From Deltaproteobacteria bacterium (GTDB lineage Bacteria; Myxococcota; Myxococcia; Myxococcales; SZAS-1): 61,231 nucleotides of DNA. The notes beneath the pieces are model-generated. The model saw nothing but the letters and a program-made list of their open reading frames with translations. It ran no database searches and was not told where the DNA came from. Position 1 is the stretch's first letter; the number at the start of each line of letters is the position of its first letter. This document shows, piece after piece, positions 1 through 61,231 of the stretch. The stretch is from assembly GCA_018266075.1 (NCBI GenBank), contig JAFEBB010000046.1, positions 1 through 61,231 on the forward strand, written 5' to 3'. Position numbers and translations under genes: made by a program.

Positions 1-813
1 GTCGCTGGTGCAGCCGGTGCACGTGCCGCTGCTGGTGTCGCACACGGGCGTGGTGTTCGCGCACTGGCTGGTGTTCGTGGTGCTGCACTGACCGCACGCG
101 CCGCTGGGCTCGCACGCGGGCGTGGTGCCGCTGCAATTGGAGTCGCTGGTGCAGGCTACGCACTGGCCGTTGGTGCAGACGGGCGTGTTGCCCGAGCAGG
201 TCACGTGCGCCGCACCGAGCGGAAGTTGCGGACAGTTGCCGTGGATGAGCTCGATGTCGTCGAAGTCGGCCGAGCCCGCGGCGCCGCCCGTGAAGAGCTC
301 GTCCTTGATCACGATGCGCGTCGGGTTGCCGTAGTTCGGCATGGTGAAGGACTTGGCGTACCAGTGCCAGGTGCCGTCGGAGGCCACGGCGGCGACGGTG
401 TCCCCGCCCGCGAAGCCCGTGAGGTAGCCGGTGTGGCCGATGAGCCAGTGCTCGTCGCCCGGGGCGGTGAGGGGCGTGCCGTTCGCCTGCGCGTGGTTGA
501 AGCCGATGAACGGTTGGGTGTTCGTGGAGCCGCGCACCCAAGCGACCAAGCAGTAACCGTCGCCCGCGGTGCCGGTGAGGGGCGCGGCCGTGAACACGCG
601 TCCGCCCGACGCGCGCACGGTCTCGTGCTGGTAGTTCGACGAGCAGATCGCCGTGTCGCTCTGGATGACGATGGGTGCGTTGGTGGCGTCGTTGCGAACG
701 GTCCACGCGCCGCTGCCGTTCTCCCAATCCTCCGAGAACACCTGCGCCGATGCGGTCTTTGTGATCGCAAAGAAGGACAACGCGGCGAGCGAGATCGAGA
801 GCGTTCGGGACAT
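1..813 (-). CDS. Secreted protein with Cys-rich repeats, C-terminus beyond the window
   Basis: The frame is open from an ATG at 811-813 to the window edge (271 codons), so the C-terminus is missing. The N-terminus is a signal peptide (hydrophobic SLAALSFFAI, likely cut after KTASA near residue 23). Residues about 25-195 look like one extracellular beta-rich domain beginning VFSEDWENG. From about residue 200 the protein turns into short cysteine repeats (CTNGQCVACTSD, CEPSGACGQC, CDTSSGTCTGC) spaced by Asn/Ser/Thr/Pro. Such tails are common in myxobacterial surface or secreted proteins and often precede a C-terminal anchor, which would lie outside this window. No catalytic motif is visible; a binding or adhesion role is only a guess. 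Confidence 0.75.
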   Translation of the reverse strand, partial: MSRTLSISLAALSFFAITKTASAQVFSEDWENGSGAWTVRNDATNAPIVIQSDTAICSSNYQHETVRASGGRVFTAAPLTGTAGDGYCLVAWVRGSTNTQPFIGFNHAQANGTPLTAPGDEHWLIGHTGYLTGFAGGDTVAAVASDGTWHWYAKSFTMPNYGNPTRIVIKDELFTGGAAGSADFDDIELIHGNCPQLPLGAAHVTCSGNTPVCTNGQCVACTSDSNCSGTTPACEPSGACGQCSTTNTSQCANTTPVCDTSSGTCTGCTSD

Positions 814-1152
814 GGCGCCTCCGGTCACGACGATAGCGCAAGGTGTCCGAGCGCTCGCGTTTCTGGATGCGCTCGCCACGGCTTTGCATCGCAACGGGTG
901 ATCACCGCAGCCGGATGATCACGTCGAAGTGCTCGAGCGTCGGCGCGCTCGAAGCGTGGCGCACGGTTCGCTTCGCGGCATCGACTCAGGGAGCGGCTCT
1001 CCGCTCGGAAGCGTTCGCCGCCCCTCCCTCGAGCACGCCGAGTGCGCCTCAGGAATCGCCGCACGCGGCGTGGCCGTATCTCCTCTCGGTCATCGGACTG
1101 TTCTGGCTCTGAGCGCCCCGGCGCGCGCGGGGAGCCCACTCCGCGGCGAGGC
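814..1152. other. Gap without a confident gene
   Basis: About 340 bases between two leftward genes. On the minus strand a short open stretch ends in LEHFDVIIRLR and a stop near 913, which reads like a real C-terminus but has no start and is closed by a stop about 27 codons upstream. On the plus strand a frame ends in a hydrophobic WPYLLSVIGLFWL near 1112. Neither is supported; this may be a gene relic. Confidence 0.4.
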
Positions 1153-1461
1153 TCAGCGTCGCTCGCGCACCAGGGCCACCAACGCACTCACCTTCCGGTG
1201 CCGCTCGATGGGGTGCCGCAACGGCAGGTCCCCGTGGACCTCGTAGCTGTTGCGTCGGCCGTCGCGGTGGCGCGAGACGTAACCCTCTGCCTCCAGATCA
1301 GCCACGATGCGCTGCACCGCCCGCTCGGTGATGCCCACGGCCGTGGCCACGTCGCGCATGCGGGCCTCGGGATCGCGCGCGAGGCAAAGCAACACGTGTG
1401 CGTGGTTGGTGAGGAACGTCCAACCCGCCGAAGCAGCTTCAGGTTTTGCCCGTCCTGCCAT
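1153..1461 (-). CDS. Winged-helix (MarR-like) transcriptional regulator
   Basis: A 102-residue DNA-binding protein. Residues about 15-75 form a winged helix: LTNHAHVLLCLARDPEARM, then the recognition region VATAVGITERAVQRIVADL and the wing EGYVSRHRDGRRNSYEV. The start MAGRAKPEAASAG (ATG 1459-1461) is preferred over an upstream start at 1545, because the longer version would run through the AT-rich palindrome at 1492-1516 and adds an atypical N-terminus. It is divergent from the isocitrate dehydrogenase gene, with the palindrome between them, so auto-regulation and control of that gene are likely. No ligand-binding domain is present. The effector is unknown. Confidence 0.75.
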   Translation of the reverse strand: MAGRAKPEAASAGWTFLTNHAHVLLCLARDPEARMRDVATAVGITERAVQRIVADLEAEGYVSRHRDGRRNSYEVHGDLPLRHPIERHRKVSALVALVRERR

Positions 1462-1491
1462 GCGCCGAACGTACTCCAGTTGCGCTCGACA

Positions 1492-1516
1492 CACATATGA
1501 CATATATTTCGCATAT
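1492..1516. promoter_or_regulatory. AT-rich palindromic operator between divergent genes
   Basis: In otherwise GC-rich DNA this stretch carries a perfect inverted repeat ATATG-A-CATAT (1495-1505), extendable to ACATATGACATATAT with one mismatch, followed by another CATATT half-site near 1512. It sits between the winged-helix regulator (start 1461) and icd (start 1557). It is a plausible binding site for the regulator; binding is inferred, not shown. Confidence 0.5.
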
Positions 1517-1556
1517 TCGAAGTCGCGATAGGTGTTTCGCGACAAGGAGGCAGCAC

Positions 1557-3023
1557 ATGGAGCGGTATCGACGGAATGCGGCGGGGCAGAAGCGGGTCAC
1601 GGTCATCCCCGGCGACGGCATAGGCCCGGAGGTGGTGGCAGCCTCTCGGCGGATCATCGCGGCGGCAGGCGTGGACCTCGCGTGGGAGGAGCGCGAGGCG
1701 GGCGCCGCGGTCTTCAAGAAGGGCCTGCCCTCGGGTGTGCCCCCGGAGACCATCGAGTCCATCCGCGAGACGCGGGTGGTGCTCAAGGGCCCCTTGGAGA
1801 CGCCGGTGGGCTACGGCGAGAAGAGCGCCAACGTCACCTTGCGAAAGCTCTTCGAGACCTACGGCAACCTCCGGCCCGTGCGCGAGTTGCCGGGCGTGCA
1901 AACGCGCTTCTCCGGCGCCGGGGTGGACCTGGTGATCGTGCGCGAGAACGTGGAGGACCTCTACGCGGGCATCGAGCACCAGCAGACGCCCGGCGTGGCC
2001 CAGTGCCTCAAGCTCATGAGCCGAGCGGGCTGTGAGCGCATCGTCCGCCTGGCGTTCGAGGTGGCGCGCAGCGAGGGGCGGCGCTCGGTGCACTGTGCCA
2101 CCAAGGCCAACATCATGAAGCACACCGAGGGCCTGCTGAAGCGGACCTTCGAGGAGGTGGCGCGCGAGTACCCGGACATCGCCGCGCACCACATCATCGT
2201 CGACAACTGCGCCCACCAGCTGGTGCGAGCCCCGGAGCAGTTCGAGGTGATCGTCACCTCCAACATGAACGGCGACATCCTCAGCGATCTCACCTCGGGC
2301 CTCATCGGCGGGCTGGGCTTCGCGCCGGGCGCCAACCTGGGCAACGAGGTGGCCATCTTCGAGGCGGTGCATGGCTCAGCGCCGAAGTACGCGGGCAAGG
2401 ACGTCATCAATCCCACGGCGGTGGTGCTCTCCGCGGTGATGATGCTCCGCCACCTGGACGAGGCCGCCGCCGCGGACACCATCGAGAACGCCGTGCTGGC
2501 CACGCTGGAGGCGGGGATCTTCACGCGTGACGTGAAGGGCGACGCCGGCAGCGTCGGCACCAGCCGCTTCACCGACGCGGTGATCGCCCGCCTGGGCCGC
2601 CGGCCCGAGAAGTGGAAGGTGCGCGAGCGCAAGGCGCTGGTGCTCCCCCAGCTCCCGGACTCGGCCAACCCGGTGGTCGCCAAGCGGCGGCGCACGGTGG
2701 GCATGGACGTCTTCGTGGAGAGCACCGAGGTGCCGGGTGAGCTCGGGCTCTTGCTCACCCAGCTCGCCGAGGACACGCCGCTCCGGCTGAAGATGATCTC
2801 CAACCGCGGCACCCAGGTGTTCCCCGCCACCGGCGCCATGACCGCCTGCGTGGATCACTGGCGGTGCCGCTTCGTGCTCCGCGAGCCCAGCGGCGACCTG
2901 AGCGAGGCCGGAGCGCTCCAGTTGCTCGAGCGCGTGGGACGGGAGCTGCGGTGGATGCACGTGGAGAAGCTCGCGGAGTTCGACGGCGCCCTGGGCTACA
3001 CCCGCGCGCAGGGGGAGGACTGA
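1557..3023 (+). CDS. icd: NADP-dependent isocitrate dehydrogenase, Thermus type with C-terminal extension
   Basis: 488 residues; oxidative decarboxylation of isocitrate to 2-oxoglutarate in the cytosolic TCA cycle. The start is the ATG at 1557 behind AAGGAGG. Visible signatures are VIPGDGIGPE at the N-terminus, the substrate loop KSANVTLRK, the lysine/aspartate region CATKANIMK and NMNGDILSDLTSGLIGGLG, and the cofactor segment HGSAPKYAGKDVINP. The Lys-Tyr pair there matches NADP-using enzymes. After about residue 345 follows an extra domain (VGMDVFVES, RLKMISNRGTQVFP, final TRAQGED) that closely resembles the C-terminal domain of Thermus thermophilus IDH and is absent from the E. coli enzyme. 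A decarboxylating relative such as isopropylmalate dehydrogenase is unlikely because of this extension. Confidence 0.93.
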   Translation: MERYRRNAAGQKRVTVIPGDGIGPEVVAASRRIIAAAGVDLAWEEREAGAAVFKKGLPSGVPPETIESIRETRVVLKGPLETPVGYGEKSANVTLRKLFETYGNLRPVRELPGVQTRFSGAGVDLVIVRENVEDLYAGIEHQQTPGVAQCLKLMSRAGCERIVRLAFEVARSEGRRSVHCATKANIMKHTEGLLKRTFEEVAREYPDIAAHHIIVDNCAHQLVRAPEQFEVIVTSNMNGDILSDLTSGLIGGLGFAPGANLGNEVAIFEAVHGSAPKYAGKDVINPTAVVLSAVMMLRHLDEAAAADTIENAVLATLEAGIFTRDVKGDAGSVGTSRFTDAVIARLGRRPEKWKVRERKALVLPQLPDSANPVVAKRRRTVGMDVFVESTEVPGELGLLLTQLAEDTPLRLKMISNRGTQVFPATGAMTACVDHWRCRFVLREPSGDLSEAGALQLLERVGRELRWMHVEKLAEFDGALGYTRAQGED

Positions 3024-3024
3024 G

Positions 3025-3264
3025 ATGCGCACGCTCGAGCTTCTCTCCCCCCGCCGTCCCAAGAGCCCCTCGGAGGCGCGCCGGCTTCGCGCCGCGATCG
3101 AGCGCATGGTGATGCTCGCGCTCGATTCGGAGGACCCCGCGTGCCTCTCGCCGGCGGTGCTGGCGGAGGCGGCGCGAGGCAGCGATGAGCTCTCGGCCGC
3201 GTCGCGGCGCACCCTGCTGGAGCGCGCCGAGCGCCTGGTGGAGCGGTTGGCCGGCTGCAGTTGA
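3025..3264 (+). CDS. Small helical protein of unknown function
   Basis: 79 residues, starting one base after the icd stop, so almost certainly co-transcribed and perhaps translationally coupled. It is charged, Arg/Glu/Ala-rich, and predicted to be all helical (SEARRLRAAIERMVMLALD, then SRRTLLERAERLVERLAG). It has no signal peptide, Cys cluster or catalytic motif, and I do not recognise the family. Its codon use matches its neighbours, which supports it being real. Confidence 0.6.
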   Translation: MRTLELLSPRRPKSPSEARRLRAAIERMVMLALDSEDPACLSPAVLAEAARGSDELSAASRRTLLERAERLVERLAGCS

Positions 3265-3356
3265 TTCATTCCCCGACCCTCGAGGTCCGCGGGCGGTGCA
3301 GCCGCGCACACCTCGAGGGACTCGCGGCCTCGCGAAGCGATTCGTCGCGGCGGCCT

Positions 3357-3584
3357 CTAGACTCCACGCACGACAGGGGCCCCGAGTACGACGCGGCGGG
3401 CTTTCGGTTCCTCGCGGGCCTGATTGCGCACCGTGGTCGAACTCGGGGGGCCCTCTCGCCGCGTGGCCACGCGCCCGCCGAGGCGGCGCGACTTTTCGAG
3501 GACAATCACCGCGCCGTGTCTCGGCCAGCTGCGGCGCTGCAGCGAGCCCGCCACGCCCGCGCCAATTGTTGCCACGCGCGTCAC
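3357..3584 (-). pseudogene. Decayed N-terminus of a renalase-like FAD oxidoreductase
   Basis: Pieces of the nucleotide-binding start of a renalase/amine-oxidase-type protein appear in different frames. VTRVATIGAGVAG opens in one frame from a GTG at 3582-3584. GLAAAPQLAE-like sequence continues in a second frame, then VIVLEKSRRLGGRVATRREG is back in the first. The expected FDHGAQ motif follows only after another shift (near 3440). Nothing of the remaining roughly 250 residues is found. The GTG overlaps the TGA of the DUF2256 gene (GTGA), so the two were once translationally coupled. At least two frameshifts plus loss of the C-terminal part make this a relic. Confidence 0.7.
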
Positions 3585-3727
3585 GACGGAACCTCGCGGC
3601 GCTTCCGGCGACGGCAAAGCGCGGAGCAGGACTTCGCCGGGTCCCAGTCGCGGGCCCACCTCGTCCGCCACGTGAACGGCCGGCCGCAGGTCAGGCAGGC
3701 CTTTGGGGGCAGGTCCTCTTTGCGCAC
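3581..3727 (-). CDS. DUF2256 zinc-ribbon-like protein
   Basis: About 48 residues, read from a GTG at 3725-3727 (RKEDLPPKACLTCGRPFTW, then WARDWDPAKSCSALCRRRK). The paired CxxC and CxxxC plus the WARDWD core are the DUF2256 signature, probably a small zinc-binding protein. An upstream GTG at 3835 would add an Arg-rich extension unlike the family. DUF2256 genes often lie beside photolyase/cryptochrome or flavoprotein genes. Here the downstream partner is the decayed FAD oxidoreductase, so this gene may have lost its functional partner. Confidence 0.75.
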   Translation of the reverse strand: MRKEDLPPKACLTCGRPFTWRTRWARDWDPAKSCSALCRRRKRREVPS

Positions 3728-3859
3728 GCCGCGCGGCACGATGCTTGGATGCGCGAGCTCGCCGCGGTCACTCACCCTCGGCCGGGATGAGCGCCTTGTC
3801 CGGCGACGCCCCAACTGCGGTGCGCGGCACGGCACGTGAGCAGGGCGCTGGGTCGTTCT

Positions 3860-5488
3860 TCACTCTGCTGGCCTCGGCGAATCCCTCGGCGCCAGGGCGG
3901 CCGCTTGGTGCTCCGCCATCTCAGCCAGCCATCGGCCTCGCGCAGGTGGCACAGGCGCATCCGCGAGCAGGCCTCGCTGCGGCACGGCCTCGACGAGTTC
4001 CTCGCGCAGACCCAAACTCGCGAGGATGGCGTTCGCCGCGAGCAAACCACTCGCGTGGGCGGCCTCCATCAACATCGCCGGGAACGGCAGCCGAACCCAA
4101 TCGCCGGCGAGGTGAACACCCTCTTCTCCGCTCTCGGTGCCGGGACGCGCTGCATGCATGCCGACGTGAAACGCGGTGAAGTCTCGCTTGAGCTGAAGGT
4201 GCTCCGCTCGGATCGCGAGCCCCTGGAGCGCCGGAAATATGAGGCCGGCCTCGGCGATCAGCTGTGCCCGGATGGAGGCCTCGTCGAAGCCATCGGGCAC
4301 CGCATAGCAATGCAATTCGAGAACGGCGCCGCCGTGGCGGTCGACCCACCGCCGCGAGTCAGCCTCGAGCCGGTGTACGGCGGCTACGGCGTCGAGAAGC
4401 GTGTGTCGGTCGGTGATGACAAAGCCTGGGAGGTCTGCCGGGATGTCTCGGTCCGTCCAGAGGCGGAGAACGGCGTACGGCCTGCCTGCCCGGAGCGCGC
4501 TCCGATCCGGGAAGAGACTTGGCAGCCCCTGCGCACCGTCCATGATCTGCTTGGTCGCGGCTGCGTCGGCCGCGAGCACCACCTGATCGAAGGCCTCGCC
4601 ATTGATGCGCAGCGTGCCTGCCCGCTCGAGCTGCGCGACCGGCGTGTTCAAGCGCAGGCGAACGCCCAGCGCCTGGAGGTGCGAGCGGATCGGCAGGAGC
4701 AGCGACCGCTCGTACTCGTCCGCCGGGTACCCGTAGATCAGACCGCGATCATGGCTGAGGTAATAGAAATGAAAGCTCTTCACCAGCTCGGCGAGCGAGA
4801 GCTCGGACTCATGCGCGAAGAACGCTCGCGCAAAGGTGTTGAAAGCGGTCTTGAGTCCACGAGGCAGCGGCGCGACTGCGTCCAGATCGGCGAGCGAAAG
4901 ATGATCCAGCTCGCGATGCGTTCGAGTCGGGTCGTATTCGAGGAATAGGCCCATGAGGTCCCGCAACGGCGCTCGCAGGACCGGCGCGACAGGGAACGCT
5001 CCTCGCGCGGCGAGCGCGAGCAGGTTGAGTCCAGGGGCTTCCCGCCGACGTCCGAAGCGAAGCCGCTCTCCATTCCGCGCGATCACGACGTACTCGCCGA
5101 TGCTGCGATGCCGCGCTCGCAGGCCGAGACGGTCCAGAAAGCGGTTGAGGTTGTAGTAGTGGTCGAAGAAGGCGTGGAACCCGTGACTCACCCAAACTGA
5201 TTCCCCAGCCACGTCGACCGTCCAGGCGCCCAGCTTCCCGCCAAGGTACGGCTGCGCCTCAAAGAGGGTCACCGCGACACCACGGCGAGCCAGCGCCTCC
5301 GCGGCCGCGATGCCCGCAAGTCCTCCCCCAACGACCCCCACGGAGACGGGCTTGGTGGGGCGCTCGGGCTTCGCCGGATCCGGGCGCACCACCACAACGC
5401 GATAACTATGGAGTCGCCGTCGGATGAGCACGGGAAGCCCGAGGGCCAACCCCGCGAAGAACACAGCCGCGATGACGCATCCCACCAC
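3860..5488 (-). CDS. crtU: CrtU-like FAD carotenoid desaturase/methyltransferase (isorenieratene/chlorobactene synthase family)
   Basis: About 542 residues. A membrane segment lies at the N-terminus (VIAAVFFAGLALGLPVLI), then the FAD-binding fingerprint VGVVGGGLAGIAAAEALARR and LFEAQPYLGGKLG. The stretch HGFHAFFDHYYNLNRFLDR and the C-terminal LAGDWVRLPFPAMLMEA followed by SGLLAANAIL are what I recognise from CrtU/CruE enzymes, which turn a beta-ionone ring into an aromatic ring. The assignment rests on family resemblance; a phytoene-desaturase-like paralogue is the alternative. The start is uncertain: a frame continues up to a TTG at 5656, but GTG 5486-5488 begins just before the membrane helix and leaves a 206-base intergenic region. 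It is divergent from the sigma-like gene at 5695 and lies 13 kb from the main carotenoid cluster. Confidence 0.65.
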   Translation of the reverse strand: MVGCVIAAVFFAGLALGLPVLIRRRLHSYRVVVVRPDPAKPERPTKPVSVGVVGGGLAGIAAAEALARRGVAVTLFEAQPYLGGKLGAWTVDVAGESVWVSHGFHAFFDHYYNLNRFLDRLGLRARHRSIGEYVVIARNGERLRFGRRREAPGLNLLALAARGAFPVAPVLRAPLRDLMGLFLEYDPTRTHRELDHLSLADLDAVAPLPRGLKTAFNTFARAFFAHESELSLAELVKSFHFYYLSHDRGLIYGYPADEYERSLLLPIRSHLQALGVRLRLNTPVAQLERAGTLRINGEAFDQVVLAADAAATKQIMDGAQGLPSLFPDRSALRAGRPYAVLRLWTDRDIPADLPGFVITDRHTLLDAVAAVHRLEADSRRWVDRHGGAVLELHCYAVPDGFDEASIRAQLIAEAGLIFPALQGLAIRAEHLQLKRDFTAFHVGMHAARPGTESGEEGVHLAGDWVRLPFPAMLMEAAHASGLLAANAILASLGLREELVEAVPQRGLLADAPVPPARGRWLAEMAEHQAAALAPRDSPRPAE

Positions 5489-5625
5489 CTGGCCCTCGGA
5501 GCGAGCCAAGTGGGATGCATTGAGGGCAGCGACGTTGCGGCTCGACACGCGTCCGCCAACATCCCAGGGAGACAGAGCCTTTCGCGCGTGACTCGGACAG
5601 CGAGTCCAACTCCGACGAGAACCGG

Positions 5626-5654
5626 GAAACAGTTTTCCGAGGGTCGTCGTATCC
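5626..5654 (+). promoter_or_regulatory. ECF-type promoter motif I upstream of the sigma-like gene
   Basis: GAAACAGTTTTCCG, then CGTCGTATCC ending at 5654, about 40 bases before the GTG start at 5695. The same arrangement at identical spacing occurs on the minus strand at 17260-17288 before the CarQ-like ECF sigma gene; 23 of 29 positions match and both ends are perfectly conserved. This fits a -35/-10 pair of one ECF sigma factor. Confidence 0.6.
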
Positions 5655-5694
5655 AAGATGAGGTGCGCGACGTCGCCGCCGACCGGGAGTCCTC

Positions 5695-6099
5695 GTGGAC
5701 AACATCCTTGAAGCTGTTGGCATCGACCGGGTGCTCTTGGCTGCGCGCGCGGGAGACGACGAGGCGCAGCGCGAGTTGGTGGAAAGCTACTCGCGCGGGG
5801 TCTACAACCTCGGCCGCGTGATTCTGGGATCCGAGTTGGCCGAGTCCGTGCTGCAGGAGGTGTTTCTCGCGGCGCTCACGCTTCCTTTGCCGGGCGGGCG
5901 GACAGGCAGGTGGCTGGCCGAGCTCGCCATGTCCGCTGTCCAGCGCCGCAAGCCTCTCACGCAGCTCGAGCGAAGCCGGGCAGCTCAGGTTCTGCGGCTC
6001 GGTCTGGGTCTCAGCGAGTCCGAGGCATGGGTTCTCACCCAGCCAGCAAACCCCGTACGTGTAGCGGCTCGCGTGTGGAGTGAGGCCGAGCTCGCATGA
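5695..6099 (+). CDS. Short sigma-factor-like protein with eroded region 4
   Basis: 134 residues from a GTG behind GGGAG. Residues about 12-80 clearly follow ECF sigma region 2: LLAARAGDDEAQRELVESY, then VYNLGRVILGSE and LQEVFLAAL. The C-terminal part keeps only a hint of region 4 (GLSESEAWVL) and lacks a convincing helix-turn-helix, so it may not bind -35 DNA. A clear paralogue is the gene at 15565-16026, third in the ECF1 operon. Both share GD-EAQ, VYNL-RV and VLQ. With an ECF-type promoter in front, it may be a modulator (decoy, anti-sigma binder, or partner) of the ECF1/NrsF pair. That role is inferred. A genuine minimal sigma factor remains possible. Confidence 0.65.
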   Translation: MDNILEAVGIDRVLLAARAGDDEAQRELVESYSRGVYNLGRVILGSELAESVLQEVFLAALTLPLPGGRTGRWLAELAMSAVQRRKPLTQLERSRAAQVLRLGLGLSESEAWVLTQPANPVRVAARVWSEAELA

Positions 6100-6102
6100 T
6101 GG

Positions 6103-6414
6103 AGCGCGCTGCGCCCACGGAGAACTTGAAGCCGAAGCCTCGGGGCGCCGGCACCGAATTCTGACCCAGGCGAGGGGCCTGACGCGGAAGATGCCCGAGA
6201 CGTGAGAGGTGAGCTCCGGAGGAGTGCCGTCGGCGAGGCGGCCTCGTCGCCAGCGCCTCGGCCGGCCGTAGCGCGAGGCGTGAACGCCCCGATGCGAAGG
6301 AGACGACCGCGAGGCCGAGTCAGGCCTCGCGCCTTATTCGATGCCCAAGCCTTTGCAGGGCGAACATGGGTGCGCCGAGAGCCCGCGCGAGGATCAAGCT
6401 CTCGTCCTGATTCC
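6103..6414. other. Gap without a recognisable gene
   Basis: About 310 bases between the sigma-like gene and the convergent lipoprotein gene. Open frames exist on both strands but are low-complexity Arg/Ala-rich readings with no start signal or family motif. I see no clear terminator or RNA structure. Confidence 0.4.
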
Positions 6415-7206
6415 TCACCTCGAAACCACGAAGTCCCGCTCCTGCCAACAGACGCCGCCGCGGTCGTCGCGCGCCACCACCCAGAGGCGCACGCGTTCTC
6501 CTGCGTCGGCGGCCTGGTAGTGCGTATCTGGCAAGCCGCCCACCGCATTCGGCTCCTGAGAACGGAAATCCACCAGCGTGCCCGAGCCTGTCGCGAACCA
6601 CGTGTAGACAATGTCTTCGACCCGCTCACCTGCGTCGCCCGAGTAGGACTCGCGGCTTCCCCCGGCAAGCTCGGGCGTCAGCGTCACGTCTGCGTCGGGA
6701 GCGAGGACGGCGCCGTCGATTGAGCCACCTCCATCCAGCAACACGTCGAGCACCGCCGGATTCTGGTTGGGCACACCGCTGGTCCTGAACGGCATGCTCC
6801 GCACGCCGCGCTCCTGGCCCCGCTCGCCCGACTCGCCATCGGTCGCGAGGTAGCCCACCGTGACGCCGCCTGCATCGAGGAAGACGGCCCACTGCGCGGG
6901 TTGGCTCAAGTCGACCACGCCCCCATCGAGGTCGAGTCCGTCCTTGCCGGGGCAATCGAAGTCGGCCGAATACGGGTTGCCTGCGCGGCACAAGGCGAGC
7001 CGAACGTTCGGCGACGCCGCCACCGGAGAGACCGCAAGGGCGGTGAGCCGCACCGGCGCGGGGCGGCCTCCGTCGTCCGGCTGTATCAGCTCCGGGGGAT
7101 CCGCTCGGATCGCAAGCACGCGGACGCGCTCGATCTGGCTCTGGCGCTCCAGGTCATTGCTGCAGGCCACGAGCGTGACCAGGCCCAGCCAGCACGCGGC
7201 TCGCAT
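6415..7206 (-). CDS. Lipoprotein of unknown function, partner of the TonB-type receptor
   Basis: 263 residues. The N-terminus is a lipoprotein signal (MRAACWLGLVTLVACSND) with the lipobox LVAC, so Cys15 should be lipidated. The mature part is Asp/Gly-rich and beta-like, with IERVRVLAIRADPPELIQPD near the start and a C-terminal segment GERVRLWVVARDDRGGVCW, suggesting Ig-like folds. The ATG overlaps the stop of the upstream receptor gene (ATGA), so the two are a coupled operon. A surface or periplasmic accessory to the receptor is a reasonable inference; no enzyme motif is visible. Confidence 0.75.
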   Translation of the reverse strand: MRAACWLGLVTLVACSNDLERQSQIERVRVLAIRADPPELIQPDDGGRPAPVRLTALAVSPVAASPNVRLALCRAGNPYSADFDCPGKDGLDLDGGVVDLSQPAQWAVFLDAGGVTVGYLATDGESGERGQERGVRSMPFRTSGVPNQNPAVLDVLLDGGGSIDGAVLAPDADVTLTPELAGGSRESYSGDAGERVEDIVYTWFATGSGTLVDFRSQEPNAVGGLPDTHYQAADAGERVRLWVVARDDRGGVCWQERDFVVSR

Positions 7207-9767
7207 CAGAAGCTCCCCTTGGCGCCGAGCACCGGGAGGACGGGGAGACCTCTGAAGTACTCACGTTGTGAATAGTTGTAATTATAAGTCACGCCCTCCA
7301 CCGAGGCGTGGTTGTAGGCGTTGAGCAGATCCAGATAGGCGTCGAGGCTCCAGCGGTCGAAGACCCAGGTCTTGTCCACGCGCACGTCGAGCTGGTGAAA
7401 GGCTGGCAGTCGCTGCGAGTTCACCGCGCCGTAGATGGGCGCGAAGATGTCGAGCCCATCGTTTCGGACGGCGCCCACGGCCGGCGTGAACGGCGTTCCG
7501 GTCGCGTAGCGGAACCGCGCTCCCAGTTGCCAGCCCGCGCCGAGCTTGTAGCTACCGAGCACCGTGAGGACATGGGTCTCGTCGCTGTCGAACGGCCGCC
7601 ACGGGTCGCCAGTGTGATCGCGTCTCTCGCTTCGCGACAATGTGTACGCGAGCCACCCGAAGAAGCGCTGGGTCAGCGCGTGTCGGACCAGCAACTCCGC
7701 GCCATATGCCCGGCCCACACCATCGTTGATGATGAAGGGCGGTGGCGTCGCGTTGCTCACGTACAGTTGTGAGTAGGCATTGTAGAAGCCTTCCAAGCTG
7801 GCGAAATCCGCCGCGCCGATGGTCCACTCCGTACCCAGAGAGAACTGTTCGGCGCGCTTGGCACGAATCTCCGGGTTACCCGTGGCCGCGGTGGGCTCTC
7901 CCTGCTGGGCTGGCTCGTGATACTCGCCTGCACCGGCCTTCAGCACCCATGCGTCGGACAACTTGAAGCGCATGCCCAGTCGGGGATTCACGGAGCGGTC
8001 GGGCGCCTGCTGATCCGAGTAGAGATAGCTCTCCGTGCGAAGGCCGGGCACCAGCAGCAGGCGGGGCCCGAGCCGCAAGCGCGCCTCCACCCAAGCTGCC
8101 GGCAGGTACTCGGTGTAGAAGCCGCGCGCCACGAGCGTCTTCTGCAAGGAGCTGGGAGATGGCGGCTCCCCCTCGCGCGGCTGCGGTGTGGTGGCGGCGG
8201 CCAGCGTGGCGCGAATGTACTGGGTGTCCACGCCGGCCGCAGCGGTGAACGTGTCCGTGACGTCGTACTCGACGCTGCTGCGAAGCGAATACTCGTGCGG
8301 CAGGATGTGCACCGAGGCCGCGGCGCCGACATCGATGGAGATGACGTCGCGACCGATCAACGCGGTGGTGTCTACGCGAAGCCGAGGGCCGACGTAGCGG
8401 TGTCGCAACCGGAGCTGCGTAAAGCCCGTCTCCAGAGCGAAGTTGCCCGCCACGTTCGGATCCGCGTCACTCGGTCGCTGAAACACCAAACCGAGCACAT
8501 CGTCGCTGGTCACCGCCAGCAGGGTCACGGTGTTGTGGGCATCGGGCTTCCACTGCAGCATCAACTGCGCGTCCTGATACCGCGGCGCTACCGCGAAGTC
8601 CGGCGCCTGGTCGTTGCCCGAGGGCATCGCGGCCAGCAACGCATCGATGAACGAGCGACGTCCCGCCAGCGCGAACGAGAGCGTTGAGGTGATGGGACCT
8701 TCGAGTTGCACGCTTGCGTCGAGCAGGCTCAAGGTCACGGAACCGTGAAAGCCGTCTGTCCGCGGCGCGCGACTTCGGACGTCCACGACACCGCCAATCT
8801 GGTCGCCGTAGAAGACGCTGGAGTTGCCGGGCAAGAAGTCGACCGACTGAAGCAAATCGGAGTTGTAAACCGAGGTCAGGCCGCCAAAGTGGAAGAGGAT
8901 CGGAATGCGCATGCCGTCGAGGTACACGCCACTGTCCTCGGGGCTGGTGCCGCGGATGATGAGCTCGCCGCCGAGGCCGGGCGCGTGCGCGACGCCCGGA
9001 AGGTTCTCAACGATCTTGATGCCGTCGCCTTGCGTGCCCGGAGCCTTCTGCACCTCCTCGAGCGTGAGCGTGGTTTGGCTGACCTCTTTGCGCTCCCGCT
9101 GTCCTCGAACCACGGACTCGTAGGGCGAGAACAGCTCCGACTCGAGGTAATAGACCACCGTGGTGAGCTGGCCTGCCGTCACGCGCTCGCGCGTCTCGAA
9201 GCGGCGATAGCCGGGCGCCACCGCCACCACGCGTTGCTCGCCCTCGGGAACCCCAGCCAGCGAGAACTGCCCGTTCACGTCGCTGACGGCGGACTGCCCC
9301 AGCTCGGGAAGCGCCACCTCCACGCCCACGAGCGGCTTGCGTGTGCCGCGCTCGAGCAGCGTGCCCGTGAAGTTGACCGGTGCGGGCGGTGGAGACGCCG
9401 CCGCCGGCTGCTCGGGAGGCTCGAACGTGTAGACATACGTGATGCGCACCGACGCCGGCTTCCCGTCGATCTGGGCGGGCGTGAATCGGAACTGCTTCAG
9501 CGCTTCGACGGCAGCCTCATCGAAGCCGTGACCTGCTCCCTTCAACACCTGGACGTCGAGAACCTGCCCCGACTCGGAGATGTCCACCTGGAGCGCCACT
9601 TCACCGCGAAGGTGCTCGGTCAGAGCCTGCGGCGGATAGGCGGCAACCGCAGCCTGCTCCACCTGGGGGGCTCGCGTTACCGAGCCAGGCGTCGAGGGCT
9701 CGCCGGATGCCGGCGAAGCTGCGCCGCACGCGAAGGCCACGCCAAACCAGATCAGAATCAAGCGCAC
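7206..9767 (-). CDS. TonB-dependent outer-membrane receptor with fused N-terminal TonB domain
   Basis: 853 residues from a GTG. Order of domains: signal peptide (1-22); a TonB C-terminal-type domain at about 35-115 (YPPQALTEHLRGEVALQVDI and VEALKQFRFTPAQIDGKP); a carboxypeptidase-regulatory-like beta domain at about 130-210 (FTGTLLERGTRKPLVGVEV); a plug at about 220-345 (VENLPGVAHAPG, ELIIRGTSPEDSGVYLDGM, SVFYGDQIGGVVDVRS); then the beta-barrel ending in a C-terminal Phe. It should sit in the outer membrane and import or bind an unknown ligand. A TonB energising domain inside the receptor itself is unusual. It forms an ATGA-coupled operon with the downstream lipoprotein. Confidence 0.88.
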   Translation of the reverse strand: MRLILIWFGVAFACGAASPASGEPSTPGSVTRAPQVEQAAVAAYPPQALTEHLRGEVALQVDISESGQVLDVQVLKGAGHGFDEAAVEALKQFRFTPAQIDGKPASVRITYVYTFEPPEQPAAASPPPAPVNFTGTLLERGTRKPLVGVEVALPELGQSAVSDVNGQFSLAGVPEGEQRVVAVAPGYRRFETRERVTAGQLTTVVYYLESELFSPYESVVRGQRERKEVSQTTLTLEEVQKAPGTQGDGIKIVENLPGVAHAPGLGGELIIRGTSPEDSGVYLDGMRIPILFHFGGLTSVYNSDLLQSVDFLPGNSSVFYGDQIGGVVDVRSRAPRTDGFHGSVTLSLLDASVQLEGPITSTLSFALAGRRSFIDALLAAMPSGNDQAPDFAVAPRYQDAQLMLQWKPDAHNTVTLLAVTSDDVLGLVFQRPSDADPNVAGNFALETGFTQLRLRHRYVGPRLRVDTTALIGRDVISIDVGAAASVHILPHEYSLRSSVEYDVTDTFTAAAGVDTQYIRATLAAATTPQPREGEPPSPSSLQKTLVARGFYTEYLPAAWVEARLRLGPRLLLVPGLRTESYLYSDQQAPDRSVNPRLGMRFKLSDAWVLKAGAGEYHEPAQQGEPTAATGNPEIRAKRAEQFSLGTEWTIGAADFASLEGFYNAYSQLYVSNATPPPFIINDGVGRAYGAELLVRHALTQRFFGWLAYTLSRSERRDHTGDPWRPFDSDETHVLTVLGSYKLGAGWQLGARFRYATGTPFTPAVGAVRNDGLDIFAPIYGAVNSQRLPAFHQLDVRVDKTWVFDRWSLDAYLDLLNAYNHASVEGVTYNYNYSQREYFRGLPVLPVLGAKGSF

Positions 9768-9860
9768 TCAATGATGGATGCGCGAATCGGCGTTTCGTTT
9801 CTCATCGTGCGGGTCGCGCACCGAAGATCGGTCGAACCACCAGACCTGGCCAGCGTGCAC

Positions 9861-10237
9861 GCGCACCACGACATCGAGGTGCTTCGACGGCGCTTGCCCA
9901 CTGTGCTCGCGAGAAGTGGAGTTCGTCCGCCGCCGCGATCGTCGGGCCGAATTCGCTTCACCGACCTCGCGGCGCCCTCCTTAGATCCCAAAGAACACCG
10001 AGATCCGCCACGACGCGCTCATGGCGGAGATCCGCGGGTGGCTACCGGACGGCCGGCTGATCAGGCGTCGAGGTGTTCCGGCGCATGTACGCGGCGAGCG
10101 GGCTGCGGCCGCTGGTCGCGCTGGCGCGCCTGCCCGGGTTCTCTCACCTGCTGGACGCGGCCTGCGCGCTCTTCGCGAGCAATTGACTGCGCCTCACCGG
10201 CCGCTGCGACGCGGCGGGGTGCGCAGTCCCGAGGTGA
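9861..10237 (+). pseudogene. Decayed DCC-family (DUF393) thiol-disulfide oxidoreductase-like gene
   Basis: The defining DGxCxxC motif appears as FDGACPLCSREVEFVRRR (around 9880-9930). The expected continuation is then scattered over other frames: RIRFTDLAAPSLDP in a second frame, EIRHDALMAEIRGWLPDGRL in a third, then SGVEVFRRMYAASGLRPLV and LPGFSHLLDAACALFASN. An in-frame TGA follows before LRLTGRCDAAGCAVPR. Three or more frameshifts and an internal stop make it a pseudogene. The reading ends at the base before the katG stop on the opposite strand. Confidence 0.75.
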
Positions 10238-12460
<2,223 letters not shown>

Positions 12461-12544
12461 TCAAAGATGCTGGGTCGAGGTCAAGAACTCCAAGACATCG
12501 TCTGGATGAAGTTGATAACCAGGCCTTATCGCTGTTCGTGAGGC

Positions 12545-12829
12545 TCAGAGCTTGAGCCCGTCGTGCTCGATGACGAGCTCCAGGGCGTCCTCGAGCGCGC
12601 GGCGAGCGGCCACGGCCAGGTCGTAGAGGCGCTGGTGCACGGCCTGGTCGGCCGCATTGGCGTTGGCACAGCCGCGCTCGTAGTCCTCGAAGAGGCCGAG
12701 CTCGCGCACCAGCCGAGCCACCTGGTTCGGACACTCGCACTTGATGGAGTTGTCGATCTCGAGGAGCCGACCGAGCTGCTCCGGCGTGAAGCGGCGGGGC
12801 GCCGGCTCCTGGGCGTGCTTGAGGTCCAT
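12545..12829 (-). CDS. Small CxC-domain protein, unknown function
   Basis: 94 residues from ATG 12827-12829 behind GGAGAACGTCGC. The core is NSIKCECPNQVARLVRELG, FEDYERGCANANAADQAVH, then a long helix AARRALEDALELVIEHDG. The same pattern (CxC, about 20 residues, ER-C, a His, then AR-AL--A--LV) is present at the C-terminus of the upstream protein 12847-13428, only 17 bases away. The two genes therefore share a domain and probably work together. The fold is predicted helical. I do not recognise a characterised family; a metal-binding or protein-interaction role is speculative. Confidence 0.65.
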   Translation of the reverse strand: MDLKHAQEPAPRRFTPEQLGRLLEIDNSIKCECPNQVARLVRELGLFEDYERGCANANAADQAVHQRLYDLAVAARRALEDALELVIEHDGLKL

Positions 12830-12846
12830 GCGACGTTCTCCTGAAA

Positions 12847-13428
12847 TCAGCTTCTCGGGGCCGGCGGGCGAACCAGGGTGACCGCGCGTTGCAGGGCATC
12901 TCGCGCCTCTCGCGAGAGGGCGTCGAGCTGGGCGTGGGTGGCGGCGCCCAGTCGATCGCGGTGCGGGCAGCTGCGCTCCCGTGCCTCGAGCTCGATGAGG
13001 GCCGAGGCGGCGCGCTCCGTTTCGCTCACGCAAGCGCAGGCGACGTTCGATGCGGGCCGCGCCGAGAGCAGGTCGCGCACGAGCAGGAAGGCGAGGTGCG
13101 CGCGCAGCGAGCCGAGGCTCAGCGGCGCCTGCAGCACGCGGATGCGCTCGTCGCGGAGGTCGCGAAGGAAGGCGCGGGTGGTGAAGCCGTAGCTCACCAC
13201 CGCGAGCTCGGCGTGGGAGCGGCTCACCAGGGAGCGAATGGAGTCGGCGGAGAGTCCCGCCTGGTCGGCCACCTCGAGCGCCAGCGCGTCGACGCGCAGC
13301 GCAGGGAGTTGGCGCTCCAGCGCAGCGACTTCGGAGCCCACCCAGGCCACCTCGACCTCACCCAGCGCTTCTGGGTTGGTGCGAAGCTGCTCGGCGAACT
13401 GCGAGCCTACGAGCGCCACCCGGACCAT
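12847..13428 (-). CDS. Receiver-like protein with C-terminal CxC domain, unknown function
   Basis: 193 residues from ATG 13426-13428 behind GAGGTGGCAGC; a longer start at 13494 has a poorer ribosome site. Residues 1-120 alternate beta strands and helices like a Rossmann or receiver domain (MVRVALVGSQFAEQLR, LPALRVDALALEV, ELAVVSYGFTTRAFL). The canonical phospho-acceptor pattern is not evident. Residues about 130-190 repeat the CxC domain of the next gene (NVACACVSETERAASALI, ELEARERSCPHRDRL, then AREALQRAV-type helix). The two genes are 17 bases apart and surely co-transcribed. A regulatory role is inferred only. Confidence 0.6.
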   Translation of the reverse strand: MVRVALVGSQFAEQLRTNPEALGEVEVAWVGSEVAALERQLPALRVDALALEVADQAGLSADSIRSLVSRSHAELAVVSYGFTTRAFLRDLRDERIRVLQAPLSLGSLRAHLAFLLVRDLLSARPASNVACACVSETERAASALIELEARERSCPHRDRLGAATHAQLDALSREARDALQRAVTLVRPPAPRS

Positions 13429-13609
13429 TGCTGCCACCTCGTCCACGCCCCAGAATTGGGATGCGCGAGCGCGCCGGTCGTTTCGCTGGGACATCCCGGT
13501 CTACGAGGCATCCCGCTCCTGCAGCAGGCCCAAGCCGCCCCAGGCCTCGAGGGCCACCAAGCCGTCACGGCCTGCGGCACCTCGACCTGGGGGTCGCGGC
13601 CCACGCCTG

Positions 13610-14857
13610 TCACGCACCAACGATCTGCTCCGCAGCGCGAAGCGCGCCTTGCTCTTCGCGCACCCTTCGCCCGATCGCCGCTGCGCGGAGGCGCAGCGCG
13701 GAGTCCGTGGTGGCGCGCCGGATGGCCGCAGCCAGCCGGTCCACAGTCAGCCTGCGGCGCGGAATCGGATCCGGCCCCAAGCCAAGGCCCCGCACCCGCG
13801 AGGCCCAGAAGGGCTGATCGCCGTGAAAGGGGACCACGATCGCCGGGACGCCCGCACGGACGGCCGCAGCGGTGGTGCCTGCACCGCCGTGATGAACGAC
13901 GGCGCAGCAGCGCGGGTACAGCCACGCGTGCGGCACCGCGCTGAGCGCGACGACGTCCTTCGAAATCAACCCGGGCTGCAGGCCCGCCCAGCCGGAGAGC
14001 AGCACCAGCCGCACGCCCTCTGCCCTGGCAGCGGCAAGCACCAGCGCGCTCACCTCATCGGGCTTTTCGGTGCTCATGCTGCCGAAGCCCACACACACCG
14101 GAGACGGACCGTCCTCGAGAAAGCGCGTCAGCTCGACGGGCGGCGTGAAGGTGCTGGGCTCCTCGACGAACCAGAATCCGGTGGCGCTGACGTCCTGCGG
14201 CCAGTCGGCGGGGCGAGGGATGAGCGCTTCGCTGAACCCGTAGATCAGTCGCCCGGGCAGGAGCCCTGCGTGCGGCCCCGGGAGGCGCGGAGCAGGCTTC
14301 GCGCCCAGCACCTCCACACACGCGGCGTTCGCGGAGGCGCGCGCGGTCAACCACAGCGCGGCCCGCGTGAGTCGATGGCCGAGCCGCCGCGAGAGGCGGC
14401 CGAAGTCGAGCCCTGGGAAGAGCGCGCCGGGAAGCTCGGACGTCGACGTGACCGGCACGTTGTAGGCCTGCACCAGGGGCACGCCGAGCTTGCGCGAGAT
14501 GGCGTCCGCGACGAGCGCGGTGGTGAAGTTGGTGACGAGCACGCCGGCCCCTCGGCTCGCCTCGAGGCCAACCTCCGCCAGGGAGCGCGCGGAGCGCTTG
14601 GCGATCTCGGCGAACAGGCGAAACGAAGCGATCACCCCGCCGCCCTCGAGCGCCCGAGTGGCCTCCGCGCGTTGAAGCTCCGCGGCCACATTCAGGGGGA
14701 CCGTCGCCAGCCCCAGCCCATAGGACCGGACCAGCGCCTCGTGATCGAGCGTGGTCACCAGGGTGCAGGTGTGACCGAGCGCCTGGAGCGCCTGGCCCAG
14801 GGCGATGTACGGCTGCACGTCGCCGCGGCTGCCGGGCGCGAGGAGGGCGACTCTCAT
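13610..14857 (-). CDS. GT1-family (UGT/MGT-type) glycosyltransferase
   Basis: 415 residues. The start MRVALLAPGSRGDVQPYIAL is the classic N-terminus of sterol/macrolide-type glycosyltransferases. The C-terminal nucleotide-sugar motif is seen in VPHAWLYPRCCAVVHHGGAG, then TTAAAVRAGVPAIVVPFHGD. An upstream ATG (14878) would overlap the operator at 14879-14895, so 14857 is preferred. It transfers a sugar from an NDP donor to a small hydrophobic acceptor, which is unknown here. The divergent TetR gene and two perfect palindromes indicate tight, ligand-controlled expression, so antibiotic inactivation or natural-product glycosylation is plausible. Confidence 0.85.
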   Translation of the reverse strand: MRVALLAPGSRGDVQPYIALGQALQALGHTCTLVTTLDHEALVRSYGLGLATVPLNVAAELQRAEATRALEGGGVIASFRLFAEIAKRSARSLAEVGLEASRGAGVLVTNFTTALVADAISRKLGVPLVQAYNVPVTSTSELPGALFPGLDFGRLSRRLGHRLTRAALWLTARASANAACVEVLGAKPAPRLPGPHAGLLPGRLIYGFSEALIPRPADWPQDVSATGFWFVEEPSTFTPPVELTRFLEDGPSPVCVGFGSMSTEKPDEVSALVLAAARAEGVRLVLLSGWAGLQPGLISKDVVALSAVPHAWLYPRCCAVVHHGGAGTTAAAVRAGVPAIVVPFHGDQPFWASRVRGLGLGPDPIPRRRLTVDRLAAAIRRATTDSALRLRAAAIGRRVREEQGALRAAEQIVGA

Positions 14858-14878
14858 GAGCGACTCCGGAAGAGACAT

Positions 14879-14935
14879 TGCAACTCAGAGTTGCATTCTC
14901 GTCTGCGCCCAGACACATTGCAACTTGGAGTTGCA
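14879..14935. promoter_or_regulatory. Pair of TetR operators
   Basis: Two 17-base inverted repeats share the same arms: TGCAACT-CAG-AGTTGCA at 14879-14895 and TGCAACT-TGG-AGTTGCA at 14919-14935. They are perfect in both arms and 40 bases centre to centre. One lies just ahead of each divergent gene (glycosyltransferase start 14857, TetR start 14966), as expected for a repressor controlling both. Confidence 0.85.
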
Positions 14936-14965
14936 CAGCAGCCTCTACCCTCTCAAGATGCGGGC

Positions 14966-15568
14966 GTGCGTTCGAAATCCAAGAGGGCCAGGGGGCCGGC
15001 GGTGGTCCGGCGCGTGCTCGAGGTGACCCTCGAGGAGCTGGGTCGCGTCGGCTTTGCGCGGCTGAGCCTGCCCCACGTGGCTGAGCGCGCGGGGATCAAC
15101 AAGACCAGCCTCTACCGTCGGTGGGCCACGAAGGACGACCTGGTGAGCGCGGCGCTGGGCCTGGCCGTCCCGGTCGAAGGGGAGCTTCTCGAGCACGGCG
15201 ATCTGGAGCGAGACCTCGTGGAGCTCGCTTCGACGCTGGGCGCGTTCCTCGCTTCGCCGGCCGGGATGGGGCTGCTGCGCGCCGTGTTCGCGGACGGCGA
15301 CACCTCCCAGACCCGTCGGCTCTCGAGGACGATGTGGGGCGGCACCGCGCGAACGGCGCCCAGGCGCGTCCTCGAGCGAGCCGTGTCTCGCGGCGAGCTG
15401 CGTCGCGACGCGGATCTCGACCTGCTCCTCTTCACCGTTGCCGGTGCCGTGCTCCACCGCTGCTTCGTCGAGCGCCGGCCTGCCGACCGCCATTGGGCCC
15501 ATGGGCTCGTTCGACTGCTCGCGCAGGGCGTGGGCCCATCTCCGAAGCAGGCCACGCGGCGCGTCTAG
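14966..15568 (+). CDS. TetR-family repressor of the glycosyltransferase gene
   Basis: 200 residues from a GTG (VRSKSKRARG). The nearest ATG, at 14958, is out of frame. The N-terminal helix-turn-helix is typical: RRVLEVTLEELGRVGFARLS, VAERAGINKTSLYRRWATK. The C-terminal ligand domain is variable (GLLRAVFADGD, LLLFTVAGAVLHRCFVERRP). Two palindromic operators lie directly upstream. The stop overlaps by two bases the stop of the convergent sigma-like gene. The inducing ligand is unknown. Confidence 0.85.
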   Translation: MRSKSKRARGPAVVRRVLEVTLEELGRVGFARLSLPHVAERAGINKTSLYRRWATKDDLVSAALGLAVPVEGELLEHGDLERDLVELASTLGAFLASPAGMGLLRAVFADGDTSQTRRLSRTMWGGTARTAPRRVLERAVSRGELRRDADLDLLLFTVAGAVLHRCFVERRPADRHWAHGLVRLLAQGVGPSPKQATRRV

Positions 15569-16026
15569 CGAATCGCCTCCGCCGCCCGCGCCTGCGGTTC
15601 CCGGATCGAAGGCCGCTCCACCGAGAGGAGACGCGCTCGACGCAGCTCGCTGGCGAGGTCGGCCTCGTCGAGCACCCACGCGGCCTCGGCGAGCGAGAAG
15701 CGCAAGCCGTCCACGAGGAGCAGCGCCAGCCGCTGAATCAGGTTCGGTCCCGTGATGTCGCCCAGAGCGCGAAGCTGGCGCACCGCGAGCCGACCGAGCC
15801 AGAGATCGGTGCGATACGCGGGCAGCTCCGGGGCCTGGAGCGCCTCGAGCATCGTGCGCTGGAGCACCTGCTCCACCACGGCGCCATCGCTGAGCGCCAC
15901 CCGCGCCAGGTTGTAGACGGCCTTGGCGTGCCGGGCCACGAAGAGCCGCTGCGCTTCCGGGTCGCCCTGCCTCGAGGCGAGCAGCACCGCGTCTTGCTGC
16001 GCGAGGACGTCGAGATTTCGGGTCAT
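15565..16026 (-). CDS. Sigma-factor-like protein, third gene of the ECF1/anti-sigma operon
   Basis: 153 residues. Region-2-like start: LLASRQGDPEAQRLFVARH, AVYNLARVALSDGAVVEQVL. The C-terminal part keeps a faint region-4.2 outline (GLRFSLAEAAWVLDEADLAS then ELRRARLL) but without a normal recognition helix. It follows the NrsF-like anti-sigma gene by 24 bases and the ECF1 gene before that, so all three should be one transcript. Its paralogue at 5695-6099 lies next to crtU. In M. xanthus the equivalent third position of carQRS is the antirepressor CarS, which is unrelated in sequence. A role as antagonist or decoy of the anti-sigma is inferred. Confidence 0.65.
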   Translation of the reverse strand: MTRNLDVLAQQDAVLLASRQGDPEAQRLFVARHAKAVYNLARVALSDGAVVEQVLQRTMLEALQAPELPAYRTDLWLGRLAVRQLRALGDITGPNLIQRLALLLVDGLRFSLAEAAWVLDEADLASELRRARLLSVERPSIREPQARAAEAIR

Positions 16027-16050
16027 GGAGTCACCTCGTCGGAGTCGGTT

Positions 16051-16698
16051 CTAGGGAGCAAAGGACGCAGGCCGCAGTCGCCGCGACACGGCCCAGGAGA
16101 GCGTGACGACCAGCAGCCACGCGGGGAGATGGAAGAGCGCCACGTGCCGCGCGCCCTGGCCACAAGCGAGCTCGCCGAGCGCCGCGCCGGGCACGCCGGC
16201 CGCGAGCCCGCCCGCGAGCGCGCGCCACACGCTCGGCGCCGCGACGCGCATGCGCCAGAGCACCACCGCCAGCGGCACCAGGTCCACGCCGAGGTGGCTC
16301 ACCGTGCAGACCCACTGCGGCAGCGGGCTGGTCAGCCCCGGACCACGCATCGCCACGATCGCGCAGATGGCCAGCGCGGCGCTGGCGAGCGCGAGCGCCG
16401 AGCGCGCCCGGGTCGGGGGCGCGATCGCTGCCCAACCGCCGAAGCCGACGGCCATCAGCAACAGCCCCACGTCCACGAAGCGCGCGGGCCCGACGTTCAC
16501 CGCCCAATTTCCAGCGAGCCCCAGCGCCCCGGCGAGCAACACGGTGAAGCCCGCGAGCCCCGCAACCAGGATCGCTGCATCGCGCCGCCACCGACGAGGC
16601 GGCTCCGCGAGCGCGGCCCCCAGCGCGCCGCGCACGCGCTGCAGCGCATCGGCGTTCAGGGCAGGCGTCGTCTGACGGGAGAGCTCTTCGGGAGTCAT
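16051..16698 (-). CDS. NrsF/CarR-like six-helix membrane anti-sigma factor
   Basis: 215 residues. After a short cytoplasmic N-terminus (MTPEELSRQTTPALNADAL) come about six hydrophobic segments, such as ILVAGLAGFTVLLAGALGLA, VDVGLLLMAVGFGGWAA, SALALASAALAICAIVAM, LVPLAVVLWRM and LPAWLLVVTLSWAV. Length and topology match the DUF1109/NrsF group, to which M. xanthus CarR is similar in layout. It starts inside the stop of the sigma gene (ATGA overlap), so the two are made in stoichiometric coupling. It should hold ECF1 at the inner membrane until a signal, perhaps singlet oxygen or membrane damage, releases it; that signal is inferred from CarR. Confidence 0.8.
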   Translation of the reverse strand: MTPEELSRQTTPALNADALQRVRGALGAALAEPPRRWRRDAAILVAGLAGFTVLLAGALGLAGNWAVNVGPARFVDVGLLLMAVGFGGWAAIAPPTRARSALALASAALAICAIVAMRGPGLTSPLPQWVCTVSHLGVDLVPLAVVLWRMRVAAPSVWRALAGGLAAGVPGAALGELACGQGARHVALFHLPAWLLVVTLSWAVSRRLRPASFAP

Positions 16699-17243
16699 GC
16701 GTCCTCCCGGAGATCGGCGAGCTTCTCGCGCAGCACCTCGTAGCCGCGGTGGGCCCGGATGCGGACGGCCGTCGCGGTGGCGCCCAACATCGTCGCCAGC
16801 TCCTCGAAGGTGAAGCCCATCAGGTGGTGCAGCACCACCGCCTCGCGCTGGGCCAGCGGGAGCGATTGCAGCGCGCCCTCCAGCCGGCGGCGCAGCACGG
16901 GATCGGCGGGCGCCGTCGCGTCGGCTTCGTGGGTGAGCGCCTGCTCGTCCTCGGGCGAGGCTGCGGGCGAGCGCTGCCGCACCCGCAGGGCATCGCGGGC
17001 GGCGTTGGCGGCGATGGCGAAGAGCCAGGGCGCGACCTTCGAGCGGCGGTCGAAGCGGTCGCGCGAGCGGATAACAGAGACGAACGTGGTCTGAAGGAGG
17101 TCCTCCGCCAAGGCCGCGTCTCCGGTGACGCGGGCCAGGAACCCGTGCAGCTCGGGGGCGCGACGCGTGTACAGGGCGTCGAGCGCGGTCGTGTCGCCTT
17201 GGCAGAAACGTTCCATCAGGTCTTCGTCGGTCGGCGTGCCCAT
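16695..17243 (-). CDS. ECF sigma factor (ECF1, CarQ-like context)
   Basis: 182 residues. Region 2 is seen in ALYTRRAPELHGFLARVTGD, AEDLLQTTFVSVIRSRDRFD and APWLFAIAANAARDALR. Region 4 is seen in LPLAQREAVVLHHLMGFTFE followed by ELATMLGATATAVRIRAHRG. It should direct transcription of a small regulon including itself. The promoter motif I lies immediately upstream on the same strand (17260-17288). That would give a very short leader, and no Shine-Dalgarno is visible, so translation may be nearly leaderless. The overlapping NrsF-like gene is its likely anti-sigma factor. I do not call it carQ outright because CarS is absent from the operon. Confidence 0.88.
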   Translation of the reverse strand: MGTPTDEDLMERFCQGDTTALDALYTRRAPELHGFLARVTGDAALAEDLLQTTFVSVIRSRDRFDRRSKVAPWLFAIAANAARDALRVRQRSPAASPEDEQALTHEADATAPADPVLRRRLEGALQSLPLAQREAVVLHHLMGFTFEELATMLGATATAVRIRAHRGYEVLREKLADLREDA

Positions 17244-17259
17244 TCGAGGCGTTCACCAG

Positions 17260-17288
17260 GGATACGACGGGTCCCGAAAAAGTGTTTC
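17260..17288 (-). promoter_or_regulatory. ECF-type promoter motif I upstream of ECF1
   Basis: On the minus strand: GAAACACTTTTTCG, then CGTCGTATCC. It ends 16 bases before the ECF1 start and matches the copy at 5626-5654 in spacing and in 23 of 29 bases. Autoregulation by ECF1 is the simplest reading. Confidence 0.6.
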
Positions 17289-17310
17289 TGCGGGCTCGGC
17301 AGCGACGCTT

Positions 17311-17338
17311 GCGAAACGTCCTGCCGGCTGGCGCATCC
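17311..17338 (+). promoter_or_regulatory. ECF-type promoter motif II upstream of ECF2
   Basis: GCGAAACGTCCTG then CCGGCTGGCGCATCC. The copy at 29277-29304 is identical at 26 of 28 positions. AAC-G/T-T, 16 bases, TCC-T/A-A resembles an RpoE-type promoter. It is 77 bases before the ECF2 start. Confidence 0.65.
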
Positions 17339-17415
17339 TACGGGCTGCCGTGCGCGGGGGGCGTGCCGCTTCTAGAGTTCAGCATTTGCAGCCGCCGTCT
17401 GCTTGACCTTTCGCC

Positions 17416-18033
17416 TTGAGCCCCCTCCGCGAAACCACTCCCACCGACGATGCCGTCCTCGTGGAGCGCGCCCGCGACGGGCAGCCGGGCGCCTTCGAGG
17501 CGCTGGTTCGACGGCACTCCGGCCGGGTGTACCGCCTGGCCCTGCGCATGACGGGAAGCGCGCAGGACGCGGAGGAGATCACCCAGGAGACGTTCCTCTC
17601 GGCGCACCAGGGGCTCGCCCGCTTCCGCGGTGAGGCCGCGGTCACCAGCTGGCTCCACCGCATCGCCGCCAACTTCGCGCTCATGCGACTGCGTCACCGA
17701 AGGATCTCGGGAGCGGCGGAGGAGCAGCTCACCCAGAGCGTGGGCCCACACGAGGACCGCGCGCCGCCCGCCTATCCGATCGCGCAGGCGAGCGTGCACA
17801 CCGAGCAGCACCTGCTCGACGTGGAGCTGCGGCGCGCCATCGAACAGGCCGTCGACCGCCTGCCCGACGAGTACCGGGTGGTCTTCTTGCTTCGCGATGT
17901 GGAGGACCTCTCGTACGAGGAGATCGCCGAGGCCACCTCGAGCACCGTGCCGGCGATCAAGAGCCGGCTTCACCGGGCGCGGCTCGCGCTCCGGCAAGCC
18001 ATTCAGGACTTTTACGCCGAGCACCCGCGCTGA
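17416..18033 (+). CDS. RpoE-like ECF sigma factor (ECF2)
   Basis: 205 residues; the start is a TTG (MSPLRETTPTDD), with no better in-frame choice. Region 2: AFEALVRRHSGRVYRLALRM, AEEITQETFLSAHQGLARF, SWLHRIAANFALMRLRHRR. Region 4: LPDEYRVVFLLRDVEDLSYE, then EIAEATSSTVPAIKSRLHRA. The linker between regions (about residues 100-135) is long. It is followed after 57 bases by a zinc-finger anti-sigma gene, the usual RpoE/RseA-type arrangement. Motif II upstream suggests it transcribes itself, the hydrolase gene at 29341 and perhaps the crt operon. Confidence 0.9.
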   Translation: MSPLRETTPTDDAVLVERARDGQPGAFEALVRRHSGRVYRLALRMTGSAQDAEEITQETFLSAHQGLARFRGEAAVTSWLHRIAANFALMRLRHRRISGAAEEQLTQSVGPHEDRAPPAYPIAQASVHTEQHLLDVELRRAIEQAVDRLPDEYRVVFLLRDVEDLSYEEIAEATSSTVPAIKSRLHRARLALRQAIQDFYAEHPR

Positions 18034-18090
18034 GCGAGCAACAGGGCGCAGGTTCGTGCATCATTAGCAGCGAAGAAGTGAGAGCAACGC

Positions 18091-18357
18091 ATGTCGTCTC
18101 AACGCCCAGCCTCGACGTCCATCGCCTCCTGCGCAGAGGTCGACGCCAAGCTCTTCGAGCTCACCGAGAACGAGCTGCCCGCGGCTGAGACCGAGCGGCT
18201 CATGGCGCACGCGCGTGGATGCGCGGGGTGTGCGGACCTCGTGGAGAGCTACAGGGCCACGCCCGTTCTTGCCCGCCGGGTGCTGCTCGAGGACGTCCCG
18301 GTCGATGTGACCGAGCGGCTGCTCGGCGTCATCGCGCAGAACGTGAATCGGAAGTAG
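18091..18357 (+). CDS. Zinc-finger anti-sigma factor for ECF2
   Basis: 88 residues, cytoplasmic, with no membrane segment. The zinc-binding anti-sigma pattern is clear: CAEVDAKLFELTENELPAAE, then RLMAHARGCAGCADLVESY with H-x3-C-x2-C. It should bind ECF2 and release it on oxidation or metal loss. The last 29 bases overlap the 3' end of the convergent crtYd gene, so the two transcripts are antisense at their ends. Confidence 0.85.
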   Translation: MSSQRPASTSIASCAEVDAKLFELTENELPAAETERLMAHARGCAGCADLVESYRATPVLARRVLLEDVPVDVTERLLGVIAQNVNRK

Positions 18358-18655
18358 GCGCAGGCTCGAGCAGCACCACGGCCTGCGCCACCAGCAGCGC
18401 GGTGAGCCCGAAGAACAAGATCTCCTCGAGCGGGACCGCGTCCACGCGCAGGCCGCACAGGTGCTCGTCTCCAAACGTCCAGATGCCCAGGCGGATGGCG
18501 ACGTCGTCGGCGAGCGAGAGCCAGAAGGCCGTGGCGGCAACGACGATGGTCAGCGCACGTCGCGCCCGCCAAAGTCGCGCTCGACCCACCGCCACCTGCA
18601 GCGCCACAAAGGGAAGCGCCCAGGCCAGGTGCATGAGGTAGTCGGCTCGGCTCAT
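18329..18655 (-). CDS. crtYd: Lycopene cyclase subunit CrtYd
   Basis: 108 residues from ATG 18653-18655, coupled to crtYc by ATGA. About three membrane helices. The lycopene cyclase domain signature is present: DDVAIRLGIWTFGDEHLCG and VPLEEILFFGLTALLVAQAV. Together with CrtYc it should form the heterodimeric cyclase that closes beta-ionone rings on lycopene in the membrane, as in M. xanthus and actinobacteria. The 3' end overlaps the anti-sigma gene on the other strand. Confidence 0.85.
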   Translation of the reverse strand: MSRADYLMHLAWALPFVALQVAVGRARLWRARRALTIVVAATAFWLSLADDVAIRLGIWTFGDEHLCGLRVDAVPLEEILFFGLTALLVAQAVVLLEPAPTSDSRSAR

Positions 18656-18954
18656 GACGCGCGCTTCCGGAGCAGGTGAAGCGTGAGCAGCGCGACGCCG
18701 ACGGTCTCGAGCATGAAGTACGCGCACTCCTCGACAGGCAACGGTCCCAGCCAACCGGCCACACGCTCGGTCGGAAAGCGCCAGTAGCCCCCGAGCACGG
18801 CGTGCCGGTCCCAGGGATACGCCGCCACGAACGCCACCGCGCAGAGGGTCGCCATCCGCACGACGTCACCGCGTCGGGCGCGCGCGCGCCATGCCCAGCC
18901 CGCCGCGAGCACCGCCGGGACCACGAAGATCAGCAGGAAGTCGACGTAGCTCAC
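18652..18954 (-). CDS. crtYc: Lycopene cyclase subunit CrtYc
   Basis: 100 residues from a GTG (SYVDFLLIFVVPAVLAAGW), overlapping the stop of the upstream redoxin gene (GTGA). The domain signature is AYPWDRHAVLGGYWRFP and PLPVEECAYFMLETVGVALL, the partner of CrtYd. About three membrane helices. Gene order redoxin, crtYc, crtYd is fully overlapping, implying one translationally coupled message divergent from the main crt operon. Confidence 0.87.
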   Translation of the reverse strand: MSYVDFLLIFVVPAVLAAGWAWRARARRGDVVRMATLCAVAFVAAYPWDRHAVLGGYWRFPTERVAGWLGPLPVEECAYFMLETVGVALLTLHLLRKRAS

Positions 18955-19499
18955 GGCCGCTCCTGGAGCACGGCGGTGAGCGTGTCGAAGAACGCCGCGC
19001 GCTCGGCTGGGCTCAGCGCTCCCTCGTGTCGAAAGCGCACCTGGCCCGCTCGATCGACGATGACCACCGTGCTCACCTTGGCCGGAAATCCCCAGCGGCG
19101 CGCCGCCTCGCCCGTCCAGTCCATCAGGATCTCCACGCCGAGCTCGCGCGCCGTGCGCACCACCGCGTCGCGCGCGAAGCCACGCGCGGGCCAGAAGTCG
19201 AGCCCGACGAGGTTCGCGATGGGCCAGAGCGTGACCTCGTGTGCGAGCGCTCTGTTCCGCGCGCGTTCGCCCAGCTCGCGCTTGAGCGCTGCGTTCTGCT
19301 CCGTGGCGTGTCGGTCCTCGTAGACGATGACCACGGGCCGTCCCCGCTCCTCTTCCAGATGGCGGACGTGGCCCGCGGTGTCGGGCAGAGCCAATTCGGG
19401 TGCCGCCTGCCCGATCGACGAGAGCACCGCGACGATCACCAAGCCGAGCACGAGGACCTCCACGGAGAGCCAACCGAAACGCGAACGCAGCCGGCGCAT
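18951..19499 (-). CDS. Cysteine-less thioredoxin-fold (YtfJ-like) exported protein
   Basis: 182 residues. The N-terminal hydrophobic stretch VLVLGLVIVAVLSSIGQAAP is a signal peptide or anchor. The rest follows a thioredoxin fold: LALPDTAGHVRHLEEERGRP, VVIVYEDRHATEQNAALKRE, then STVVIVDRAGQVRFRHEGAL. No cysteine occurs anywhere, so it cannot do disulfide chemistry. Length and motif order resemble E. coli YtfJ. It is first gene of the crtYc-crtYd operon (GTGA overlap with crtYc). A structural or chaperone role for cyclase or carotenoid handling is a guess. Confidence 0.7.
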   Translation of the reverse strand: MRRLRSRFGWLSVEVLVLGLVIVAVLSSIGQAAPELALPDTAGHVRHLEEERGRPVVIVYEDRHATEQNAALKRELGERARNRALAHEVTLWPIANLVGLDFWPARGFARDAVVRTARELGVEILMDWTGEAARRWGFPAKVSTVVIVDRAGQVRFRHEGALSPAERAAFFDTLTAVLQERP

Positions 19500-19504
19500 C
19501 GAAT
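19474..19504 (+). promoter_or_regulatory. Weak match to promoter motif II before crtE
   Basis: CCGAAACG, 12 bases, then CCGGCGCATCGAA, with GAAAC and GCATC at the same spacing as in motif II (17311-17338). It lies about 45 bases ahead of crtE but inside the first codons of the divergent redoxin gene, so chance similarity in Arg codons is possible. Confidence 0.3.
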
Positions 19505-19547
19505 GGGTCGAATGAGATGCGCGAGGCGCGCGCGAGGTTCGCTTTCC

Positions 19548-20618
19548 ATGACGAGTGCGGTCTCGGCTTCATCGCCCACCCAGCCTTCCAGTCACGACGC
19601 GCTGGAGCGGGCGCTCGCACGGGCCACGGCGCGGTTGGTCCGTGTGCCCGAGGCGGCGCGCGGCTGGGCCGACTCGCTGCGCGAGCTCACCGCGCGGCCG
19701 GGCAAGCGCGTCCGGCCGTGGCTCTGCGCGCTCGCGTACGAAGGTGTGGCACACGTGCCGGCGAGCGAGGCGGTGCTCGACTTTGCGGCAGGCCTCGAGC
19801 TGCTGCACGCGTTCATGCTCGTCCACGACGACATCATCGACGGCGCCGACGTGCGTCGCGGTGCTCCGGCGCTCCATCGCGCGCTGGAGACCACCCACGG
19901 AACGCAGGCCAACGCGCTGGCCCTGCTCGGCGGTGACGCGCTCTTCGTCGCCGCGGTGGACGCGATGGCGCGCGCAGCCGTGCCCGCCGACCGCATGCGC
20001 GACGCGCTCGCCGTGGTGCTCGAAGGCGCGCGGCAGGCGGCGGTCGGCGAGATGCTCGATGTCTCGTACGCGCGGCAGCCGCTCACCTCGCTGAGCTCCG
20101 CGCGCCTGGCCGACGTGCTGCGCCTCAAGACAGCGGGCTACACCTTCGTGGCGCCGCTCGTGGCGGGCGCGGTGCTCGCTGGGGCGAGCGCGTCGACGCG
20201 TCGCGCGCTCACCCAGTTCGGCCAGCGCGTGGGCCTCGCGTTCCAGCTCGCCGACGATCTGCTCGACATCTACGGCGACGCCGCGCAGCTCGGGAAGCCC
20301 GTCGGCGGCGATCTGCGCGAGGGCAAGCGAACGGTGTTCGCGCGGCTCCTGGCCGCTCGCGCCTCGCCCGACGATGCCCGACGCTTCCTCGCGCTCCTCG
20401 ACGGTCGCGCTGCCGACGCGGGCGACCTCGAGTGGGTGCGCGAGCTCGGACGCCGCAGTGGCGTGGCCAGCGAGCTCGCTGCCCGCGTGCGCACTTTCAT
20501 TGCTGCGGGAGAGCGCTGTCTGGATCGCGCGGCGCTGGATGCGAACGCGGCGACGCAGCTCCGCGGCCTCGCGCGCAAGGTCGCTGCGAGCGTTTCCTTC
20601 CTGGAGAGTGGGTCATGA
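19548..20618 (+). CDS. crtE: Geranylgeranyl diphosphate synthase CrtE
   Basis: 356 residues, trans-prenyltransferase making the C20 precursor of carotenoids. Both Asp-rich motifs are visible: LVHDDIIDGADVRRG (first, near residue 95) and FQLADDLLDIYGDAAQLGKP (second, near 235). The lead-in region is RPGKRVRPWLCALAY. The start MTSAVSASSPT is chosen because it lies clear of the divergent redoxin gene; only 48 bases separate them. It is first gene of a seven-gene operon in which each following start overlaps the preceding stop. Confidence 0.92.
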   Translation: MTSAVSASSPTQPSSHDALERALARATARLVRVPEAARGWADSLRELTARPGKRVRPWLCALAYEGVAHVPASEAVLDFAAGLELLHAFMLVHDDIIDGADVRRGAPALHRALETTHGTQANALALLGGDALFVAAVDAMARAAVPADRMRDALAVVLEGARQAAVGEMLDVSYARQPLTSLSSARLADVLRLKTAGYTFVAPLVAGAVLAGASASTRRALTQFGQRVGLAFQLADDLLDIYGDAAQLGKPVGGDLREGKRTVFARLLAARASPDDARRFLALLDGRAADAGDLEWVRELGRRSGVASELAARVRTFIAAGERCLDRAALDANAATQLRGLARKVAASVSFLESGS

Positions 20619-22123
20619 CCGAGCGGGTTCTCATCGTTGGAGCGGGCGTCGGTGGACTGGCGACCGCCATTCGCCTTCAAGCCGCGGGCAAGCAGGTGCA
20701 CGTGGTGGAGCGGGCCCAGGAAGTGGGCGGCCGCTGCAGCCGCATCCGCGACGGCGGCTTTCAGTTCGACGTGGGGCCCACGCTGCTCTTGATGAAGCCC
20801 GTCTTCGAGGAGCTCTTCGCCAGCGCGGGCCGCAAGCTCTCCGACTACCTCGAGCTCAGCCCGTGCGATCCGAACTACGAGATCTGGTTCGGCGACGGCG
20901 AGTCGGTGGTGTTCTCGACGCAGCTCCGCGAGATGCAGAAGGAGCTGGAGCGGCTCCAGCCCGGCGCGTTCGGCGGCTACCTCCGGTACCTGGAGGAGGG
21001 CCGCAAGGGCATGGCCGCGTCGCTGGATCGCTTCGTGGGCCGGAACTTCGACTCGCTCGCCCAGTTCGCCACGCCGGCCAACTTGAAGACCGTCCTCGAT
21101 GTGAACGCGCACCGCTCGCTCTACAGCGTGGTCTCGCGCCACTTCCACGACGAGCGGCTGCGCATCGCGCTCTCGTTCCAGACCATGTACCTGGGCATCT
21201 CGCCATACGAAGCGCCGGGCGTGTACTCGCTGCTCCCCTACACCGAGCTCGCGGACGGCATCTGGTTCCCGAAGGGCGGCCTGTATGCCGTTCCCCAGGC
21301 CTTGGAGAGGTTGGCCCGCGAGCTGGGCGTGACCTTCGAGCTCGGCAAGGCCGTGGCGAAGGTGGAGATCGAAAACAACGTCGCGCGCGGGGTGCACCTC
21401 GCCGACGGCTCGCGGCGCTCGGCAGACACGGTGGTGCTCAACGCCGACCTGCCCTACGCGTACCGCGAGCTCCTGCCCGACTCGCCGCTGCCGCGCGCAG
21501 ACAAGCTCAAGTTCACCTCCAGCGCGCTGATGTTCTACTGGGGCCTCGACCGCCAGGCGCCGCGGCTGCGGCACCACAACATCTTCCTCGCCGACTTCGC
21601 CGACAACTTCGCGGACATCTTCGAGCGCGGGCGCGTGCCCGAGGACCCGTCGTTCTACGTGAACGTGGCCACCCGAAGCGATGCCTCGCTGGGCCCGGCC
21701 GGACGCGACGGCGTGTACGTGCTCGTGCCCGTGCCGCACCTCGGCCCGCGCATCGACTGGGACGCCGAGGTGAAGCGCGTCCGTGAGCGCGTGCTCACGC
21801 GCCTGGCTGGGGCGGGCTGCGACCTGCGCGGGCACATCGCGCTCGAGCACGTCCGCACGCCCAAGGACTGGCGCGATGGGCTGAACCTCGAGCACGGCGC
21901 CGCGTTCGGGCTCTCGCACGACCTGTTCCAGGTGGGCTACTTCCGCCCGGCCAACCAGCACGCACGTTACAAAAATGTTTACTTCGTGGGCGCGAGCACC
22001 CAACCCGGCACGGGCCTGCCGATGGTGGTCTTGAGCTCGCGGCTCACCACGGAGCGCATCATGAAGGCGCTGGCTGCGCGGGCGTCGGCGCCGGCGACGC
22101 GGATGGTGGGAGACGCGGCGTGA
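20615..22123 (+). CDS. crtI: Phytoene desaturase CrtI
   Basis: 502 residues, FAD enzyme introducing double bases into phytoene. N-terminal dinucleotide fold: RVLIVGAGVGGLATAIRLQA, VERAQEVGGRCSRIRDGGF, FDVGPTLLLM. C-terminal carotenoid desaturase signature: NVYFVGASTQPGTGLPMVVL. The start overlaps the crtE stop (ATGA). In the M. xanthus cluster two CrtI-type enzymes act in turn; by position and sequence this one corresponds to CrtIb, but the exact number of desaturation steps cannot be read from sequence. Confidence 0.9.
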   Translation: MTERVLIVGAGVGGLATAIRLQAAGKQVHVVERAQEVGGRCSRIRDGGFQFDVGPTLLLMKPVFEELFASAGRKLSDYLELSPCDPNYEIWFGDGESVVFSTQLREMQKELERLQPGAFGGYLRYLEEGRKGMAASLDRFVGRNFDSLAQFATPANLKTVLDVNAHRSLYSVVSRHFHDERLRIALSFQTMYLGISPYEAPGVYSLLPYTELADGIWFPKGGLYAVPQALERLARELGVTFELGKAVAKVEIENNVARGVHLADGSRRSADTVVLNADLPYAYRELLPDSPLPRADKLKFTSSALMFYWGLDRQAPRLRHHNIFLADFADNFADIFERGRVPEDPSFYVNVATRSDASLGPAGRDGVYVLVPVPHLGPRIDWDAEVKRVRERVLTRLAGAGCDLRGHIALEHVRTPKDWRDGLNLEHGAAFGLSHDLFQVGYFRPANQHARYKNVYFVGASTQPGTGLPMVVLSSRLTTERIMKALAARASAPATRMVGDAA

Positions 22124-22992
22124 ACGCGGAGCTGGCCCAGGGGTTTCGCCTGGCACGCGAGCGAACGCGGCTGGGTTCGCGCTCGTTCTACTTCGCCTCG
22201 CACCTGCTCGATGGGCCGCGTCGCGCCGGGGCGTACGCGCTCTACGCCTTCCTGCGCGAGGCAGACGACGCCGCCGACTCCCCGGGAACGCCCGACGCCC
22301 GCTCAGAACGCGTGCGCCGAGTTCGCAGCGCGCTCGAACGCGCGTATTCCGGCAAGCCCACCTCGGCGCTGGAGCATGCGCTCTCGAGTGCCGTGCAGAC
22401 CTTCGGTCTCCCAAGAGAGCCGCTGGAGGAGTTGGTGGCCGCAGTCGGCGCGGAGGTGGAGCGGGTTCGCGTGGCCACCTGGTCAGAGCTCGGGCGTTAC
22501 TGCCACGGGGTCGCCTCCACGGTTGGGTTGGCCATGGCGCCGCTCCTCGGTGCGCCCCAGGGCTTTGAACGAGAAGCGGCCGCGCTGGGTCACGCGATGC
22601 AGCTCACGAACATCCTCCGCGATGTGCGCGAGGACGTGCTCAACGATCGGGTGTATCTGCCGGCCGAAGCGCTGCGTGCGGCAGGGATCACCGAGCTTGA
22701 CCTGGCGCGCGGCCAGCTCGACGACCGCTGGCGCGCGCTCGCGAGCCAGGTGGCCGCGCGCGCGAACGAGGCCTACGACGCCGCCGAGCCGGGAATCCGC
22801 GCCATCGCCCCCTGGCGCTCACGCACCACGGTGCGGCTCATGCGCGCCAGCTACCGCGAGATCCTCCGCGAGATCGAGCGACGCGCCTTCGACGTGTTTC
22901 GCGAGCGCGTGGTCATCTCCACCTCACGCAAGCTCTGGCTGGCGACGCGCGTCATCGCCGGTGCAGATCCGGCCGCGCCCGGTGCGCACTGA
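22120..22992 (+). CDS. crtB: Phytoene synthase CrtB
   Basis: 290 residues from a GTG overlapping the crtI stop. It condenses two geranylgeranyl diphosphates to phytoene. Substrate-binding motifs: AYALYAFLREADDAAD (first Asp-rich, near residue 45) and TNILRDVREDVLNDRVYLP (second, near 165). YCHGVASTVGLAM is also typical. Cytosolic or peripheral at the membrane. Confidence 0.93.
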   Translation: MNAELAQGFRLARERTRLGSRSFYFASHLLDGPRRAGAYALYAFLREADDAADSPGTPDARSERVRRVRSALERAYSGKPTSALEHALSSAVQTFGLPREPLEELVAAVGAEVERVRVATWSELGRYCHGVASTVGLAMAPLLGAPQGFEREAAALGHAMQLTNILRDVREDVLNDRVYLPAEALRAAGITELDLARGQLDDRWRALASQVAARANEAYDAAEPGIRAIAPWRSRTTVRLMRASYREILREIERRAFDVFRERVVISTSRKLWLATRVIAGADPAAPGAH

Positions 22993-24476
22993 TGCGCGCG
23001 GTCGTGGTGGGAGCGGGACTGGGCGGCCTGTCCGCGGCCATCCACCTCGCGGCTTCGGGCGCGCGCGTGACCGTGCTCGAGGCCGCGGCGGAGGTCGGCG
23101 GGAAGGCTTCGCGCGTTCGCGAGAGCGGCTTCGCCTGGGACACCGGGCCGACCCTGCTCACCATGCCGCACGTCCTCGACGAGACCCTCGCGCTGGCCGG
23201 CACCTCTCTGCGACGCGAGCTCCAGTTCGCCGAGCTGGAGCCGCTCTGTCGGTACCGGTTCGCGTCGGGTAAGTCCTTCGATCAGCTCGCCGATGCGAAG
23301 CGAACCGAGCAGGCGCTGTCGCGCGTCGACGAGCATGACGCGCGTGCCTGGCCGGCGTTCATGGCGCGGGCGCGCGAGCTCTACGAGGCCGCGGGCGCGC
23401 CCTACCTCGGCGTTCCCTTCGCGAGCGCGCTCGGCTTCACGGCTCGCATGGCCACGGGGGCCGGGGCGCTGACGGCCGCGCGTGCGTCCGTTCAGAGCCT
23501 CGCCGAGCTCGCGCGTGCGCACTTTCGCTCGCGCGAGCTGCAGCAGTGGGCCGGTCGATTCGCGACCTACGCGGGCGGCGCTCCGAACCAGACGCCCGCG
23601 CTCTTCGCGATGGTGGCGCACGTGGAGGCGCGAGGTGATGCGCTCTATCCGCTCGGTGGCATGCACGCCGTGGCCGGGGCGCTGGCCCGTGCGGCCCGGC
23701 GGCTCGGCGTGGAGATCCGCACCGGTGAGCCCGTGCGCGCGGTGCAACACCGCAGCACCGGATTTCTGATCAGGACACCGGGCGAGCTCTTCCCTGCGGA
23801 TTCGGTCGTCCTCAACGTGGACCCGCACCTGGCTGCGGGGATGTTCGAGCCGGGAAGCGTCGAGGCTCGGCAGCTCTCGCGCGGTCGCGGCCGCGTGCGT
23901 TCGCTCTCGGGCGCTGTGCTTCTGCTGGGCCTGAAGGGGCGCACGCCGGGACTCGCGCTCCACAACGTCTTCTTTCCTGACGACGTGGAGGACGAGTTCG
24001 CGGCCATCTTCGATCGCGGTGAGCTGCCGCGGGAGCCGACCGTCTACGTGTGCGCGCCCTCCCCCTGCGACGACTCGGCGGCGCCGCCCGACCACGAGGC
24101 GCTCTTCGCGCTCGTGAACGCGCCGGCCCGACCCGAGCTGGATGTCGACGCACTTCACCGACAGGTTCGCCAGGCCGTGCTCGCGCGGTTGTCCAAGCTC
24201 GATCCGGAGATCGCGTCGAGGATCGTGGTGGAGCGCGTGCGTGGCCCGCGCGATCTGGCCGCGACCGGATCTCTCGACGGCGCCATCTACGGCGCCGCGC
24301 CGCACGGACTGGGCGCTGTGCTGGCTCGACCGTCCCAGCGCGTCACGCGCGGGCTGTACCTCGCCGGCGGCGCGACGCATCCCGGCGGTGGCGTACCCAT
24401 GGTCGTGCTCTCCGGCAAGCATGTGGCGGCGCTGGCACTGCGGGAGCTCGGCGGTGCGCGGGAGCTGCGCGCATGA
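22992..24476 (+). CDS. Second CrtI-family carotenoid desaturase (CrtD/CrtIa-like)
   Basis: 494 residues; the ATG shares one base with the crtB stop. FAD fold: AVVVGAGLGGLSAAIHLAAS, LEAAAEVGGKASRVRES, WDTGPTLLTMPHVLDETL. C-terminal signature LYLAGGATHPGGGVPMVVLS. It is shorter and only distantly related to the first desaturase. Beside crtC, it may act as a CrtD-type desaturase on 1-hydroxy carotenoids or as the second phytoene desaturase (CrtIa) of the two-enzyme myxobacterial scheme. Sequence reading alone does not separate these. Confidence 0.82.
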   Translation: MRAVVVGAGLGGLSAAIHLAASGARVTVLEAAAEVGGKASRVRESGFAWDTGPTLLTMPHVLDETLALAGTSLRRELQFAELEPLCRYRFASGKSFDQLADAKRTEQALSRVDEHDARAWPAFMARARELYEAAGAPYLGVPFASALGFTARMATGAGALTAARASVQSLAELARAHFRSRELQQWAGRFATYAGGAPNQTPALFAMVAHVEARGDALYPLGGMHAVAGALARAARRLGVEIRTGEPVRAVQHRSTGFLIRTPGELFPADSVVLNVDPHLAAGMFEPGSVEARQLSRGRGRVRSLSGAVLLLGLKGRTPGLALHNVFFPDDVEDEFAAIFDRGELPREPTVYVCAPSPCDDSAAPPDHEALFALVNAPARPELDVDALHRQVRQAVLARLSKLDPEIASRIVVERVRGPRDLAATGSLDGAIYGAAPHGLGAVLARPSQRVTRGLYLAGGATHPGGGVPMVVLSGKHVAALALRELGGARELRA

Positions 24477-25357
24477 ACGGACCGAGCTTCGAAACGTCTG
24501 GCGCGTATCGCTGGTGGTACGTGGACGCCGTGTCCCACGACGGCCGGCGCGCGCTCGTGGCCATCTTGTTCAGCGGCGCGGTCTTCTCGCCGTACTACGC
24601 CGCGCGCTTGCGGGAGGGCGAACCCGCTCTTCCCGACGAGCACGCCGCGATCCACCTGGCGCTCTACGAGGACGGCAAGCGCGTCTTCTGGACGCTCGGC
24701 GAGCGACCCTTCCCCGTCAACGCGAGCGGCTCCGAGGTGGGCCTCTGGGGCAGCACGCTCACGCGCAGCGGCGACCGCTGGCGGCTCACGTTCGACGCGC
24801 GCTGGCCCCGGGCGCTGCGCGGCGAAATCGAGCTCGAGCCCGAAGCGCCGCCCTTGACCGAGCAGCCGATCCTCCTCGCGCCGGGCGTGGCTGGACACCT
24901 CTGGCACGGGCGCGTCCCGCGAGCGCGCGCGCGGGTGCGGCTGCACGAGCCCGACTTTCGGTTCGAGGGCCGCGGCTACCACGACGCCAACGGGGGACCC
25001 GAGCCACTCGAGCGCGCGCTGCGAGGTTGGGTGTGGTCGCGCGAGCACGCGGGCGAAGCGACGCGCGTGCACTACGACGTCGTGGCGCGGAGCGGCGAGC
25101 GCTTCCGTCACGCGTTCGGTGGCGAGCCCGCGGTGGAGAACGAGGGCGCCCGCACCTTGTGGCGCGTGCAACTCCCGGCCGAGATCGGTGGTGCGCGTCC
25201 TGGGCCGGTGATCGAGAGCGCGCCGTTCTATGCGCGGTTTCTCCTCTTTCGCGGCGGCCAGACGACGGGCATGGGCGAGAGCCTCGACCTCGCCCGGTTC
25301 GACCTTGGCGTGGTCCGCTGGATGCTGCGCTGGAAGACGCGGAGGCGCGCCGCATGA
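24473..25357 (+). CDS. crtC: Carotenoid 1,2-hydratase CrtC
   Basis: 294 residues, ATGA-coupled to the preceding desaturase. It adds water across the terminal 1,2 double bond of an acyclic carotenoid end, giving the tertiary alcohol later glycosylated. Recognised by YRWWYVDAVSHDGRRALVAI, LFSGAVFSPYYAARLR, the central FEGRGYHDANGGPEPLERAL and GWVWSREHAGE. No signal peptide or membrane segment is obvious. Confidence 0.87.
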   Translation: MNGPSFETSGAYRWWYVDAVSHDGRRALVAILFSGAVFSPYYAARLREGEPALPDEHAAIHLALYEDGKRVFWTLGERPFPVNASGSEVGLWGSTLTRSGDRWRLTFDARWPRALRGEIELEPEAPPLTEQPILLAPGVAGHLWHGRVPRARARVRLHEPDFRFEGRGYHDANGGPEPLERALRGWVWSREHAGEATRVHYDVVARSGERFRHAFGGEPAVENEGARTLWRVQLPAEIGGARPGPVIESAPFYARFLLFRGGQTTGMGESLDLARFDLGVVRWMLRWKTRRRAA

Positions 25358-26445
25358 GCTGGCTGCTCGTCGCGCCGGCGCTGCTGGCGCTGGGTTTCAC
25401 GCTCGTCGCCACGGCGGCGGTGCTCCTCGAGCGCGCGCGCCGACCGAAGCCGCTGCAGAGCTGGCCGCCGCTCCTGGTTCTCCGTCCGTGCGAAGGTGAT
25501 GAGCCCGAGCTGGCCGAGCGCCTTCGCTCCACGCTGCAGACCGGCTACGCGGGCGAGGTGCGGCTCGTGGTGGGACACGGGCCTGCGCTCGGTCGCGTCG
25601 CAGTCGAGGCCACGTTCATCGCGAGCCCGCCGTCCATCGACAACGTCAATCGAAAGGCCTGGCACCTCGCGAGCGCGTTGGACGCCGTGCCGCCGCGCGG
25701 AAGCGAGCTGGTGCTCGCCATCGACGCGGACGTGCACGTCACGCGCGCTCTCCTCGAAGCATTGGCGAGCGCCACCCAAGCACGTGGCGTGGTCGCCGCG
25801 TTCGCGCCGCCGGTGCAGCACGGTCGACCGCTCGCAGCGCGCCTGGCCGACGCCGCACTCGCGGGTTCGCCGCACGCCTTTCTCTCGCTGGCCGCCCTCG
25901 CGCGCCTGACGAACTCCACGCCGCCGATGGTGGGATGCGCGATCGCGGTCCGACCCGATGCGCTGAACGCGATAGGCGGATTCCGCGCGGTGCTCCGAGC
26001 GATCGGTGACGACCTGGCCCTGGCTTCGGCGCTGTCGACCCAAGGCCGCGTGGCCGTGGCCTGGGCTCTGGCCGACTGCCGCGACCCGAACCAAGGGGCC
26101 AGCTCGCTGGTCGCGCAGCTCTCACGCTGGATTCGCGTTGCCACGGCGCATCGGCCGCATCTCATGTGGACCTACGCGCTGCTCATCGCACCGCTGCCGT
26201 TGGCCGCGCTGTCGCTCGTGGTGACGCCCTGGGTATCCGTCGCACTCCTGGCGAGCCGGGCGGTGCTCGCAGCAGTCCAGCGCGCGCTGCTCTACGGCGG
26301 GGTCAGCGCGGCACTTTGGGATCCACTCCTCGCCGAGGTGACGTGGTGGGCGGCGATGCTCGGCGCGCTGGGCACACGCGCCGTGAGCTGGCGCGGGCGG
26401 CGCTATCGCATCCATCGAGGCGGCGCGCTCGAGGATGCCTCGTGA
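25354..26445 (+). CDS. Family-2 glycosyltransferase of the carotenoid operon (CruC/HpnI-like)
   Basis: 363 residues, ATGA-coupled to crtC. An N-terminal membrane helix (LLVAPALLALGFTLVATAAV) is followed by a GT2/GT21 catalytic domain: PPLLVLRPCEGDEPELAERL, IDADVHVTRALLEAL (DxD-like), and the ceramide-glucosyltransferase-type C-terminal Q-x-x-R-W motif (AQLSRWIRVA). Two or three helices end the protein. Its place after crtC suggests transfer of a sugar to the 1-hydroxyl of the carotenoid, as CruC does on hydroxychlorobactene. The acceptor is inferred from context. Confidence 0.8.
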   Translation: MSWLLVAPALLALGFTLVATAAVLLERARRPKPLQSWPPLLVLRPCEGDEPELAERLRSTLQTGYAGEVRLVVGHGPALGRVAVEATFIASPPSIDNVNRKAWHLASALDAVPPRGSELVLAIDADVHVTRALLEALASATQARGVVAAFAPPVQHGRPLAARLADAALAGSPHAFLSLAALARLTNSTPPMVGCAIAVRPDALNAIGGFRAVLRAIGDDLALASALSTQGRVAVAWALADCRDPNQGASSLVAQLSRWIRVATAHRPHLMWTYALLIAPLPLAALSLVVTPWVSVALLASRAVLAAVQRALLYGGVSAALWDPLLAEVTWWAAMLGALGTRAVSWRGRRYRIHRGGALEDAS

Positions 26446-27140
26446 TCCCGGACGCGTGGTTCCGCTGGGCCTTCGCGCTCTACGCCCGACGCCTCCTCGC
26501 ACGGCACGCGGCGATCGTGCGTCGGCGCGGCGTCTTGCCCAAGCGCGGTGAGCGCGTGCTCTACCTCGTCAACCACTCGAGCTGGTGGGACGCGCTGGTG
26601 GTCGTTCTGCTCTCGCGCGAGATCGGCGGCGATCAGCTGGCCTTGATGGGCGAGGCCGGGCTGCGGCAATTCCCGTTCTTTGGGCGGCTGGGCGCGCTGT
26701 CGGTTCCGGCATCGCGGGGCCCGCGCGAGGTGCTTCGCTTGTTTCGCCAGGTCCGCGCGCGCGTCGATGCCGGAGCCCAGGTCTGGATGTTTCCCCAAGG
26801 CGAGCAGCGGCACCCGGACGTGCAGCCGCTCGGCTTCGAGCGGGGCGCCGACGTGCTCGCCCGGACGCTCGCGCCGTGCCGCGTGGTGCCGATTGCGCTG
26901 CGGTGGGAGACGTGGCGTTGGCAGCACCCGGAGCTTCTGGTGTCGATCGGTGAGCCGCTCGAGGTGGCGGGCGATCTGAAGCCGGGCGCACTCGAGGAGC
27001 TTCTCGCGCGCGAAGTCTCCACGTTGCGGTCCGACTGCATCGCTCAGAGGACGGACAATTTTGCGACCTGGATTCGCGGCCGCTCGAGCGTGAGCGATGT
27101 GTGGCTCGCGGCGAAGTCCACGGTCCAGGAGCGGGGTTGA
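26442..27140 (+). CDS. PlsC-type acyltransferase of the carotenoid operon (CruD-like)
   Basis: 232 residues from a GTG overlapping the previous stop. The catalytic motif NHSSWWD (NH-x4-D) is present. The glycerol-3-phosphate-type second motif is altered to FPQGEQRHPD rather than FPEGTRS, in line with a different acceptor. As last gene of the operon after the glycosyltransferase, it probably esterifies the carotenoid sugar with a fatty acid, giving carotenoid glycoside esters like those of myxobacteria and green sulfur bacteria. Confidence 0.8.
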   Translation: MIPDAWFRWAFALYARRLLARHAAIVRRRGVLPKRGERVLYLVNHSSWWDALVVVLLSREIGGDQLALMGEAGLRQFPFFGRLGALSVPASRGPREVLRLFRQVRARVDAGAQVWMFPQGEQRHPDVQPLGFERGADVLARTLAPCRVVPIALRWETWRWQHPELLVSIGEPLEVAGDLKPGALEELLAREVSTLRSDCIAQRTDNFATWIRGRSSVSDVWLAAKSTVQERG

Positions 27141-27142
27141 GC

Positions 27143-27727
27143 ATGGTCGCGAAGGAAGTACAGCGCGTGCAGATCGAGCGAAGGGCGGAGCTGCGCTCTT
27201 GGCTCAAGAAGCACCATGCGCAGAACGAAGGCATCTGGCTGGTTAGCTTCAAGAAGGCGGTGCCCAAGAAGCACGTGCCGCACGAGGCGATCATCGAGGA
27301 GGCGCTCTGCTTCGGCTGGATCGACAGCGTCCCTCGCAGCCTCGACGACGAGCGTTGGATGATTCGTCTCTCGCCGCGCAAGCGCGGGAGCGCCTGGTCC
27401 AAGGCGAACCGAGCGCGTGCCGAAGCACTGATTCGCGCAGGGAGGATGACTGCTGCGGGGCGAGAGAAGATCGAGGCCGCCAAGGCCGACGGCTCTTGGG
27501 ACTTCCTCGTCGATGTTCAGCGCAACGTGGTGCCGCCGGATCTCGCGGCAGCGCTCGAGGCGCATCCGCCCGCGCGCGATCGGTTCGACGCGTTCCCGCC
27601 GTCGTCAAAGCGAATCATTCTGGAGTGGATCAAGCAGGCGAAGAAGCCCGAGACGCGAGCGAAGCGCGTTCTCGAAACGGCCCTGAAGGCGGCGAAGAAC
27701 ATCCGCGCCAACCACTACCGGCAGTAA
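27143..27727 (+). CDS. YdeI/OmpD-associated-family protein
   Basis: 194 residues, starting two bases after the acyltransferase stop and possibly read through from the crt operon. The family core is clear: HHAQNEGIWLVSFKK, EEALCFGWIDSVPRSLDDE, IRLSPRKRGSAWSKANRAR and the C-terminal basic ETALKAAKNIRANHYRQ. The biochemical role of this widespread family is not settled; it is cytoplasmic. It is followed by a convergent lipocalin gene. Confidence 0.85.
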   Translation: MVAKEVQRVQIERRAELRSWLKKHHAQNEGIWLVSFKKAVPKKHVPHEAIIEEALCFGWIDSVPRSLDDERWMIRLSPRKRGSAWSKANRARAEALIRAGRMTAAGREKIEAAKADGSWDFLVDVQRNVVPPDLAAALEAHPPARDRFDAFPPSSKRIILEWIKQAKKPETRAKRVLETALKAAKNIRANHYRQ

Positions 27728-27731
27728 AGCC

Positions 27732-28211
27732 TTAGTTGCGAGGCACCCTCTCCAGCGCTGCCGTATCGAAGCCGAGCTCCTGCAGCCGGGCGACGAGCCG
27801 CGCATAGGTGGCTTCATCGAGGGTTGGTGCGCGCGCGAGGATCCACGCGTGCTTGCGATCGGGGTCGCCAACCAGCGCCCAGCTGTAGTCGGGCGCGAGC
27901 TCGAGCACCCAGTAGTCGCCCTTGAACGGCCAGAAGAACTGCACCTTCAGCTTGGCGGGCTCGGACGTATCCGGCGGCCAGGCCTCGCCGCGGATCTCGC
28001 TGATCTTCCCATCCTTAACACACCGGTTAATGACCACGACGTGCCTATCAGGCTGCGGCACATAGGTGGCGGTCACGCCCGTACAGCCGCGCTCGAAGAA
28101 CGAAGGCATTCGAGCGATCTCGTGCCAGGTGCCTGCGTAGCGGGCCAGGTCGAGCTGCGGCACGACTGGCGGTGCGGTCGCGAGGGCGAGGGCGATCAGC
28201 ATGGTCTTCAT
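27732..28211 (-). CDS. Bacterial lipocalin
   Basis: 159 residues. A short signal peptide (MKTMLIALALATAPPV) precedes the lipocalin signature LARYAGTWHEIARMPSFFE and VVINRCVKDGKISEIRGEAW, with the closing KHAWILARAPTLDE. There is no lipobox, so unlike E. coli Blc it should be periplasmic rather than lipid-anchored. It binds small hydrophobic ligands or lysophospholipids in this family. The start overlaps the stop of the upstream Rieske oxygenase gene, so both belong to one operon. Confidence 0.88.
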   Translation of the reverse strand: MKTMLIALALATAPPVVPQLDLARYAGTWHEIARMPSFFERGCTGVTATYVPQPDRHVVVINRCVKDGKISEIRGEAWPPDTSEPAKLKVQFFWPFKGDYWVLELAPDYSWALVGDPDRKHAWILARAPTLDEATYARLVARLQELGFDTAALERVPRN

Positions 28212-29212
28212 GGCACGGCCTCCGCGCTGGGCGCCAAGCGGAGCGAAGGCTTGCGCGAATCGACAGCACTCGGCCGGAGCACGTCGAAGTAGAAGCGGCG
28301 AAAGCGAAGCGTCGCGCGATCGGTGGCGACGCTTCGCTCCTCGGCGGGCTCGGGCACCTCGGGCGGCTGGCTCGATTCCACGATGGCCTGGTCCTCCTGG
28401 ACGATGATCCGGCTGAACTCGTCGAAGAGCCGCACCAGCGGATTGAAGCGACCGAAGTTGCGCGTGCTGTTCACGACCATCCGGGTGCGCGCCGCAGAGA
28501 TGGGCACGCACCAGACCCGCAGGGTGAGCTTGCGCTGACCGCCAATGGGGATGTGCAGCGACATGCCGTTGGGTCGGGTGAACTCGAGCGTGGCGCCGCT
28601 CTCGCGGCCGTCCATGGCCCAGTGGGTGCGGAAGCCGGTGGGCGTGTCCTCCACCGAGATGTCCATCTTCGAGTCGTCGCGGAGCTGCGCCCGCAGCTGG
28701 CGCCCGATGGTGCGGCGGTGCACCCAGGGCAGGTGCGGCGAGTCGAGCATGTTCTCCATGGCGCGCGTCCAGTGGCAGGACCAGTCGCGCACCAGGAACC
28801 AGCGCCGGTGATCGCGCGCCTCGAGCTCGGGGGGCACCTGCGGCTCATCCGGCGCGTCCGCCCCGAGCGAGGTGCGCACCCAGATGAGCCCGCCGCGCTC
28901 GCGCACCGGAAGGGCAGTTGCAAAAAGTCGTTCCCGCTTGGCATCGGGGTTCAGGGGCACGGTCGCGCATGCGCCGCCGGTCTGAAAGCGCCAGCCGTGA
29001 AACGGGCACTCCAAACAGCCGTCTGACGCGACCTTTCCGAGCGACAGCGCCACGCCTCGGTGCGGACATCGATCGAGCAGCGCGCCCACTCCGCCCTGCC
29101 CGCCGCGGAACAGCGCGACTCGCTCGCCTGCCAGCTCCACGGAGATGGGCTTCTTCTGGAGGCGAGCCGCGCGCTCCACGGGCGTCCAGACGTTGGCAAA
29201 ACCTTCGAACAT
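28208..29212 (-). CDS. Rieske non-haem iron oxygenase, alpha-subunit type
   Basis: 334 residues from MFEGFANVWTPVERAARL. The Rieske cluster is CPHRGVALSLGK followed by CLECPFHGWRF (CxH, CxxH). The mononuclear iron site reads ENMLDSPHLPWVH, with the usual Asp, His and His. The single-subunit form resembles PaO/VanA-type monooxygenases or demethylases acting on hydrophobic substrates. It needs a separate reductase; none is adjacent. ATGA overlap with the lipocalin gene suggests a shared hydrophobic substrate or product. The substrate is unknown. Confidence 0.85.
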   Translation of the reverse strand: MFEGFANVWTPVERAARLQKKPISVELAGERVALFRGGQGGVGALLDRCPHRGVALSLGKVASDGCLECPFHGWRFQTGGACATVPLNPDAKRERLFATALPVRERGGLIWVRTSLGADAPDEPQVPPELEARDHRRWFLVRDWSCHWTRAMENMLDSPHLPWVHRRTIGRQLRAQLRDDSKMDISVEDTPTGFRTHWAMDGRESGATLEFTRPNGMSLHIPIGGQRKLTLRVWCVPISAARTRMVVNSTRNFGRFNPLVRLFDEFSRIIVQEDQAIVESSQPPEVPEPAEERSVATDRATLRFRRFYFDVLRPSAVDSRKPSLRLAPSAEAVP

Positions 29213-29276
29213 GCGCGTGCTCCGATTTCTCCTCATTGGATGAACGACCGGAGCGATCGTCTCCCGCGAACGCCTC

Positions 29277-29304
29277 GCGAAACTTCCGGCCGGCTGGCGC
29301 ATCC
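29277..29304 (+). promoter_or_regulatory. ECF-type promoter motif II upstream of the lipoprotein hydrolase
   Basis: GCGAAACTTCCGG then CCGGCTGGCGCATCC, followed by AA. 26 of 28 bases equal the copy before ECF2 (17311-17338). AACTT, 16 bases, TCCAA is a good RpoE-like promoter and lies 36 bases before the ATG at 29341. Confidence 0.7.
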
Positions 29305-29340
29305 AAGGCAGCCGGCTACACTTTCAGGCCAAGGAACCCC

Positions 29341-30549
29341 ATGCGACCCACTGTCCTTGCGCTGGCCAGCCTCCTCGTCGCCTGCGGAAGCTCCGCGCCA
29401 ACTTCGGGCTCGACTGGCACGACGGCAAGTTCGGGTGGTGCGACGAACTCGAATTCTGCGTCGAGCTCGAGTGGATCGTCGGGCGACTCGGGGGCTGCAG
29501 CCAGTTCGACTGCCTCCTCGATGGGCACGTCAAGCGGGTCCTCGGCCAGCAGCGACGGAAGCAGCTCCAGCACAGGCTCGACTGGCAGCGCCTCATCGAC
29601 CAGCAGCTCGAGCGGCTCCACCGCCAGCAGCGGGAGCGGCTCGAGCACGGGTACATCGGGAGCGCCCGATCCGGCGATCGACGGGCCCTATTCCATCGGC
29701 ACCTTGAGCGACTCGTACTCCGTCTCGGGCGAGAGCTCGGCGATCCCGGTGACCGCCACCTATCCCGTGAGCGGCCCGACCGCCGGACCGTTTCCAGTGG
29801 TGGTCATCGCGCACGGCTTCCAGATTCCGGCATCCGCGTACGACGGCTACGCGCACCGGCTGGCGACGTTTGGCTACGTGGCGCTCAATGCCGACTATCC
29901 CGCTTCATTGTTCTCGCCCAACCACGCGCAGGCCGCGCTCGATGTGCTCGGCGCGCTCGACTGGGCCTCGGCGCAGAACGCGAGCCAGACCAGCCCGCTG
30001 GCGGGTCTCGTCGACGTGCAGAACGCGGGGATCACCGGTCACTCGCTGGGCGGCAAGCTCTCCATCCTCGCCGCGGCCGAGGACACGCGGGTCAAGGCGG
30101 TGATCGCGCTCGATCCCGTCGACGACGCGAGCAACTGTTCGCCCGCCGCGTGCCCGTCGGCAGCGAGCCGCATGCCGCTCGCCGTGCCCACCGGCTTCCT
30201 GGGTGAGACGCTCGACGAGCAAGCCGGGTTCGGCGGCCAGGCCTGCGCGCCCGCGAATGAGAATTTTCAGTCGCTCTACGCGCTGGCCAGCACGCCGAGC
30301 CTCGAAGTGGACGTGCTTGGTGCGGACCACATGAGCTTCCTCGACTCCACGAGCGGCTGCCTGGTGTGCGGCTTCTGCCAGACCGCGACCGCACCGCAGC
30401 AGCAGGTGATCGAGCTCTCCCGCGCGATGGTGGCGGCGTTCTACGAGCGCTACCTCCGCGGCGACACGCGCTATGACGACTACCTCGTGGGAGCGACCGC
30501 CCAGCAGCGGTACGTGGCCACGAGCCAAGCCAGCATCGCCGCGAAGTGA
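29341..30549 (+). CDS. Lipoprotein alpha/beta hydrolase with long Ser-rich linker
   Basis: 402 residues. Lipoprotein signal MRPTVLALASLLVACGSS (lipobox LVAC, Cys15). Residues about 17-110 are a low-complexity Ser/Gly/Thr/Ala linker. The catalytic domain, about 115-400, is an alpha/beta hydrolase of the cutinase/PET-hydrolase/chlorophyllase type: VVVIAHGFQIPASAYDGYAH (oxyanion region), the nucleophile elbow GHSLGG, IALDPVDDAS (Asp) and VLGADHMSFLD (His). It should be surface-exposed and cleave esters. Motif II upstream ties it to the ECF2 stress response. Confidence 0.85.
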   Translation: MRPTVLALASLLVACGSSAPTSGSTGTTASSGGATNSNSASSSSGSSGDSGAAASSTASSMGTSSGSSASSDGSSSSTGSTGSASSTSSSSGSTASSGSGSSTGTSGAPDPAIDGPYSIGTLSDSYSVSGESSAIPVTATYPVSGPTAGPFPVVVIAHGFQIPASAYDGYAHRLATFGYVALNADYPASLFSPNHAQAALDVLGALDWASAQNASQTSPLAGLVDVQNAGITGHSLGGKLSILAAAEDTRVKAVIALDPVDDASNCSPAACPSAASRMPLAVPTGFLGETLDEQAGFGGQACAPANENFQSLYALASTPSLEVDVLGADHMSFLDSTSGCLVCGFCQTATAPQQQVIELSRAMVAAFYERYLRGDTRYDDYLVGATAQQRYVATSQASIAAK

Positions 30550-30565
30550 CGCGCCCAAAAAATCT

Positions 30566-30662
30566 GGGCCCGCCCCGCGCGAACGCGGGAGCGGGCCCAA
30601 TTCACGACCGGTCAGAACCGGTCTCGCAACACAGCTCCGGAAACGGAGCGCTTCAACGTTGA
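30566..30662 (+). other. Row of strong hairpins downstream of the hydrolase gene
   Basis: Four consecutive inverted repeats. A 14-pair stem lies at 30566-30598 (GGGCCCGC with GCGGGCCC, inner CCCGCG/CGCGGG, CGAA loop, one bulge). Next come GACCGGT-CAGA-ACCGGTC (30606-30623), GCTCCG-GAAA-CGGAGC with a GNRA loop (30634-30649), and the palindrome TCAACGTTGA (30653-30662). The first may end the hydrolase transcript, although no T-run follows. The series could be a structured RNA or the leader of the hsp20 gene. Confidence 0.5.
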
Positions 30663-30797
30663 GCTGTCAGCGGATTCGGCGTCTATCCCGCCTCCTTTCC
30701 CCAGGGCCGCTGCGCGGCACCCGAGCCCTGCGACGCAGGTGCGTGCGTCGCTTCTCACCGGCCAAAACAGCGAGCCCCGCGGTGCATTCCCACGCGC

Positions 30798-30825
30798 TTG
30801 ACAGGTCGAAAAGCGGATCTACGTG
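30798..30825 (+). promoter_or_regulatory. Likely promoter of the hsp20 gene
   Basis: TTGACA at 30798-30803 and TACGTG at 30820-30825 with a 16-base spacer, about 40 bases upstream of the hsp20 ATG. A preceding C (CTTGACA) also fits a heat-shock sigma -35. No other good promoter lies between the hairpins and the gene. Confidence 0.4.
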
Positions 30826-30864
30826 ATGGCCCGGGCGCTCCGAATGCCCAGACAAAAGGAGAAC

Positions 30865-31344
30865 ATGGACATGCTCAACGTGACGAAGTCGCAGACCAAC
30901 GGAATCCCCGCGCGCGTGCCTGCGCTCTCTGAGGAGCTCGAGGCGTTTTCGCCGAGTCTGAGGGAGCTGTGGACGATCTTCGACCAGCCCTTTGCGTTCC
31001 AGCAGCTGGGCCAGGCCTGGGCGCCCATGGATGTGGCGGAGACCGCCGACGCGCTCGTGCTTCGGCTGGATCTTCCAGGACACGACCCGCAGCAGATCCA
31101 GGTTTCGGTCGAAGGCAGCACGCTGAGCGTCCATTCGGAGGCCCCACGGGAGACGCACGGCTCGGGGGAGCGGGTGCTGCATCGCGAGCGGCGCAGGACC
31201 GCGGTCTCGCGTTCCTTCGAGGTGCCGCCCGAGTTCGACCCCGGGAAGGTGGAGGCCCAATTCACCCACGGGACGCTCACGCTCACGGTTCCTCGCCGCG
31301 CGGAGCACAAGCCGCGCACCATCGAGGTGAAGGTCAAGGGCTAG
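30865..31344 (+). CDS. Hsp20-family small heat-shock protein
   Basis: 159 residues from the ATG behind AAAGGAGAAC; an earlier in-frame ATG at 30823 lacks a ribosome site. The alpha-crystallin domain spans about residues 52-155: APMDVAETADALVLRLDLPG, VSVEGSTLSVHSEAP, VSRSFEVPPEFDPGKVEAQF, then THGTLTLTVPRR. It is an ATP-independent cytosolic holdase. It is the first of a run of three stress-type genes in the same direction, followed by a small zinc-type protein and a membrane-anchored Hsp20. Confidence 0.92.
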   Translation: MDMLNVTKSQTNGIPARVPALSEELEAFSPSLRELWTIFDQPFAFQQLGQAWAPMDVAETADALVLRLDLPGHDPQQIQVSVEGSTLSVHSEAPRETHGSGERVLHRERRRTAVSRSFEVPPEFDPGKVEAQFTHGTLTLTVPRRAEHKPRTIEVKVKG

Positions 31345-31409
31345 GCGAAGCGGGAGCTCCTGCCGTGCGGCACTTCTTCGCCGCACGGCGCCCCGTTGGA
31401 GCCGCGACG

Positions 31410-31610
31410 ATGAAATCGCTCGAGTTCGACCTGGCACTCACCTGCCCGCTCTGCGGCTGGTGTGCGCGCTCGCGAGCGCCGATGTTCGGCCACGCTGCCG
31501 ACGGCGTGGCCAGCATGCTCGAAGAGCACATCGATGCTCAGCACGGAAGAAGCTCCGAGTCCTCAGCCGGCTCGCAACGAGCTTCGCGTCGGAGCGCTGC
31601 GGACGGCTAG
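31410..31610 (+). CDS. Small Cys/His zinc-finger-like protein
   Basis: 66 residues, ATG behind GGAGCCGCGACG. LTCPLCGWCARSRAP, then a helix ending MLEEHIDAQHG, gives a CxxC...HxxxH arrangement like a C2H2 zinc finger. The tail is Ser/Arg-rich and probably disordered. It sits between two Hsp20 genes, 65 bases after the first and 88 before the second. Function is unknown; nucleic-acid binding or a role with the chaperones are both possible. Confidence 0.55.
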   Translation: MKSLEFDLALTCPLCGWCARSRAPMFGHAADGVASMLEEHIDAQHGRSSESSAGSQRASRRSAADG

Positions 31611-31698
31611 ACGCAGTTCTTGTCGGAGAGGCCGAGGGCGTTCCCGGCACGAGACTCCGCTGGCGAAATGGAACGCCGATGAGAGGAGGCCAACGCAC

Positions 31699-32319
31699 AT
31701 GAATTCGATGCTCGGGCGTCCGTGGGCGCTGCTTGCGATGTCCCTCGTCGTGCTGACCGGAATGGTCGCCGAAGGCGTCGCGGTGGCACGCGTGTACCAG
31801 GTGCTGCTGAGACGAGCCTCAGCCAGCGGGGCACCCCCTGCGCTCGCCGACCCGCGGAACCTCGCGAGCCAAACCGACGCCGCAGACGACCCGCCTTGGC
31901 CGGCTCCAACCTTCGCCTTCCACGGCGATCCCTTCGCCGAGATGGAACGGATGCAGCGACAGATGGAACGGCAGATGCGCGGCATGTGGACTGCGCAGGC
32001 TTCCTTCGGCCGTCCACCTCCGCTCCATCTCAGTGAGCAGTCCGATCGCTACGTGCTCACCGTCCAGGTGCCGGACGAGAAGGACGCCCAGGTGCGCGTC
32101 GATGCGGAAGCGCATCAGGTCACGCTGCGCATCGAGCGGCAGACGTCCAGCGGTCCGGATGGCGACGCCAATCGGCGCGCGACCTCGAGCCTGGCCTCGA
32201 CCCAGTCTCTGCGATTGGCGCACGCCGTCGACGCGGACCACGTGACCATCGAGCGCAGCGGCGACACGATGACCATCAACCTGCCCAAGCTCCATGAGAC
32301 CCGGGGCACCGTCATCTGA
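31699..32319 (+). CDS. Membrane-anchored Hsp20-like protein
   Basis: 206 residues, ATG behind GAGGAGG. The N-terminus is one membrane helix (LLAMSLVVLTGMVAEGVAVA) without an obvious cleavage site. A Pro/Ala-rich linker and a Met/Arg/Gln-rich helix (MERMQRQMERQMRGMW) follow. Then comes an alpha-crystallin-like beta domain: LHLSEQSDRYVLTVQVPDE, QVTLRIERQTSSG, LRLAHAVDADHVTIERSGD, TMTINLPK. It should face the periplasm or cytoplasm while tethered to the inner membrane. This is an unusual form of small heat-shock protein. Confidence 0.75.
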   Translation: MNSMLGRPWALLAMSLVVLTGMVAEGVAVARVYQVLLRRASASGAPPALADPRNLASQTDAADDPPWPAPTFAFHGDPFAEMERMQRQMERQMRGMWTAQASFGRPPPLHLSEQSDRYVLTVQVPDEKDAQVRVDAEAHQVTLRIERQTSSGPDGDANRRATSSLASTQSLRLAHAVDADHVTIERSGDTMTINLPKLHETRGTVI

Positions 32320-32367
32320 GCGGGTCCACGTGATCGGCCAGGCTCGGGCAGCAAGAGCTGGGACGGG

Positions 32368-33036
32368 TCACGTGTTGGCGACCCGGAGCCTCGGCGCATT
32401 CGGGAGCTCGGCGTGGCCATCGTCGTTGTCGGCGAGCAGGTGCGCCATGCGCTCGCGCTTCACCGCGAGGTAGCGCGCCGAGTACGGATTGGCCGGCACC
32501 ACCACGGGCAAGCGACCCACGACCTTCACGCCCAGCGCCGTGAGCTTCTCGAGCTTGTCCGGGTTGTTGGTCAGGAGCTTCACGCTCTTCACGCCCAGGT
32601 GCTCGAGCATCGCCGCGGCCGCGTCGTAGCTGCGGCCCTCCACGGGCAGGCCGAGCCGCTCGTTGGCCTCGATCGTGTCCGCGCCCTTCTCCTGGAGCGC
32701 GTATGCGCGGACCTTGTTGATGAGGCCGATGCCTCGCCCTTCCTGACGCAGGTAGATGACCATCCCGCGGCCGGCGCGCTCGATGCTGGCGAGCGCGCTC
32801 TGGAGCTGCTCACGGCAGTCACACTTGAGCGAGCCGAACACCTCGCTGGTGAGACACTCCGAGTGCACCCGCACCGGCAGCCCGACGGCGCCGCGCAGGT
32901 CGCCTTTGATCATCGCGACGTGCTCTCCCGACTCGCCGTCGTAGGTGAACACCACCATCCGGAACATGCCGTGCTGGGTGGGCAGCCGGGTCTCTGCATG
33001 GACGGTCAGCTTGCCGCTCGTGATGGGAAGGGCCAT
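32368..33036 (-). CDS. ribA: GTP cyclohydrolase II
   Basis: 222 residues; first step of riboflavin synthesis from GTP. Zinc ligands are in ECLTSEVFGSLKCDCREQLQ; the catalytic region is YLRQEGRGIGLINKVRAY, then LLTNNPDKLEKLTALGVKV. The start MALPITSGKLTVHAE agrees with the family length; there is no fused RibB domain. It stands alone rather than in a rib operon. Upstream on the same strand is tRNA-Pro with its own terminator. Confidence 0.93.
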   Translation of the reverse strand: MALPITSGKLTVHAETRLPTQHGMFRMVVFTYDGESGEHVAMIKGDLRGAVGLPVRVHSECLTSEVFGSLKCDCREQLQSALASIERAGRGMVIYLRQEGRGIGLINKVRAYALQEKGADTIEANERLGLPVEGRSYDAAAAMLEHLGVKSVKLLTNNPDKLEKLTALGVKVVGRLPVVVPANPYSARYLAVKRERMAHLLADNDDGHAELPNAPRLRVANT

Positions 33037-33139
33037 GTCGTGCTCACCTGAGCTGTGGTTCGATGGGTTGGATGCACGAAGGAGCTTGCCGTCGCACCAC
33101 GCGCGGTGACGTGGACGATGCGCGAGCGCGAGCGCGGCC

Positions 33140-33188
33140 CAAAAAACCGAAGGCCTCCCGGATCCGAGCGGATCCGCAGAGGCCTTCA
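33140..33188 (-). terminator. Intrinsic terminator of tRNA-Pro
   Basis: On the minus strand GAAGGCCTC and GAGGCCTTC form the outer stem, with CGGATCCG repeated inside, followed by GGTTTTTTGG. It begins three bases after the CCA end of the tRNA. Confidence 0.8.
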
Positions 33189-33190
33189 AG

Positions 33191-33267
33191 TGGTCGGGGA
33201 GACAGGATTTGAACCTGCGACCCCTTGGTCCCGAACCAAGTGCTCTACCAGACTGAGCCACTCCCCG
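33191..33267 (-). tRNA. tRNA-Pro(CGG)
   Basis: 77 bases including encoded ACCA. The acceptor stem pairs CGGGGAG with CTCCCCG. The anticodon arm is CTTGG-TTCGGGA-CCAAG, so the anticodon is CGG. The T arm carries GTTCAAATC. D arm: GCTCAGTCTGGTAGAGC. Confidence 0.95.
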
Positions 33268-33517
33268 ACACAGACCAAGCCGGCGGTCTTGTACTTTCGG
33301 CCCGGGGGCGTGTCAACCGCGCTGATCAGGCTCCCGCTCGCCTGCCCGCGCCGCCCAAGGGCCCGTCGACTGGCGCGGATCTGAAAGCCCGCCTGCCCCA
33401 CAAAGGCCCGCGCATCCGCCTGGTTGGACGCGCGTTGTAAGCGGACCTGACAAGGGGACGCAACCGATTGACGGTCCGCGTCGATAACCGTGCTCCCGCT
33501 CAGCCGAAGGCCTGCCC

Positions 33518-36166
33518 ATGTCCTCCAAGACCCGCTCGCTCACCCTGCTCGCCGCGCTGGTCGCGCTCGCGGGCTGCGGCCCCGACCACGGCGCGCCCGC
33601 GCTGCGCAACCGCGCCGACTTCACCCGCGAGGACGGCCTCACCGTCTGCGCCTCGGGATCAACCACCAAGGGCATCGACGTGTCCCAGTGGCAGGGCACC
33701 ATCAACTGGACCAGCGTCGCCAACGCGGGGATCAAGTTCGCGTACATCCGCGTGTCCGACGGCACCGGCCACATGGATCCCGACTACTCGACGAACATGA
33801 GCCACGCGAAGGCCGCGGGCCTCATCACCGGCACGTACCAGTTCTTCGAGCCCAGCGAGAGCGCGAGCGCGCAGGCGCAGGTCGTGGTGAACGCGGTGGG
33901 CAAGCTCGGCGCCGGCGATCTGCCGGTGATGATGGACGTCGAGACCGCCACGCCGACCACCAGCGAGCTCAACACCTGGCTCTCCGCCGTCGAGACCGGC
34001 ACCGGCAAGAAGCCCATCATCTACACCTCCAGCGGCCTCTGGAATCAGTGGTTCCCCAACGGCGGCTTCGGCACCTACGGCATCGACGTCGCCAACTGGG
34101 GCGTGTCGTGCCCGGGCATGCCCGCGGGCTGGAGCGGCTGGCAGTTCTGGCAGTACGCGGACAACACCAGCGTGTCCGGCATCTCGGGCAACGTGGACGG
34201 CGACTACTTCAACGGCGACCTCGCGGCGCTGCAGCAGTACGCGGGCGAGGCCGACTGCGGCGGCAAGCCCGACGGCGACTACTGCGGCGGCGACGGCCCC
34301 AGCGGCGACGCGAACTCGCTCTACAGCTGCACCAGCAACCAGGCCACGCTCATCCAGGCCTGCAACAGCATCTGCGCCAAGAGCGCCGCCGGCGACTTCT
34401 GCCAGAAGCCCATCCGTCCGCACGATGGCGCGGACGTGGACGGCGACGGCAAGGCCGACCTCTGCGCCCGCGACTCGAGCGGCGTCTCGTGCTGGCTCTC
34501 GACGGGCAACGGCTTCGGCGGCGCGATGACTGGCCCCGCGCTCTCGAACAGCAGCGGCTGGGGCGCGCTGGACTACTACGACAGCATCACCTTGGTGGAC
34601 GTGGACGGCGACGGCAAGGCCGACGTCTGCGGCCGCGGGGTGGCCGGCGAGATGTGCTGGCTCGGCAACGGCTCCGGCTTCCCCAACGCCACCGCGCAGG
34701 GCCCGCTCACCGACGCGTCAGGATGGACGGCCGCCAAGTACCGCGACACCATCCAGTTCGGCGACATCGACGGCAACGGCAAGCAGGACCTCTGCGCGCG
34801 CGCCGCCGCGAGCTTCGAGTGCTGGAAGTGGAACGGCAACGGCTTCGGCACCGGCGTGACCGCGCCGGACATGGGCGATTCCCAGGGCTGGGACCAGGTG
34901 CAGTACTACTCGACCATCGTCGTGGCCGACGTGACCGGCGACGGCAAGGCCGACGTCTGCGGCCGCGGCTGGGGCGGCTTCGAGTGCTGGGTCTCCAGCG
35001 GCTCGGCGTTCACCGCGGTCGGCACGTACGTGGACGCGTTCAGCGACACCAACGGCGGCGACGCGGTGAGCGTGTACTCGACGATCCAGCTCGCGGACAT
35101 CGACGGCGACGGCAAGCTCGACGTCTGCGGCCGCACCACCGCGGGCTACGAGTGCTACAAGGGCGACGGCACCGGCAAGTTCCCGACGCACGTCGCGGGC
35201 CCGGCGCTCAGCGACGCGCAGGGCTGGGGCGTGGCAAAGTATTTCTCGACGATTCAGCTCGCGGACATCAACGGCGACGGCAAGGCCGACGTCTGCGGCC
35301 GCGGCACCGCCGGCATCAGCTGCTGGCTCTCCAACGGCTCAGGCTTCCCCACCCAGATCACCGGCCCGGCGCTCTCCGATGCGAGCGGCTGGGGCGCCGG
35401 CATCTACGACTCGACGCTCACCTTCGCCGACGTGGATGGCGACGGCCGCGCAGACCTCTGCGGTCGCGCCGCCGCGGGCTGGCAGTGCTGGCTCTCCACG
35501 GGCACCGGCTTCAGCTCGACGTCGATCGTCACCTCGCTCTTGAGCGACAGCTCGGGCATGGACGGCCCGAGCTACGTGACCACGATCCAGCTCGCGGGCA
35601 CCGCCTTCGGCCACGTGCAGACCACCACCACGACCTCGACGTCGACGTCGACAGGCACGTCGGGCTCGAGCGGCAGCACCGGCACCTCGACGACGACCAG
35701 CACCACCGGCACCTCGACGTCGACCAGCACCACGACCGGCAGCACGGGCAGCTCGACCTCGACTTCGACGACGGGCACCACCGGCACCTCGGCGTCGACC
35801 GCGACCAGCACCACCTCGACCGCGGGCAGCACCGGCACCAGCTCCACCACCGCCAGCAGCACCACGGGCACGACCGGCAGCCACTCGACGTCGACCACCG
35901 GCTCCACCGGCACCACCGAGGGCGGCGCGACCACGACGACCAGCACCTCGACGGGCGCGTCGACGACCGGCACCACCGGCGGCGGCTCGACCGGCCTCTC
36001 CACCACCGCCACCACCTCCACGGGCACGACCGCGAGCGCCACTGCGGGCGGCAGCACGGGCGGTTCGACGGGCGGCGGCAAGAGCGGCGGCTGCAGCAGC
36101 GCCGACGGCAGCTCCCTCTTCGGCCTGGGCCTGGTGCTCCTCGTCCTCCGCCGCCGCAAGAGCTAG
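33518..36166 (+). CDS. GH25 lysozyme-like / FG-GAP-repeat surface protein with lipobox and MYXO-CTERM tail
   Basis: 882 residues. The N-terminal signal TLLAALVALAGCGPDHG has a lipobox (LAGC). Residues about 50-240 are a GH25-type lysozyme domain: KGIDVSQWQGTINWTSV, FAYIRVSDG, GTYQFFEP, the acidic PVMMDVETATP and WQFWQYADN. A Cys-rich link follows, then seven repeats of about 56 residues, each with a calcium-loop-like DVDGDGKADVCGR and a W-rich half (about 305-690). A Ser/Thr/Gly low-complexity stalk covers about 700-845. The end SGGCSSADGSS, LFGLGLVLLVL, RRRKS is a MYXO-CTERM sorting tail. It is probably displayed on the cell surface and acts on or binds peptidoglycan or glycans. Confidence 0.85.
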   Translation: MSSKTRSLTLLAALVALAGCGPDHGAPALRNRADFTREDGLTVCASGSTTKGIDVSQWQGTINWTSVANAGIKFAYIRVSDGTGHMDPDYSTNMSHAKAAGLITGTYQFFEPSESASAQAQVVVNAVGKLGAGDLPVMMDVETATPTTSELNTWLSAVETGTGKKPIIYTSSGLWNQWFPNGGFGTYGIDVANWGVSCPGMPAGWSGWQFWQYADNTSVSGISGNVDGDYFNGDLAALQQYAGEADCGGKPDGDYCGGDGPSGDANSLYSCTSNQATLIQACNSICAKSAAGDFCQKPIRPHDGADVDGDGKADLCARDSSGVSCWLSTGNGFGGAMTGPALSNSSGWGALDYYDSITLVDVDGDGKADVCGRGVAGEMCWLGNGSGFPNATAQGPLTDASGWTAAKYRDTIQFGDIDGNGKQDLCARAAASFECWKWNGNGFGTGVTAPDMGDSQGWDQVQYYSTIVVADVTGDGKADVCGRGWGGFECWVSSGSAFTAVGTYVDAFSDTNGGDAVSVYSTIQLADIDGDGKLDVCGRTTAGYECYKGDGTGKFPTHVAGPALSDAQGWGVAKYFSTIQLADINGDGKADVCGRGTAGISCWLSNGSGFPTQITGPALSDASGWGAGIYDSTLTFADVDGDGRADLCGRAAAGWQCWLSTGTGFSSTSIVTSLLSDSSGMDGPSYVTTIQLAGTAFGHVQTTTTTSTSTSTGTSGSSGSTGTSTTTSTTGTSTSTSTTTGSTGSSTSTSTTGTTGTSASTATSTTSTAGSTGTSSTTASSTTGTTGSHSTSTTGSTGTTEGGATTTTSTSTGASTTGTTGGGSTGLSTTATTSTGTTASATAGGSTGGSTGGGKSGGCSSADGSSLFGLGLVLLVLRRRKS
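34426..35600 (+). repeat. Seven tandem FG-GAP/VCBS-type coding repeats of about 168 bp
   Basis: GACGTGGACGGCGACGGCAA-like cores recur near 34435, 34603, 34765, 34930, 35098, 35267 and 35434, each followed by GTCTGCGGCCGC-like sequence. They encode the D-x-D-G-D-G loops of the surface protein and are coding, not intergenic, repeats. Confidence 0.85.
35620..36085 (+). repeat. Low-complexity Ser/Thr/Gly coding tract
   Basis: ACC/ACG/TCG/AGC/GGC codons repeat irregularly and encode the stalk of the surface protein. Such tracts are prone to length change and produce long false open frames on the other strand. Confidence 0.8.
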
Positions 36167-36268
36167 CGACGACGATTCTTCGGCTGGGCTCGAGGGCTCC
36201 GCGCGCAGGCGCGGGGCCCTCGCGCTTTGCGGGCCCGACTTGACACGCGCCCGACGCGCGTGAGATTT

Positions 36269-36288
36269 GGGTAACCAATCGGCTACCC
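36269..36288. promoter_or_regulatory. Probable ArsR-family operator
   Basis: GGGTAACC-AATC-GGCTACCC, 7 of 8 arm positions pairing, 27 bases before the SRPBCC gene. A GGTTACCC half-site recurs at 36807-36814 just before the ArsR gene, and GGCTACCCG near 37895 after the third gene. The recurrence in one small cluster suggests a regulatory site for the ArsR protein encoded there. Confidence 0.5.
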
Positions 36289-36314
36289 TTTTAGCCGAGC
36301 AAACGGAGACCCAA

Positions 36315-36770
36315 ATGACCGCGAAGGATCTGACGCTCTCGTACGAGCTGTACCTGGCCGCGCCGGCCGCAGACGTCTGGAAGGCCCTCACCGACGGCGC
36401 TCAGACGGAGCAGTACTTCTACGGCACCCGGCTGGTGTCCTCGCTCAAGCCGGGCGCGCCGCTGCAGTACCTGGCCGGCGAGGCGAAGATGGTCGAGGGC
36501 GAGATCGTGGAGATCGAGCGCGGGCGCCGCCTCGTCGCTCGGCAGCGCTCGCTGTGGGACGAGAAGGTCGCCGCCGATCCCGCGTCGACCGTGGCCTGGG
36601 AGCTCACCCCCATGGGCGAGCGCGCGACGCGCCTCACGCTGGTGCAGAGCGGCTTCGCCAGGGAGACCGAGACGTACACCCAGCACGCCCAGGGCTGGCC
36701 GGTGATCCTCTCCTCGCTCAAGACGCTGGTGGAGACGGGCAAGCCGCTGGTGCTCCCCGCCCAGGCTTGA
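36315..36770 (+). CDS. SRPBCC (AHSA1/START-like) protein
   Basis: 151 residues; a single hydrophobic-ligand-binding fold of the Aha1-C-terminal-like group: LTLSYELYLAAPAADVWKAL, TDGAQTEQYFYGTRLVSSLK, WELTPMGERATRLTLVQSGF, then QGWPVILSSLKTLVETGKPL. No catalytic residue can be assigned. It opens a three-gene group with an ArsR regulator and a second SRPBCC protein, a frequent arrangement in bacteria. An operator-like palindrome precedes it. Confidence 0.85.
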   Translation: MTAKDLTLSYELYLAAPAADVWKALTDGAQTEQYFYGTRLVSSLKPGAPLQYLAGEAKMVEGEIVEIERGRRLVARQRSLWDEKVAADPASTVAWELTPMGERATRLTLVQSGFARETETYTQHAQGWPVILSSLKTLVETGKPLVLPAQA

Positions 36771-36816
36771 CGGCGGCTGTCGGCGGGGCGATCATGTGCC
36801 GACCTGGTTACCCATC

Positions 36817-37137
36817 ATGAGCCGAATCCTCGCCCACGCCGACGTCTACCGCGCCATCGCCGACCCCACCCGGCGCGCCATCCTCGACCGCTTGCGCGCC
36901 GGCGCTGCCCCGGTCAACGCGCTCGCGGCCGACTTCGACCAGAGCCGGCCCTCCATCTCCAAGCACCTGCGGGTGCTGCGGGATGCGCGCCTGGTGCGTG
37001 AGCAGAAGGTCGGCCGCGAGCGGCTCTACCAGCTCGATCCCGTGCCGCTGCAGCAGGTGGCGGGTTGGGTCGAGGGATACCGAAGCTTCTGGCTCACCAG
37101 CCTCGACAACCTCAAGCGACACCTGGAGCGCAAATGA
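36817..37137 (+). CDS. ArsR-family regulator
   Basis: 106 residues from MSRILAHADVYRAIADPTRR. Winged helix: AILDRLRAGAAPVNALAADF, SRPSISKHLRVLRDARLV, REQKVGRERLYQLDP. It has no metal-binding Cys motif, so it belongs to the SRPBCC-linked branch of ArsR rather than metal sensors. Its stop overlaps the start of the next gene (ATGA). The GGTTACCC half-site directly upstream suggests autoregulation. Confidence 0.88.
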   Translation: MSRILAHADVYRAIADPTRRAILDRLRAGAAPVNALAADFDQSRPSISKHLRVLRDARLVREQKVGRERLYQLDPVPLQQVAGWVEGYRSFWLTSLDNLKRHLERK

Positions 37138-37889
37138 GCTCTCCCAAGCGGGCCGCGCGCGCCGTGGCCGATCTCTCCGCCGGTACCATCCTCGCCGTGG
37201 TGGAAATCGAATCGCCCATCGAGCGCGTCTTCCAGGCCATCACCACCGCCGAGGTGGCGCAGTGGTGGGGCTCGCCGGAGGTGTACCAGGTCACCGAGTG
37301 GAAGGCCGACCTGCGCCCCGGCGGCGAGTGGCTCAGCGTGGGCAAGAACGCGAGCGGTGAGGCGTTCTCGGTGGGCGGCAAGGTGCTCGAGGTCGATCCG
37401 CCCCGCCTCTTCGTGCACACCTGGAAGCCCGCGTGGGAGAACGGCCACGAGACCACCGTCCGCTTCTCGCTGGAAAAGGTAGCCAACGGGACACGCGTCA
37501 CGGTGCGCCACGAGGGCTTCGCGGGGCGCCCCGAGTCGTGCCAGGGCCACAGCGAGGGCTGGGAGCGCGTGCTGGCATGGCTGGGCAAGCACTTCTTGCC
37601 TGCCCAGCCTGCCGAGAAGCCGCTCAAGTACGTGGTGTTCTACGAGAGCGCACCCGACTTCATGACCAAGGTTCGCGCGCTCTTCCCTGCGCACAAGGCG
37701 CGGCTCGACGCGTTCCACGCTCGCGGCGAGCTGCTCTGGGTGGGCACCTTCGAGAATCCCGCCGAGGGCTCGATGGCGGTGTTCTCGAGCCGCGAGGCCG
37801 CAGAGGCCTTCGTGAGGGACGATCCCTTCGTCACCGGCGGCGTGGTGTCGAGGTGGACCATCCGCGGCTGGCGCGAGAGCCTCGCGTAG
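37134..37889 (+). CDS. SRPBCC-YCII fusion protein
   Basis: 251 residues. Residues about 15-155 are an AHSA1-type SRPBCC domain (VVEIESPIERVFQAITTAEV, WWGSPEVYQVTEWKADLRPG, GWERVLAWLGKHF). Residues about 163-250 are a YCII-like domain: KYVVFYESAPDFMTKVRALF, PAHKARLDAFHARGELLWVG, DDPFVTGGVVSRWTIRGW. Fusion of these two small folds is known but uncommon. Translationally coupled to the ArsR gene. The substrate is unknown. Confidence 0.82.
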   Translation: MSSPKRAARAVADLSAGTILAVVEIESPIERVFQAITTAEVAQWWGSPEVYQVTEWKADLRPGGEWLSVGKNASGEAFSVGGKVLEVDPPRLFVHTWKPAWENGHETTVRFSLEKVANGTRVTVRHEGFAGRPESCQGHSEGWERVLAWLGKHFLPAQPAEKPLKYVVFYESAPDFMTKVRALFPAHKARLDAFHARGELLWVGTFENPAEGSMAVFSSREAAEAFVRDDPFVTGGVVSRWTIRGWRESLA

Positions 37890-37897
37890 CCGATCGG

Positions 37898-38779
37898 CTA
37901 CCCGTAGCTCTCCTGGTGCAGGTGCTTTCTCGGGACGCCCAGCTCCTGCAGCAGCGACACCGCGTTCTCCAGGAAGCGCGGCGCAGGCTTCTCGCCCTTG
38001 GCCAGCGCGGCCTTGCGCTGGTGGGTGGTGATGCCCGGCCCGCACACGAACACCTCGGTGCGCGACGGATCCGTCACCAGCTCCTTGAGCAGCTCGCCCG
38101 TGACGCGTGCGTGCCGGTAGTCGGGGCCGTGACGATGGGCTTCTGGATCCCGCGTGAGCAGGTGCACCACCCGCACCTTCTCCGGATGCCGGCGCGCGAC
38201 GGCGTCGAGCTCGCTGCGGAAGATCACGTCGGCGTGGGTGCGGTTCGAATAAACAAAAATGTGACGAAGCTTCGACTCGCTGTGCAGCGCGTGCTTCAAG
38301 ATGCTGAAGCTGGGCACGCTCCCCGAGCCGGCCACGATGTGCAAGACCACATCGGAGCGGGTCTCCACGTCGTCGGGGAGCACGTAGGTGCCCGTGAAGC
38401 CGGTGACCTCCATCGCCAGCCCCGGCGCGGCGGCGTGCACCAGCAGGGGCGAGAGCAGCGGCGGGTACGGCGTCTCTCCGGGAACGAAGAGCTCCTCCTT
38501 CACGGTGAAGGCCAGGCGCTTCTCGTGCGGCGCGCTCGAGAGTGAGTAGGCGCGCACCAGCTCGCTCTTGCCCTTCTGCTGCTCGAGGTAGCGCGTCATC
38601 CCCGAGAGCGCGTGGAACTGGTGCGGATTGATGGTGAGAAACTGCCCCGCCTTGTACGGCGGCGCGTGCGGAGCGAAGAGCTCCAGGGTCACCGTGTCGG
38701 CGGTCTCGGGGATCACCCGCGAGACGACCACTTCGAACTGCTCGATGTGCCGCGTGCGAGGCGGCGTCAGCTCGCTCAT
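37898..38779 (-). CDS. Ferredoxin-reductase-type FAD/NAD(P)H oxidoreductase, last gene of the ether-lipid cluster
   Basis: 293 residues from MSELTPPRTRHIEQFEVVVS, overlapping the preceding stop (ATGA). FAD-binding RAYSLSSAPHEKR near residue 80; NAD(P)-binding VAGSGSVPSFSILKHAL near 150; C-terminal EVFVCGPGITTHQRKAAL. No C-terminal 2Fe-2S domain is present, unlike ring-hydroxylase reductases, so it should pass electrons to a separate acceptor. In the cluster it could feed a desaturase or oxygenase acting on ether lipids. This is inferred. Confidence 0.8.
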   Translation of the reverse strand: MSELTPPRTRHIEQFEVVVSRVIPETADTVTLELFAPHAPPYKAGQFLTINPHQFHALSGMTRYLEQQKGKSELVRAYSLSSAPHEKRLAFTVKEELFVPGETPYPPLLSPLLVHAAAPGLAMEVTGFTGTYVLPDDVETRSDVVLHIVAGSGSVPSFSILKHALHSESKLRHIFVYSNRTHADVIFRSELDAVARRHPEKVRVVHLLTRDPEAHRHGPDYRHARVTGELLKELVTDPSRTEVFVCGPGITTHQRKAALAKGEKPAPRFLENAVSLLQELGVPRKHLHQESYG

Positions 38780-39789
38780 CAGCGCACCTCGAGCGGGGAC
38801 CACTCCTTGCGGTGCGGCATCGTCTGCTTGATGTAGGCCACCGTGGCCGCGAGCGTCTCCTGAGGATCGCGCGGGGCGAAGCCGAGCTCGCGGCGGGCCT
38901 TGGAACTATCAATATAGAAATAGTGGTCGCCCATCTCGATGGCCTGCGGCGTGACGGCTGGTTTCGTCTTCCGCATCTCCGACCAGCGGTCCCACGCGAA
39001 GGCGCCGAGCCGATTCAGCTTGCTGGGCAAGCCCAGCTTGGGCGCGGGGATGCCGGTGATTCGCGCGAGGCGATCGAAGAACTCGCGCAGCGTCATGTTC
39101 GCGGCGCCGAGCAGGTAGCGCTCGCCGGGCTCGCCCTTCTCCAGCGCATTCGCGAACGCATCGGCGCAATCGCGAACGTCGACGAAGGAGAGGCCGCCCT
39201 GCGGCACAGCGGGGATCTCGCGATTCATGAATGCGAGGACTTCCGTTGTAGAGCTGAGGCGCTCGTCGCCAGGGCCGAGCAGCAGGCTCGGATTCAAAAC
39301 AATCAATGGGAGCTGCTTGGCTTTGCAATATTCGAGAGCCAGCCGCTCCTCGAAGATCTTCGAGGCGTAGTACGGCCAACGCCCGACGACATCGATCGAA
39401 TACGGATCCTCTTCGGTCGCGACGCGCTCTTCCTTGCTCACCCCGATGGTCCCGCTCGTTGACGCGAGCACCACGCGCTTCACCTTGGCAGCGTGGGCCT
39501 CCTCGAGGAGGCCGCGCGTGGCATCCACGTGCAGCGCGTACATGTCGCGCGCGTCCTTGGGATCCCACGAGACGCGGCCCGCGAGGTGGTACAGCACATC
39601 CACGCCCTTGAGCGCCGGCTTGAGCGCATCGCGATCGGTCAGCGAGGCCTGGATGATCTCCACGCCGGCCTTCTTCGCTTCTTTCGAAGTCGAGCGCTGC
39701 AGCAACTTCACAGTATGTCCGCGCTCGACGAGCAGCGGCCAGAGCGCGTTGCCCAGAAAGCCGGTTCCGCCCGTCAGGAGGACCTTCAC
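38779..39789 (-). CDS. Extended SDR (NAD-dependent epimerase/reductase-like)
   Basis: 336 residues. MKVLLTGGTGFLGNALWPLL has the G-x2-G-x2-G cofactor loop; the active site reads STSGTIGVSKEERVATEED and YYASKIFEERLALEY (Y-x3-K). It resembles dihydroflavonol-reductase/3-beta-HSD-type SDRs that reduce carbonyls. Overlaps the stop of the ElbD-like gene by four bases, so it is part of the same message. Reduction of a ketone or aldehyde intermediate of ether-lipid synthesis is a plausible role. Confidence 0.85.
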   Translation of the reverse strand: MKVLLTGGTGFLGNALWPLLVERGHTVKLLQRSTSKEAKKAGVEIIQASLTDRDALKPALKGVDVLYHLAGRVSWDPKDARDMYALHVDATRGLLEEAHAAKVKRVVLASTSGTIGVSKEERVATEEDPYSIDVVGRWPYYASKIFEERLALEYCKAKQLPLIVLNPSLLLGPGDERLSSTTEVLAFMNREIPAVPQGGLSFVDVRDCADAFANALEKGEPGERYLLGAANMTLREFFDRLARITGIPAPKLGLPSKLNRLGAFAWDRWSEMRKTKPAVTPQAIEMGDHYFYIDSSKARRELGFAPRDPQETLAATVAYIKQTMPHRKEWSPLEVR

Positions 39790-42700
39790 GGTGTCTCCTT
39801 CGACGCCTTGCGCTTGGGCTTGTGCGGCTTCTCTTCCTTCTTCTCGGACTTCTCCGCCGCGTGCTTCACCCAGCCATTGGCGTGGCTGCCGTTGCCGTTG
39901 AGGTGCTTCCTCTCCACGCGCTCGGCCTTCACCGGCCGCGGCGGCGAGATGCCATGCAGCACCTTGCCCTGCGCCAGCGCGCGAACGGCCTCTTCGGCCG
40001 CGCGGGTGATCACGCGATAGGCCTCGCTCTTGGCGAGCCCCGCCACCCGCTCACGGTAGGCCTCGATGCGCAGGCTGGGCCCGATGCGAACGGTGAGATC
40101 CTTCGCGCGTGGCAGGAACGCGCCCTTGGGCAGCGCCTCGAAAGCGCCCTCGACGTACATGGGCAGGACGTCCACGTCGTGCTGCAGCGCCAGGTAGCCG
40201 AGCGTGGGCTTGAACTCGAGCAGCTCGCCGCTCTTGGAGCGTGTGCCCTCGGGGAAGATCAGCAGGTGATAACCCTGATCGAGCGCCTCGCCCGCGAGCG
40301 CCAGGCTCTCGCGCAGCGAGCCCTTGCGATCCATGGGGATCAGGTTCGTGAAGTTTTCAAAGTACGCGCGCTTCGCCGGCGTATCGAAGAAGTAGTCGCG
40401 CGCGGCCAGCGTCACCAGGCGCTCGCCCTCTTCGGCCAGGGCCATCTTCACCAGGCCCATGTCCAGGTGCGAGGTGTGGTTCGCAATCACCAGGTAATTG
40501 CGATTCTTTGGAATGTAATTCTTCCCGTGCAGGCGCACGTCGAAGAGCGACTCGTAGAGCACGCGCTGCCCGAGGCCGAGCAGCTTGCGACCCGCGCGCG
40601 CGACGCCCTCCGGCACCTCGATATCCTTCTCGCCCTCTTCCGTCTCCTCGGAGGGCAGGGCCTCGCGCTTCTCGAGCTCGGTGGGCTTGCCGCGCGCGCT
40701 CTTCACCACACGCGAGAGCTCGGCCACGGTGTTGATGTCGGTGAGATCTTCGATGGCCGGCAGCGGCACGCCCGCGGCCTCGAGGCCCACGCTGAGCTCG
40801 GTGAGCATCAACGAATCGAAGCCGAGATCGTTGAGCCGCGTGGTCGCCGTGACCGAGCCGCGAGGCTTCTGGGCCACCTCGGCGATGAGCTCGTAGAGCC
40901 AGCCATCGCCGGTGCTCTTGGCTGCCTCGTGCGACTTCTGCGCGCTCGACTGGGCGATCTTCTCCAGCTTCTTGAGCTCTTCGATCACCAGCTTGCGCTT
41001 CACCTTGCGCGTGGCGGTGCGAGGCAGCGTGCCATCCCAGAAGTGGACGACCTTCACCCGGCGGTAGAACGGCATGCCCGACGAGACGTCGCGGAAGTGC
41101 TGCTCGAGCTCGCGACGAACTTCATCGCGCGCGCGTTCTTTGTAGTCGGGCACGCAGAGGCACGCGACCTTCTCGCCGACGCCGCCCTCTTCCGGCAAAC
41201 CGACAATCGACAATTCTTTAATATTGTCGTGACTGACGTACAGCTCCTCGAGCTCATCCGGGTAAACATTCTTCCCGTTGGCGTCGATGATGACGTCCTT
41301 CTTGCGGCCCACGAGGTACAGGTTGCCGTCGGCGTCGACGCGCCCGAGGTCGCCGGTGTAGAGCCAGCCGTCCTTCAGGACGGCGTCGGTGGCCTCGCGG
41401 TTCTCAAAGTACCCGCTCATCACGCTCGGGCCCTTGGCGAGAACCTCGCCGATGCCCTGGTCGTCGGCCTGATCGATCTTGATCTCGATGCCGGGGAGCG
41501 CGCGGCCCACGCTGCCCGCGATGCGCTTGTTCTGCACGGGCGTCACGGTGAGCACCGGACTCGACTCGGTGAGGCCGTAGCCCTCGGCGATGTCGAAGCC
41601 CATCGCGTGGAAGGCCTCGTGAACGTCGGGCGAGAGCGCGCTGCCGCCGGAGACGAGGTACTTCAGCTTGCCGCCGAGCTTGCGGTGCACGGGCCAGAAG
41701 AGGAGCTTGCCCACGTTCACGTCGAGCCGGTTGCGGAGGCCCGCGTTCACATCCATGAGCGTCTTGCTGGCGGCCTCGACCACGCCGGGCTTGGCCGCGA
41801 GCTCCTGGGTGATCTTGCGGTGCAGGAGCTGCCAGAGCGCGGGCACGCCGATCATCGCCGTGACGTTCGCGCTCTCCATTGCGTCGCCGAGGCGATCCGC
41901 GGTGAGCTCGTCCAGGTATGTAATCTCGGCGCCGCGCGAGATCGGCAAGAGCATGCCGCAGGTGAACTCAAAAGTATGATGCAGCGGCAGCACGCTGAGC
42001 ACGCCGTCGCCGGGGCCGAGCTTCTCGAACACGCCCGCCAGCTTCGCCACCAGCGATGCGAAGTTGCGGTGCGTGAGCATCACGCCCTTGGGATTGCCGG
42101 TGGTGCCACTCGTATAAATGAGTGAAGCGACGTCATCGGGCGCGCCGTTCTTGAGGAGCTTGCACTCCGGGCCGCCTGCGAGCGCGTCCGCGAGGCCGAC
42201 CACGTTGGTGCCCAGCCCGACCACGCGCAGCGCGGCCTGAAGCCCGGGCACCTCTTCGCTCACTTCCTCGGAGACGACGCAGATCTTCGCGTTGCAGCTC
42301 TTGGCGAGGTTGACGATCTCGCCCTCGGAGAGCTGGCTGTCCACGGGCACCACGGTGCCGCCGGCCTTGAGGATTCCAAAGTATGTGACCGGCCACTCGG
42401 GCCGGTTCTCCGAGACGATCATCACCCGATCGCCGCGCTTCACGCCCTGCGCGACGAGGAAGCGGCCCACGCGGTTCGCGTAGTCCTGCATCTGGCCGAA
42501 GGTGAAGCGCTCCTTCTCTTCGCCGCGGAACATGCGCAGCGCGGTGCGCTCGCGGTTCGCCTCGACGCTGGCCTCGAAGAGCTCGAGCAGGTCGCGGTGC
42601 GTCTTTACAGTATGAACGCGCTTGTTGGATTCGTCCTCGAGGCCGGGGAAGACCCACTTCTCCATGCCCGGCATGTGGACGTCCATCCAGTAGTCGCGCC

Positions 42701-44300
42701 AGAGATACTGATGAGGATTCCAGGGAATGCGCGCGACGTCGTCGGCAGCGAGGCGCTCGTACAATTCGCGCGTCGCGTCCGAGCGGAAGATGTAGCGGTT
42801 CTGCCAGATGAACGGCGCGAACAAGTCGATCAAGCCGACGACGGTGCGCGTCTTGGCCTCGACCTCGTCCAGCTCGTCGCGGGCGCGATCGAGCCAGGCC
42901 GCAACGCGCGGCGCTCCCCAGTTGGGCCGGTGCTCGTCGATGAGCGACTTGGCCTTCTGGGCAAACTTGTGAAACAGGGGCGCGCTGGTGGCGTTGAACT
43001 GCTGCAGCGAGACGCTCTGCGGCTCGAGGCGCGCGCGCAGGGTATTGGTGATCTTCGCGCCGGACTCTTTATTTCGATAGTACCGGCGGCGGTACAGACC
43101 GGTGAGCTCCACCACGCGCGGCGAGTGCAGCGGGTTCACGTCGCTGGAGGCGAGCTGGTACACGTGCTTCTGCTCGTTGCGAATCGCGGCCGCGGTGATG
43201 GCGATGAGCCCGCCGGCCACGAGATCCACCGGGATGATGTCGAGGATGACCTCGGGATTCGCGGGCCATTGGCGCTGGCCCTTCATGGCCATGAAGGTGA
43301 GCGGGGCGCTGGTGGTGAAGCCCTCGTTCCAGCCCGGGAAGGGGAAGCGCAGCGCGCTCTCCACGATCGACGGACGCACCGTGCACCAGCGCAGCCCGCG
43401 CGCCTCGGCCTTGGCCATCACCTGCTCGCCGAGTGATTTTGTATAAGTATAAGTATTCGGCCAGCCCCAGCTCTGGGCGCGCTCCATGCCGATGCGGGTG
43501 AGCTCCTGCATCAGCCAGAGCTTGCGCTCGCGGCCGATGGCGAGGCGCATGGCCTTCTCATCGTTCGGGTCGCGGCCTTCACTCTTGAGTCGCGCGATGG
43601 CGTCGGTGCGGAACTGCGCGGCCAACCGGTGATCGTCGGCGCGCTCGCGCGCCTGGGCCACGAGCTTGCGACAATCTTCAACTTCGGTATCGACGTCGAA
43701 GTCTTTACCTTCGAGCTCGTCGTGCTTGGGGAAGTAACCGAGAACGCTCTCGTCCTCGAAGACCTGCGCGCGGCCCGAGCGATTGCCGGCCACGAAGCAC
43801 GTGGACACGTGAACCATGGGCGCATCCAGCGCGAGGCAGAGCTCCACGCCGTGCTGCACGCCGACGACGTTCACGTCGATGCCGATCTCCAGCGACGGAT
43901 CGAACGACACCAGGCCCGCGCAGTTGATGACCGCGCCGATCTTGCCCTTCAGCTTCTCGACCTGCTCCGGCGTGATGCCCCACATCGGGTCGGTCACGTC
44001 GCCGGAGAGGATGTGGCACTTCTCCTCGAGGAACTTCTTCGCGCCCTCGTCGCCGTACTTGTCGCGCAGCGGCTGGAACGGCTCGCTCGGTGCAATCTTG
44101 GAGAAGAAGCGATCGTGCGCGTTGCCCGCGGATCCAGGGCGCACGAGCACGTGCACGCCGCCCAGCTTGGGGTAGCGCTCCAGCAGCATGGAGAGCGCCA
44201 CCTTGCCCACGAAGCCCGTCGCGCCGGTGAAGAGGATGTGGCGGTCCTCGAGCGTCGCGGCGACGTCGAGGATCGGTTTGACGAGCGTCAGGTTGGCCAC
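39786..44300 (-). CDS. elbD: ElbD-like multidomain enzyme: reductase, acyl-AMP ligase, carrier protein, acyltransferase
   Basis: About 1,504 residues. Domains in order: fatty-acyl reductase/SDR about 1-520 (FTGATGFVGKVALSML; active-site YTYTKSLGEQ near 285); AMP-dependent ligase about 570-1110 (LIYTSGTTGNPKGVMLTHRN near 730, GYGLTESSPVL, YTGDLGRVDADGN); acyl carrier about 1130-1200 (LGFDSLMLTEL, Ser for the phosphopantetheine arm); PlsC acyltransferase about 1245-1440 (NHTSHLDMG, FPEGTRSKSG); Lys-rich tail. This order is that of M. xanthus ElbD, which makes alkyl-ether lipids by activating, reducing and transferring fatty acyl chains. GTG 44298-44300 follows GGGA; a TTG at 44312 is the alternative start. 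Confidence 0.85.
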   Translation of the reverse strand: MANLTLVKPILDVAATLEDRHILFTGATGFVGKVALSMLLERYPKLGGVHVLVRPGSAGNAHDRFFSKIAPSEPFQPLRDKYGDEGAKKFLEEKCHILSGDVTDPMWGITPEQVEKLKGKIGAVINCAGLVSFDPSLEIGIDVNVVGVQHGVELCLALDAPMVHVSTCFVAGNRSGRAQVFEDESVLGYFPKHDELEGKDFDVDTEVEDCRKLVAQARERADDHRLAAQFRTDAIARLKSEGRDPNDEKAMRLAIGRERKLWLMQELTRIGMERAQSWGWPNTYTYTKSLGEQVMAKAEARGLRWCTVRPSIVESALRFPFPGWNEGFTTSAPLTFMAMKGQRQWPANPEVILDIIPVDLVAGGLIAITAAAIRNEQKHVYQLASSDVNPLHSPRVVELTGLYRRRYYRNKESGAKITNTLRARLEPQSVSLQQFNATSAPLFHKFAQKAKSLIDEHRPNWGAPRVAAWLDRARDELDEVEAKTRTVVGLIDLFAPFIWQNRYIFRSDATRELYERLAADDVARIPWNPHQYLWRDYWMDVHMPGMEKWVFPGLEDESNKRVHTVKTHRDLLELFEASVEANRERTALRMFRGEEKERFTFGQMQDYANRVGRFLVAQGVKRGDRVMIVSENRPEWPVTYFGILKAGGTVVPVDSQLSEGEIVNLAKSCNAKICVVSEEVSEEVPGLQAALRVVGLGTNVVGLADALAGGPECKLLKNGAPDDVASLIYTSGTTGNPKGVMLTHRNFASLVAKLAGVFEKLGPGDGVLSVLPLHHTFEFTCGMLLPISRGAEITYLDELTADRLGDAMESANVTAMIGVPALWQLLHRKITQELAAKPGVVEAASKTLMDVNAGLRNRLDVNVGKLLFWPVHRKLGGKLKYLVSGGSALSPDVHEAFHAMGFDIAEGYGLTESSPVLTVTPVQNKRIAGSVGRALPGIEIKIDQADDQGIGEVLAKGPSVMSGYFENREATDAVLKDGWLYTGDLGRVDADGNLYLVGRKKDVIIDANGKNVYPDELEELYVSHDNIKELSIVGLPEEGGVGEKVACLCVPDYKERARDEVRRELEQHFRDVSSGMPFYRRVKVVHFWDGTLPRTATRKVKRKLVIEELKKLEKIAQSSAQKSHEAAKSTGDGWLYELIAEVAQKPRGSVTATTRLNDLGFDSLMLTELSVGLEAAGVPLPAIEDLTDINTVAELSRVVKSARGKPTELEKREALPSEETEEGEKDIEVPEGVARAGRKLLGLGQRVLYESLFDVRLHGKNYIPKNRNYLVIANHTSHLDMGLVKMALAEEGERLVTLAARDYFFDTPAKRAYFENFTNLIPMDRKGSLRESLALAGEALDQGYHLLIFPEGTRSKSGELLEFKPTLGYLALQHDVDVLPMYVEGAFEALPKGAFLPRAKDLTVRIGPSLRIEAYRERVAGLAKSEAYRVITRAAEEAVRALAQGKVLHGISPPRPVKAERVERKHLNGNGSHANGWVKHAAEKSEKKEEKPHKPKRKASKETP

Positions 44301-44322
44301 GGCAATTCCCAATTCAAATTAA

Positions 44323-45936
44323 CTAACTGGTCACGTCCATCATCAAGATGGGCGGAGCGTGCATGTAGGCGATGGAGGCGTTGCGGCCCATGATCCCGCG
44401 GGCCATGTCGATGGCCTCGCTGAGGTTGTCGGCGCGGTCCCAGCCCATCATGGCGGGCACGTGCGTGTTCTCGGCGCCCGCAGCGATCACCTTGCCCACG
44501 TGCTGCCGGCCGTTCTCGCCCCAGTACCACATGTAGAACGGGTGAGCGCCGTGGTAGCTGTGGCCCTTGCGGTACAGGTGCACGTAGCTCGGGTTCTCGG
44601 CGAACTCGCGCTCATACTTATGAGCGAGCTTCATCGCGTCCGTGGTCTCCGGCAGGAGGCGATGGAAGAACTCGATGTACGGCGCGTGGAACTCGGGATC
44701 GAAGTCGTCGTAGCAGGGGTGGGTCAAGATCATCACCCCGCCCTTCTTCAAGAGCGGCATGCCACGATAGAAATTATGCAAGTACCCGAGGCCGGTGCAC
44801 TGCACCAGCAGCGGGTTCATGATCGAGTTCACGTTGTACGGGCAGACGAACGGAACTCCATAAATCACGATGTCGGCCTGGCCCTTCACGGGCACCGCGT
44901 ACTGCTTGAAGCTCAGGTCGAGCACCTTCTCGTGCACCGGCTCGGTGGACCCAGCCCAGACGCCGATGAGCTCGTAGGCCGCGGGCACCTTGAAGAGCAG
45001 CTCGCGCTTGGCGGCGCGCGGCATCTTCGAGAGCGCGTAGCGCATGCTTTGCAGCTTCAGCCGGTCGAACTCGGTGTAGTCCTCCTCCTTCTTCTGGAGG
45101 AACTCCATCTGCCCATCGAACATGCGGTTGTTCAGCACGGTCTCGATGTGGAAGACCTTCATGTTCTTGTCGACCACACGGCCGATGCGCTCGACGCTGG
45201 TGTTCAGCGCGGACGCCTTGGGGTCCATGTAGCTGTTCGACGCGCGGATGGTCTCGGGGTTGTGGTGCGCGCGCGTGGAGGCGTAGTTGCAAAGGCCGAC
45301 GCCGACGCTCTTGTGCCCGCCGTCCATGGGCACGAGGTTAATGTTTAGGTAAATCGTGAGATCGCTCTCGGCCGCACGACGATTGACGGCAACCACTTCG
45401 TCGTGGCCCGTGCGCTCGAACTCCACCATGCCGTCGGGATCTTCGGCGTCGTGGTTGTAGTAGCGATCCGGGTAGTACTCGTCGAAGATCTTCGAGCCCA
45501 CCATCCGCTTCATCTCGTCCGGCGTCATGCGCCGGTGGAGCGAGGTGGCGACGATGAGGTGGATGTCGTCGACGCCCGAGTCGGCGAGCAGCTGCAGCAC
45601 GATCTCCAGCACCGTCTGGCGGATGTCGGGCGCACGCATCATCGGCAGCGGCAGCGAGATGTCGTCGAGGGCGATGGTGATCTTCATCCCAGGCCGAAGC
45701 ATCGCGTGCAGCGGGTCCATGCTCTCGGGGTGGTTGATCGCCCAGCGGATGGCGGCCTTGACGTTGGGCACCGGCGCCAGCGGCGGCCGCGGGTAGATGA
45801 TGCGCGTCCCCACGGGCAGGTCTTCGAGGAGGAAGTCCTCGCCGGAGTGGATCACCCGCGGCGGGCTCTTCTTGTCCTGGTAGACGATGTGGCTGTCTTC
45901 CTCGTAGACGGCCTTGAGGGTCTTGAGCGGGCGCAT
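44323..45936 (-). CDS. LarA/DUF2088-like protein of the ether-lipid cluster
   Basis: 537 residues, longer than lactate racemase LarA. The LarA-N region is recognisable: [16 protein letters not shown] near residue 92, where LarA has D-x-T-R-P-x-P, so the Asp is kept but the substrate-binding Arg is lost. Then [19 protein letters not shown] near 134 and [19 protein letters not shown] near 160 follow. The C-terminal half is large and Tyr-rich. It lies 22 bases before the ElbD-like gene in the same direction. Whether it binds the nickel-pincer cofactor is open. Its place suggests an isomerase or C-O bond chemistry in lipid metabolism. Confidence 0.72.
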
Positions 45937-45966
45937 GGTCTGGTTTCTTGGACTAAAAAGTAAGAA

Positions 45967-46641
45967 CTATCGAATATCGAGGATCGGCCACTCGTACGAG
46001 CGCGCGGTCGTCCGCAAGCGCATGTCCGGGTTGACCGCGGTGGGCCGCCCCACGACGGCCAGCATGGGGTAATCACTCATCGAATCTGTATAGGCGTGGC
46101 TCTTGTCGAGCTGCAGGCCGTGCTTCACGCAGTAGTCGCGGATGACCTTGGCCTTGTGCGCTCCCTCGAGCAGGGGGGGCATCACCTTGCCCGTGGCCAC
46201 ATTGCCCACGAACTGCATGCGGTTGGCGATGAGGTCGTCGGCCTTGAGGTGCCGGGCGAGCGGCTCCATGGTGAAGTCGAGCGCGCCCGTCACGAGCACG
46301 ATGCGGCAGCCCGACTTGCGCGCCTCTTCGATCAGGTCGTAGCTGCCGGGGAAGATGGCGTCCTTGAGCACGTCGTCGAAGAGGTCTTGCGAGAGCAGCC
46401 GCAGCCGATCCTCGGTCAAGCCCTTGTACTCACGGTAGAAAGACTCGTTGAAGAGCTTGCGGTTGTACTTGTCGAGCGCCCAGAAGAGCGGGCCCTTGGC
46501 CATGCCGCGGACCACCCGCTTGGCGCTCTCCAGCACGGAGCCCGAGTTCACCGCGTAGTAGGCGTAGGCGTCGACGATGTTGGTGCGAATGAGCGTGCCG
46601 TCGACGTCGTAGAAAGCGGCCTTTTTGAAAGGCTCGGCCAT
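45967..46641 (-). CDS. HAD-IB phosphatase (SerB-like), first gene of the ether-lipid cluster
   Basis: 224 residues. HAD motifs: nucleophile AAFYDVDGTLIRTNIVD; motif II VLVTGALDFTMEPLARHL; motif III Lys in EGAHKAKVIRDYC; motif IV AYTDSMSDYPMLAVVGRPT. The cap insert resembles HAD-IB enzymes often found fused or adjacent to PlsC acyltransferases in glycerolipid synthesis. It probably removes a phosphate from a glycerolipid intermediate. Genes from 46641 to 37898 all run leftward with short gaps or overlaps. Confidence 0.85.
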   Translation of the reverse strand: MAEPFKKAAFYDVDGTLIRTNIVDAYAYYAVNSGSVLESAKRVVRGMAKGPLFWALDKYNRKLFNESFYREYKGLTEDRLRLLSQDLFDDVLKDAIFPGSYDLIEEARKSGCRIVLVTGALDFTMEPLARHLKADDLIANRMQFVGNVATGKVMPPLLEGAHKAKVIRDYCVKHGLQLDKSHAYTDSMSDYPMLAVVGRPTAVNPDMRLRTTARSYEWPILDIR

Positions 46642-46778
46642 GCGGTTTTCCTCGGGACAGGCGGGCTTCTAAGGGGGCCCTTGCCCGGCTGTCAATCGCT
46701 CGCGGCCAGCCAAGACCGCATGCCCCTTGCCGATTCGGCCAGATCCCGGGCCGCTCCGCCAGAAACCTGTACCAGCTG

Positions 46779-46820
46779 CTTGGGCGGTGCAGCCCCTACG
46801 CGCACCTACAACCGCCCAAG
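46779..46820. repeat. 10-bp inverted repeat in intergenic region
   Basis: CTTGGGCGGT (46779-46788) and ACCGCCCAAG (46811-46820) pair perfectly, with an inner GGTGC/GCACC pair. It lies in the 270-base space between the divergent HAD and cell-wall hydrolase genes. It may be an operator or a hairpin; no other copy was noticed. Confidence 0.4.
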
Positions 46821-46914
46821 GGGCCACGAGATTTCGAAACTTGGGGCACGCAACCGACCATGCGTTGCGCTGATAATCCGATCAGCGAACGCTCACCCTC
46901 CCGAGGAGCGCCCC

Positions 46915-48489
46915 ATGTCGTCCAAGGTTTCCGGTTCCGGTTCGTCGAGCAGCCAGCAGCAGATCGCCAAGATCAAGGCCGAAGAGCAGAAGGCTTTGGC
47001 CAGCCTGGCCGCGCAACAGAAGCAGATCGACTCGGTCATCTCCAAGGTCGAGGACGCCGCGCCGGCGGTGAAGAGCGTGGTGGAGGGCTTCAAGAACATC
47101 GTGGACCACCAGTTCTCGGTGGAGCGCTCGGCCATCGAGGCCAAGTACGCGGCGCAGCTCAAGAGCGCCACGCCGGCGCCCGCGAAGCCCACGCCCAAGC
47201 CTTCGCCGAAGAAGCCGACGTCGACCGGCGGCGACAAGACGCCCACCACGAACAAGGTGGACAACAAGCCGCTGCCCAAGAGCAACCAGCCCTTCATCAA
47301 CGCGGTGGCGCCGGGTGCGGTGGCCGCGCAGGCGAAGTATGGCGTGCCCGCGTCGGTGACGATCGCGCAGGCGATCCTCGAGTCGGGCTGGGGCAAGAGC
47401 AGCCTGGCCAGCGCGGACCACAACCTCTTCGGCATCAAGGGCACGGGCCCGGCCGGCAGCGTGACGGTGCCCACCCAGGAGTACGAGAACGGGCACTACG
47501 TGACCATCAACGCGGCCTTCCGCAAGTACCACAACGACGCGGAGAGCATCGACGACCACGCCAAGCTGCTCGCGACCAGCGGCTACTACAAGAAGGCGAT
47601 GGGCGATAAGGGCAACGCCAACAAGTTCGCAGATGATCTGACCGGCGTGTACGCCACGGATCCGCACTACGGCACGCAGCTGCAGCAGATCATGAAGCAG
47701 TACAACCTCTACCAGTACGATGACCCGAAGCTCGCAGGTGGCGCGGGCGCCAGCACGGGCAGCGGCAGCAAGCCCACGCCGACGCCCAGCAAGCCGACGT
47801 CGAGCGGCGGCACCAAGAAGCCGGCGGCCAAGCCGAGCAGCTACGTGGTCCAGTCGGGCGACTCGCTCTCGGGGATCGCGTCGAAGGTGGGCGTCTCGCT
47901 CTCCGCGCTGGAGAAGGCGAATCCGCAGATCAAGAACTTCAACCTCATCTACCCGGGCGAGAAGCTCAACTTGCCCGGCGGCTCGAAGTCGGGCGGCACG
48001 AGCAAGAGCGGCGGCACGAGCAAGAGCGGCGGCACGGGCGCGCCGGCGGCGGGCAGCAAGAACCCGGCGACGATCGCCCAGAGCTTCCTGAACGAGAGCG
48101 AGTACCAGCTGCAGCCCTCGGGCAAGCTGGACATGGACGGCTGGGTGCCCAAGACGGAGGACTGCGCGAACTTCGTGTCCGGCTGTCTGGAGAAGGCGGG
48201 CATCCTCACGCACAGCCAGCGCAGCGACAACGTGCGCGGCGTCTTCTCGAGCCTGGAGGCCAAGGGCTGGAAGAACACGCCGCTCAAGAACGCCAAGCCG
48301 GGCGACGTGGTGGCATTCGACGGTCCGAGTGGCCCGTACCAGCACATCGAGATCTTCTCGCACTGGGATGGCAACACGCCGGTGTTCATCGGCTCGAACA
48401 ACGTGATGGCCGACGGCACGCAGAAGATCAGCTACGACGTGGGCGGCACCTGGGCGCACGCGTTCCACGTCCTGGCGCCGCCCGCTTAG
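46915..48489 (+). CDS. Multidomain cell-wall hydrolase: glucosaminidase, LysM, papain-like amidase
   Basis: 524 residues from MSSKVSGSGSSSSQQQ behind GAGGAGCGCC. A coiled-coil segment at about 10-75 is followed by Pro/Lys-rich linkers. A FlgJ/GH73-type glucosaminidase domain spans about 120-265 (YGVPASVTIAQAILESGWGK with the catalytic Glu, HNLFGIKG, YYKKAMGDKGNANKFADDL). LysM spans about 305-350 (SSYVVQSGDSLSGIASKVGV). A CHAP/NlpC-like domain ends the protein (Cys in TEDCANFVSGCLEKAGI, His in PYQHIEIFSHWDGNTPVFIG). There is no signal peptide, so export must be non-classical, by lysis or through a contractile or other machine. Confidence 0.82.
   Translation: MSSKVSGSGSSSSQQQIAKIKAEEQKALASLAAQQKQIDSVISKVEDAAPAVKSVVEGFKNIVDHQFSVERSAIEAKYAAQLKSATPAPAKPTPKPSPKKPTSTGGDKTPTTNKVDNKPLPKSNQPFINAVAPGAVAAQAKYGVPASVTIAQAILESGWGKSSLASADHNLFGIKGTGPAGSVTVPTQEYENGHYVTINAAFRKYHNDAESIDDHAKLLATSGYYKKAMGDKGNANKFADDLTGVYATDPHYGTQLQQIMKQYNLYQYDDPKLAGGAGASTGSGSKPTPTPSKPTSSGGTKKPAAKPSSYVVQSGDSLSGIASKVGVSLSALEKANPQIKNFNLIYPGEKLNLPGGSKSGGTSKSGGTSKSGGTGAPAAGSKNPATIAQSFLNESEYQLQPSGKLDMDGWVPKTEDCANFVSGCLEKAGILTHSQRSDNVRGVFSSLEAKGWKNTPLKNAKPGDVVAFDGPSGPYQHIEIFSHWDGNTPVFIGSNNVMADGTQKISYDVGGTWAHAFHVLAPPA
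47983..48036 (+). repeat. Three 18-bp coding repeats
   Basis: AGCAAGAGCGGCGGCACG occurs at 48001-48018 and 48019-48036, with a diverged copy at 47983-48000. They encode SKSGGT linkers between the LysM and the amidase-like domain. Confidence 0.85.
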
Positions 48490-48597
48490 TCGGCATGTGA
48501 GAAGGCCGCGAGTGGGTCATGGGCCGTCGCCCGAGGGGCGCCGGCAGGCTCGGGTGGCCCGGCTTTCCCAAATTGACGAAGCAGATACAGGTGCTTC

Positions 48598-48750
48598 GGG
48601 AACAGTGATCGTGACTGGTGAACCGTGAGCGGCCACCAGTCACGATTGCGTTTTTCATTTCGATGAAACCGATGCACGTGCTGCGCAATCGGGTCGTGCG
48701 CGCAGAACCGCGCGCATGATCACCGAGAACCAGTCACGTTCACTGTTCCC
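48598..48750. repeat. Nested inverted repeats downstream of the hydrolase gene
   Basis: A 22-base arm beginning GGGAACAGTGATCGTGAC (48598-48619) is inverted at 48729-48750 with one mismatch. Inside it a 13-base arm ATCGTGACTGGTG (48608-48620) pairs perfectly with 48634-48646. Three copies of the same ACCAGTCACG core thus lie within 153 bases, which is more than a plain terminator needs. The 375-base region 48490-48863 holds no gene otherwise. Confidence 0.6.
48608..48658 (+). terminator. Intrinsic terminator-like hairpin after the cell-wall hydrolase
   Basis: A perfect 13-pair stem with a 13-base loop (48608-48646) is followed by TGCGTTTTTCATTT. It would end the hydrolase transcript about 120 bases after its stop. 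Confidence 0.5.
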
Positions 48751-48863
48751 AAGGCACCCGTGCAGCCCGGGCACAGCAGGGGAACTTCGCATCCCTGGAT
48801 CGGCCGTCCCGAGCGCCCCGCCGCCCCGCTGCGGGGCGCGATGGAGGGCGCTAGAGTTGGCCC

Positions 48864-49181
48864 ATGGCTGCTGACAATCCCATGCGCCAGGCCCGCGCCC
48901 TCGAGGCCATGCTCAATCAGGAGCGGGCAAACGCCATGGGCCTCACCGGCGCCAAGCTCGAGCGCGAGCTCCGGGAGATGGACCGCCTGGCCGCCGAGCT
49001 GGCCCTCGCCGACGGCGCGACCGAAAAGAAGCTCCGCCGCCTCCACGAAGACGCCCGCCACGAAGCCGCGCGCCAGCTCTGGAACCTCATCGTGCAGCGC
49101 GAGGCCCTGGGCCTGAGCCGCCACGACGACGTCTACGAGCTGTACCGCGTGCCGCGCTCGCTCGTGCCCTCGCCGCTCTAG
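48864..49181 (+). CDS. Small helical protein of unknown function
   Basis: 105 residues, cytoplasmic, rich in Ala/Glu/Arg/Leu and predicted helical: PMRQARALEAMLNQERANAM, LERELREMDRLAAELALADG, ARHEAARQLWNLIVQREALG, ending VYELYRVPRSLVPSPL. I do not recognise a characterised family. It precedes the next gene by only 22 bases and may be co-transcribed with it. Confidence 0.65.
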   Translation: MAADNPMRQARALEAMLNQERANAMGLTGAKLERELREMDRLAAELALADGATEKKLRRLHEDARHEAARQLWNLIVQREALGLSRHDDVYELYRVPRSLVPSPL

Positions 49182-49203
49182 CGAACGAAACCAAGGGGGA
49201 AGA

Positions 49204-50061
49204 ATGCGCGCTGTCATCCTCTCGGCGGTGCTCGCCTCGTTGCTCCCCGCCCGCGCCCGCGCCCAGGACGCCAACGCCGTGGGCTGGACCTCCGACGGCA
49301 AGCTCTTCGTGGTGGCCGTGCACGACGCCATCGGCAGCCCGGACATCGGCAACTACCAGCTGTACGACGCCCGCACCGGCATTCCCCAGGGCGACGGCGT
49401 GCCCGTCCCCGACTTCGCGCTCTGGAAGAAGGACCACCCGCTCGCGCCGCTCACCGCCGGCGCCAAGTCCGCCGACGGCAAGCGCGAGCTGGTTGCGTCG
49501 AGCGGCGGCGACTGGAAGGGCAGCCGCTTCATCGTCGCCGGCGGCACCGCGAAGATGATGGGTGATCCGGATCCGACCTACACCCAGCCCAGGATCCCAC
49601 CGCCCACGAAGATTAACTTCTCGGTTAAGTCAGGCTCGACGACCACGCTCGCGCGCGAGCTCAAGTTCGAGCACCTGAACGTGCAGCAGGAGGTGGAGGC
49701 GGTCTTCTCGCCCGACGGCAAGCGGGTGGCGCTGCTCATCCACGACGTGGGCATCGGCGCGGGGCCGTCGGACTCCTACGAGCTCGACTTCGGGCCCACC
49801 GCCGGGCCGCGGGTGGAGTTGCTCGCGCCCAGGGGCTCGCCCGAGGAGGCCTTCACCACCAACGCCGCCAAGCTCGAGGCCGCCGGCCTGGTGCCCGTGG
49901 CCACCGACACCTCGCAGAGCGTGCATCCCAAGACCGTGGTCTACGCGGCGCCTGGCTTCGACGCCGAAGCCAAGAAGGCCGCTGCCGCGCTGGGCGCGAC
50001 GGTGGAGCCGCTCACCTGGAAGCCGGGCTTCGACCTCGTCGTCGCGCTCGGCGCGAAGTGA
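49204..50061 (+). CDS. Secreted protein with C-terminal LytR-C-like domain
   Basis: 285 residues, ATG behind AAGGGGGAAG. Signal peptide MRAVILSAVLASLLPARARA. The mature N-terminal half looks like a WD/beta-propeller-like stress-reporting domain (VGWTSDGKLFVVAVHDA, YQLYDARTG, VEAVFSPDGKRVALLIHDVG), as in DUF2259-type proteins. The last 50 residues (HPKTVVYAAPGFDAEAKKAA, ALGATVEPLTWKPG) resemble the small LytR C-terminal fold. Periplasmic; function unknown. The stop abuts the stop of the convergent M20 peptidase gene. Confidence 0.72.
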   Translation: MRAVILSAVLASLLPARARAQDANAVGWTSDGKLFVVAVHDAIGSPDIGNYQLYDARTGIPQGDGVPVPDFALWKKDHPLAPLTAGAKSADGKRELVASSGGDWKGSRFIVAGGTAKMMGDPDPTYTQPRIPPPTKINFSVKSGSTTTLARELKFEHLNVQQEVEAVFSPDGKRVALLIHDVGIGAGPSDSYELDFGPTAGPRVELLAPRGSPEEAFTTNAAKLEAAGLVPVATDTSQSVHPKTVVYAAPGFDAEAKKAAAALGATVEPLTWKPGFDLVVALGAK

Positions 50062-51447
50062 CTACTTCTTCAGCGCGCCCGCGAGCTCTTCGTACAGGTG
50101 GATCGCGCTCAGCGTGGCCTTCTCGAAGTCACCGAGGTGCAGGCTCTCGTTCTCCGAGTGCGCGTTGGTGTACGGGTCCTCCACGCCGATGAGCAGCGCA
50201 GGCACGCCGCCCAGCTCGCGCGCGAACGGCTCCACGAACGGGATGCTCCCGCCGCAGCCGATGGCCAGCGCCTCACGGTTGTAACCTTTTTGTAATGCGC
50301 GAAACGCGGCCTGGAACGCCGGGTGGCGGATGTCGGTGTACCAGGCGCCGGCGGCGGCCTCGGGCTTCACCGTCACCTCCACGCCCCAGGGGGCCGCGTT
50401 CTGGATGGCCTGGGTGAGCGCGTTCTGCACCCACTGCGGATCCATGTCGGGCACCAGGCGGATGCCCACCCGCGCCCACGCGCTCTCGTTGATGATGTTG
50501 CGCGCGTGCTCGCGGCTCGAGGCCTGGATCGCATTGATCGCCAGCGACGGCTGCCGCCAGTTCATCTCCATCGGGTGCCGGCCGCCGAGCAGCGTGGTGC
50601 CGGGCAGGAAGCCCGCCTGCTTGCGGAACTCGTCGCCGGTGAGCGGCAGCTTGGAGATGCTCGAGCGCTCCTCGGCGGTGAGGGGCTTAACCTTTTCGTA
50701 AATACCCGGGATGTTGATCGAGCCGTCGTCCTTGGCGAGCGAGGCGAGGATCTTCGAGAGCGCCATCGCCGCGTCGGGCACGGGGCCGCCCCACATGCCA
50801 GAGTGCAGGCTCTGCTTGAGGGCCTTGACCTCGACCTCCACGCAGACCAGGCCGCGCAGGGCCACGGTCACGCTGGGGATGCCGGTGTCGAAGTTGGCGG
50901 TGTCGGTGAGGACGATGGCGTCGGCGGAGAGCTTGCTGCGGTAGGTGCGCAGGAACTCCGCGAGGTGCGAGCTGCCCGCCTCCTCTTCGCCCTCGACGAC
51001 GATCTTCACGTTGAGCGGCAGATCGCCGCCCTTGAGCCAGCTCTCGAGCGCGGCCGCGTGGACGATGATGCCGGCCTTGTCGTCGGCGGCGCCGCGGCCG
51101 TAGAGGCGGCCGTCGCGCTCGGTGGGCTCGAAGGGCGGGCTCTTCCACGCCTTCTCATCGCCCGCCGGCTGCACGTCGTGGTGCGCGTAGAGCAAGAGCG
51201 TGGGTTTCTTGGGATCCACGATCTTCTCGCCGAAGACGTAGGGGTGCGCGCTTGGCACCTCGAGGAGCTGCACGTTCTCGAAGCCGCGCTCCTTGAGCAC
51301 CTTCGCCGTGGCCTCGGCGCCTTTGCGCACCAGCGCCGCGTCGAAGCCTGCGAACGACACGCTGGGGATGCGCACCAGCGTCTTCAGATCCTCGAGGTAG
51401 CGCGACTTGTTCTTGCCGTAGTGGTCGAGCGCGGTCTGCAGCGACAT
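50062..51447 (-). CDS. M20-family dipeptidase/carboxypeptidase
   Basis: 461 residues, zinc metallopeptidase of the carnosinase-like M20 group. Metal ligands and catalytic acids: [39 protein letters not shown], the Asp of [11 protein letters not shown], and the late His in [17 protein letters not shown] dimerisation lid lies at about 205-320. No signal peptide, so cytoplasmic dipeptide cleavage. Stand-alone gene, divergent from a PlsC-type acyltransferase. Confidence 0.93.
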
Positions 51448-51502
51448 GCGAGCTCCTTCATCGACGAGGCGCGGAACATACGCGCTCGGCTATAACTCTG
51501 GA

Positions 51503-52351
51503 ATGGGCTTCGGCGACACGCTCAAGACGCGCCTCAAGGACTGGACGTTCCGCCAGGGCGGTGCGGACCTGGTGGAGAAGCTGGGCAAGCTCGCGCCGGC
51601 GGCGAACGAGTACGGGGTGGATCCGTTCGGGTTCAACCTGGACTACACGCTCGCGGCCATCTCGCCGCTGCTCTGGCTCTACCGGAACTACTTCCGCGTG
51701 GAGTGCAAGGGCATCGAGCGCGTGCCGCAGGGGCGCGTGCTGCTGGTGTCGAACCACTCGGGCCAGCTGCCCATGGACGGCGCGATGATCGGCGTGTCCA
51801 TGCTGGTGGAGGCGGATCCGCCGCGCGCGATTCGCGCCATGGTGGAGAAGTGGGTGCCCACGCTGCCGTACGTGTCCACGTTCATGGCCCGCTGCGGGCA
51901 GATCGTGGGAACGCCGGAGAACTGCCGGCGGTTGCTCGCGGCCGACGAAGCGATCGTCGTGTTCCCCGAGGGCGTGCGGGGCTTGAACAAGCTCTGGAGC
52001 CAGCGTTACCAGCTTCAGGACTTCGGCCTTGGGTTCATGCGCCTCGCGCTGGAGACGGACACGCCCATCGTTCCCGTGGCGGTGGTGGGCGCTGAAGAGC
52101 AGGCGATGGCGCTGATGGATCTGAAGCCGGTGGCGAAGATCTTCGGCTTCCCGCACATGCCGCTCACGCCAACCGTGGTGCCGTTCCCGCTGCCGTCGAA
52201 GTACCACCTCTATTTCGGCGAGCCGATCAAGTTCACCGGCAACCCCAACGACGACGACGTCGTGCTCGAGCAGAAGGTGAACCAGGTGAAGAGCGCCATC
52301 CAGGCGATGCTCAACCAGGGTCTGCGCGAGCGAAAAGGCGTGTTCCGCTAA
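51503..52351 (+). CDS. Lysophospholipid acyltransferase family protein (PlsC domain)
   Basis: 282 residues from MGFGDTLKTRLKDWTFRQGG. Catalytic NHSGQLPMD (NH-x5-D, one residue longer than the usual NH-x4-D) and the second motif VFPEGVRGLNK. It ends with a conserved-looking LEQKVNQVKSAIQAML. It should acylate a lysophospholipid or related acceptor at the inner membrane. It lies alone between the peptidase and the efflux operon. Confidence 0.85.
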   Translation: MGFGDTLKTRLKDWTFRQGGADLVEKLGKLAPAANEYGVDPFGFNLDYTLAAISPLLWLYRNYFRVECKGIERVPQGRVLLVSNHSGQLPMDGAMIGVSMLVEADPPRAIRAMVEKWVPTLPYVSTFMARCGQIVGTPENCRRLLAADEAIVVFPEGVRGLNKLWSQRYQLQDFGLGFMRLALETDTPIVPVAVVGAEEQAMALMDLKPVAKIFGFPHMPLTPTVVPFPLPSKYHLYFGEPIKFTGNPNDDDVVLEQKVNQVKSAIQAMLNQGLRERKGVFR

Positions 52352-52360
52352 ACCTTTTGG

Positions 52361-53701
52361 TTAATTGGTCTGCGGCGCCACGGTGGCGTAGAGCCGTCCC
52401 TCGGCCGCAGCCACTTCGACCTGCCGCGTGGCCAGGTTCGCCCGCGCCTGCGCCAGCGCGCTCGCGGCCAGGAAGCGGTTCGTATCGGCCTGCGAGAGCT
52501 CGAGGTTGGTGGCCGCGCCGCCGGCAATCGCGCCTTCGACCTGCTTCTTCGCCTGATCCGCGAAGTCGAGCGCGGCCTGGGCTTGCACCATTGCGGCCTG
52601 CGCGGCGGTGACGTTGGCCTTGGCGCCCTGCCAGTTCGCGCGCGACTTGGCCCGCGCGGCCGTGAGCGCGGCCTCGGCCTGCGCGAGCTTGGCCTCGTCC
52701 TCGGCGCCGTTCGCGTAGCGCTGGCCGCGGTCGTACAGCGGCAGCGTGGCGGTGACGATGAGGTCGTAGCTGGTGTTCTTGCCGCTGAAGCCCGCGTTCG
52801 AGTTGTAGTTGCCCTTCGCGACACCCGCGACGGTGGGCAGCCACGCGAAGTGATCGTTCTGCAGCGCCTTGCGCGCGGCCTCGACGCCCGCCTCCGCGCT
52901 CTGGATGGCGTACGTCTGCTGCCAGGGCTCGCTCGCGTCCTGCGCGGGGGTGCCGAAGCTTGCATCAACCTGCGCAACCGGCGCGACGTCTTCGCCGGTG
53001 AGCTCCACCAGCGCGGCCTGGAGCGCCTGCTGCTGGCCTTCGAGCGCGGCGATCTGCGCGCGCGACTGCGCGACCTCGCTCTGCGCACGCGAGAGCTCGA
53101 TGGGCAAGCCCACGCCCGCGTCGACGCGATGCCGCGCCTCCTGCTCGCGCGCCAACGCGGTCTTCTCGGCGTCGCGGGCAGCGGCGAGCATCTCTGAAGT
53201 CGCGGTCTGCGCGAGGTAGGTGCGCGCGGTGGCGAGGAGAATCTGCTCGCGCGCGTCCTGCGCGCCGAGCGCCGCGGCCTTCGCGCCAGCTTCGGCGGCT
53301 GGAATGAGGAACAGACCCTGCGGGGAGAACAGCGGCTGCACGAGCTGGAGCGTGGCGTAGGCGCTGTTGCTGGCGACGATGTCGATCGGCGCAGGAATCA
53401 CGGCTGGATTTGGCTTGCCGAGCCCGTACGCGTAGCCGTCGAGCTGAACAATCTGGTTAAGATTGAAGCTCTGCGGCGCGGAGGTGTGATCGAACGTCGC
53501 CACCTCTGAAAGATCCGGCTGCCACGCGGTCCACGCCTTACGAATGCCGGCCTCGGCGACCTTCGCTTGGGCCTGCGCCACCGCGAGATCCGGGCTCTGC
53601 TTCGCAGCGAGCGAGAGCGCTTCTTTCAACGAGACGGGCCGAGGATCCGCGAACGCCGTGCTCGCGCTCAGCGCCGCGAGGATCACCATCGCTCGCTTCA
53701 C
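52361..53701 (-). CDS. TolC-type outer-membrane efflux protein
   Basis: 446 residues from a GTG overlapping the RND gene stop (GTGA), behind GGAGGTGAGTC. Signal peptide [18 protein letters not shown]. Two outer-membrane-efflux repeats with long helices: PVSLKEALSLAAKQSPDLAV, GLPIELSRAQSEVAQSRAQI, then the second repeat EAKLAQAEAALTAARAK and ATNLELSQADTNRFLAAS. It forms the outer channel of the pump encoded with it. Confidence 0.92.
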   Translation of the reverse strand: MKRAMVILAALSASTAFADPRPVSLKEALSLAAKQSPDLAVAQAQAKVAEAGIRKAWTAWQPDLSEVATFDHTSAPQSFNLNQIVQLDGYAYGLGKPNPAVIPAPIDIVASNSAYATLQLVQPLFSPQGLFLIPAAEAGAKAAALGAQDAREQILLATARTYLAQTATSEMLAAARDAEKTALAREQEARHRVDAGVGLPIELSRAQSEVAQSRAQIAALEGQQQALQAALVELTGEDVAPVAQVDASFGTPAQDASEPWQQTYAIQSAEAGVEAARKALQNDHFAWLPTVAGVAKGNYNSNAGFSGKNTSYDLIVTATLPLYDRGQRYANGAEDEAKLAQAEAALTAARAKSRANWQGAKANVTAAQAAMVQAQAALDFADQAKKQVEGAIAGGAATNLELSQADTNRFLAASALAQARANLATRQVEVAAAEGRLYATVAPQTN

Positions 53702-56700
53702 GACTCACCTCCCACCGTCGCGACGTGCGTGGTCGGCGTCGGATCCGGATCCGGCTTCTTCTTCCAGAACATGAACGTGCTCAGGCCGAACTTCTCGAAG
53801 CCGTAGAAGATGACGGGCACCACCAGCAGCGTGAGGAACGTCGAGGTGATCACGCCGCCGATGACCGCGATCGCCATGGGCGCGCGGAACTCGGAGCCCA
53901 TGCCCTTGCCGAGCGCAGTGGGCAGCATGCCCAGGGCCATCGCGGCCGAGGTCATCAGGATCGGGCGCAGGCGGCGAGGGCCGGCCTTGAGGAGCGCGGT
54001 GCGCAGGTCGTCGCCGGCGCGGAGATTCTGGAGCGCGCCGTCGACGAGGAGGATCGCGTTCTTTGTGACGAGTCCCATCAACAAGATCACGCCGATCATC
54101 GCGCCGAGCGAGAGGTGGTTGCCGGTGACGAGCAAGCCGAGCAGCGCGCCGATGAGCGCGAGCGGCAGCGAGACCATGATCGTGAAGGGGTGCTTGATCG
54201 ATTCGAACTGCGACGCGAGCACCATGAAGATGAAGATGAATGCGAGGCCGAACGCGGCGCTGAAGGCCTGGTTCTGCTCGTCGAAGGTCTTCACCTGGCC
54301 GTCCCAGACGACGCTGTAGCCATCCGGCAGCGGGTGCTCGGCGAGCTTGGCGCGGAGCACGTTCACCACGTCGCCGAGTGCTGCGCCGCCGCGCAGACCG
54401 CCCGAGACTGCGACCTGGCGCTCGCGCGCCTCGTGCTCGATCACACTGGCGCCGTCTTGCAGCTTCACGTCGGCGACGTCGCCGAGCTGCACGCGGCCCG
54501 CGGGCGTGAAGAGATCCAGGTTCGAGAGCCCGCGCGGATCCGCGGTGTCGAGCCCAGCGATGCGCACACGGATCTCCGTCTCGTCTTTGCCTTCGCGCAG
54601 CTTGGCGGGCACGTCGCCGAAGAGCGCGAGGCGCAGCTGCTGGCCGAACAAGCCCGCGGTGAGCCCGTACTCTCCGGCGCGCGTGCGATCCAGCGTGGCC
54701 TGGAGCTCGGGCTTGGGCGGGTTGTCGTCGACCTTCACGTCTGCGGTTCCGGGAATGCTCGCGAGAATTCCCTCGATGGCGCGCGCGTGCTCGCCCACGA
54801 CCTTCAGGTCCGGCCCGATGACGCGCAGGATGATCGGCTGGAAGTCGCCGAGGCCTTCGATCACCGGCGGATCCTGGAGCGTGACGCGCGTGGCCGCGAG
54901 GCCGTCGTTGAGCCGGGTGCGCGCGTCGTCCTTGATGGCGAGGATGCCGCGGGTACGCGCCTGCTTCTCCGTGGTGAGCACGCGCAACTTCACCTTGTTG
55001 ATCTCCGAGTTCGGCCCGACCACGGCGTACACGTCGGTGACCTCGGGGATGCTCTTGAGGATCTTCGTGGCCTGCTGCGCGCGCTCGACGCTCAGCGCGT
55101 AGCTCGACTGATCCGGCAGCTTGAGGTCCGCGATGAACTGCGCGTGGTCCTCGGCGCTCATGAACTCCGCGCCCACCTTCTTCGCGGCCATGATCGAGCC
55201 CGCGAACGCGAGCGCCACCAGCCCGAGCGTGATGAGCTTGTGATCCAGCACCCAGCCCAGAAGCCGCTCGTACGCGCGCTCCAGGCCCTCGAAGCCCGCG
55301 CGTAGCATGGCGAAGAACGCGTTCTCCTTGCGCACCTCGCCCGGCTTGTGCGCCTTCACCAGCCGCGCCGAGAGCATCGGATCCACGGTGAAGCTCACGA
55401 AGAGCGAGATGAGCACCGCCACGGAGATCGTCACGCCGAACTGCCGGAAGAACTGGCCCACGATGCCGGGCATGAAGGCCACGGGAACGAACACGGCCAC
55501 GAGGGTGAGCGTGGTGGCGAGCACCGCGAGGCCCACGTCGCGCGTGCCTTCGGCGGCGGCCTTCATGGGCTCTTCACCCATTTCCAACCGATGCGTGATC
55601 GCTTCGCGCACGACCACCGCGTCGTCGATGAGCAGGCCAATGGCGAGTGAGAGCGCCAGCAGCGTCATCTGGTTGAGCGTGTAACCAAACAGGTACATCA
55701 CGAAGAACGTCGACACGACCGACGTCGGCAGCGCGAGCGCGCTGATGAAGGTGCCGCGCGGATCGAGCAGGAACAGCAAGATGATCACGATGGCCATGAG
55801 GCCGCCGAAGACGAGCGCGATCCACACCTCGCGCGCGTTCTCGCGGATCAGCGACGACTGATCGATCAGCAGCGACGTATGAAAGTCGTGACCGAGCGCG
55901 GGGCCCATCTTCTCCAGCGACTTCTTCACCTGATCCGCGACCTGCACGGTGTTCGAGCCGCTCTGCTTCACCACCTCGATGATCACCGCGTCGCGGCCGT
56001 TCAAGAGCGCGCCGGTGCGGCGCTCGGCCGTTCCATCGGTGACGGTGGCGAGCTCCTCGAGCTTCACGCGTGCGCCGTTGGCGGCGGTCACCATCGGCAT
56101 CTGGCGGAGCGCATCGACGTTGGGCACCTCGCCCAGGCTGCGCACGGTGATCTCCGTCGGCCCGAGCGCCACGTGACCTGCGGGCACGTTCACGTTCTCC
56201 GCGGCGATGCGCTGATCGATCTGCAGCGGCGTGAGCCCGGCGGCCTTGGCCTTCGCGGGATCCACATCGACCTGGATCTCGCGCACGTCACCGCCGACGA
56301 CGTGCACGTCGGCCACGCCGTCGACCTGCTGCAGCACGGGCTGGAGGTCGTCTTCGATGAGCTTGCGCAGCTGCTGACTCGAGAGGTTCGCGCTCGCGGC
56401 GTAGGTGAGGATGGGCTGCGCGCCCACGTCGAAGCGCGCGACGATCGGCGGATCCGCGTCCTTGGGCAGCTTGCCCGCGGCGCCGGCCACCTTGTCGCGG
56501 ACGTCCTGCACCGCGCGGTCGAGGCTCTCGCCGAGCTTGAACTGCACGAAGAGCACGCCCGCGTTCTCGCGCGAGAAGCTGTGGATCTTGTCGACGCCGC
56601 TGATGCCCGCGCACGCGTCCTCGAGGGGCTTGACGACTTGAGTCTCGATTTCGCCGGGGCCCGCGCCCTTGTAGACGGTGGTCACGGTGACGAACGGGAA

Positions 56701-56823
56701 GTTCACGTCTGGGAAGAGGTCGGTGCCCAGCCGCTGCAGACCCATGGCGCCCAGCACCACCATGCAGAGCGCGACCATGCTCGTGAACACCGGCCGGCGA
56801 ATGGCGATCTCGGAGATGCCCAT
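53698..56823 (-). CDS. RND-family efflux transporter (HAE1/AcrB-like)
   Basis: 1,041 residues from [20 protein letters not shown] behind AGGAG. Twelve membrane helices with two large periplasmic loops. The proton-relay Asp pair is in [16 protein letters not shown] near residue 398; the porter region is [21 protein letters not shown]-terminal helices include [20 protein letters not shown]. Typical length for hydrophobic/amphiphilic drug exporters rather than metal (CzcA) pumps. Confidence 0.94.
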
Positions 56824-56933
56824 CTTGGGCTCCTGCGTCGCGGCGCGGGTTCCGACGCGACTTGAAGTGCACTTCAACTGCAGCCCGGAGCCTCAATCGG
56901 CTCCGGAGAACTCAGCTCGAGCTCGTCGTGGCT

Positions 56934-58031
56934 TCAGCGCGCTTCGGCGCGGGAACCTGGAGCGAGCTCCTCGGGCGGCGCGTCGATGACCTTCTCCAGC
57001 GGGTTCGGCGCGCGCACCACCACCTGCGCACCCGAGCGCGAGAGCACTTCCACGTTCACACGCTGCACGGCGCCCTGGTCGAGTACGAGCACGTGGTCGC
57101 CGCCGGCCATCGCGAGCGCGGTCGCGGGCACCACCTGCGCGCCGGCTGCGCCATCGACCGGGAGCCGCGCCCGCGCCAGGGTGTGCGCGGTGAACCGGCC
57201 GTCGGCGTTGGGCACCGCGAGCTCCACCGGGATGCGGTGCGTGGCGGTGTCCGCCGAGGGAACGACCACACGCACCGCGGCATCGCTCGTCTTGCTGGTG
57301 CTGCCCACCGCGTCGACGCCGACCTTCTGGCCCACGCGCAGCCCGCGCGCTTGGCCCTCGCTCACGGTGATCTTGAGGATCAGCGGATCCAGCTGCTCGA
57401 GGGTGAAGAGCGGCATGCCGGGCGCGACGGTGGCGCCCACCTGCTCGGGCGCGTCGATGATGGTTCCGGCGAACGGCGCGCGCAGCTCGTGGCGCGCACG
57501 CGCGGCCTTGGCCTGCGCGAGCTGGGCCTTCGCGGCCTCGAGCTGGGCCTTGGCCGCCGCGGCGCCGCTCGAGGCGCCCTGGTTCTGCATCTCGCTGGCG
57601 CTGCCCGAGTTCTTGAGCTTCTCGGTGCGCGCGGCGACGTCGGCAGCGTTCTCGGCCTGGGCCTGCGCGGCGAGCACCGCGGCGCTCGCGGCGGCGACCT
57701 GCGCGTCGGAGATCTCCGGATCCAGCTCGCCCAGCACCTGGCCGGCCTTCACGGTGTCGCCCTTCTGGACGCGCACCTTGGCGAGCCGGCCGCCCACCTC
57801 GAAGCCCACCTGCAGCGCCTTGGCGGGAACGAGGTTGCCGGTGAGCGCTTCTCCGGCGAGTCCGTCGGCGGGGCGCACCGCCACGAGCTGCACGCGGGGC
57901 ACCGCCGGGGCAGCCGCGACCGTGGGCTCGGCCTTGGTCTCGGCGCCGGAGCGGCTCGAGCCGAAGATGAAGTAGCCGCCCAGCGGCACGGCGACGAGCG
58001 CGATGAGCGCGATGCGGGTCCCGGTCTTCAT
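56934..58031 (-). CDS. Periplasmic adaptor (MFP) of the RND pump
   Basis: 365 residues from MKTGTRIALIALVAVPLGGY, overlapping the TetR stop (ATGA). N-terminal helix anchor. Lipoyl-like halves VGGRLAKVRVQKGDTVKAGQ and RHELRAPFAGTIIDAPEQVG flank a long coiled coil (VAAASAAVLAAQAQAENAAD). Beta-barrel and membrane-proximal domains follow. It links the RND pump to TolC. The gap of 110 bases to the RND gene holds no other gene. Confidence 0.92.
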   Translation of the reverse strand: MKTGTRIALIALVAVPLGGYFIFGSSRSGAETKAEPTVAAAPAVPRVQLVAVRPADGLAGEALTGNLVPAKALQVGFEVGGRLAKVRVQKGDTVKAGQVLGELDPEISDAQVAAASAAVLAAQAQAENAADVAARTEKLKNSGSASEMQNQGASSGAAAAKAQLEAAKAQLAQAKAARARHELRAPFAGTIIDAPEQVGATVAPGMPLFTLEQLDPLILKITVSEGQARGLRVGQKVGVDAVGSTSKTSDAAVRVVVPSADTATHRIPVELAVPNADGRFTAHTLARARLPVDGAAGAQVVPATALAMAGGDHVLVLDQGAVQRVNVEVLSRSGAQVVVRAPNPLEKVIDAPPEELAPGSRAEAR

Positions 58032-58732
58032 GCGTGGCTCCGGAGCGAAGTCTTCGAGTTCTTCTTGGCGCGCGCAGGGGCCTCCTGCGGGTTCAGCCCT
58101 TCGTGGATCATGCGGTGCAGGTTGTTGGCGAGCGCGCGCAGGTCGGGCTTCTCGGTCGCGGCGATCATCCGCGTGGCCACCAGGAAGTAGGTGCCGACGA
58201 TCATCTCGCCCACCATTTGCGGGGGGATGTCGTCGCGCGAGCAGCCGGTGCGCTGCAGCTCCTGGCACTGCTCCTCGATGCGCTTCACCTCGTGCTCGAG
58301 GATGGCCAGGAGCATTCCCTCGAACTCGGTGCCGCCCGCTCCGCGCAGCAGCGTGGAGAGCGTCAGGCGGTGCTTCCAGAGCAGCTCGAGCGTCTTCTCG
58401 TCGAGCTCGATCTCCAGGCGCATCAGGTCGCGGTACCGCGCCGAGCTCTGCCTCACGTCGCGCGCGGTGAGCTGGCCGCGCTCCTTGAAGAAGGCGGCGT
58501 TGCGCGCCAAGCGCTCCGTGTCGGCCTCGGCGAGGTCGTTCATGAAGCGGTTGAGCAGCTCGCGGAAGGCGTCTTCCTTGGTCTTGAAGTGCAAATAGAA
58601 GGCGCCCTTGGAGAGGCCCACCGCCGAGGTGAGGTCCTCGATGCGGGCCTTGAGCAGCGAGCTCCTGGCGAAGCCCTCCGAGGCCGCCTGGAGCAGCGCT
58701 TCGCGGGCGTTGGGATCGGCAGGTCGAGCCAT
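58028..58732 (-). CDS. TetR-family repressor of the efflux operon
   Basis: 234 residues from MARPADPNAREALLQAASEG; an earlier ATG at 58774 would overlap an operator. Helix-turn-helix: ARIEDLTSAVGLSKGAFYLH, FKTKEDAFRELLNRF. The C-terminal helical ligand domain is larger than usual. It heads the four-gene pump operon and is preceded by three TGACCCGCGGGTCA-like palindromes, indicating autorepression relieved by a pump substrate. Confidence 0.9.
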   Translation of the reverse strand: MARPADPNAREALLQAASEGFARSSLLKARIEDLTSAVGLSKGAFYLHFKTKEDAFRELLNRFMNDLAEADTERLARNAAFFKERGQLTARDVRQSSARYRDLMRLEIELDEKTLELLWKHRLTLSTLLRGAGGTEFEGMLLAILEHEVKRIEEQCQELQRTGCSRDDIPPQMVGEMIVGTYFLVATRMIAATEKPDLRALANNLHRMIHEGLNPQEAPARAKKNSKTSLRSHA

Positions 58733-58743
58733 GGCCGGGTTTC

Positions 58744-58822
58744 TAACCCGCGGGTCAGAAACTCCGCAACCCATTATTGACCCGCAGGTCAGTTATGCCC
58801 CAAGAAGGTGACCCGCGGGTCA
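58744..58822. promoter_or_regulatory. Three TetR operators
   Basis: TAACCCGCGGGTCA (58744-58757), TGACCCGCAGGTCA (58778-58791) and TGACCCGCGGGTCA (58809-58822). The third is a perfect 14-base palindrome; the others differ at one position. Spacing is 34 and 31 bases, roughly three helical turns, between the TetR start (58732) and the SDR gene (58904). Confidence 0.85.
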
Positions 58823-58903
58823 GTAACTGGCTGGATCGCCGTGGTCCCGACGCCCCAGATCTCGCCCCAAGGCCGTCCGAGCGGGTGCTATAGAGAGCGC
58901 GGC

Positions 58904-59827
58904 ATGCGCCCTGCGGTCGTCATCACAGGCATCTCCGGAAACCTGGGCCGCGCGCTCGCGCGCCTCCTGCACAAGTCCGAGCGGGTCATCGGCATCGACC
59001 GCCGCCCGTTCCCGGGCAAGCCCAAGGACATGGAGGTCCACCAGCTCGACATCCGCAAGAAGAAGACCGAGGACGTGTTCAAGCGGGGCAGCGTGCGGGC
59101 CTTGATCCACATGGGGATCATGCACGACCCGCGCATGAGCTCGGGCGACCACCACACCTTCAACGTGATGGGCACGCGCAACGTGCTCGACTACTGCGCG
59201 AAGTACGGCGTGAAGAAGGTGGTCGTCCTCTCGAGCGCGAACGTCTACGGCCCGAGCCCCGACAACTCCAACTTCCTCACCGAAGACGCGCCGCTCATGG
59301 CGAGCCAGCGCTTCAGCGATGTGCGCGACCTCATCGAGGTCGACATGTACGCGCAGAACTTCATCTGGCGGCACCCGGAGGTGGAGACGGTCATCCTCCG
59401 GCCGGTGCACATCGTGGGGCCGGCCATCAAGAACGCGCCCTCGAACTACCTGCGGCTGCCGCGGCCGTGGGTGATGGCGGGCTTCGATCCCATCGTGCAG
59501 CTCATCCACTTCCAGGACGTGTGCCGCGCGGCGCAGCTGGCGCTCAAGCCGGGCGTGCGTGGCGTGTTCAACATCGTGGGGCCGGGCGAGGTGCCGCTCT
59601 CGTCGATCTTCCGCGAGCTCGGGCGCCGGCCGGTGTCGGTGCCGCACCCGTTCGCGCGGCCGCTGCTCGACCGCCTCTTCAAGCTGCACCTCACCTCGTT
59701 CCCACCGGGCGAGCTCGACCACATCCAGTTCCTCTGCAACGTGGACGGCACGCGCGCCGTGAAGGAGCTGGGCTGGACGCCGCAGTTCAGCCTGCGCGAG
59801 ACGATCCGCGCGGTGAACCCCGAGTAG
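58904..59827 (+). CDS. Extended-SDR protein lacking the catalytic Lys
   Basis: 307 residues from MRPAVVITGISGNLGRALAR; an upstream in-frame start at 58808 would run through an operator. NAD-binding G-x2-G-x2-G is intact, followed by HQLDIRKKKTEDV and VVVLSSANVYGPSPDNS. The expected Y-x3-K reads VDMYAQNFIWRHPE, with Phe instead of Lys, so normal SDR catalysis is doubtful. The rest (ILRPVHIVGPAI, LIHFQDVCRAAQLAL) follows UDP-sugar-epimerase-like proteins. It may sense NAD or act on an unusual substrate. The three operators upstream could also control it. Confidence 0.8.
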   Translation: MRPAVVITGISGNLGRALARLLHKSERVIGIDRRPFPGKPKDMEVHQLDIRKKKTEDVFKRGSVRALIHMGIMHDPRMSSGDHHTFNVMGTRNVLDYCAKYGVKKVVVLSSANVYGPSPDNSNFLTEDAPLMASQRFSDVRDLIEVDMYAQNFIWRHPEVETVILRPVHIVGPAIKNAPSNYLRLPRPWVMAGFDPIVQLIHFQDVCRAAQLALKPGVRGVFNIVGPGEVPLSSIFRELGRRPVSVPHPFARPLLDRLFKLHLTSFPPGELDHIQFLCNVDGTRAVKELGWTPQFSLRETIRAVNPE

Positions 59828-59917
59828 TCCGCAACGGCCTCTGTCGGGTGCGCAACGGCTGCCAGGCCTGATCTGGCCGCCGGCCCTCAAGATCTCGGCT
59901 GGCTCCGATGTAGGTCC

Positions 59918-60172
59918 TGACAGGGATGTCGCAACCGGCCTGTATCTGGCCTCGGTGACAGCCGTCACGCAGTGGTCGAAAGCCCAGTGTGATCGACGAC
60001 TTGCCCAGCAGCCTTCGGGGTGGCACGTGGGCTGCTCTAGTCCCTGTCATACGGCGTTCGCGCAAGGCTGAAGCTCCAGGCCCGCCCGACGCACCGAGTG
60101 TAGGGGGCTGGATTGGCCAGCACCCGACGCCCGCTGACCCGGCCGGCCCCGGGCCAGCGGGCGGTTTTTTTT
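59918..60172 (+). ncRNA. Candidate structured RNA ending in an intrinsic terminator
   Basis: In the 380-base gap between the SDR gene and the convergent peroxiredoxin, TGACAGGGA (59918-59926) pairs perfectly with TCCCTGTCA (60041-60049). Inside lie GTGAC-AGCC-GTCAC (59955-59968) and AGCAGCC (60007-60013) with GGCTGCT (60030-60036). A strong terminator follows at 60130-60172. No open frame with a ribosome site fits. It could instead be the long 3' end of the SDR transcript. I matched it to no known class (not 6S, tmRNA, SRP or RNase P by motif). Confidence 0.4.
60130..60172 (+). terminator. Strong intrinsic terminator
   Basis: CCCGCTG-A-CCCGG (60130-60142) pairs with CCGGG-C-CAGCGGG (60149-60161), followed by GCGG... 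and eight T. Orientation ends rightward transcription from the SDR gene or candidate RNA. Confidence 0.88.
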
Positions 60173-60208
60173 CCGGGGTCCAGGCTCGAGCCGCGCGGCT
60201 CGCCGGAC

Positions 60209-60646
60209 CTAAAGCTTCGGCAGCAGCGTCTGCGGGAACGAGCGCGCGTCGACCTTCGCGTACACCTGCGCGATCTTCCCGTCAGGGCCAATCACGTACG
60301 CGATGCGATTGGCGTACTCCGACTTCGGATCCGTCGTGGCGCCGTAGGCCAACCCCATGCTGCGCGTGGTGTCGCAGAGCAGCGGGAAGGTGAAGCCGAA
60401 CTTCTCCGCGAAGGCCTTGTTCTCGGCAGGCGTGTCGAACGAGACGCCAAAGATGAGCGCGTTCTTCTTCTGGTACTCGGCGTGGAGGTCGCGGAACCCG
60501 CAACCCTGGACGGTTCAGCCCGGGGTGTCGGCCTTCGGGTAGAACCAGAGCACCACGTTCTTGCCGCGCAGTGCGGAGAGCTTCACGGTGTTGCCGAGGT
60601 GATCCGGCACCGTGAAGTCGGGGGCTGCGTCGCCGACCTTGAGCAT
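60209..60646 (-). CDS. Bcp-type peroxiredoxin with probable selenocysteine (in-frame TGA at codon 44)
   Basis: 145 residues if TGA at 60515-60517 is read as selenocysteine. The sequence is intact on both sides: [32 protein letters not shown], then the TGA, then [38 protein letters not shown] and [18 protein letters not shown]. In Bcp/PrxQ enzymes this position is the peroxidatic Cys (PGCT) and Cys49 is the resolving Cys, so only the catalytic Cys codon is changed. A hairpin suitable as a bacterial SECIS lies just downstream. It would reduce hydrogen or organic peroxides with thioredoxin. Start at ATG 60644-60646. A Cys-to-stop mutation is the alternative. Divergent from the alkyltransferase-like gene. 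Confidence 0.82.
60486..60506 (-). promoter_or_regulatory. Probable bacterial SECIS hairpin
   Basis: Eight bases after the TGA, GGGTTGCGG (60506-60498) pairs with CCGCGACCT (60494-60486) across a GTT loop: nine pairs, two of them G-U type. The loop begins with G and lies 17 bases from the TGA, within the usual bacterial spacing. It overlaps the codons for the resolving Cys region. Confidence 0.6.
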
Positions 60647-60731
60647 GCGTGCGCTCCTTCCCCTTCAAGGCTCGCCCGGCGTTTCGAAGCAAGGCAAGCA
60701 CATTCGCTTCCCCGCGAGCGAGAATGCGCGC

Positions 60732-61064
60732 ATGTCCAGCCGCCGCGAGCTCGAGCTGCGCTATCCCCAAGCGCCCACGCCCTTCGCCGAGCGCGTGGCC
60801 CGCGTCGTGCGCGCCATTCCCAAGGGTCAGACGCTCTCGTACAGCGCCGTGGCCTCGTATGCCGGGCGGCCAGGCGGTGCGCGCGCCGTGGTCCGCGCCC
60901 TGCATTCGCTCGAGGACGTCCCCTGGTGGCGGGTCATCCGCGCCGACGGGACCATCGCGCTCGAGGTCGAGGTCGAGCAGGGCAAGCGCTTGCGACGCGA
61001 GGGCGTGAAGGTGGAAGGCCGGCGCGTCGTCGCGAAGAAGAAGAAGAAGAGAAAGAAGCGATGA
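60732..61064 (+). CDS. Alkyltransferase-like (ATL/MGMT-fold) DNA-binding protein with Lys tail
   Basis: 110 residues. The MGMT C-terminal fold is clear: FAERVARVVRAIPKGQTLSY, SAVASYAGRPGGARAVVRAL, then VPWWRVIRADGTIALE. The alkyl-acceptor PCHRV of true methyltransferases is replaced by PWWRV, as in ATL proteins that bind alkylated guanine and hand it to nucleotide excision repair. The last residues AKKKKKRKKR form a basic tail that may aid DNA binding. Stand-alone gene, divergent from the peroxiredoxin. Confidence 0.85.
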   Translation: MSSRRELELRYPQAPTPFAERVARVVRAIPKGQTLSYSAVASYAGRPGGARAVVRALHSLEDVPWWRVIRADGTIALEVEVEQGKRLRREGVKVEGRRVVAKKKKKRKKR

Positions 61065-61231
61065 ACGTGAATGCTCGCGGGTCTGTCGCTCGAGAACGTC
61101 ATCGCCGGCTGCCCAAGTGCCTCGCGATTGGCGCAGGCGCGACGATCGCGGCCGAGAAGCTGGCGCTCGTCTAGCTCCAATGCCGATCAGTTAAGGCGGC
61201 TGGGCAATCTGGTGCAGATGGATCATCGTGC

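Follow-up and report, generated by a model that had tools for sequence, protein, structure and literature searches.

Among ECF sigma factors CarQ was one of the founding members. Its regulon is known mainly from Myxococcus, in which CarQ drives carQRS and crtI. In that genus blue light, singlet oxygen and plasmalogens lead CarR to release CarQ. The promoters P_QRS and P_I have both been published, the crtI promoter P_I being CarQ-dependent (PMC8156234), and within the suborder carR and carS are reported to occur in every case with carQ (PMC9304148).

Two further kinds of system are informative in understanding the locus described here. EcfF-OsrA of Bradyrhizobium and BcrS-AbcS of Brucella combine an ECF16 factor with a DUF1109 anti-sigma factor (PMC3420878, PMC8315932). 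They share with the present locus the six-helix membrane class of anti-sigma factor and methionine sulfoxide reductase targets, EcfF is autoregulated, and the promoters (GTAAC-N14 to N17-CGA/T) have a similar form; the -35 and -10 letters are different, the hosts are alphaproteobacterial, and the available parts of those papers report no extra sigma-like genes. PhyR-NepR-EcfG likewise has, next to a sigma/anti-sigma pair, a sigma-like protein whose DNA recognition is eroded, and the predicted folds are similar. Unlike PhyR, the two sigma-like proteins of our locus, SL1 and SL2 (153 and 134 aa), have no receiver domain by Pfam, the anti-sigma factor is a membrane protein, and their interaction with an anti-sigma factor is putative.

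The window analyzed here is the whole 61,231-nt stretch of contig JAFEBB010000046.1 (assembly GCA_018266075.1, a member of the Myxococcales). It resembles the M. xanthus regulon in its CarQ-CarR pair, in the presence of CarF in the genome, in its GGAAAC...CGT elements, and in having an apparently autoregulated carQ promoter and a second, unlinked target. It differs in that the second target would be SL2 (possibly the FAD-oxidoreductase gene too) and the third msrA, in the absence of carS, in a spacing of N17 rather than N16, and in that no strong CarQ-type site precedes crtI in the window. We consider it probable (about 0.85) that the shared motif is the promoter recognized by ECF1/CarQ, serving carQ-carR-SL1 (site 2), SL2 (site 1) and msrA (a third site).

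The carQ-carR operon

The genes and sites of the operon and its immediate neighborhood are as follows.

16695..17243, minus strand: carQ (ECF1), an ECF sigma factor with regions 2 and 4 intact
16051..16698, minus strand: carR, a membrane protein of 215 residues and CarR anti-sigma orthologue, overlapping carQ at an ATGA
15565..16026, minus strand: SL1, a sigma-like protein, third gene of the carQ operon
17260..17288, minus strand: site 2, a P_QRS-like promoter of the carQ operon, with -35 GAAAC and -10 CGTATCC
17416..18033, plus strand: ECF2, another complete ECF sigma factor, encoded divergently from carQ
18091..18357, plus strand: a zf-HC2 protein and presumed anti-sigma factor for ECF2

ECF1 is 50-57% identical to the CarQ proteins of relatives, in which the CarR gene directly follows this sigma gene. 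CarR orthologues were found in 28 of 79 relatives, nearly all of one family (identity about 38-46% in full-length matches); the named ones belong to Myxococcus, Corallococcus, Pyxidicoccus, Archangium and similar genera, and in nearly all of these named loci the third gene is recognizably CarS. The CarR protein of this genome is about 40-43% identical to its myxococcal orthologues and matches no Pfam or NCBIfam model. Because of the identity, the adjacency and CarS as third gene in the relatives, we regard ECF1 and its partner as CarQ and CarR, and what the initial annotation had called a CarQ-like operon is headed by a CarQ orthologue translationally coupled to a CarR orthologue. By sequence orthology and its coupling to carQ, CarR is the predicted anti-sigma factor of CarQ.

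Two CarQ-type promoters in the window

Site 1 lies far from the operon, ahead of a gene encoding a paralogue of SL1, with a divergent gene on its other side. A gene for a large peroxidase-family (KatG-like) protein is found between sites 1 and 2 (10238-12421, minus strand).

5626..5654, plus strand: site 1, a CarQ-type promoter reading toward SL2, with -35 GAAAC at 5626-5630, a T-tract, and -10 CGTATCC at 5648-5654
5695..6099, plus strand: SL2, a degenerate ECF-sigma-like protein behind site 1, with a GTG start and a GGGAG ribosome site
5608..5637, minus strand: possible weak divergent version of the promoter, AAAACTGTTTCCCGGTTCTCGTCGGA, with three mismatches, pointing to the FAD-oxidoreductase gene
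3860..5491, minus strand: FAD-dependent amine-oxidase/desaturase-superfamily protein, start probably GTG at ~5490

Site 1 (GAAACAGTTTTCCGAGGGTCGTCGTATCC) ends 40 nt ahead of the GTG at 5695, and site 2 (GAAACACTTTTTCGGGACCCGTCGTATCC, 17288-17260 on the minus strand) ends 16 nt ahead of the ATG at 17243. The initial annotation had described a paired motif with the same spacing at these distances from the two genes, matching at 23 of 29 bases with the conserved bases at the ends, and both sites were recovered just so: they are identical at positions 1-6, 8-11 and 20-29, and the divergent middle (12-19) agrees at three of eight positions. Under an independent-base model, the number of chance matches to site 2 of at least 23/29 is expected to be 7e-5 for the window and 0.009 for the genome; the best match in the window after site 1 reaches 18/29. 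We also scored some 122,000 window positions with a matrix trained on the carQ and crtI promoters of 17 relatives and on nothing from the window. Site 1 ranked first (26.0) and site 2 second (22.3), the next position scoring 14.2 and the training sites 23.6-33.1, and the ranking of the two sites also holds with spacing +1 alone.

The register of the -10 is ambiguous in sites 1 and 2, which can be read as N17 to CGTA or as N14 to CGTC. The former is preferred, since the third genomic copy (below) has CGTA and no CGTC, and the natural -10 to go with the -35 GAAAC would then be CGTATCC (GAAAC-N17-CGTA).

Site 1 and the divergent version share one -35, the inverted repeat GGAAA-N4-TTTCC. The latter has the same spacing as site 1 and ranks 3-4 in the window by the matrix, a rank that is not independent of site 1. 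The divergent version is partly automatic because the -35 is palindromic, and we therefore put the probability that it is a real, weak promoter for the FAD-oxidoreductase gene at only about one in three. The label crtU, under which the initial annotation had placed this region, was not borne out; by domain the product can be placed only as an FAD enzyme of the amine-oxidase/desaturase superfamily.

The promoter in relatives

The pattern GGAAAC-NN-TTTCC...CCGTMS stands about 17 nt ahead of the carQ start in 23 of the 25 loci from relatives that we inspected; L066 has TGAAAC at the same place and L057 has none. By this footprint, the promoter upstream of carQ is conserved across the Myxococcaceae. 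Five more distant carQ loci (L075, L078, L082, L084 and L091) have GAAAC-N16/17-CGTA, mostly without the T-tract. Nearly all relatives have N16 (GAAAC-N16-CGTA/C) and one has N17, compared with N17 to CGTA or N14 to CGTC in the present genome. The letters of M. xanthus P_QRS were compared through the relatives' genomes.

When the relatives' pattern is searched with zero mismatches, it picks out in several genomes the promoter of carQ together with one other site. In two genomes (L126 and L127) this other site is upstream of crtI, and the pattern does report CarQ targets, since these matches agree with the published P_I (PMC8156234). In three genomes of a single genus (L129, L140 and L141; genus g24) it lies ahead of a MotA/TolQ/ExbB-family gene, which may be a CarQ target that has so far gone unreported.

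A third genomic copy upstream of msrA

The genome-wide search proposed with the original observation was run as a pattern search: across the whole 7.84-Mb genome and with as many as three mismatches allowed, the shared pattern occurs only at sites 1 and 2, and the reversed-pattern control gives 0. The shorter core GAAACNNTTTT-N11-CGTA (GAAACNNTTTTN11CGTA) has exactly three copies genome-wide, against 0.006-0.13 expected, namely site 1, site 2 and one on another contig, each of them a short distance ahead of a start codon and oriented with the gene. This list is complete because any such site misses at most the three CGT letters; the three-mismatch matches in the search that produced it number 13, against 7 for the reversed control, and are mostly background.

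Contig C6:162482-162507 (locus L005), minus strand: third core copy, beginning 52 nt before the ATG and lying 26 nt upstream of it

The gene behind this copy has a strong ribosome site (AAGGAGGT) and encodes an apparent signal peptide followed by an MsrA domain (E 3e-60), that is, an exported methionine sulfoxide reductase. Its biological fit played no part in finding the site. In the related DUF1109-type systems EcfF-OsrA and BcrS-AbcS, methionine sulfoxide reductases are controlled from similar promoters (PMC3420878, PMC8315932), and msrA would be a sensible third target of CarQ.

The proposal of the initial annotation, that ECF1 reads its own operon and the gene of a distant sigma-like paralogue, thus finds support in comparative evidence of several kinds: orthology, the footprint in relatives, the recovery of crtI, the near-uniqueness of the sites, their position and orientation, and the msrA target.

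CarS, CarF and photoreceptors

No CarS was found in the genome, which is 96.6% complete; three relatives in the same search gave CarS at E<1e-40. The position of carS in the operon is occupied by SL1. Three other loci (L075, L078 and L082) have CarQ-CarR pairs apparently without carS, and the gene after carR, by its translation, is methyltransferase-like in L075 and glutathione peroxidase-like in L078.

Contig C28:19565-20086 (locus L143): CarF-type plasmalogen desaturase homologue (PF10520, E 1e-56)

With this homologue present, the genome may also possess the singlet-oxygen arm known from Myxococcus. A search for CarH/CarA through the B12-binding domain gave six matches, none of which seemed, by our reading, to be a CarH-type repressor.

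The sigma-like genes SL1 and SL2

SL1 and SL2 are paralogues (44% identical over ~110 residues), and their codon-position G+C is coding-like. No recognizable orthologue of either was found in 195 Myxococcota genomes (79 also searched), and no sister genome holds SL genes. The other matches in these searches are apparently ordinary ECF factors (long frames matched in region 2 only); the best outside match, L102, proved to be a complete ECF gene with another gene behind it.

Both proteins keep the sigma-2 core, with Pfam region 2 recognizable but below the cut-off and no Pfam match to region 4. In alignment the inter-domain linker is lost, and much of 2.3-2.4 and of the DNA-recognition segments of region 4 is eroded. 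With neither significant regions 2 and 4 nor recognition helices, SL1 and SL2 would not be expected to act as functional ECF sigma factors. AlphaFold models built on two-sequence alignments (pLDDT 79.7 for SL1, 83.8 for SL2) match ECF factors. From the same two-sequence alignment, the SL1 model is compact and closest to anti-sigma-bound SigW (Z 15.6, 134 aligned), followed by CnrH (15.0) and PhyR-NepR (13.4), and the SL2 model matches CnrH best (Z 10.8), with lower scores and a poorer fit than SL1. Around SL2, neither a sigma-70 promoter nor a terminator was found.

Our leading guess is that SL1 and SL2 would be decoys on an anti-sigma factor, CarR or another, and not active sigma factors. The version that we find most attractive, though still tentative, is that they mimic a sigma factor toward CarR, either by binding it or by competing for it with CarQ, and thereby sharpen or prolong the response; this would be positive feedback by titration, PhyR-like without a receiver domain, and it is compatible with the promoter explanation. 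Both genes stand under CarQ-type promoters, SL1 lies within the carR operon, and a retained sigma-2 core with eroded DNA-recognition segments and, in the SL1 model, a predicted fold nearest SigW, CnrH and PhyR-NepR would fit such a mimic. Against this, the models rest on two sequences and AlphaFold is biased to known sigma folds, and the SL sequences are no closer to CarQ than to ECF2. A profile of ECF2-like factors had seemed to place their origin there (43 bits vs 16 for CarQ), but it was biased by loci fetched through SL1/SL2 similarity; without these loci the scores are 18.6 and 16.0 bits, and the difference vanishes. A further step, in which CarS has been replaced by a CarQ-induced pair of sigma decoys, with PhyR-like mimicry acting through expression level and not phosphorylation, we hold to be somewhat unlikely.

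Still less likely is that SL1 and SL2 titrate the presumed zf-HC2 anti-sigma factor of ECF2, so that a second regulon is wired to the CarQ response. The genes for ECF2 and this zf-HC2 protein adjoin carQ, and a BLAST search with SL1 finds ECF2 (36% over 75 aa) and not CarQ; however, the similarity is weak, falling mostly within region 2, and no strong CarQ-type site lies upstream of ECF2.

The proposed CarQ circuit

In the circuit that we propose, CarR would release CarQ in response to light or singlet oxygen. CarQ-RNA polymerase would then bind site 2 and transcribe carQ-carR-SL1. At site 1 it would transcribe SL2, with perhaps weaker transcription of the divergent FAD-oxidoreductase gene, and it would bind the site on contig C6 and transcribe the exported methionine sulfoxide reductase gene.

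Recognition of the sites by some ECF factor other than CarQ, such as ECF2, is improbable. Other ECF factors of similar specificity may be present in the genome, GAAAC/CGTA-like elements are common in ECF promoters, and ECF2 shares one divergent intergenic region with carQ; yet the footprint tracks carQ in the relatives and includes crtI, a known CarQ target. That site 1 is due to chance, or came along without function when SL1 was duplicated, is very improbable even given the paralogy of SL1 and SL2, since site 2 is upstream of carQ and not beside SL1 and so would be left behind if SL1 were simply duplicated, and since the middle bases have diverged while the ends are kept and the msrA site has the same core.

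By its sequence, the promoter read here by CarQ, as we propose, belongs to the already known CarQ-dependent (P_QRS/P_I) type. Sigma-like genes under CarQ-type control in place of carS are more unusual than the shared promoter. The circuit that we infer varies the known one in a new way: a CarQ-CarR pair without CarS, two sigma-like genes with CarQ-type promoters, and an msrA target. It would be a small and testable regulon (carQ-carR-SL1, SL2 and msrA) that links the CarQ system with the methionine-sulfoxide repair known from other DUF1109 systems, and the sigma-like proteins in the place of CarS raise the question of whether sigma mimicry evolved there.

Follow-up and report, generated by a model that had tools for sequence, protein, structure and literature searches.

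A clustered, putative ECF-type promoter motif and its candidate sigma factor at a carotenoid and oxidative-stress locus of a myxococcal bacterium

Two nearly identical 28-base elements lie some 12 kb apart in a 61,231-nucleotide stretch of DNA from a member of the Myxococcales (hereafter the window, meaning the whole of the stretch that was analysed), one before the gene of an RpoE-like sigma factor, ECF2, and the other before that of a lipoprotein hydrolase. They raise the question of which genes share such an element and which sigma factor, if any, reads it. The two elements, GCGAAACGTCCTGCCGGCTGGCGCATCC (17311-17338, plus strand) and GCGAAACTTCCGGCCGGCTGGCGCATCC (29277-29304, plus strand), are identical at 26 of 28 bases on direct reading, with two differences, and have the layout AACTT/AACGT-N16-TCCAA/TCCTA, as the earlier note had described. 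With up to three mismatches permitted, two copies were found in the window and none across 100 dinucleotide shuffles, and the search for further copies which that note had proposed yielded no third full-length copy in the whole 7.84-Mb genome. The flanks of the two elements showed no similarity, so the two do not belong to a longer repeat. The dispersed-repeat reading, named beforehand as one case that would undo the interpretation, could thus be discarded on the grounds of genome-wide copy number and dissimilar flanks. Most of the spacer is common to the two elements, designated E3 and E5, with the shared stretch CCGGCTGGC.

Beyond this pair, the exact sequence GAAAC-N15-GCATCC was found twice more, on the minus strand in both cases (E1 and E2), and a variant with a final G was found once, on the plus strand (E4). 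The core, GAAAC-N15-GCATC[C/G], is referred to here as motif II; its five window copies all fall within 20 kb and at the 5’ ends of genes (Table 1). At one mismatch or fewer, a spacing of 15 gave seven matches in the window, as against 0 to 3 for any other spacing between 8 and 24. All of E1 to E5 lie outside coding-like sequence and in the right orientation, with a start codon 8 to 77 nt downstream, whereas the other genomic matches are mostly situated inside genes.

Clustering was assessed by whole-genome pattern scans and against 0.8 Mb of other contigs. The scan pattern (GAAAC, 14-17 bases, GCATCC), which had been fixed from the terminal parts of E3 and E5 alone, yielded eight matches genome-wide and none for the reversed control. 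Five of the eight have the 15-base spacing, four of them on the window contig, which represents 0.8% of the genome; the fifth precedes guaA. When the two pattern-defining copies are left out, two of three N15 matches are on the window contig, with a probability of approximately 2e-4 by chance. The refined pattern GAAACN13SCGCATCS gave five window matches against 0.01 expected in shuffles, a contrast that looks better than it is, since those same five sites had served to refine the pattern. A PWM built from the five sites placed six window positions at 19 or above, the next in the window scoring 11.1, and none at 17 or above among 1.6 million positions elsewhere in the genome (the 0.8 Mb of other contigs). 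In leave-one-out runs every site ranked first or among the top ten of 122,000 positions.

Several further candidates were rejected. A seventh element before a Rieske oxygenase gene (29238, minus strand) was dropped, its PWM score of 11.1 being at background. Approximately 94 one-mismatch sites outside the window were also discounted as extra members; most are intragenic, and those that appear intergenic precede guaA, an alanine-dehydrogenase-like gene, a kinase and others, an incoherent set. The clustered arrangement was not found among 99 relatives, where the background is about one match per genome. In one relative (G005; L007, C1:4159246-4159271), whose genome has an ECF2 ortholog and gave no CarQ match, a DoxX-like gene is preceded at some 40 nt by a motif-II-like sequence, GAAACTTCCCGCCGGCCCGCGCATTC; given that background the sequence probably arose by chance, and it was set aside as a regulon member.

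Table 1. Promoter-like elements and genes of the locus
Feature	Position	Strand	Remarks
Motif I, second copy	5626..5654	+	GAAACAGTTTTCCGAGGGTCGTCGTATCC; before sigma-like ORF; near-identical to 17260..17288 copy
Sigma-like protein B	5695..6099	+	134 aa, degenerate; behind second motif-I promoter
TonB_C + TonB-dependent receptor	7206..9767	-	853 aa
E1	9776..9801	-	Motif II directly before TonB-receptor gene, 8 nt to start
katG gene set	10238..13428	-	Predicted operon
Catalase-peroxidase katG	10238-12421	-	
95-aa ORF	12545-12832	-	
193-aa ORF	12847-13428	-	
E2	13459..13484	-	Motif II, 30 nt before 193-aa ORF start
Sigma-like protein A	15565..16026	-	153 aa, degenerate; occupies carS position
CarR ortholog	16051..16698	-	41% identity to Myxococcaceae CarR next to carQ orthologs
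ECF1, CarQ ortholog	16695..17243	-	Divergent from ECF2
Motif I, CarQ-type promoter	17260..17288	-	GAAACACTTTTTCGGGACCCGTCGTATCC; before ECF1/carQ
E3	17311..17338	+	GAAAC-N15-GCATCC, 77 nt before ECF2 TTG start
ECF2, RpoE/AlgU-like ECF sigma factor	17416..18033	+	TTG start
Soluble zinc anti-sigma	18091..18357	+	88 aa; zf-HC2, HxxxCxxC; no predicted TM helix
Lycopene-cyclase subunit crtYd	18329-18655	-	
Lycopene-cyclase subunit crtYc	18652-18951	-	
YtfJ/AhpC-like gene	18951-19499	-	
E4	19476..19501	+	GCATCG variant, 46 nt before crtE ATG
E6 (tentative)	19515..19540	-	GAACC-N15-GCATCT, PWM 19.3; weaker, faces E4
Carotenoid operon	19548..27140	+	crtE-crtI-crtB-crtD-crtC-glycosyltransferase-acyltransferase
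crtE	19548-20618	+	
crtI	20615-22123	+	
crtB	22120-22992	+	
crtD	22992-24476	+	
crtC	24476-25357	+	
Glycosyltransferase	25357-26446	+	Carotenoid operon
Acyltransferase	about 26443-27140	+	Carotenoid operon
E5	29277..29304	+	Motif II, 36 nt before lipoprotein hydrolase ATG
Lipoprotein hydrolase	29341..30549	+	PETase/chlorophyllase-like alpha/beta hydrolase domain

The genes behind motif II form a functionally coherent set of pigment, catalase, envelope and sigma genes, from which the region can be read as a carotenoid and oxidative-stress locus with the hydrolase as one target among several. The small regulon envisaged at the outset, comprising ECF2 and an exported esterase, is therefore drawn too narrowly, with at least five putative promoters that include those of the carotenoid operon and the katG gene set. 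Operon boundaries were set from gene spacing. The 193-aa ORF behind E2 begins with an ATG at 13428 and has the ribosome site GAGGTGG; neither it nor the 95-aa ORF, which both come before katG, gave a Pfam or NCBIfam match. Transcription from E1 would give a near-leaderless mRNA. No orthologs of the hydrolase were found in 60 relatives at an E value of 1e-20. The tentative site E6 would cover ytfJ-like-crtYc-crtYd. E4 and E6 face each other across 19476-19540 and their predicted start points fall on approximately the same base (19508), so that two polymerases could not bind together.

Two divergent ECF sigma factor genes lie in the locus. AlgU, SigW, SigE and RpoE are the nearest solved relatives of ECF2. 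In the loop that reads the -10, ECF2 has FRGEAAV, similar to the FRGDSAF of RpoE/AlgU; the loop is kept as FRG[D/E] in the ECF2 orthologs, which were found across the order. The zinc motif of the anti-sigma encoded directly downstream of ECF2 reads HARGCAGC, and most ECF2 orthologs likewise have the zinc motif downstream. Redox sensing is common among anti-sigma factors of this class (PMC7406223). ECF2 carries motif II at its own promoter (E3), whereas none of 57 ECF2 orthologs has the motif upstream and 45 of the 57 have a sigmaA-like TTGAC; autoregulation of ECF2 would therefore be specific to this lineage. The GTDB genome set held no useful close relatives of ECF2.

ECF1 is followed by a hydrophobic CarR ortholog for which a crude scan predicted five TM segments, compared with the published six, and a CarR-like membrane anti-sigma likewise comes next in the Myxococcaceae relatives of ECF1. 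The motif before ECF1, motif I, is GAAAC-N17-CGTATCC with a T-rich tract; it has two copies in the window and resembles the carQ promoters of relatives, which are of the GAAAC-N16/17-CGT type (GAAAC-N16-CGTCC in the Myxococcaceae). An FAD amine-oxidase-type protein related to HpnE and carotene desaturases is encoded near the second copy (3860-5656, minus strand) and may represent a further carotenoid or hopanoid gene. The -35 GAAAC of motif II is identical to that of CarQ-type promoters, whereas the -10 and the spacing differ. Since each sigma gene is preceded by a different motif, motif II was assigned to ECF2.

From the positions and clustering of the sites and the identities of the genes behind them, it is inferred that E1 to E5 are ECF-type promoters serving a local regulon that extends from 9.8 to 29.3 kb, most likely read by ECF2, a reading to which a probability of about 0.58 is given. 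As regards the autoregulated sigma-E-type promoter suggested by the earlier note, the sites do look ECF-type and one of them precedes ECF2, making autoregulation plausible; control by ECF2 is probable to the degree just given. Points that weigh against the proposal are the lack of motif II upstream of the 57 ECF2 orthologs, the failure to find the clustered arrangement among the 99 relatives, the -35 held in common with CarQ promoters, the almost leaderless position of E1, the imperfect matches of E4 and E6, and the many other ECF candidates in the genome (78 matches at first look). Were motif II driven by ECF1 instead, CarQ-CarR would directly control the crt genes and ECF2 would form a second tier. 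ECF1 sits in the same cluster, the GAAAC -35 is shared, the Myxococcaceae promoter GAAAC-N16-CGTCC is close in spacing to GAAAC-N16-CATCC, and carQRS and crtIb are known targets of CarQ in Myxococcus xanthus (PMC8156234, PMC9304148). The window’s own carQ promoter and the second motif-I copy nevertheless both have the GAAAC-N17-CGTATCC form with its T-rich tract. Scored with a CarQ-promoter model, E1 to E6 range from 5.5 down to -13.6 as against 10.1 for the window’s own carQ promoter, in a model that is poorly specific here, chance window matches scoring as high as that promoter and several window positions, one of them the second motif-I copy, outscoring it. Motif II may instead be read by CarQ, a serious and the main alternative, though a less likely one than ECF2.

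The spacer shared by E3 and E5 bears on two other explanations. A bipartite ECF promoter has no need of a conserved spacer, and this likeness, together with the number of ECF candidates in the genome, would suit a site for another ECF factor or an operator, spacer included, for a DNA-binding regulator. Such a reading is improbable, as the remaining sites have in common just the two terminal parts, a constant distance apart, and every site stands at promoter distance from a start. The same spacer identity suggests that one element may derive from the other, so that E3 and E5 would be a recently copied promoter fragment, or a chance likeness, without shared regulation; the flanks are unlike, and three more independent sites occur in the same 20 kb with virtually none elsewhere, which leaves this explanation hardly credible.

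Under the preferred reading, with ECF2 as the factor that recognises motif II, the soluble zinc anti-sigma, which probably senses redox state or zinc in the cytoplasm, would sequester ECF2 until light or oxidative stress, the presumed signal, causes the anti-sigma to let go. Free ECF2 would then transcribe its own sigma/anti-sigma pair, providing autoregulation, as well as the carotenoid operon, the katG set, the TonB-linked receptor, the exported hydrolase and, by way of the weaker E6, ytfJ-like-crtYc-crtYd. Divergently, CarQ-CarR would run its own promoter type.

Promoters of Escherichia coli RpoE and Pseudomonas AlgU have an AAC-containing -35, a spacing of 16-17 bases and a -10 with TC. 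Motif II fits this outline and the -10-reading loop of ECF2 is similar; in contrast, the -35 is GAAAC here rather than GGAACTT, the anti-sigma is soluble rather than a membrane protein such as RseA or MucA, and the targets are carotenoid and ROS genes. In Rhodobacter sphaeroides, photo-oxidative (singlet-oxygen) defence is under the zinc-anti-sigma control of sigmaE-ChrR, an ECF11 system (PMC6852236), which the locus resembles in the pairing of an ECF sigma with a zinc anti-sigma in the cytoplasm, in its likely autoregulation and in its putative role in photo-oxidative defence. At 88 aa, however, the window anti-sigma is too short to accommodate the cupin-like sensor domain of ChrR, and ECF2 is closest to AlgU/RpoE/SigW, not ECF11.

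The CarQ-CarR-CarS system of M. xanthus is matched by the orthologous ECF1, the CarR-like anti-sigma, the syntenic crtE-crtI-crtB-crtD-crtC order and the GAAAC -35 promoters. The search for CarS, CarA and CarH covered the window or its vicinity. Both carR and carS accompany carQ in every carQ-bearing species surveyed (PMC8156234, PMC9304148), and one inspected Myxococcaceae ortholog operon has CarS (match to 2KSS, E 3.9e-32), whereas no significant match to CarS was obtained in the window and a degenerate sigma-like gene stands in its place. The carB operon of M. xanthus has a sigmaA promoter (P_crt/P_B) under CarA/CarH (PMC8156234, PMC9304148); here, in contrast, an ECF-type element precedes crtE, its motif is common to katG and ECF2, and the crt cluster showed neither carA nor carH.

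A small degenerate sigma-like gene lies behind each of the two CarQ-type promoters, and the products (A and B) are 44% identical to each other. Against ECF2 orthologs these proteins gave E values of 4.8e-9 and 2.2e-8, and against CarQ orthologs 2.3e-6 and 1.3e-3. Protein A was modelled from an alignment of two sequences; the predicted structure (mean pLDDT 80) shows a sigma2-like bundle and ends in a short part resembling sigma4, and it gave weak matches (E of approximately 1e-3) to sigma factors solved with anti-sigmas, with PhyR further down. Both proteins resemble ECF2 more than CarQ, and they might titrate the anti-sigma of ECF2 and so link the two circuits. Their position behind motif I, mutual identity, ECF2-leaning scores and sigma-like model suggested a more specific but speculative scheme, considered unlikely, in which sigma mimicry takes the place of CarS. 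Light or singlet oxygen would free CarQ from CarR, the freed CarQ would transcribe both sigma-like genes from motif I, the resulting decoys would take the place of ECF2 on the zinc anti-sigma, and the released ECF2 would act at motif II to transcribe the genes for carotenoids and ROS defence. With respect to the sigma-like proteins only, the putative binding of an anti-sigma by a sigma-like protein recalls PhyR-NepR-EcfG. Unlike PhyR they have no receiver domain, and any control would be transcriptional.

Control of carotenogenesis by ECF factors is already known, and the present arrangement is a variation on such control. Here an ECF promoter, of the kind also placed before the katG set, appears to govern the crt genes directly, beside a CarQ-CarR pair without CarS, and the defence against light and oxidation is probably switched on by wiring other than that known in Myxococcus. 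If this is confirmed, a textbook light response has been rewired in nature, and the two-sigma circuit that results is compact enough for stepwise reconstruction and testing. The side finding of the sigma-like genes may outweigh the main finding in importance, as they offer a concrete, testable idea for the cross-triggering of ECF circuits. If true, the mimicry would be an equivalent, at the level of transcription, of the PhyR partner switch, with decoy sigmas allowing one ECF circuit to trigger another.
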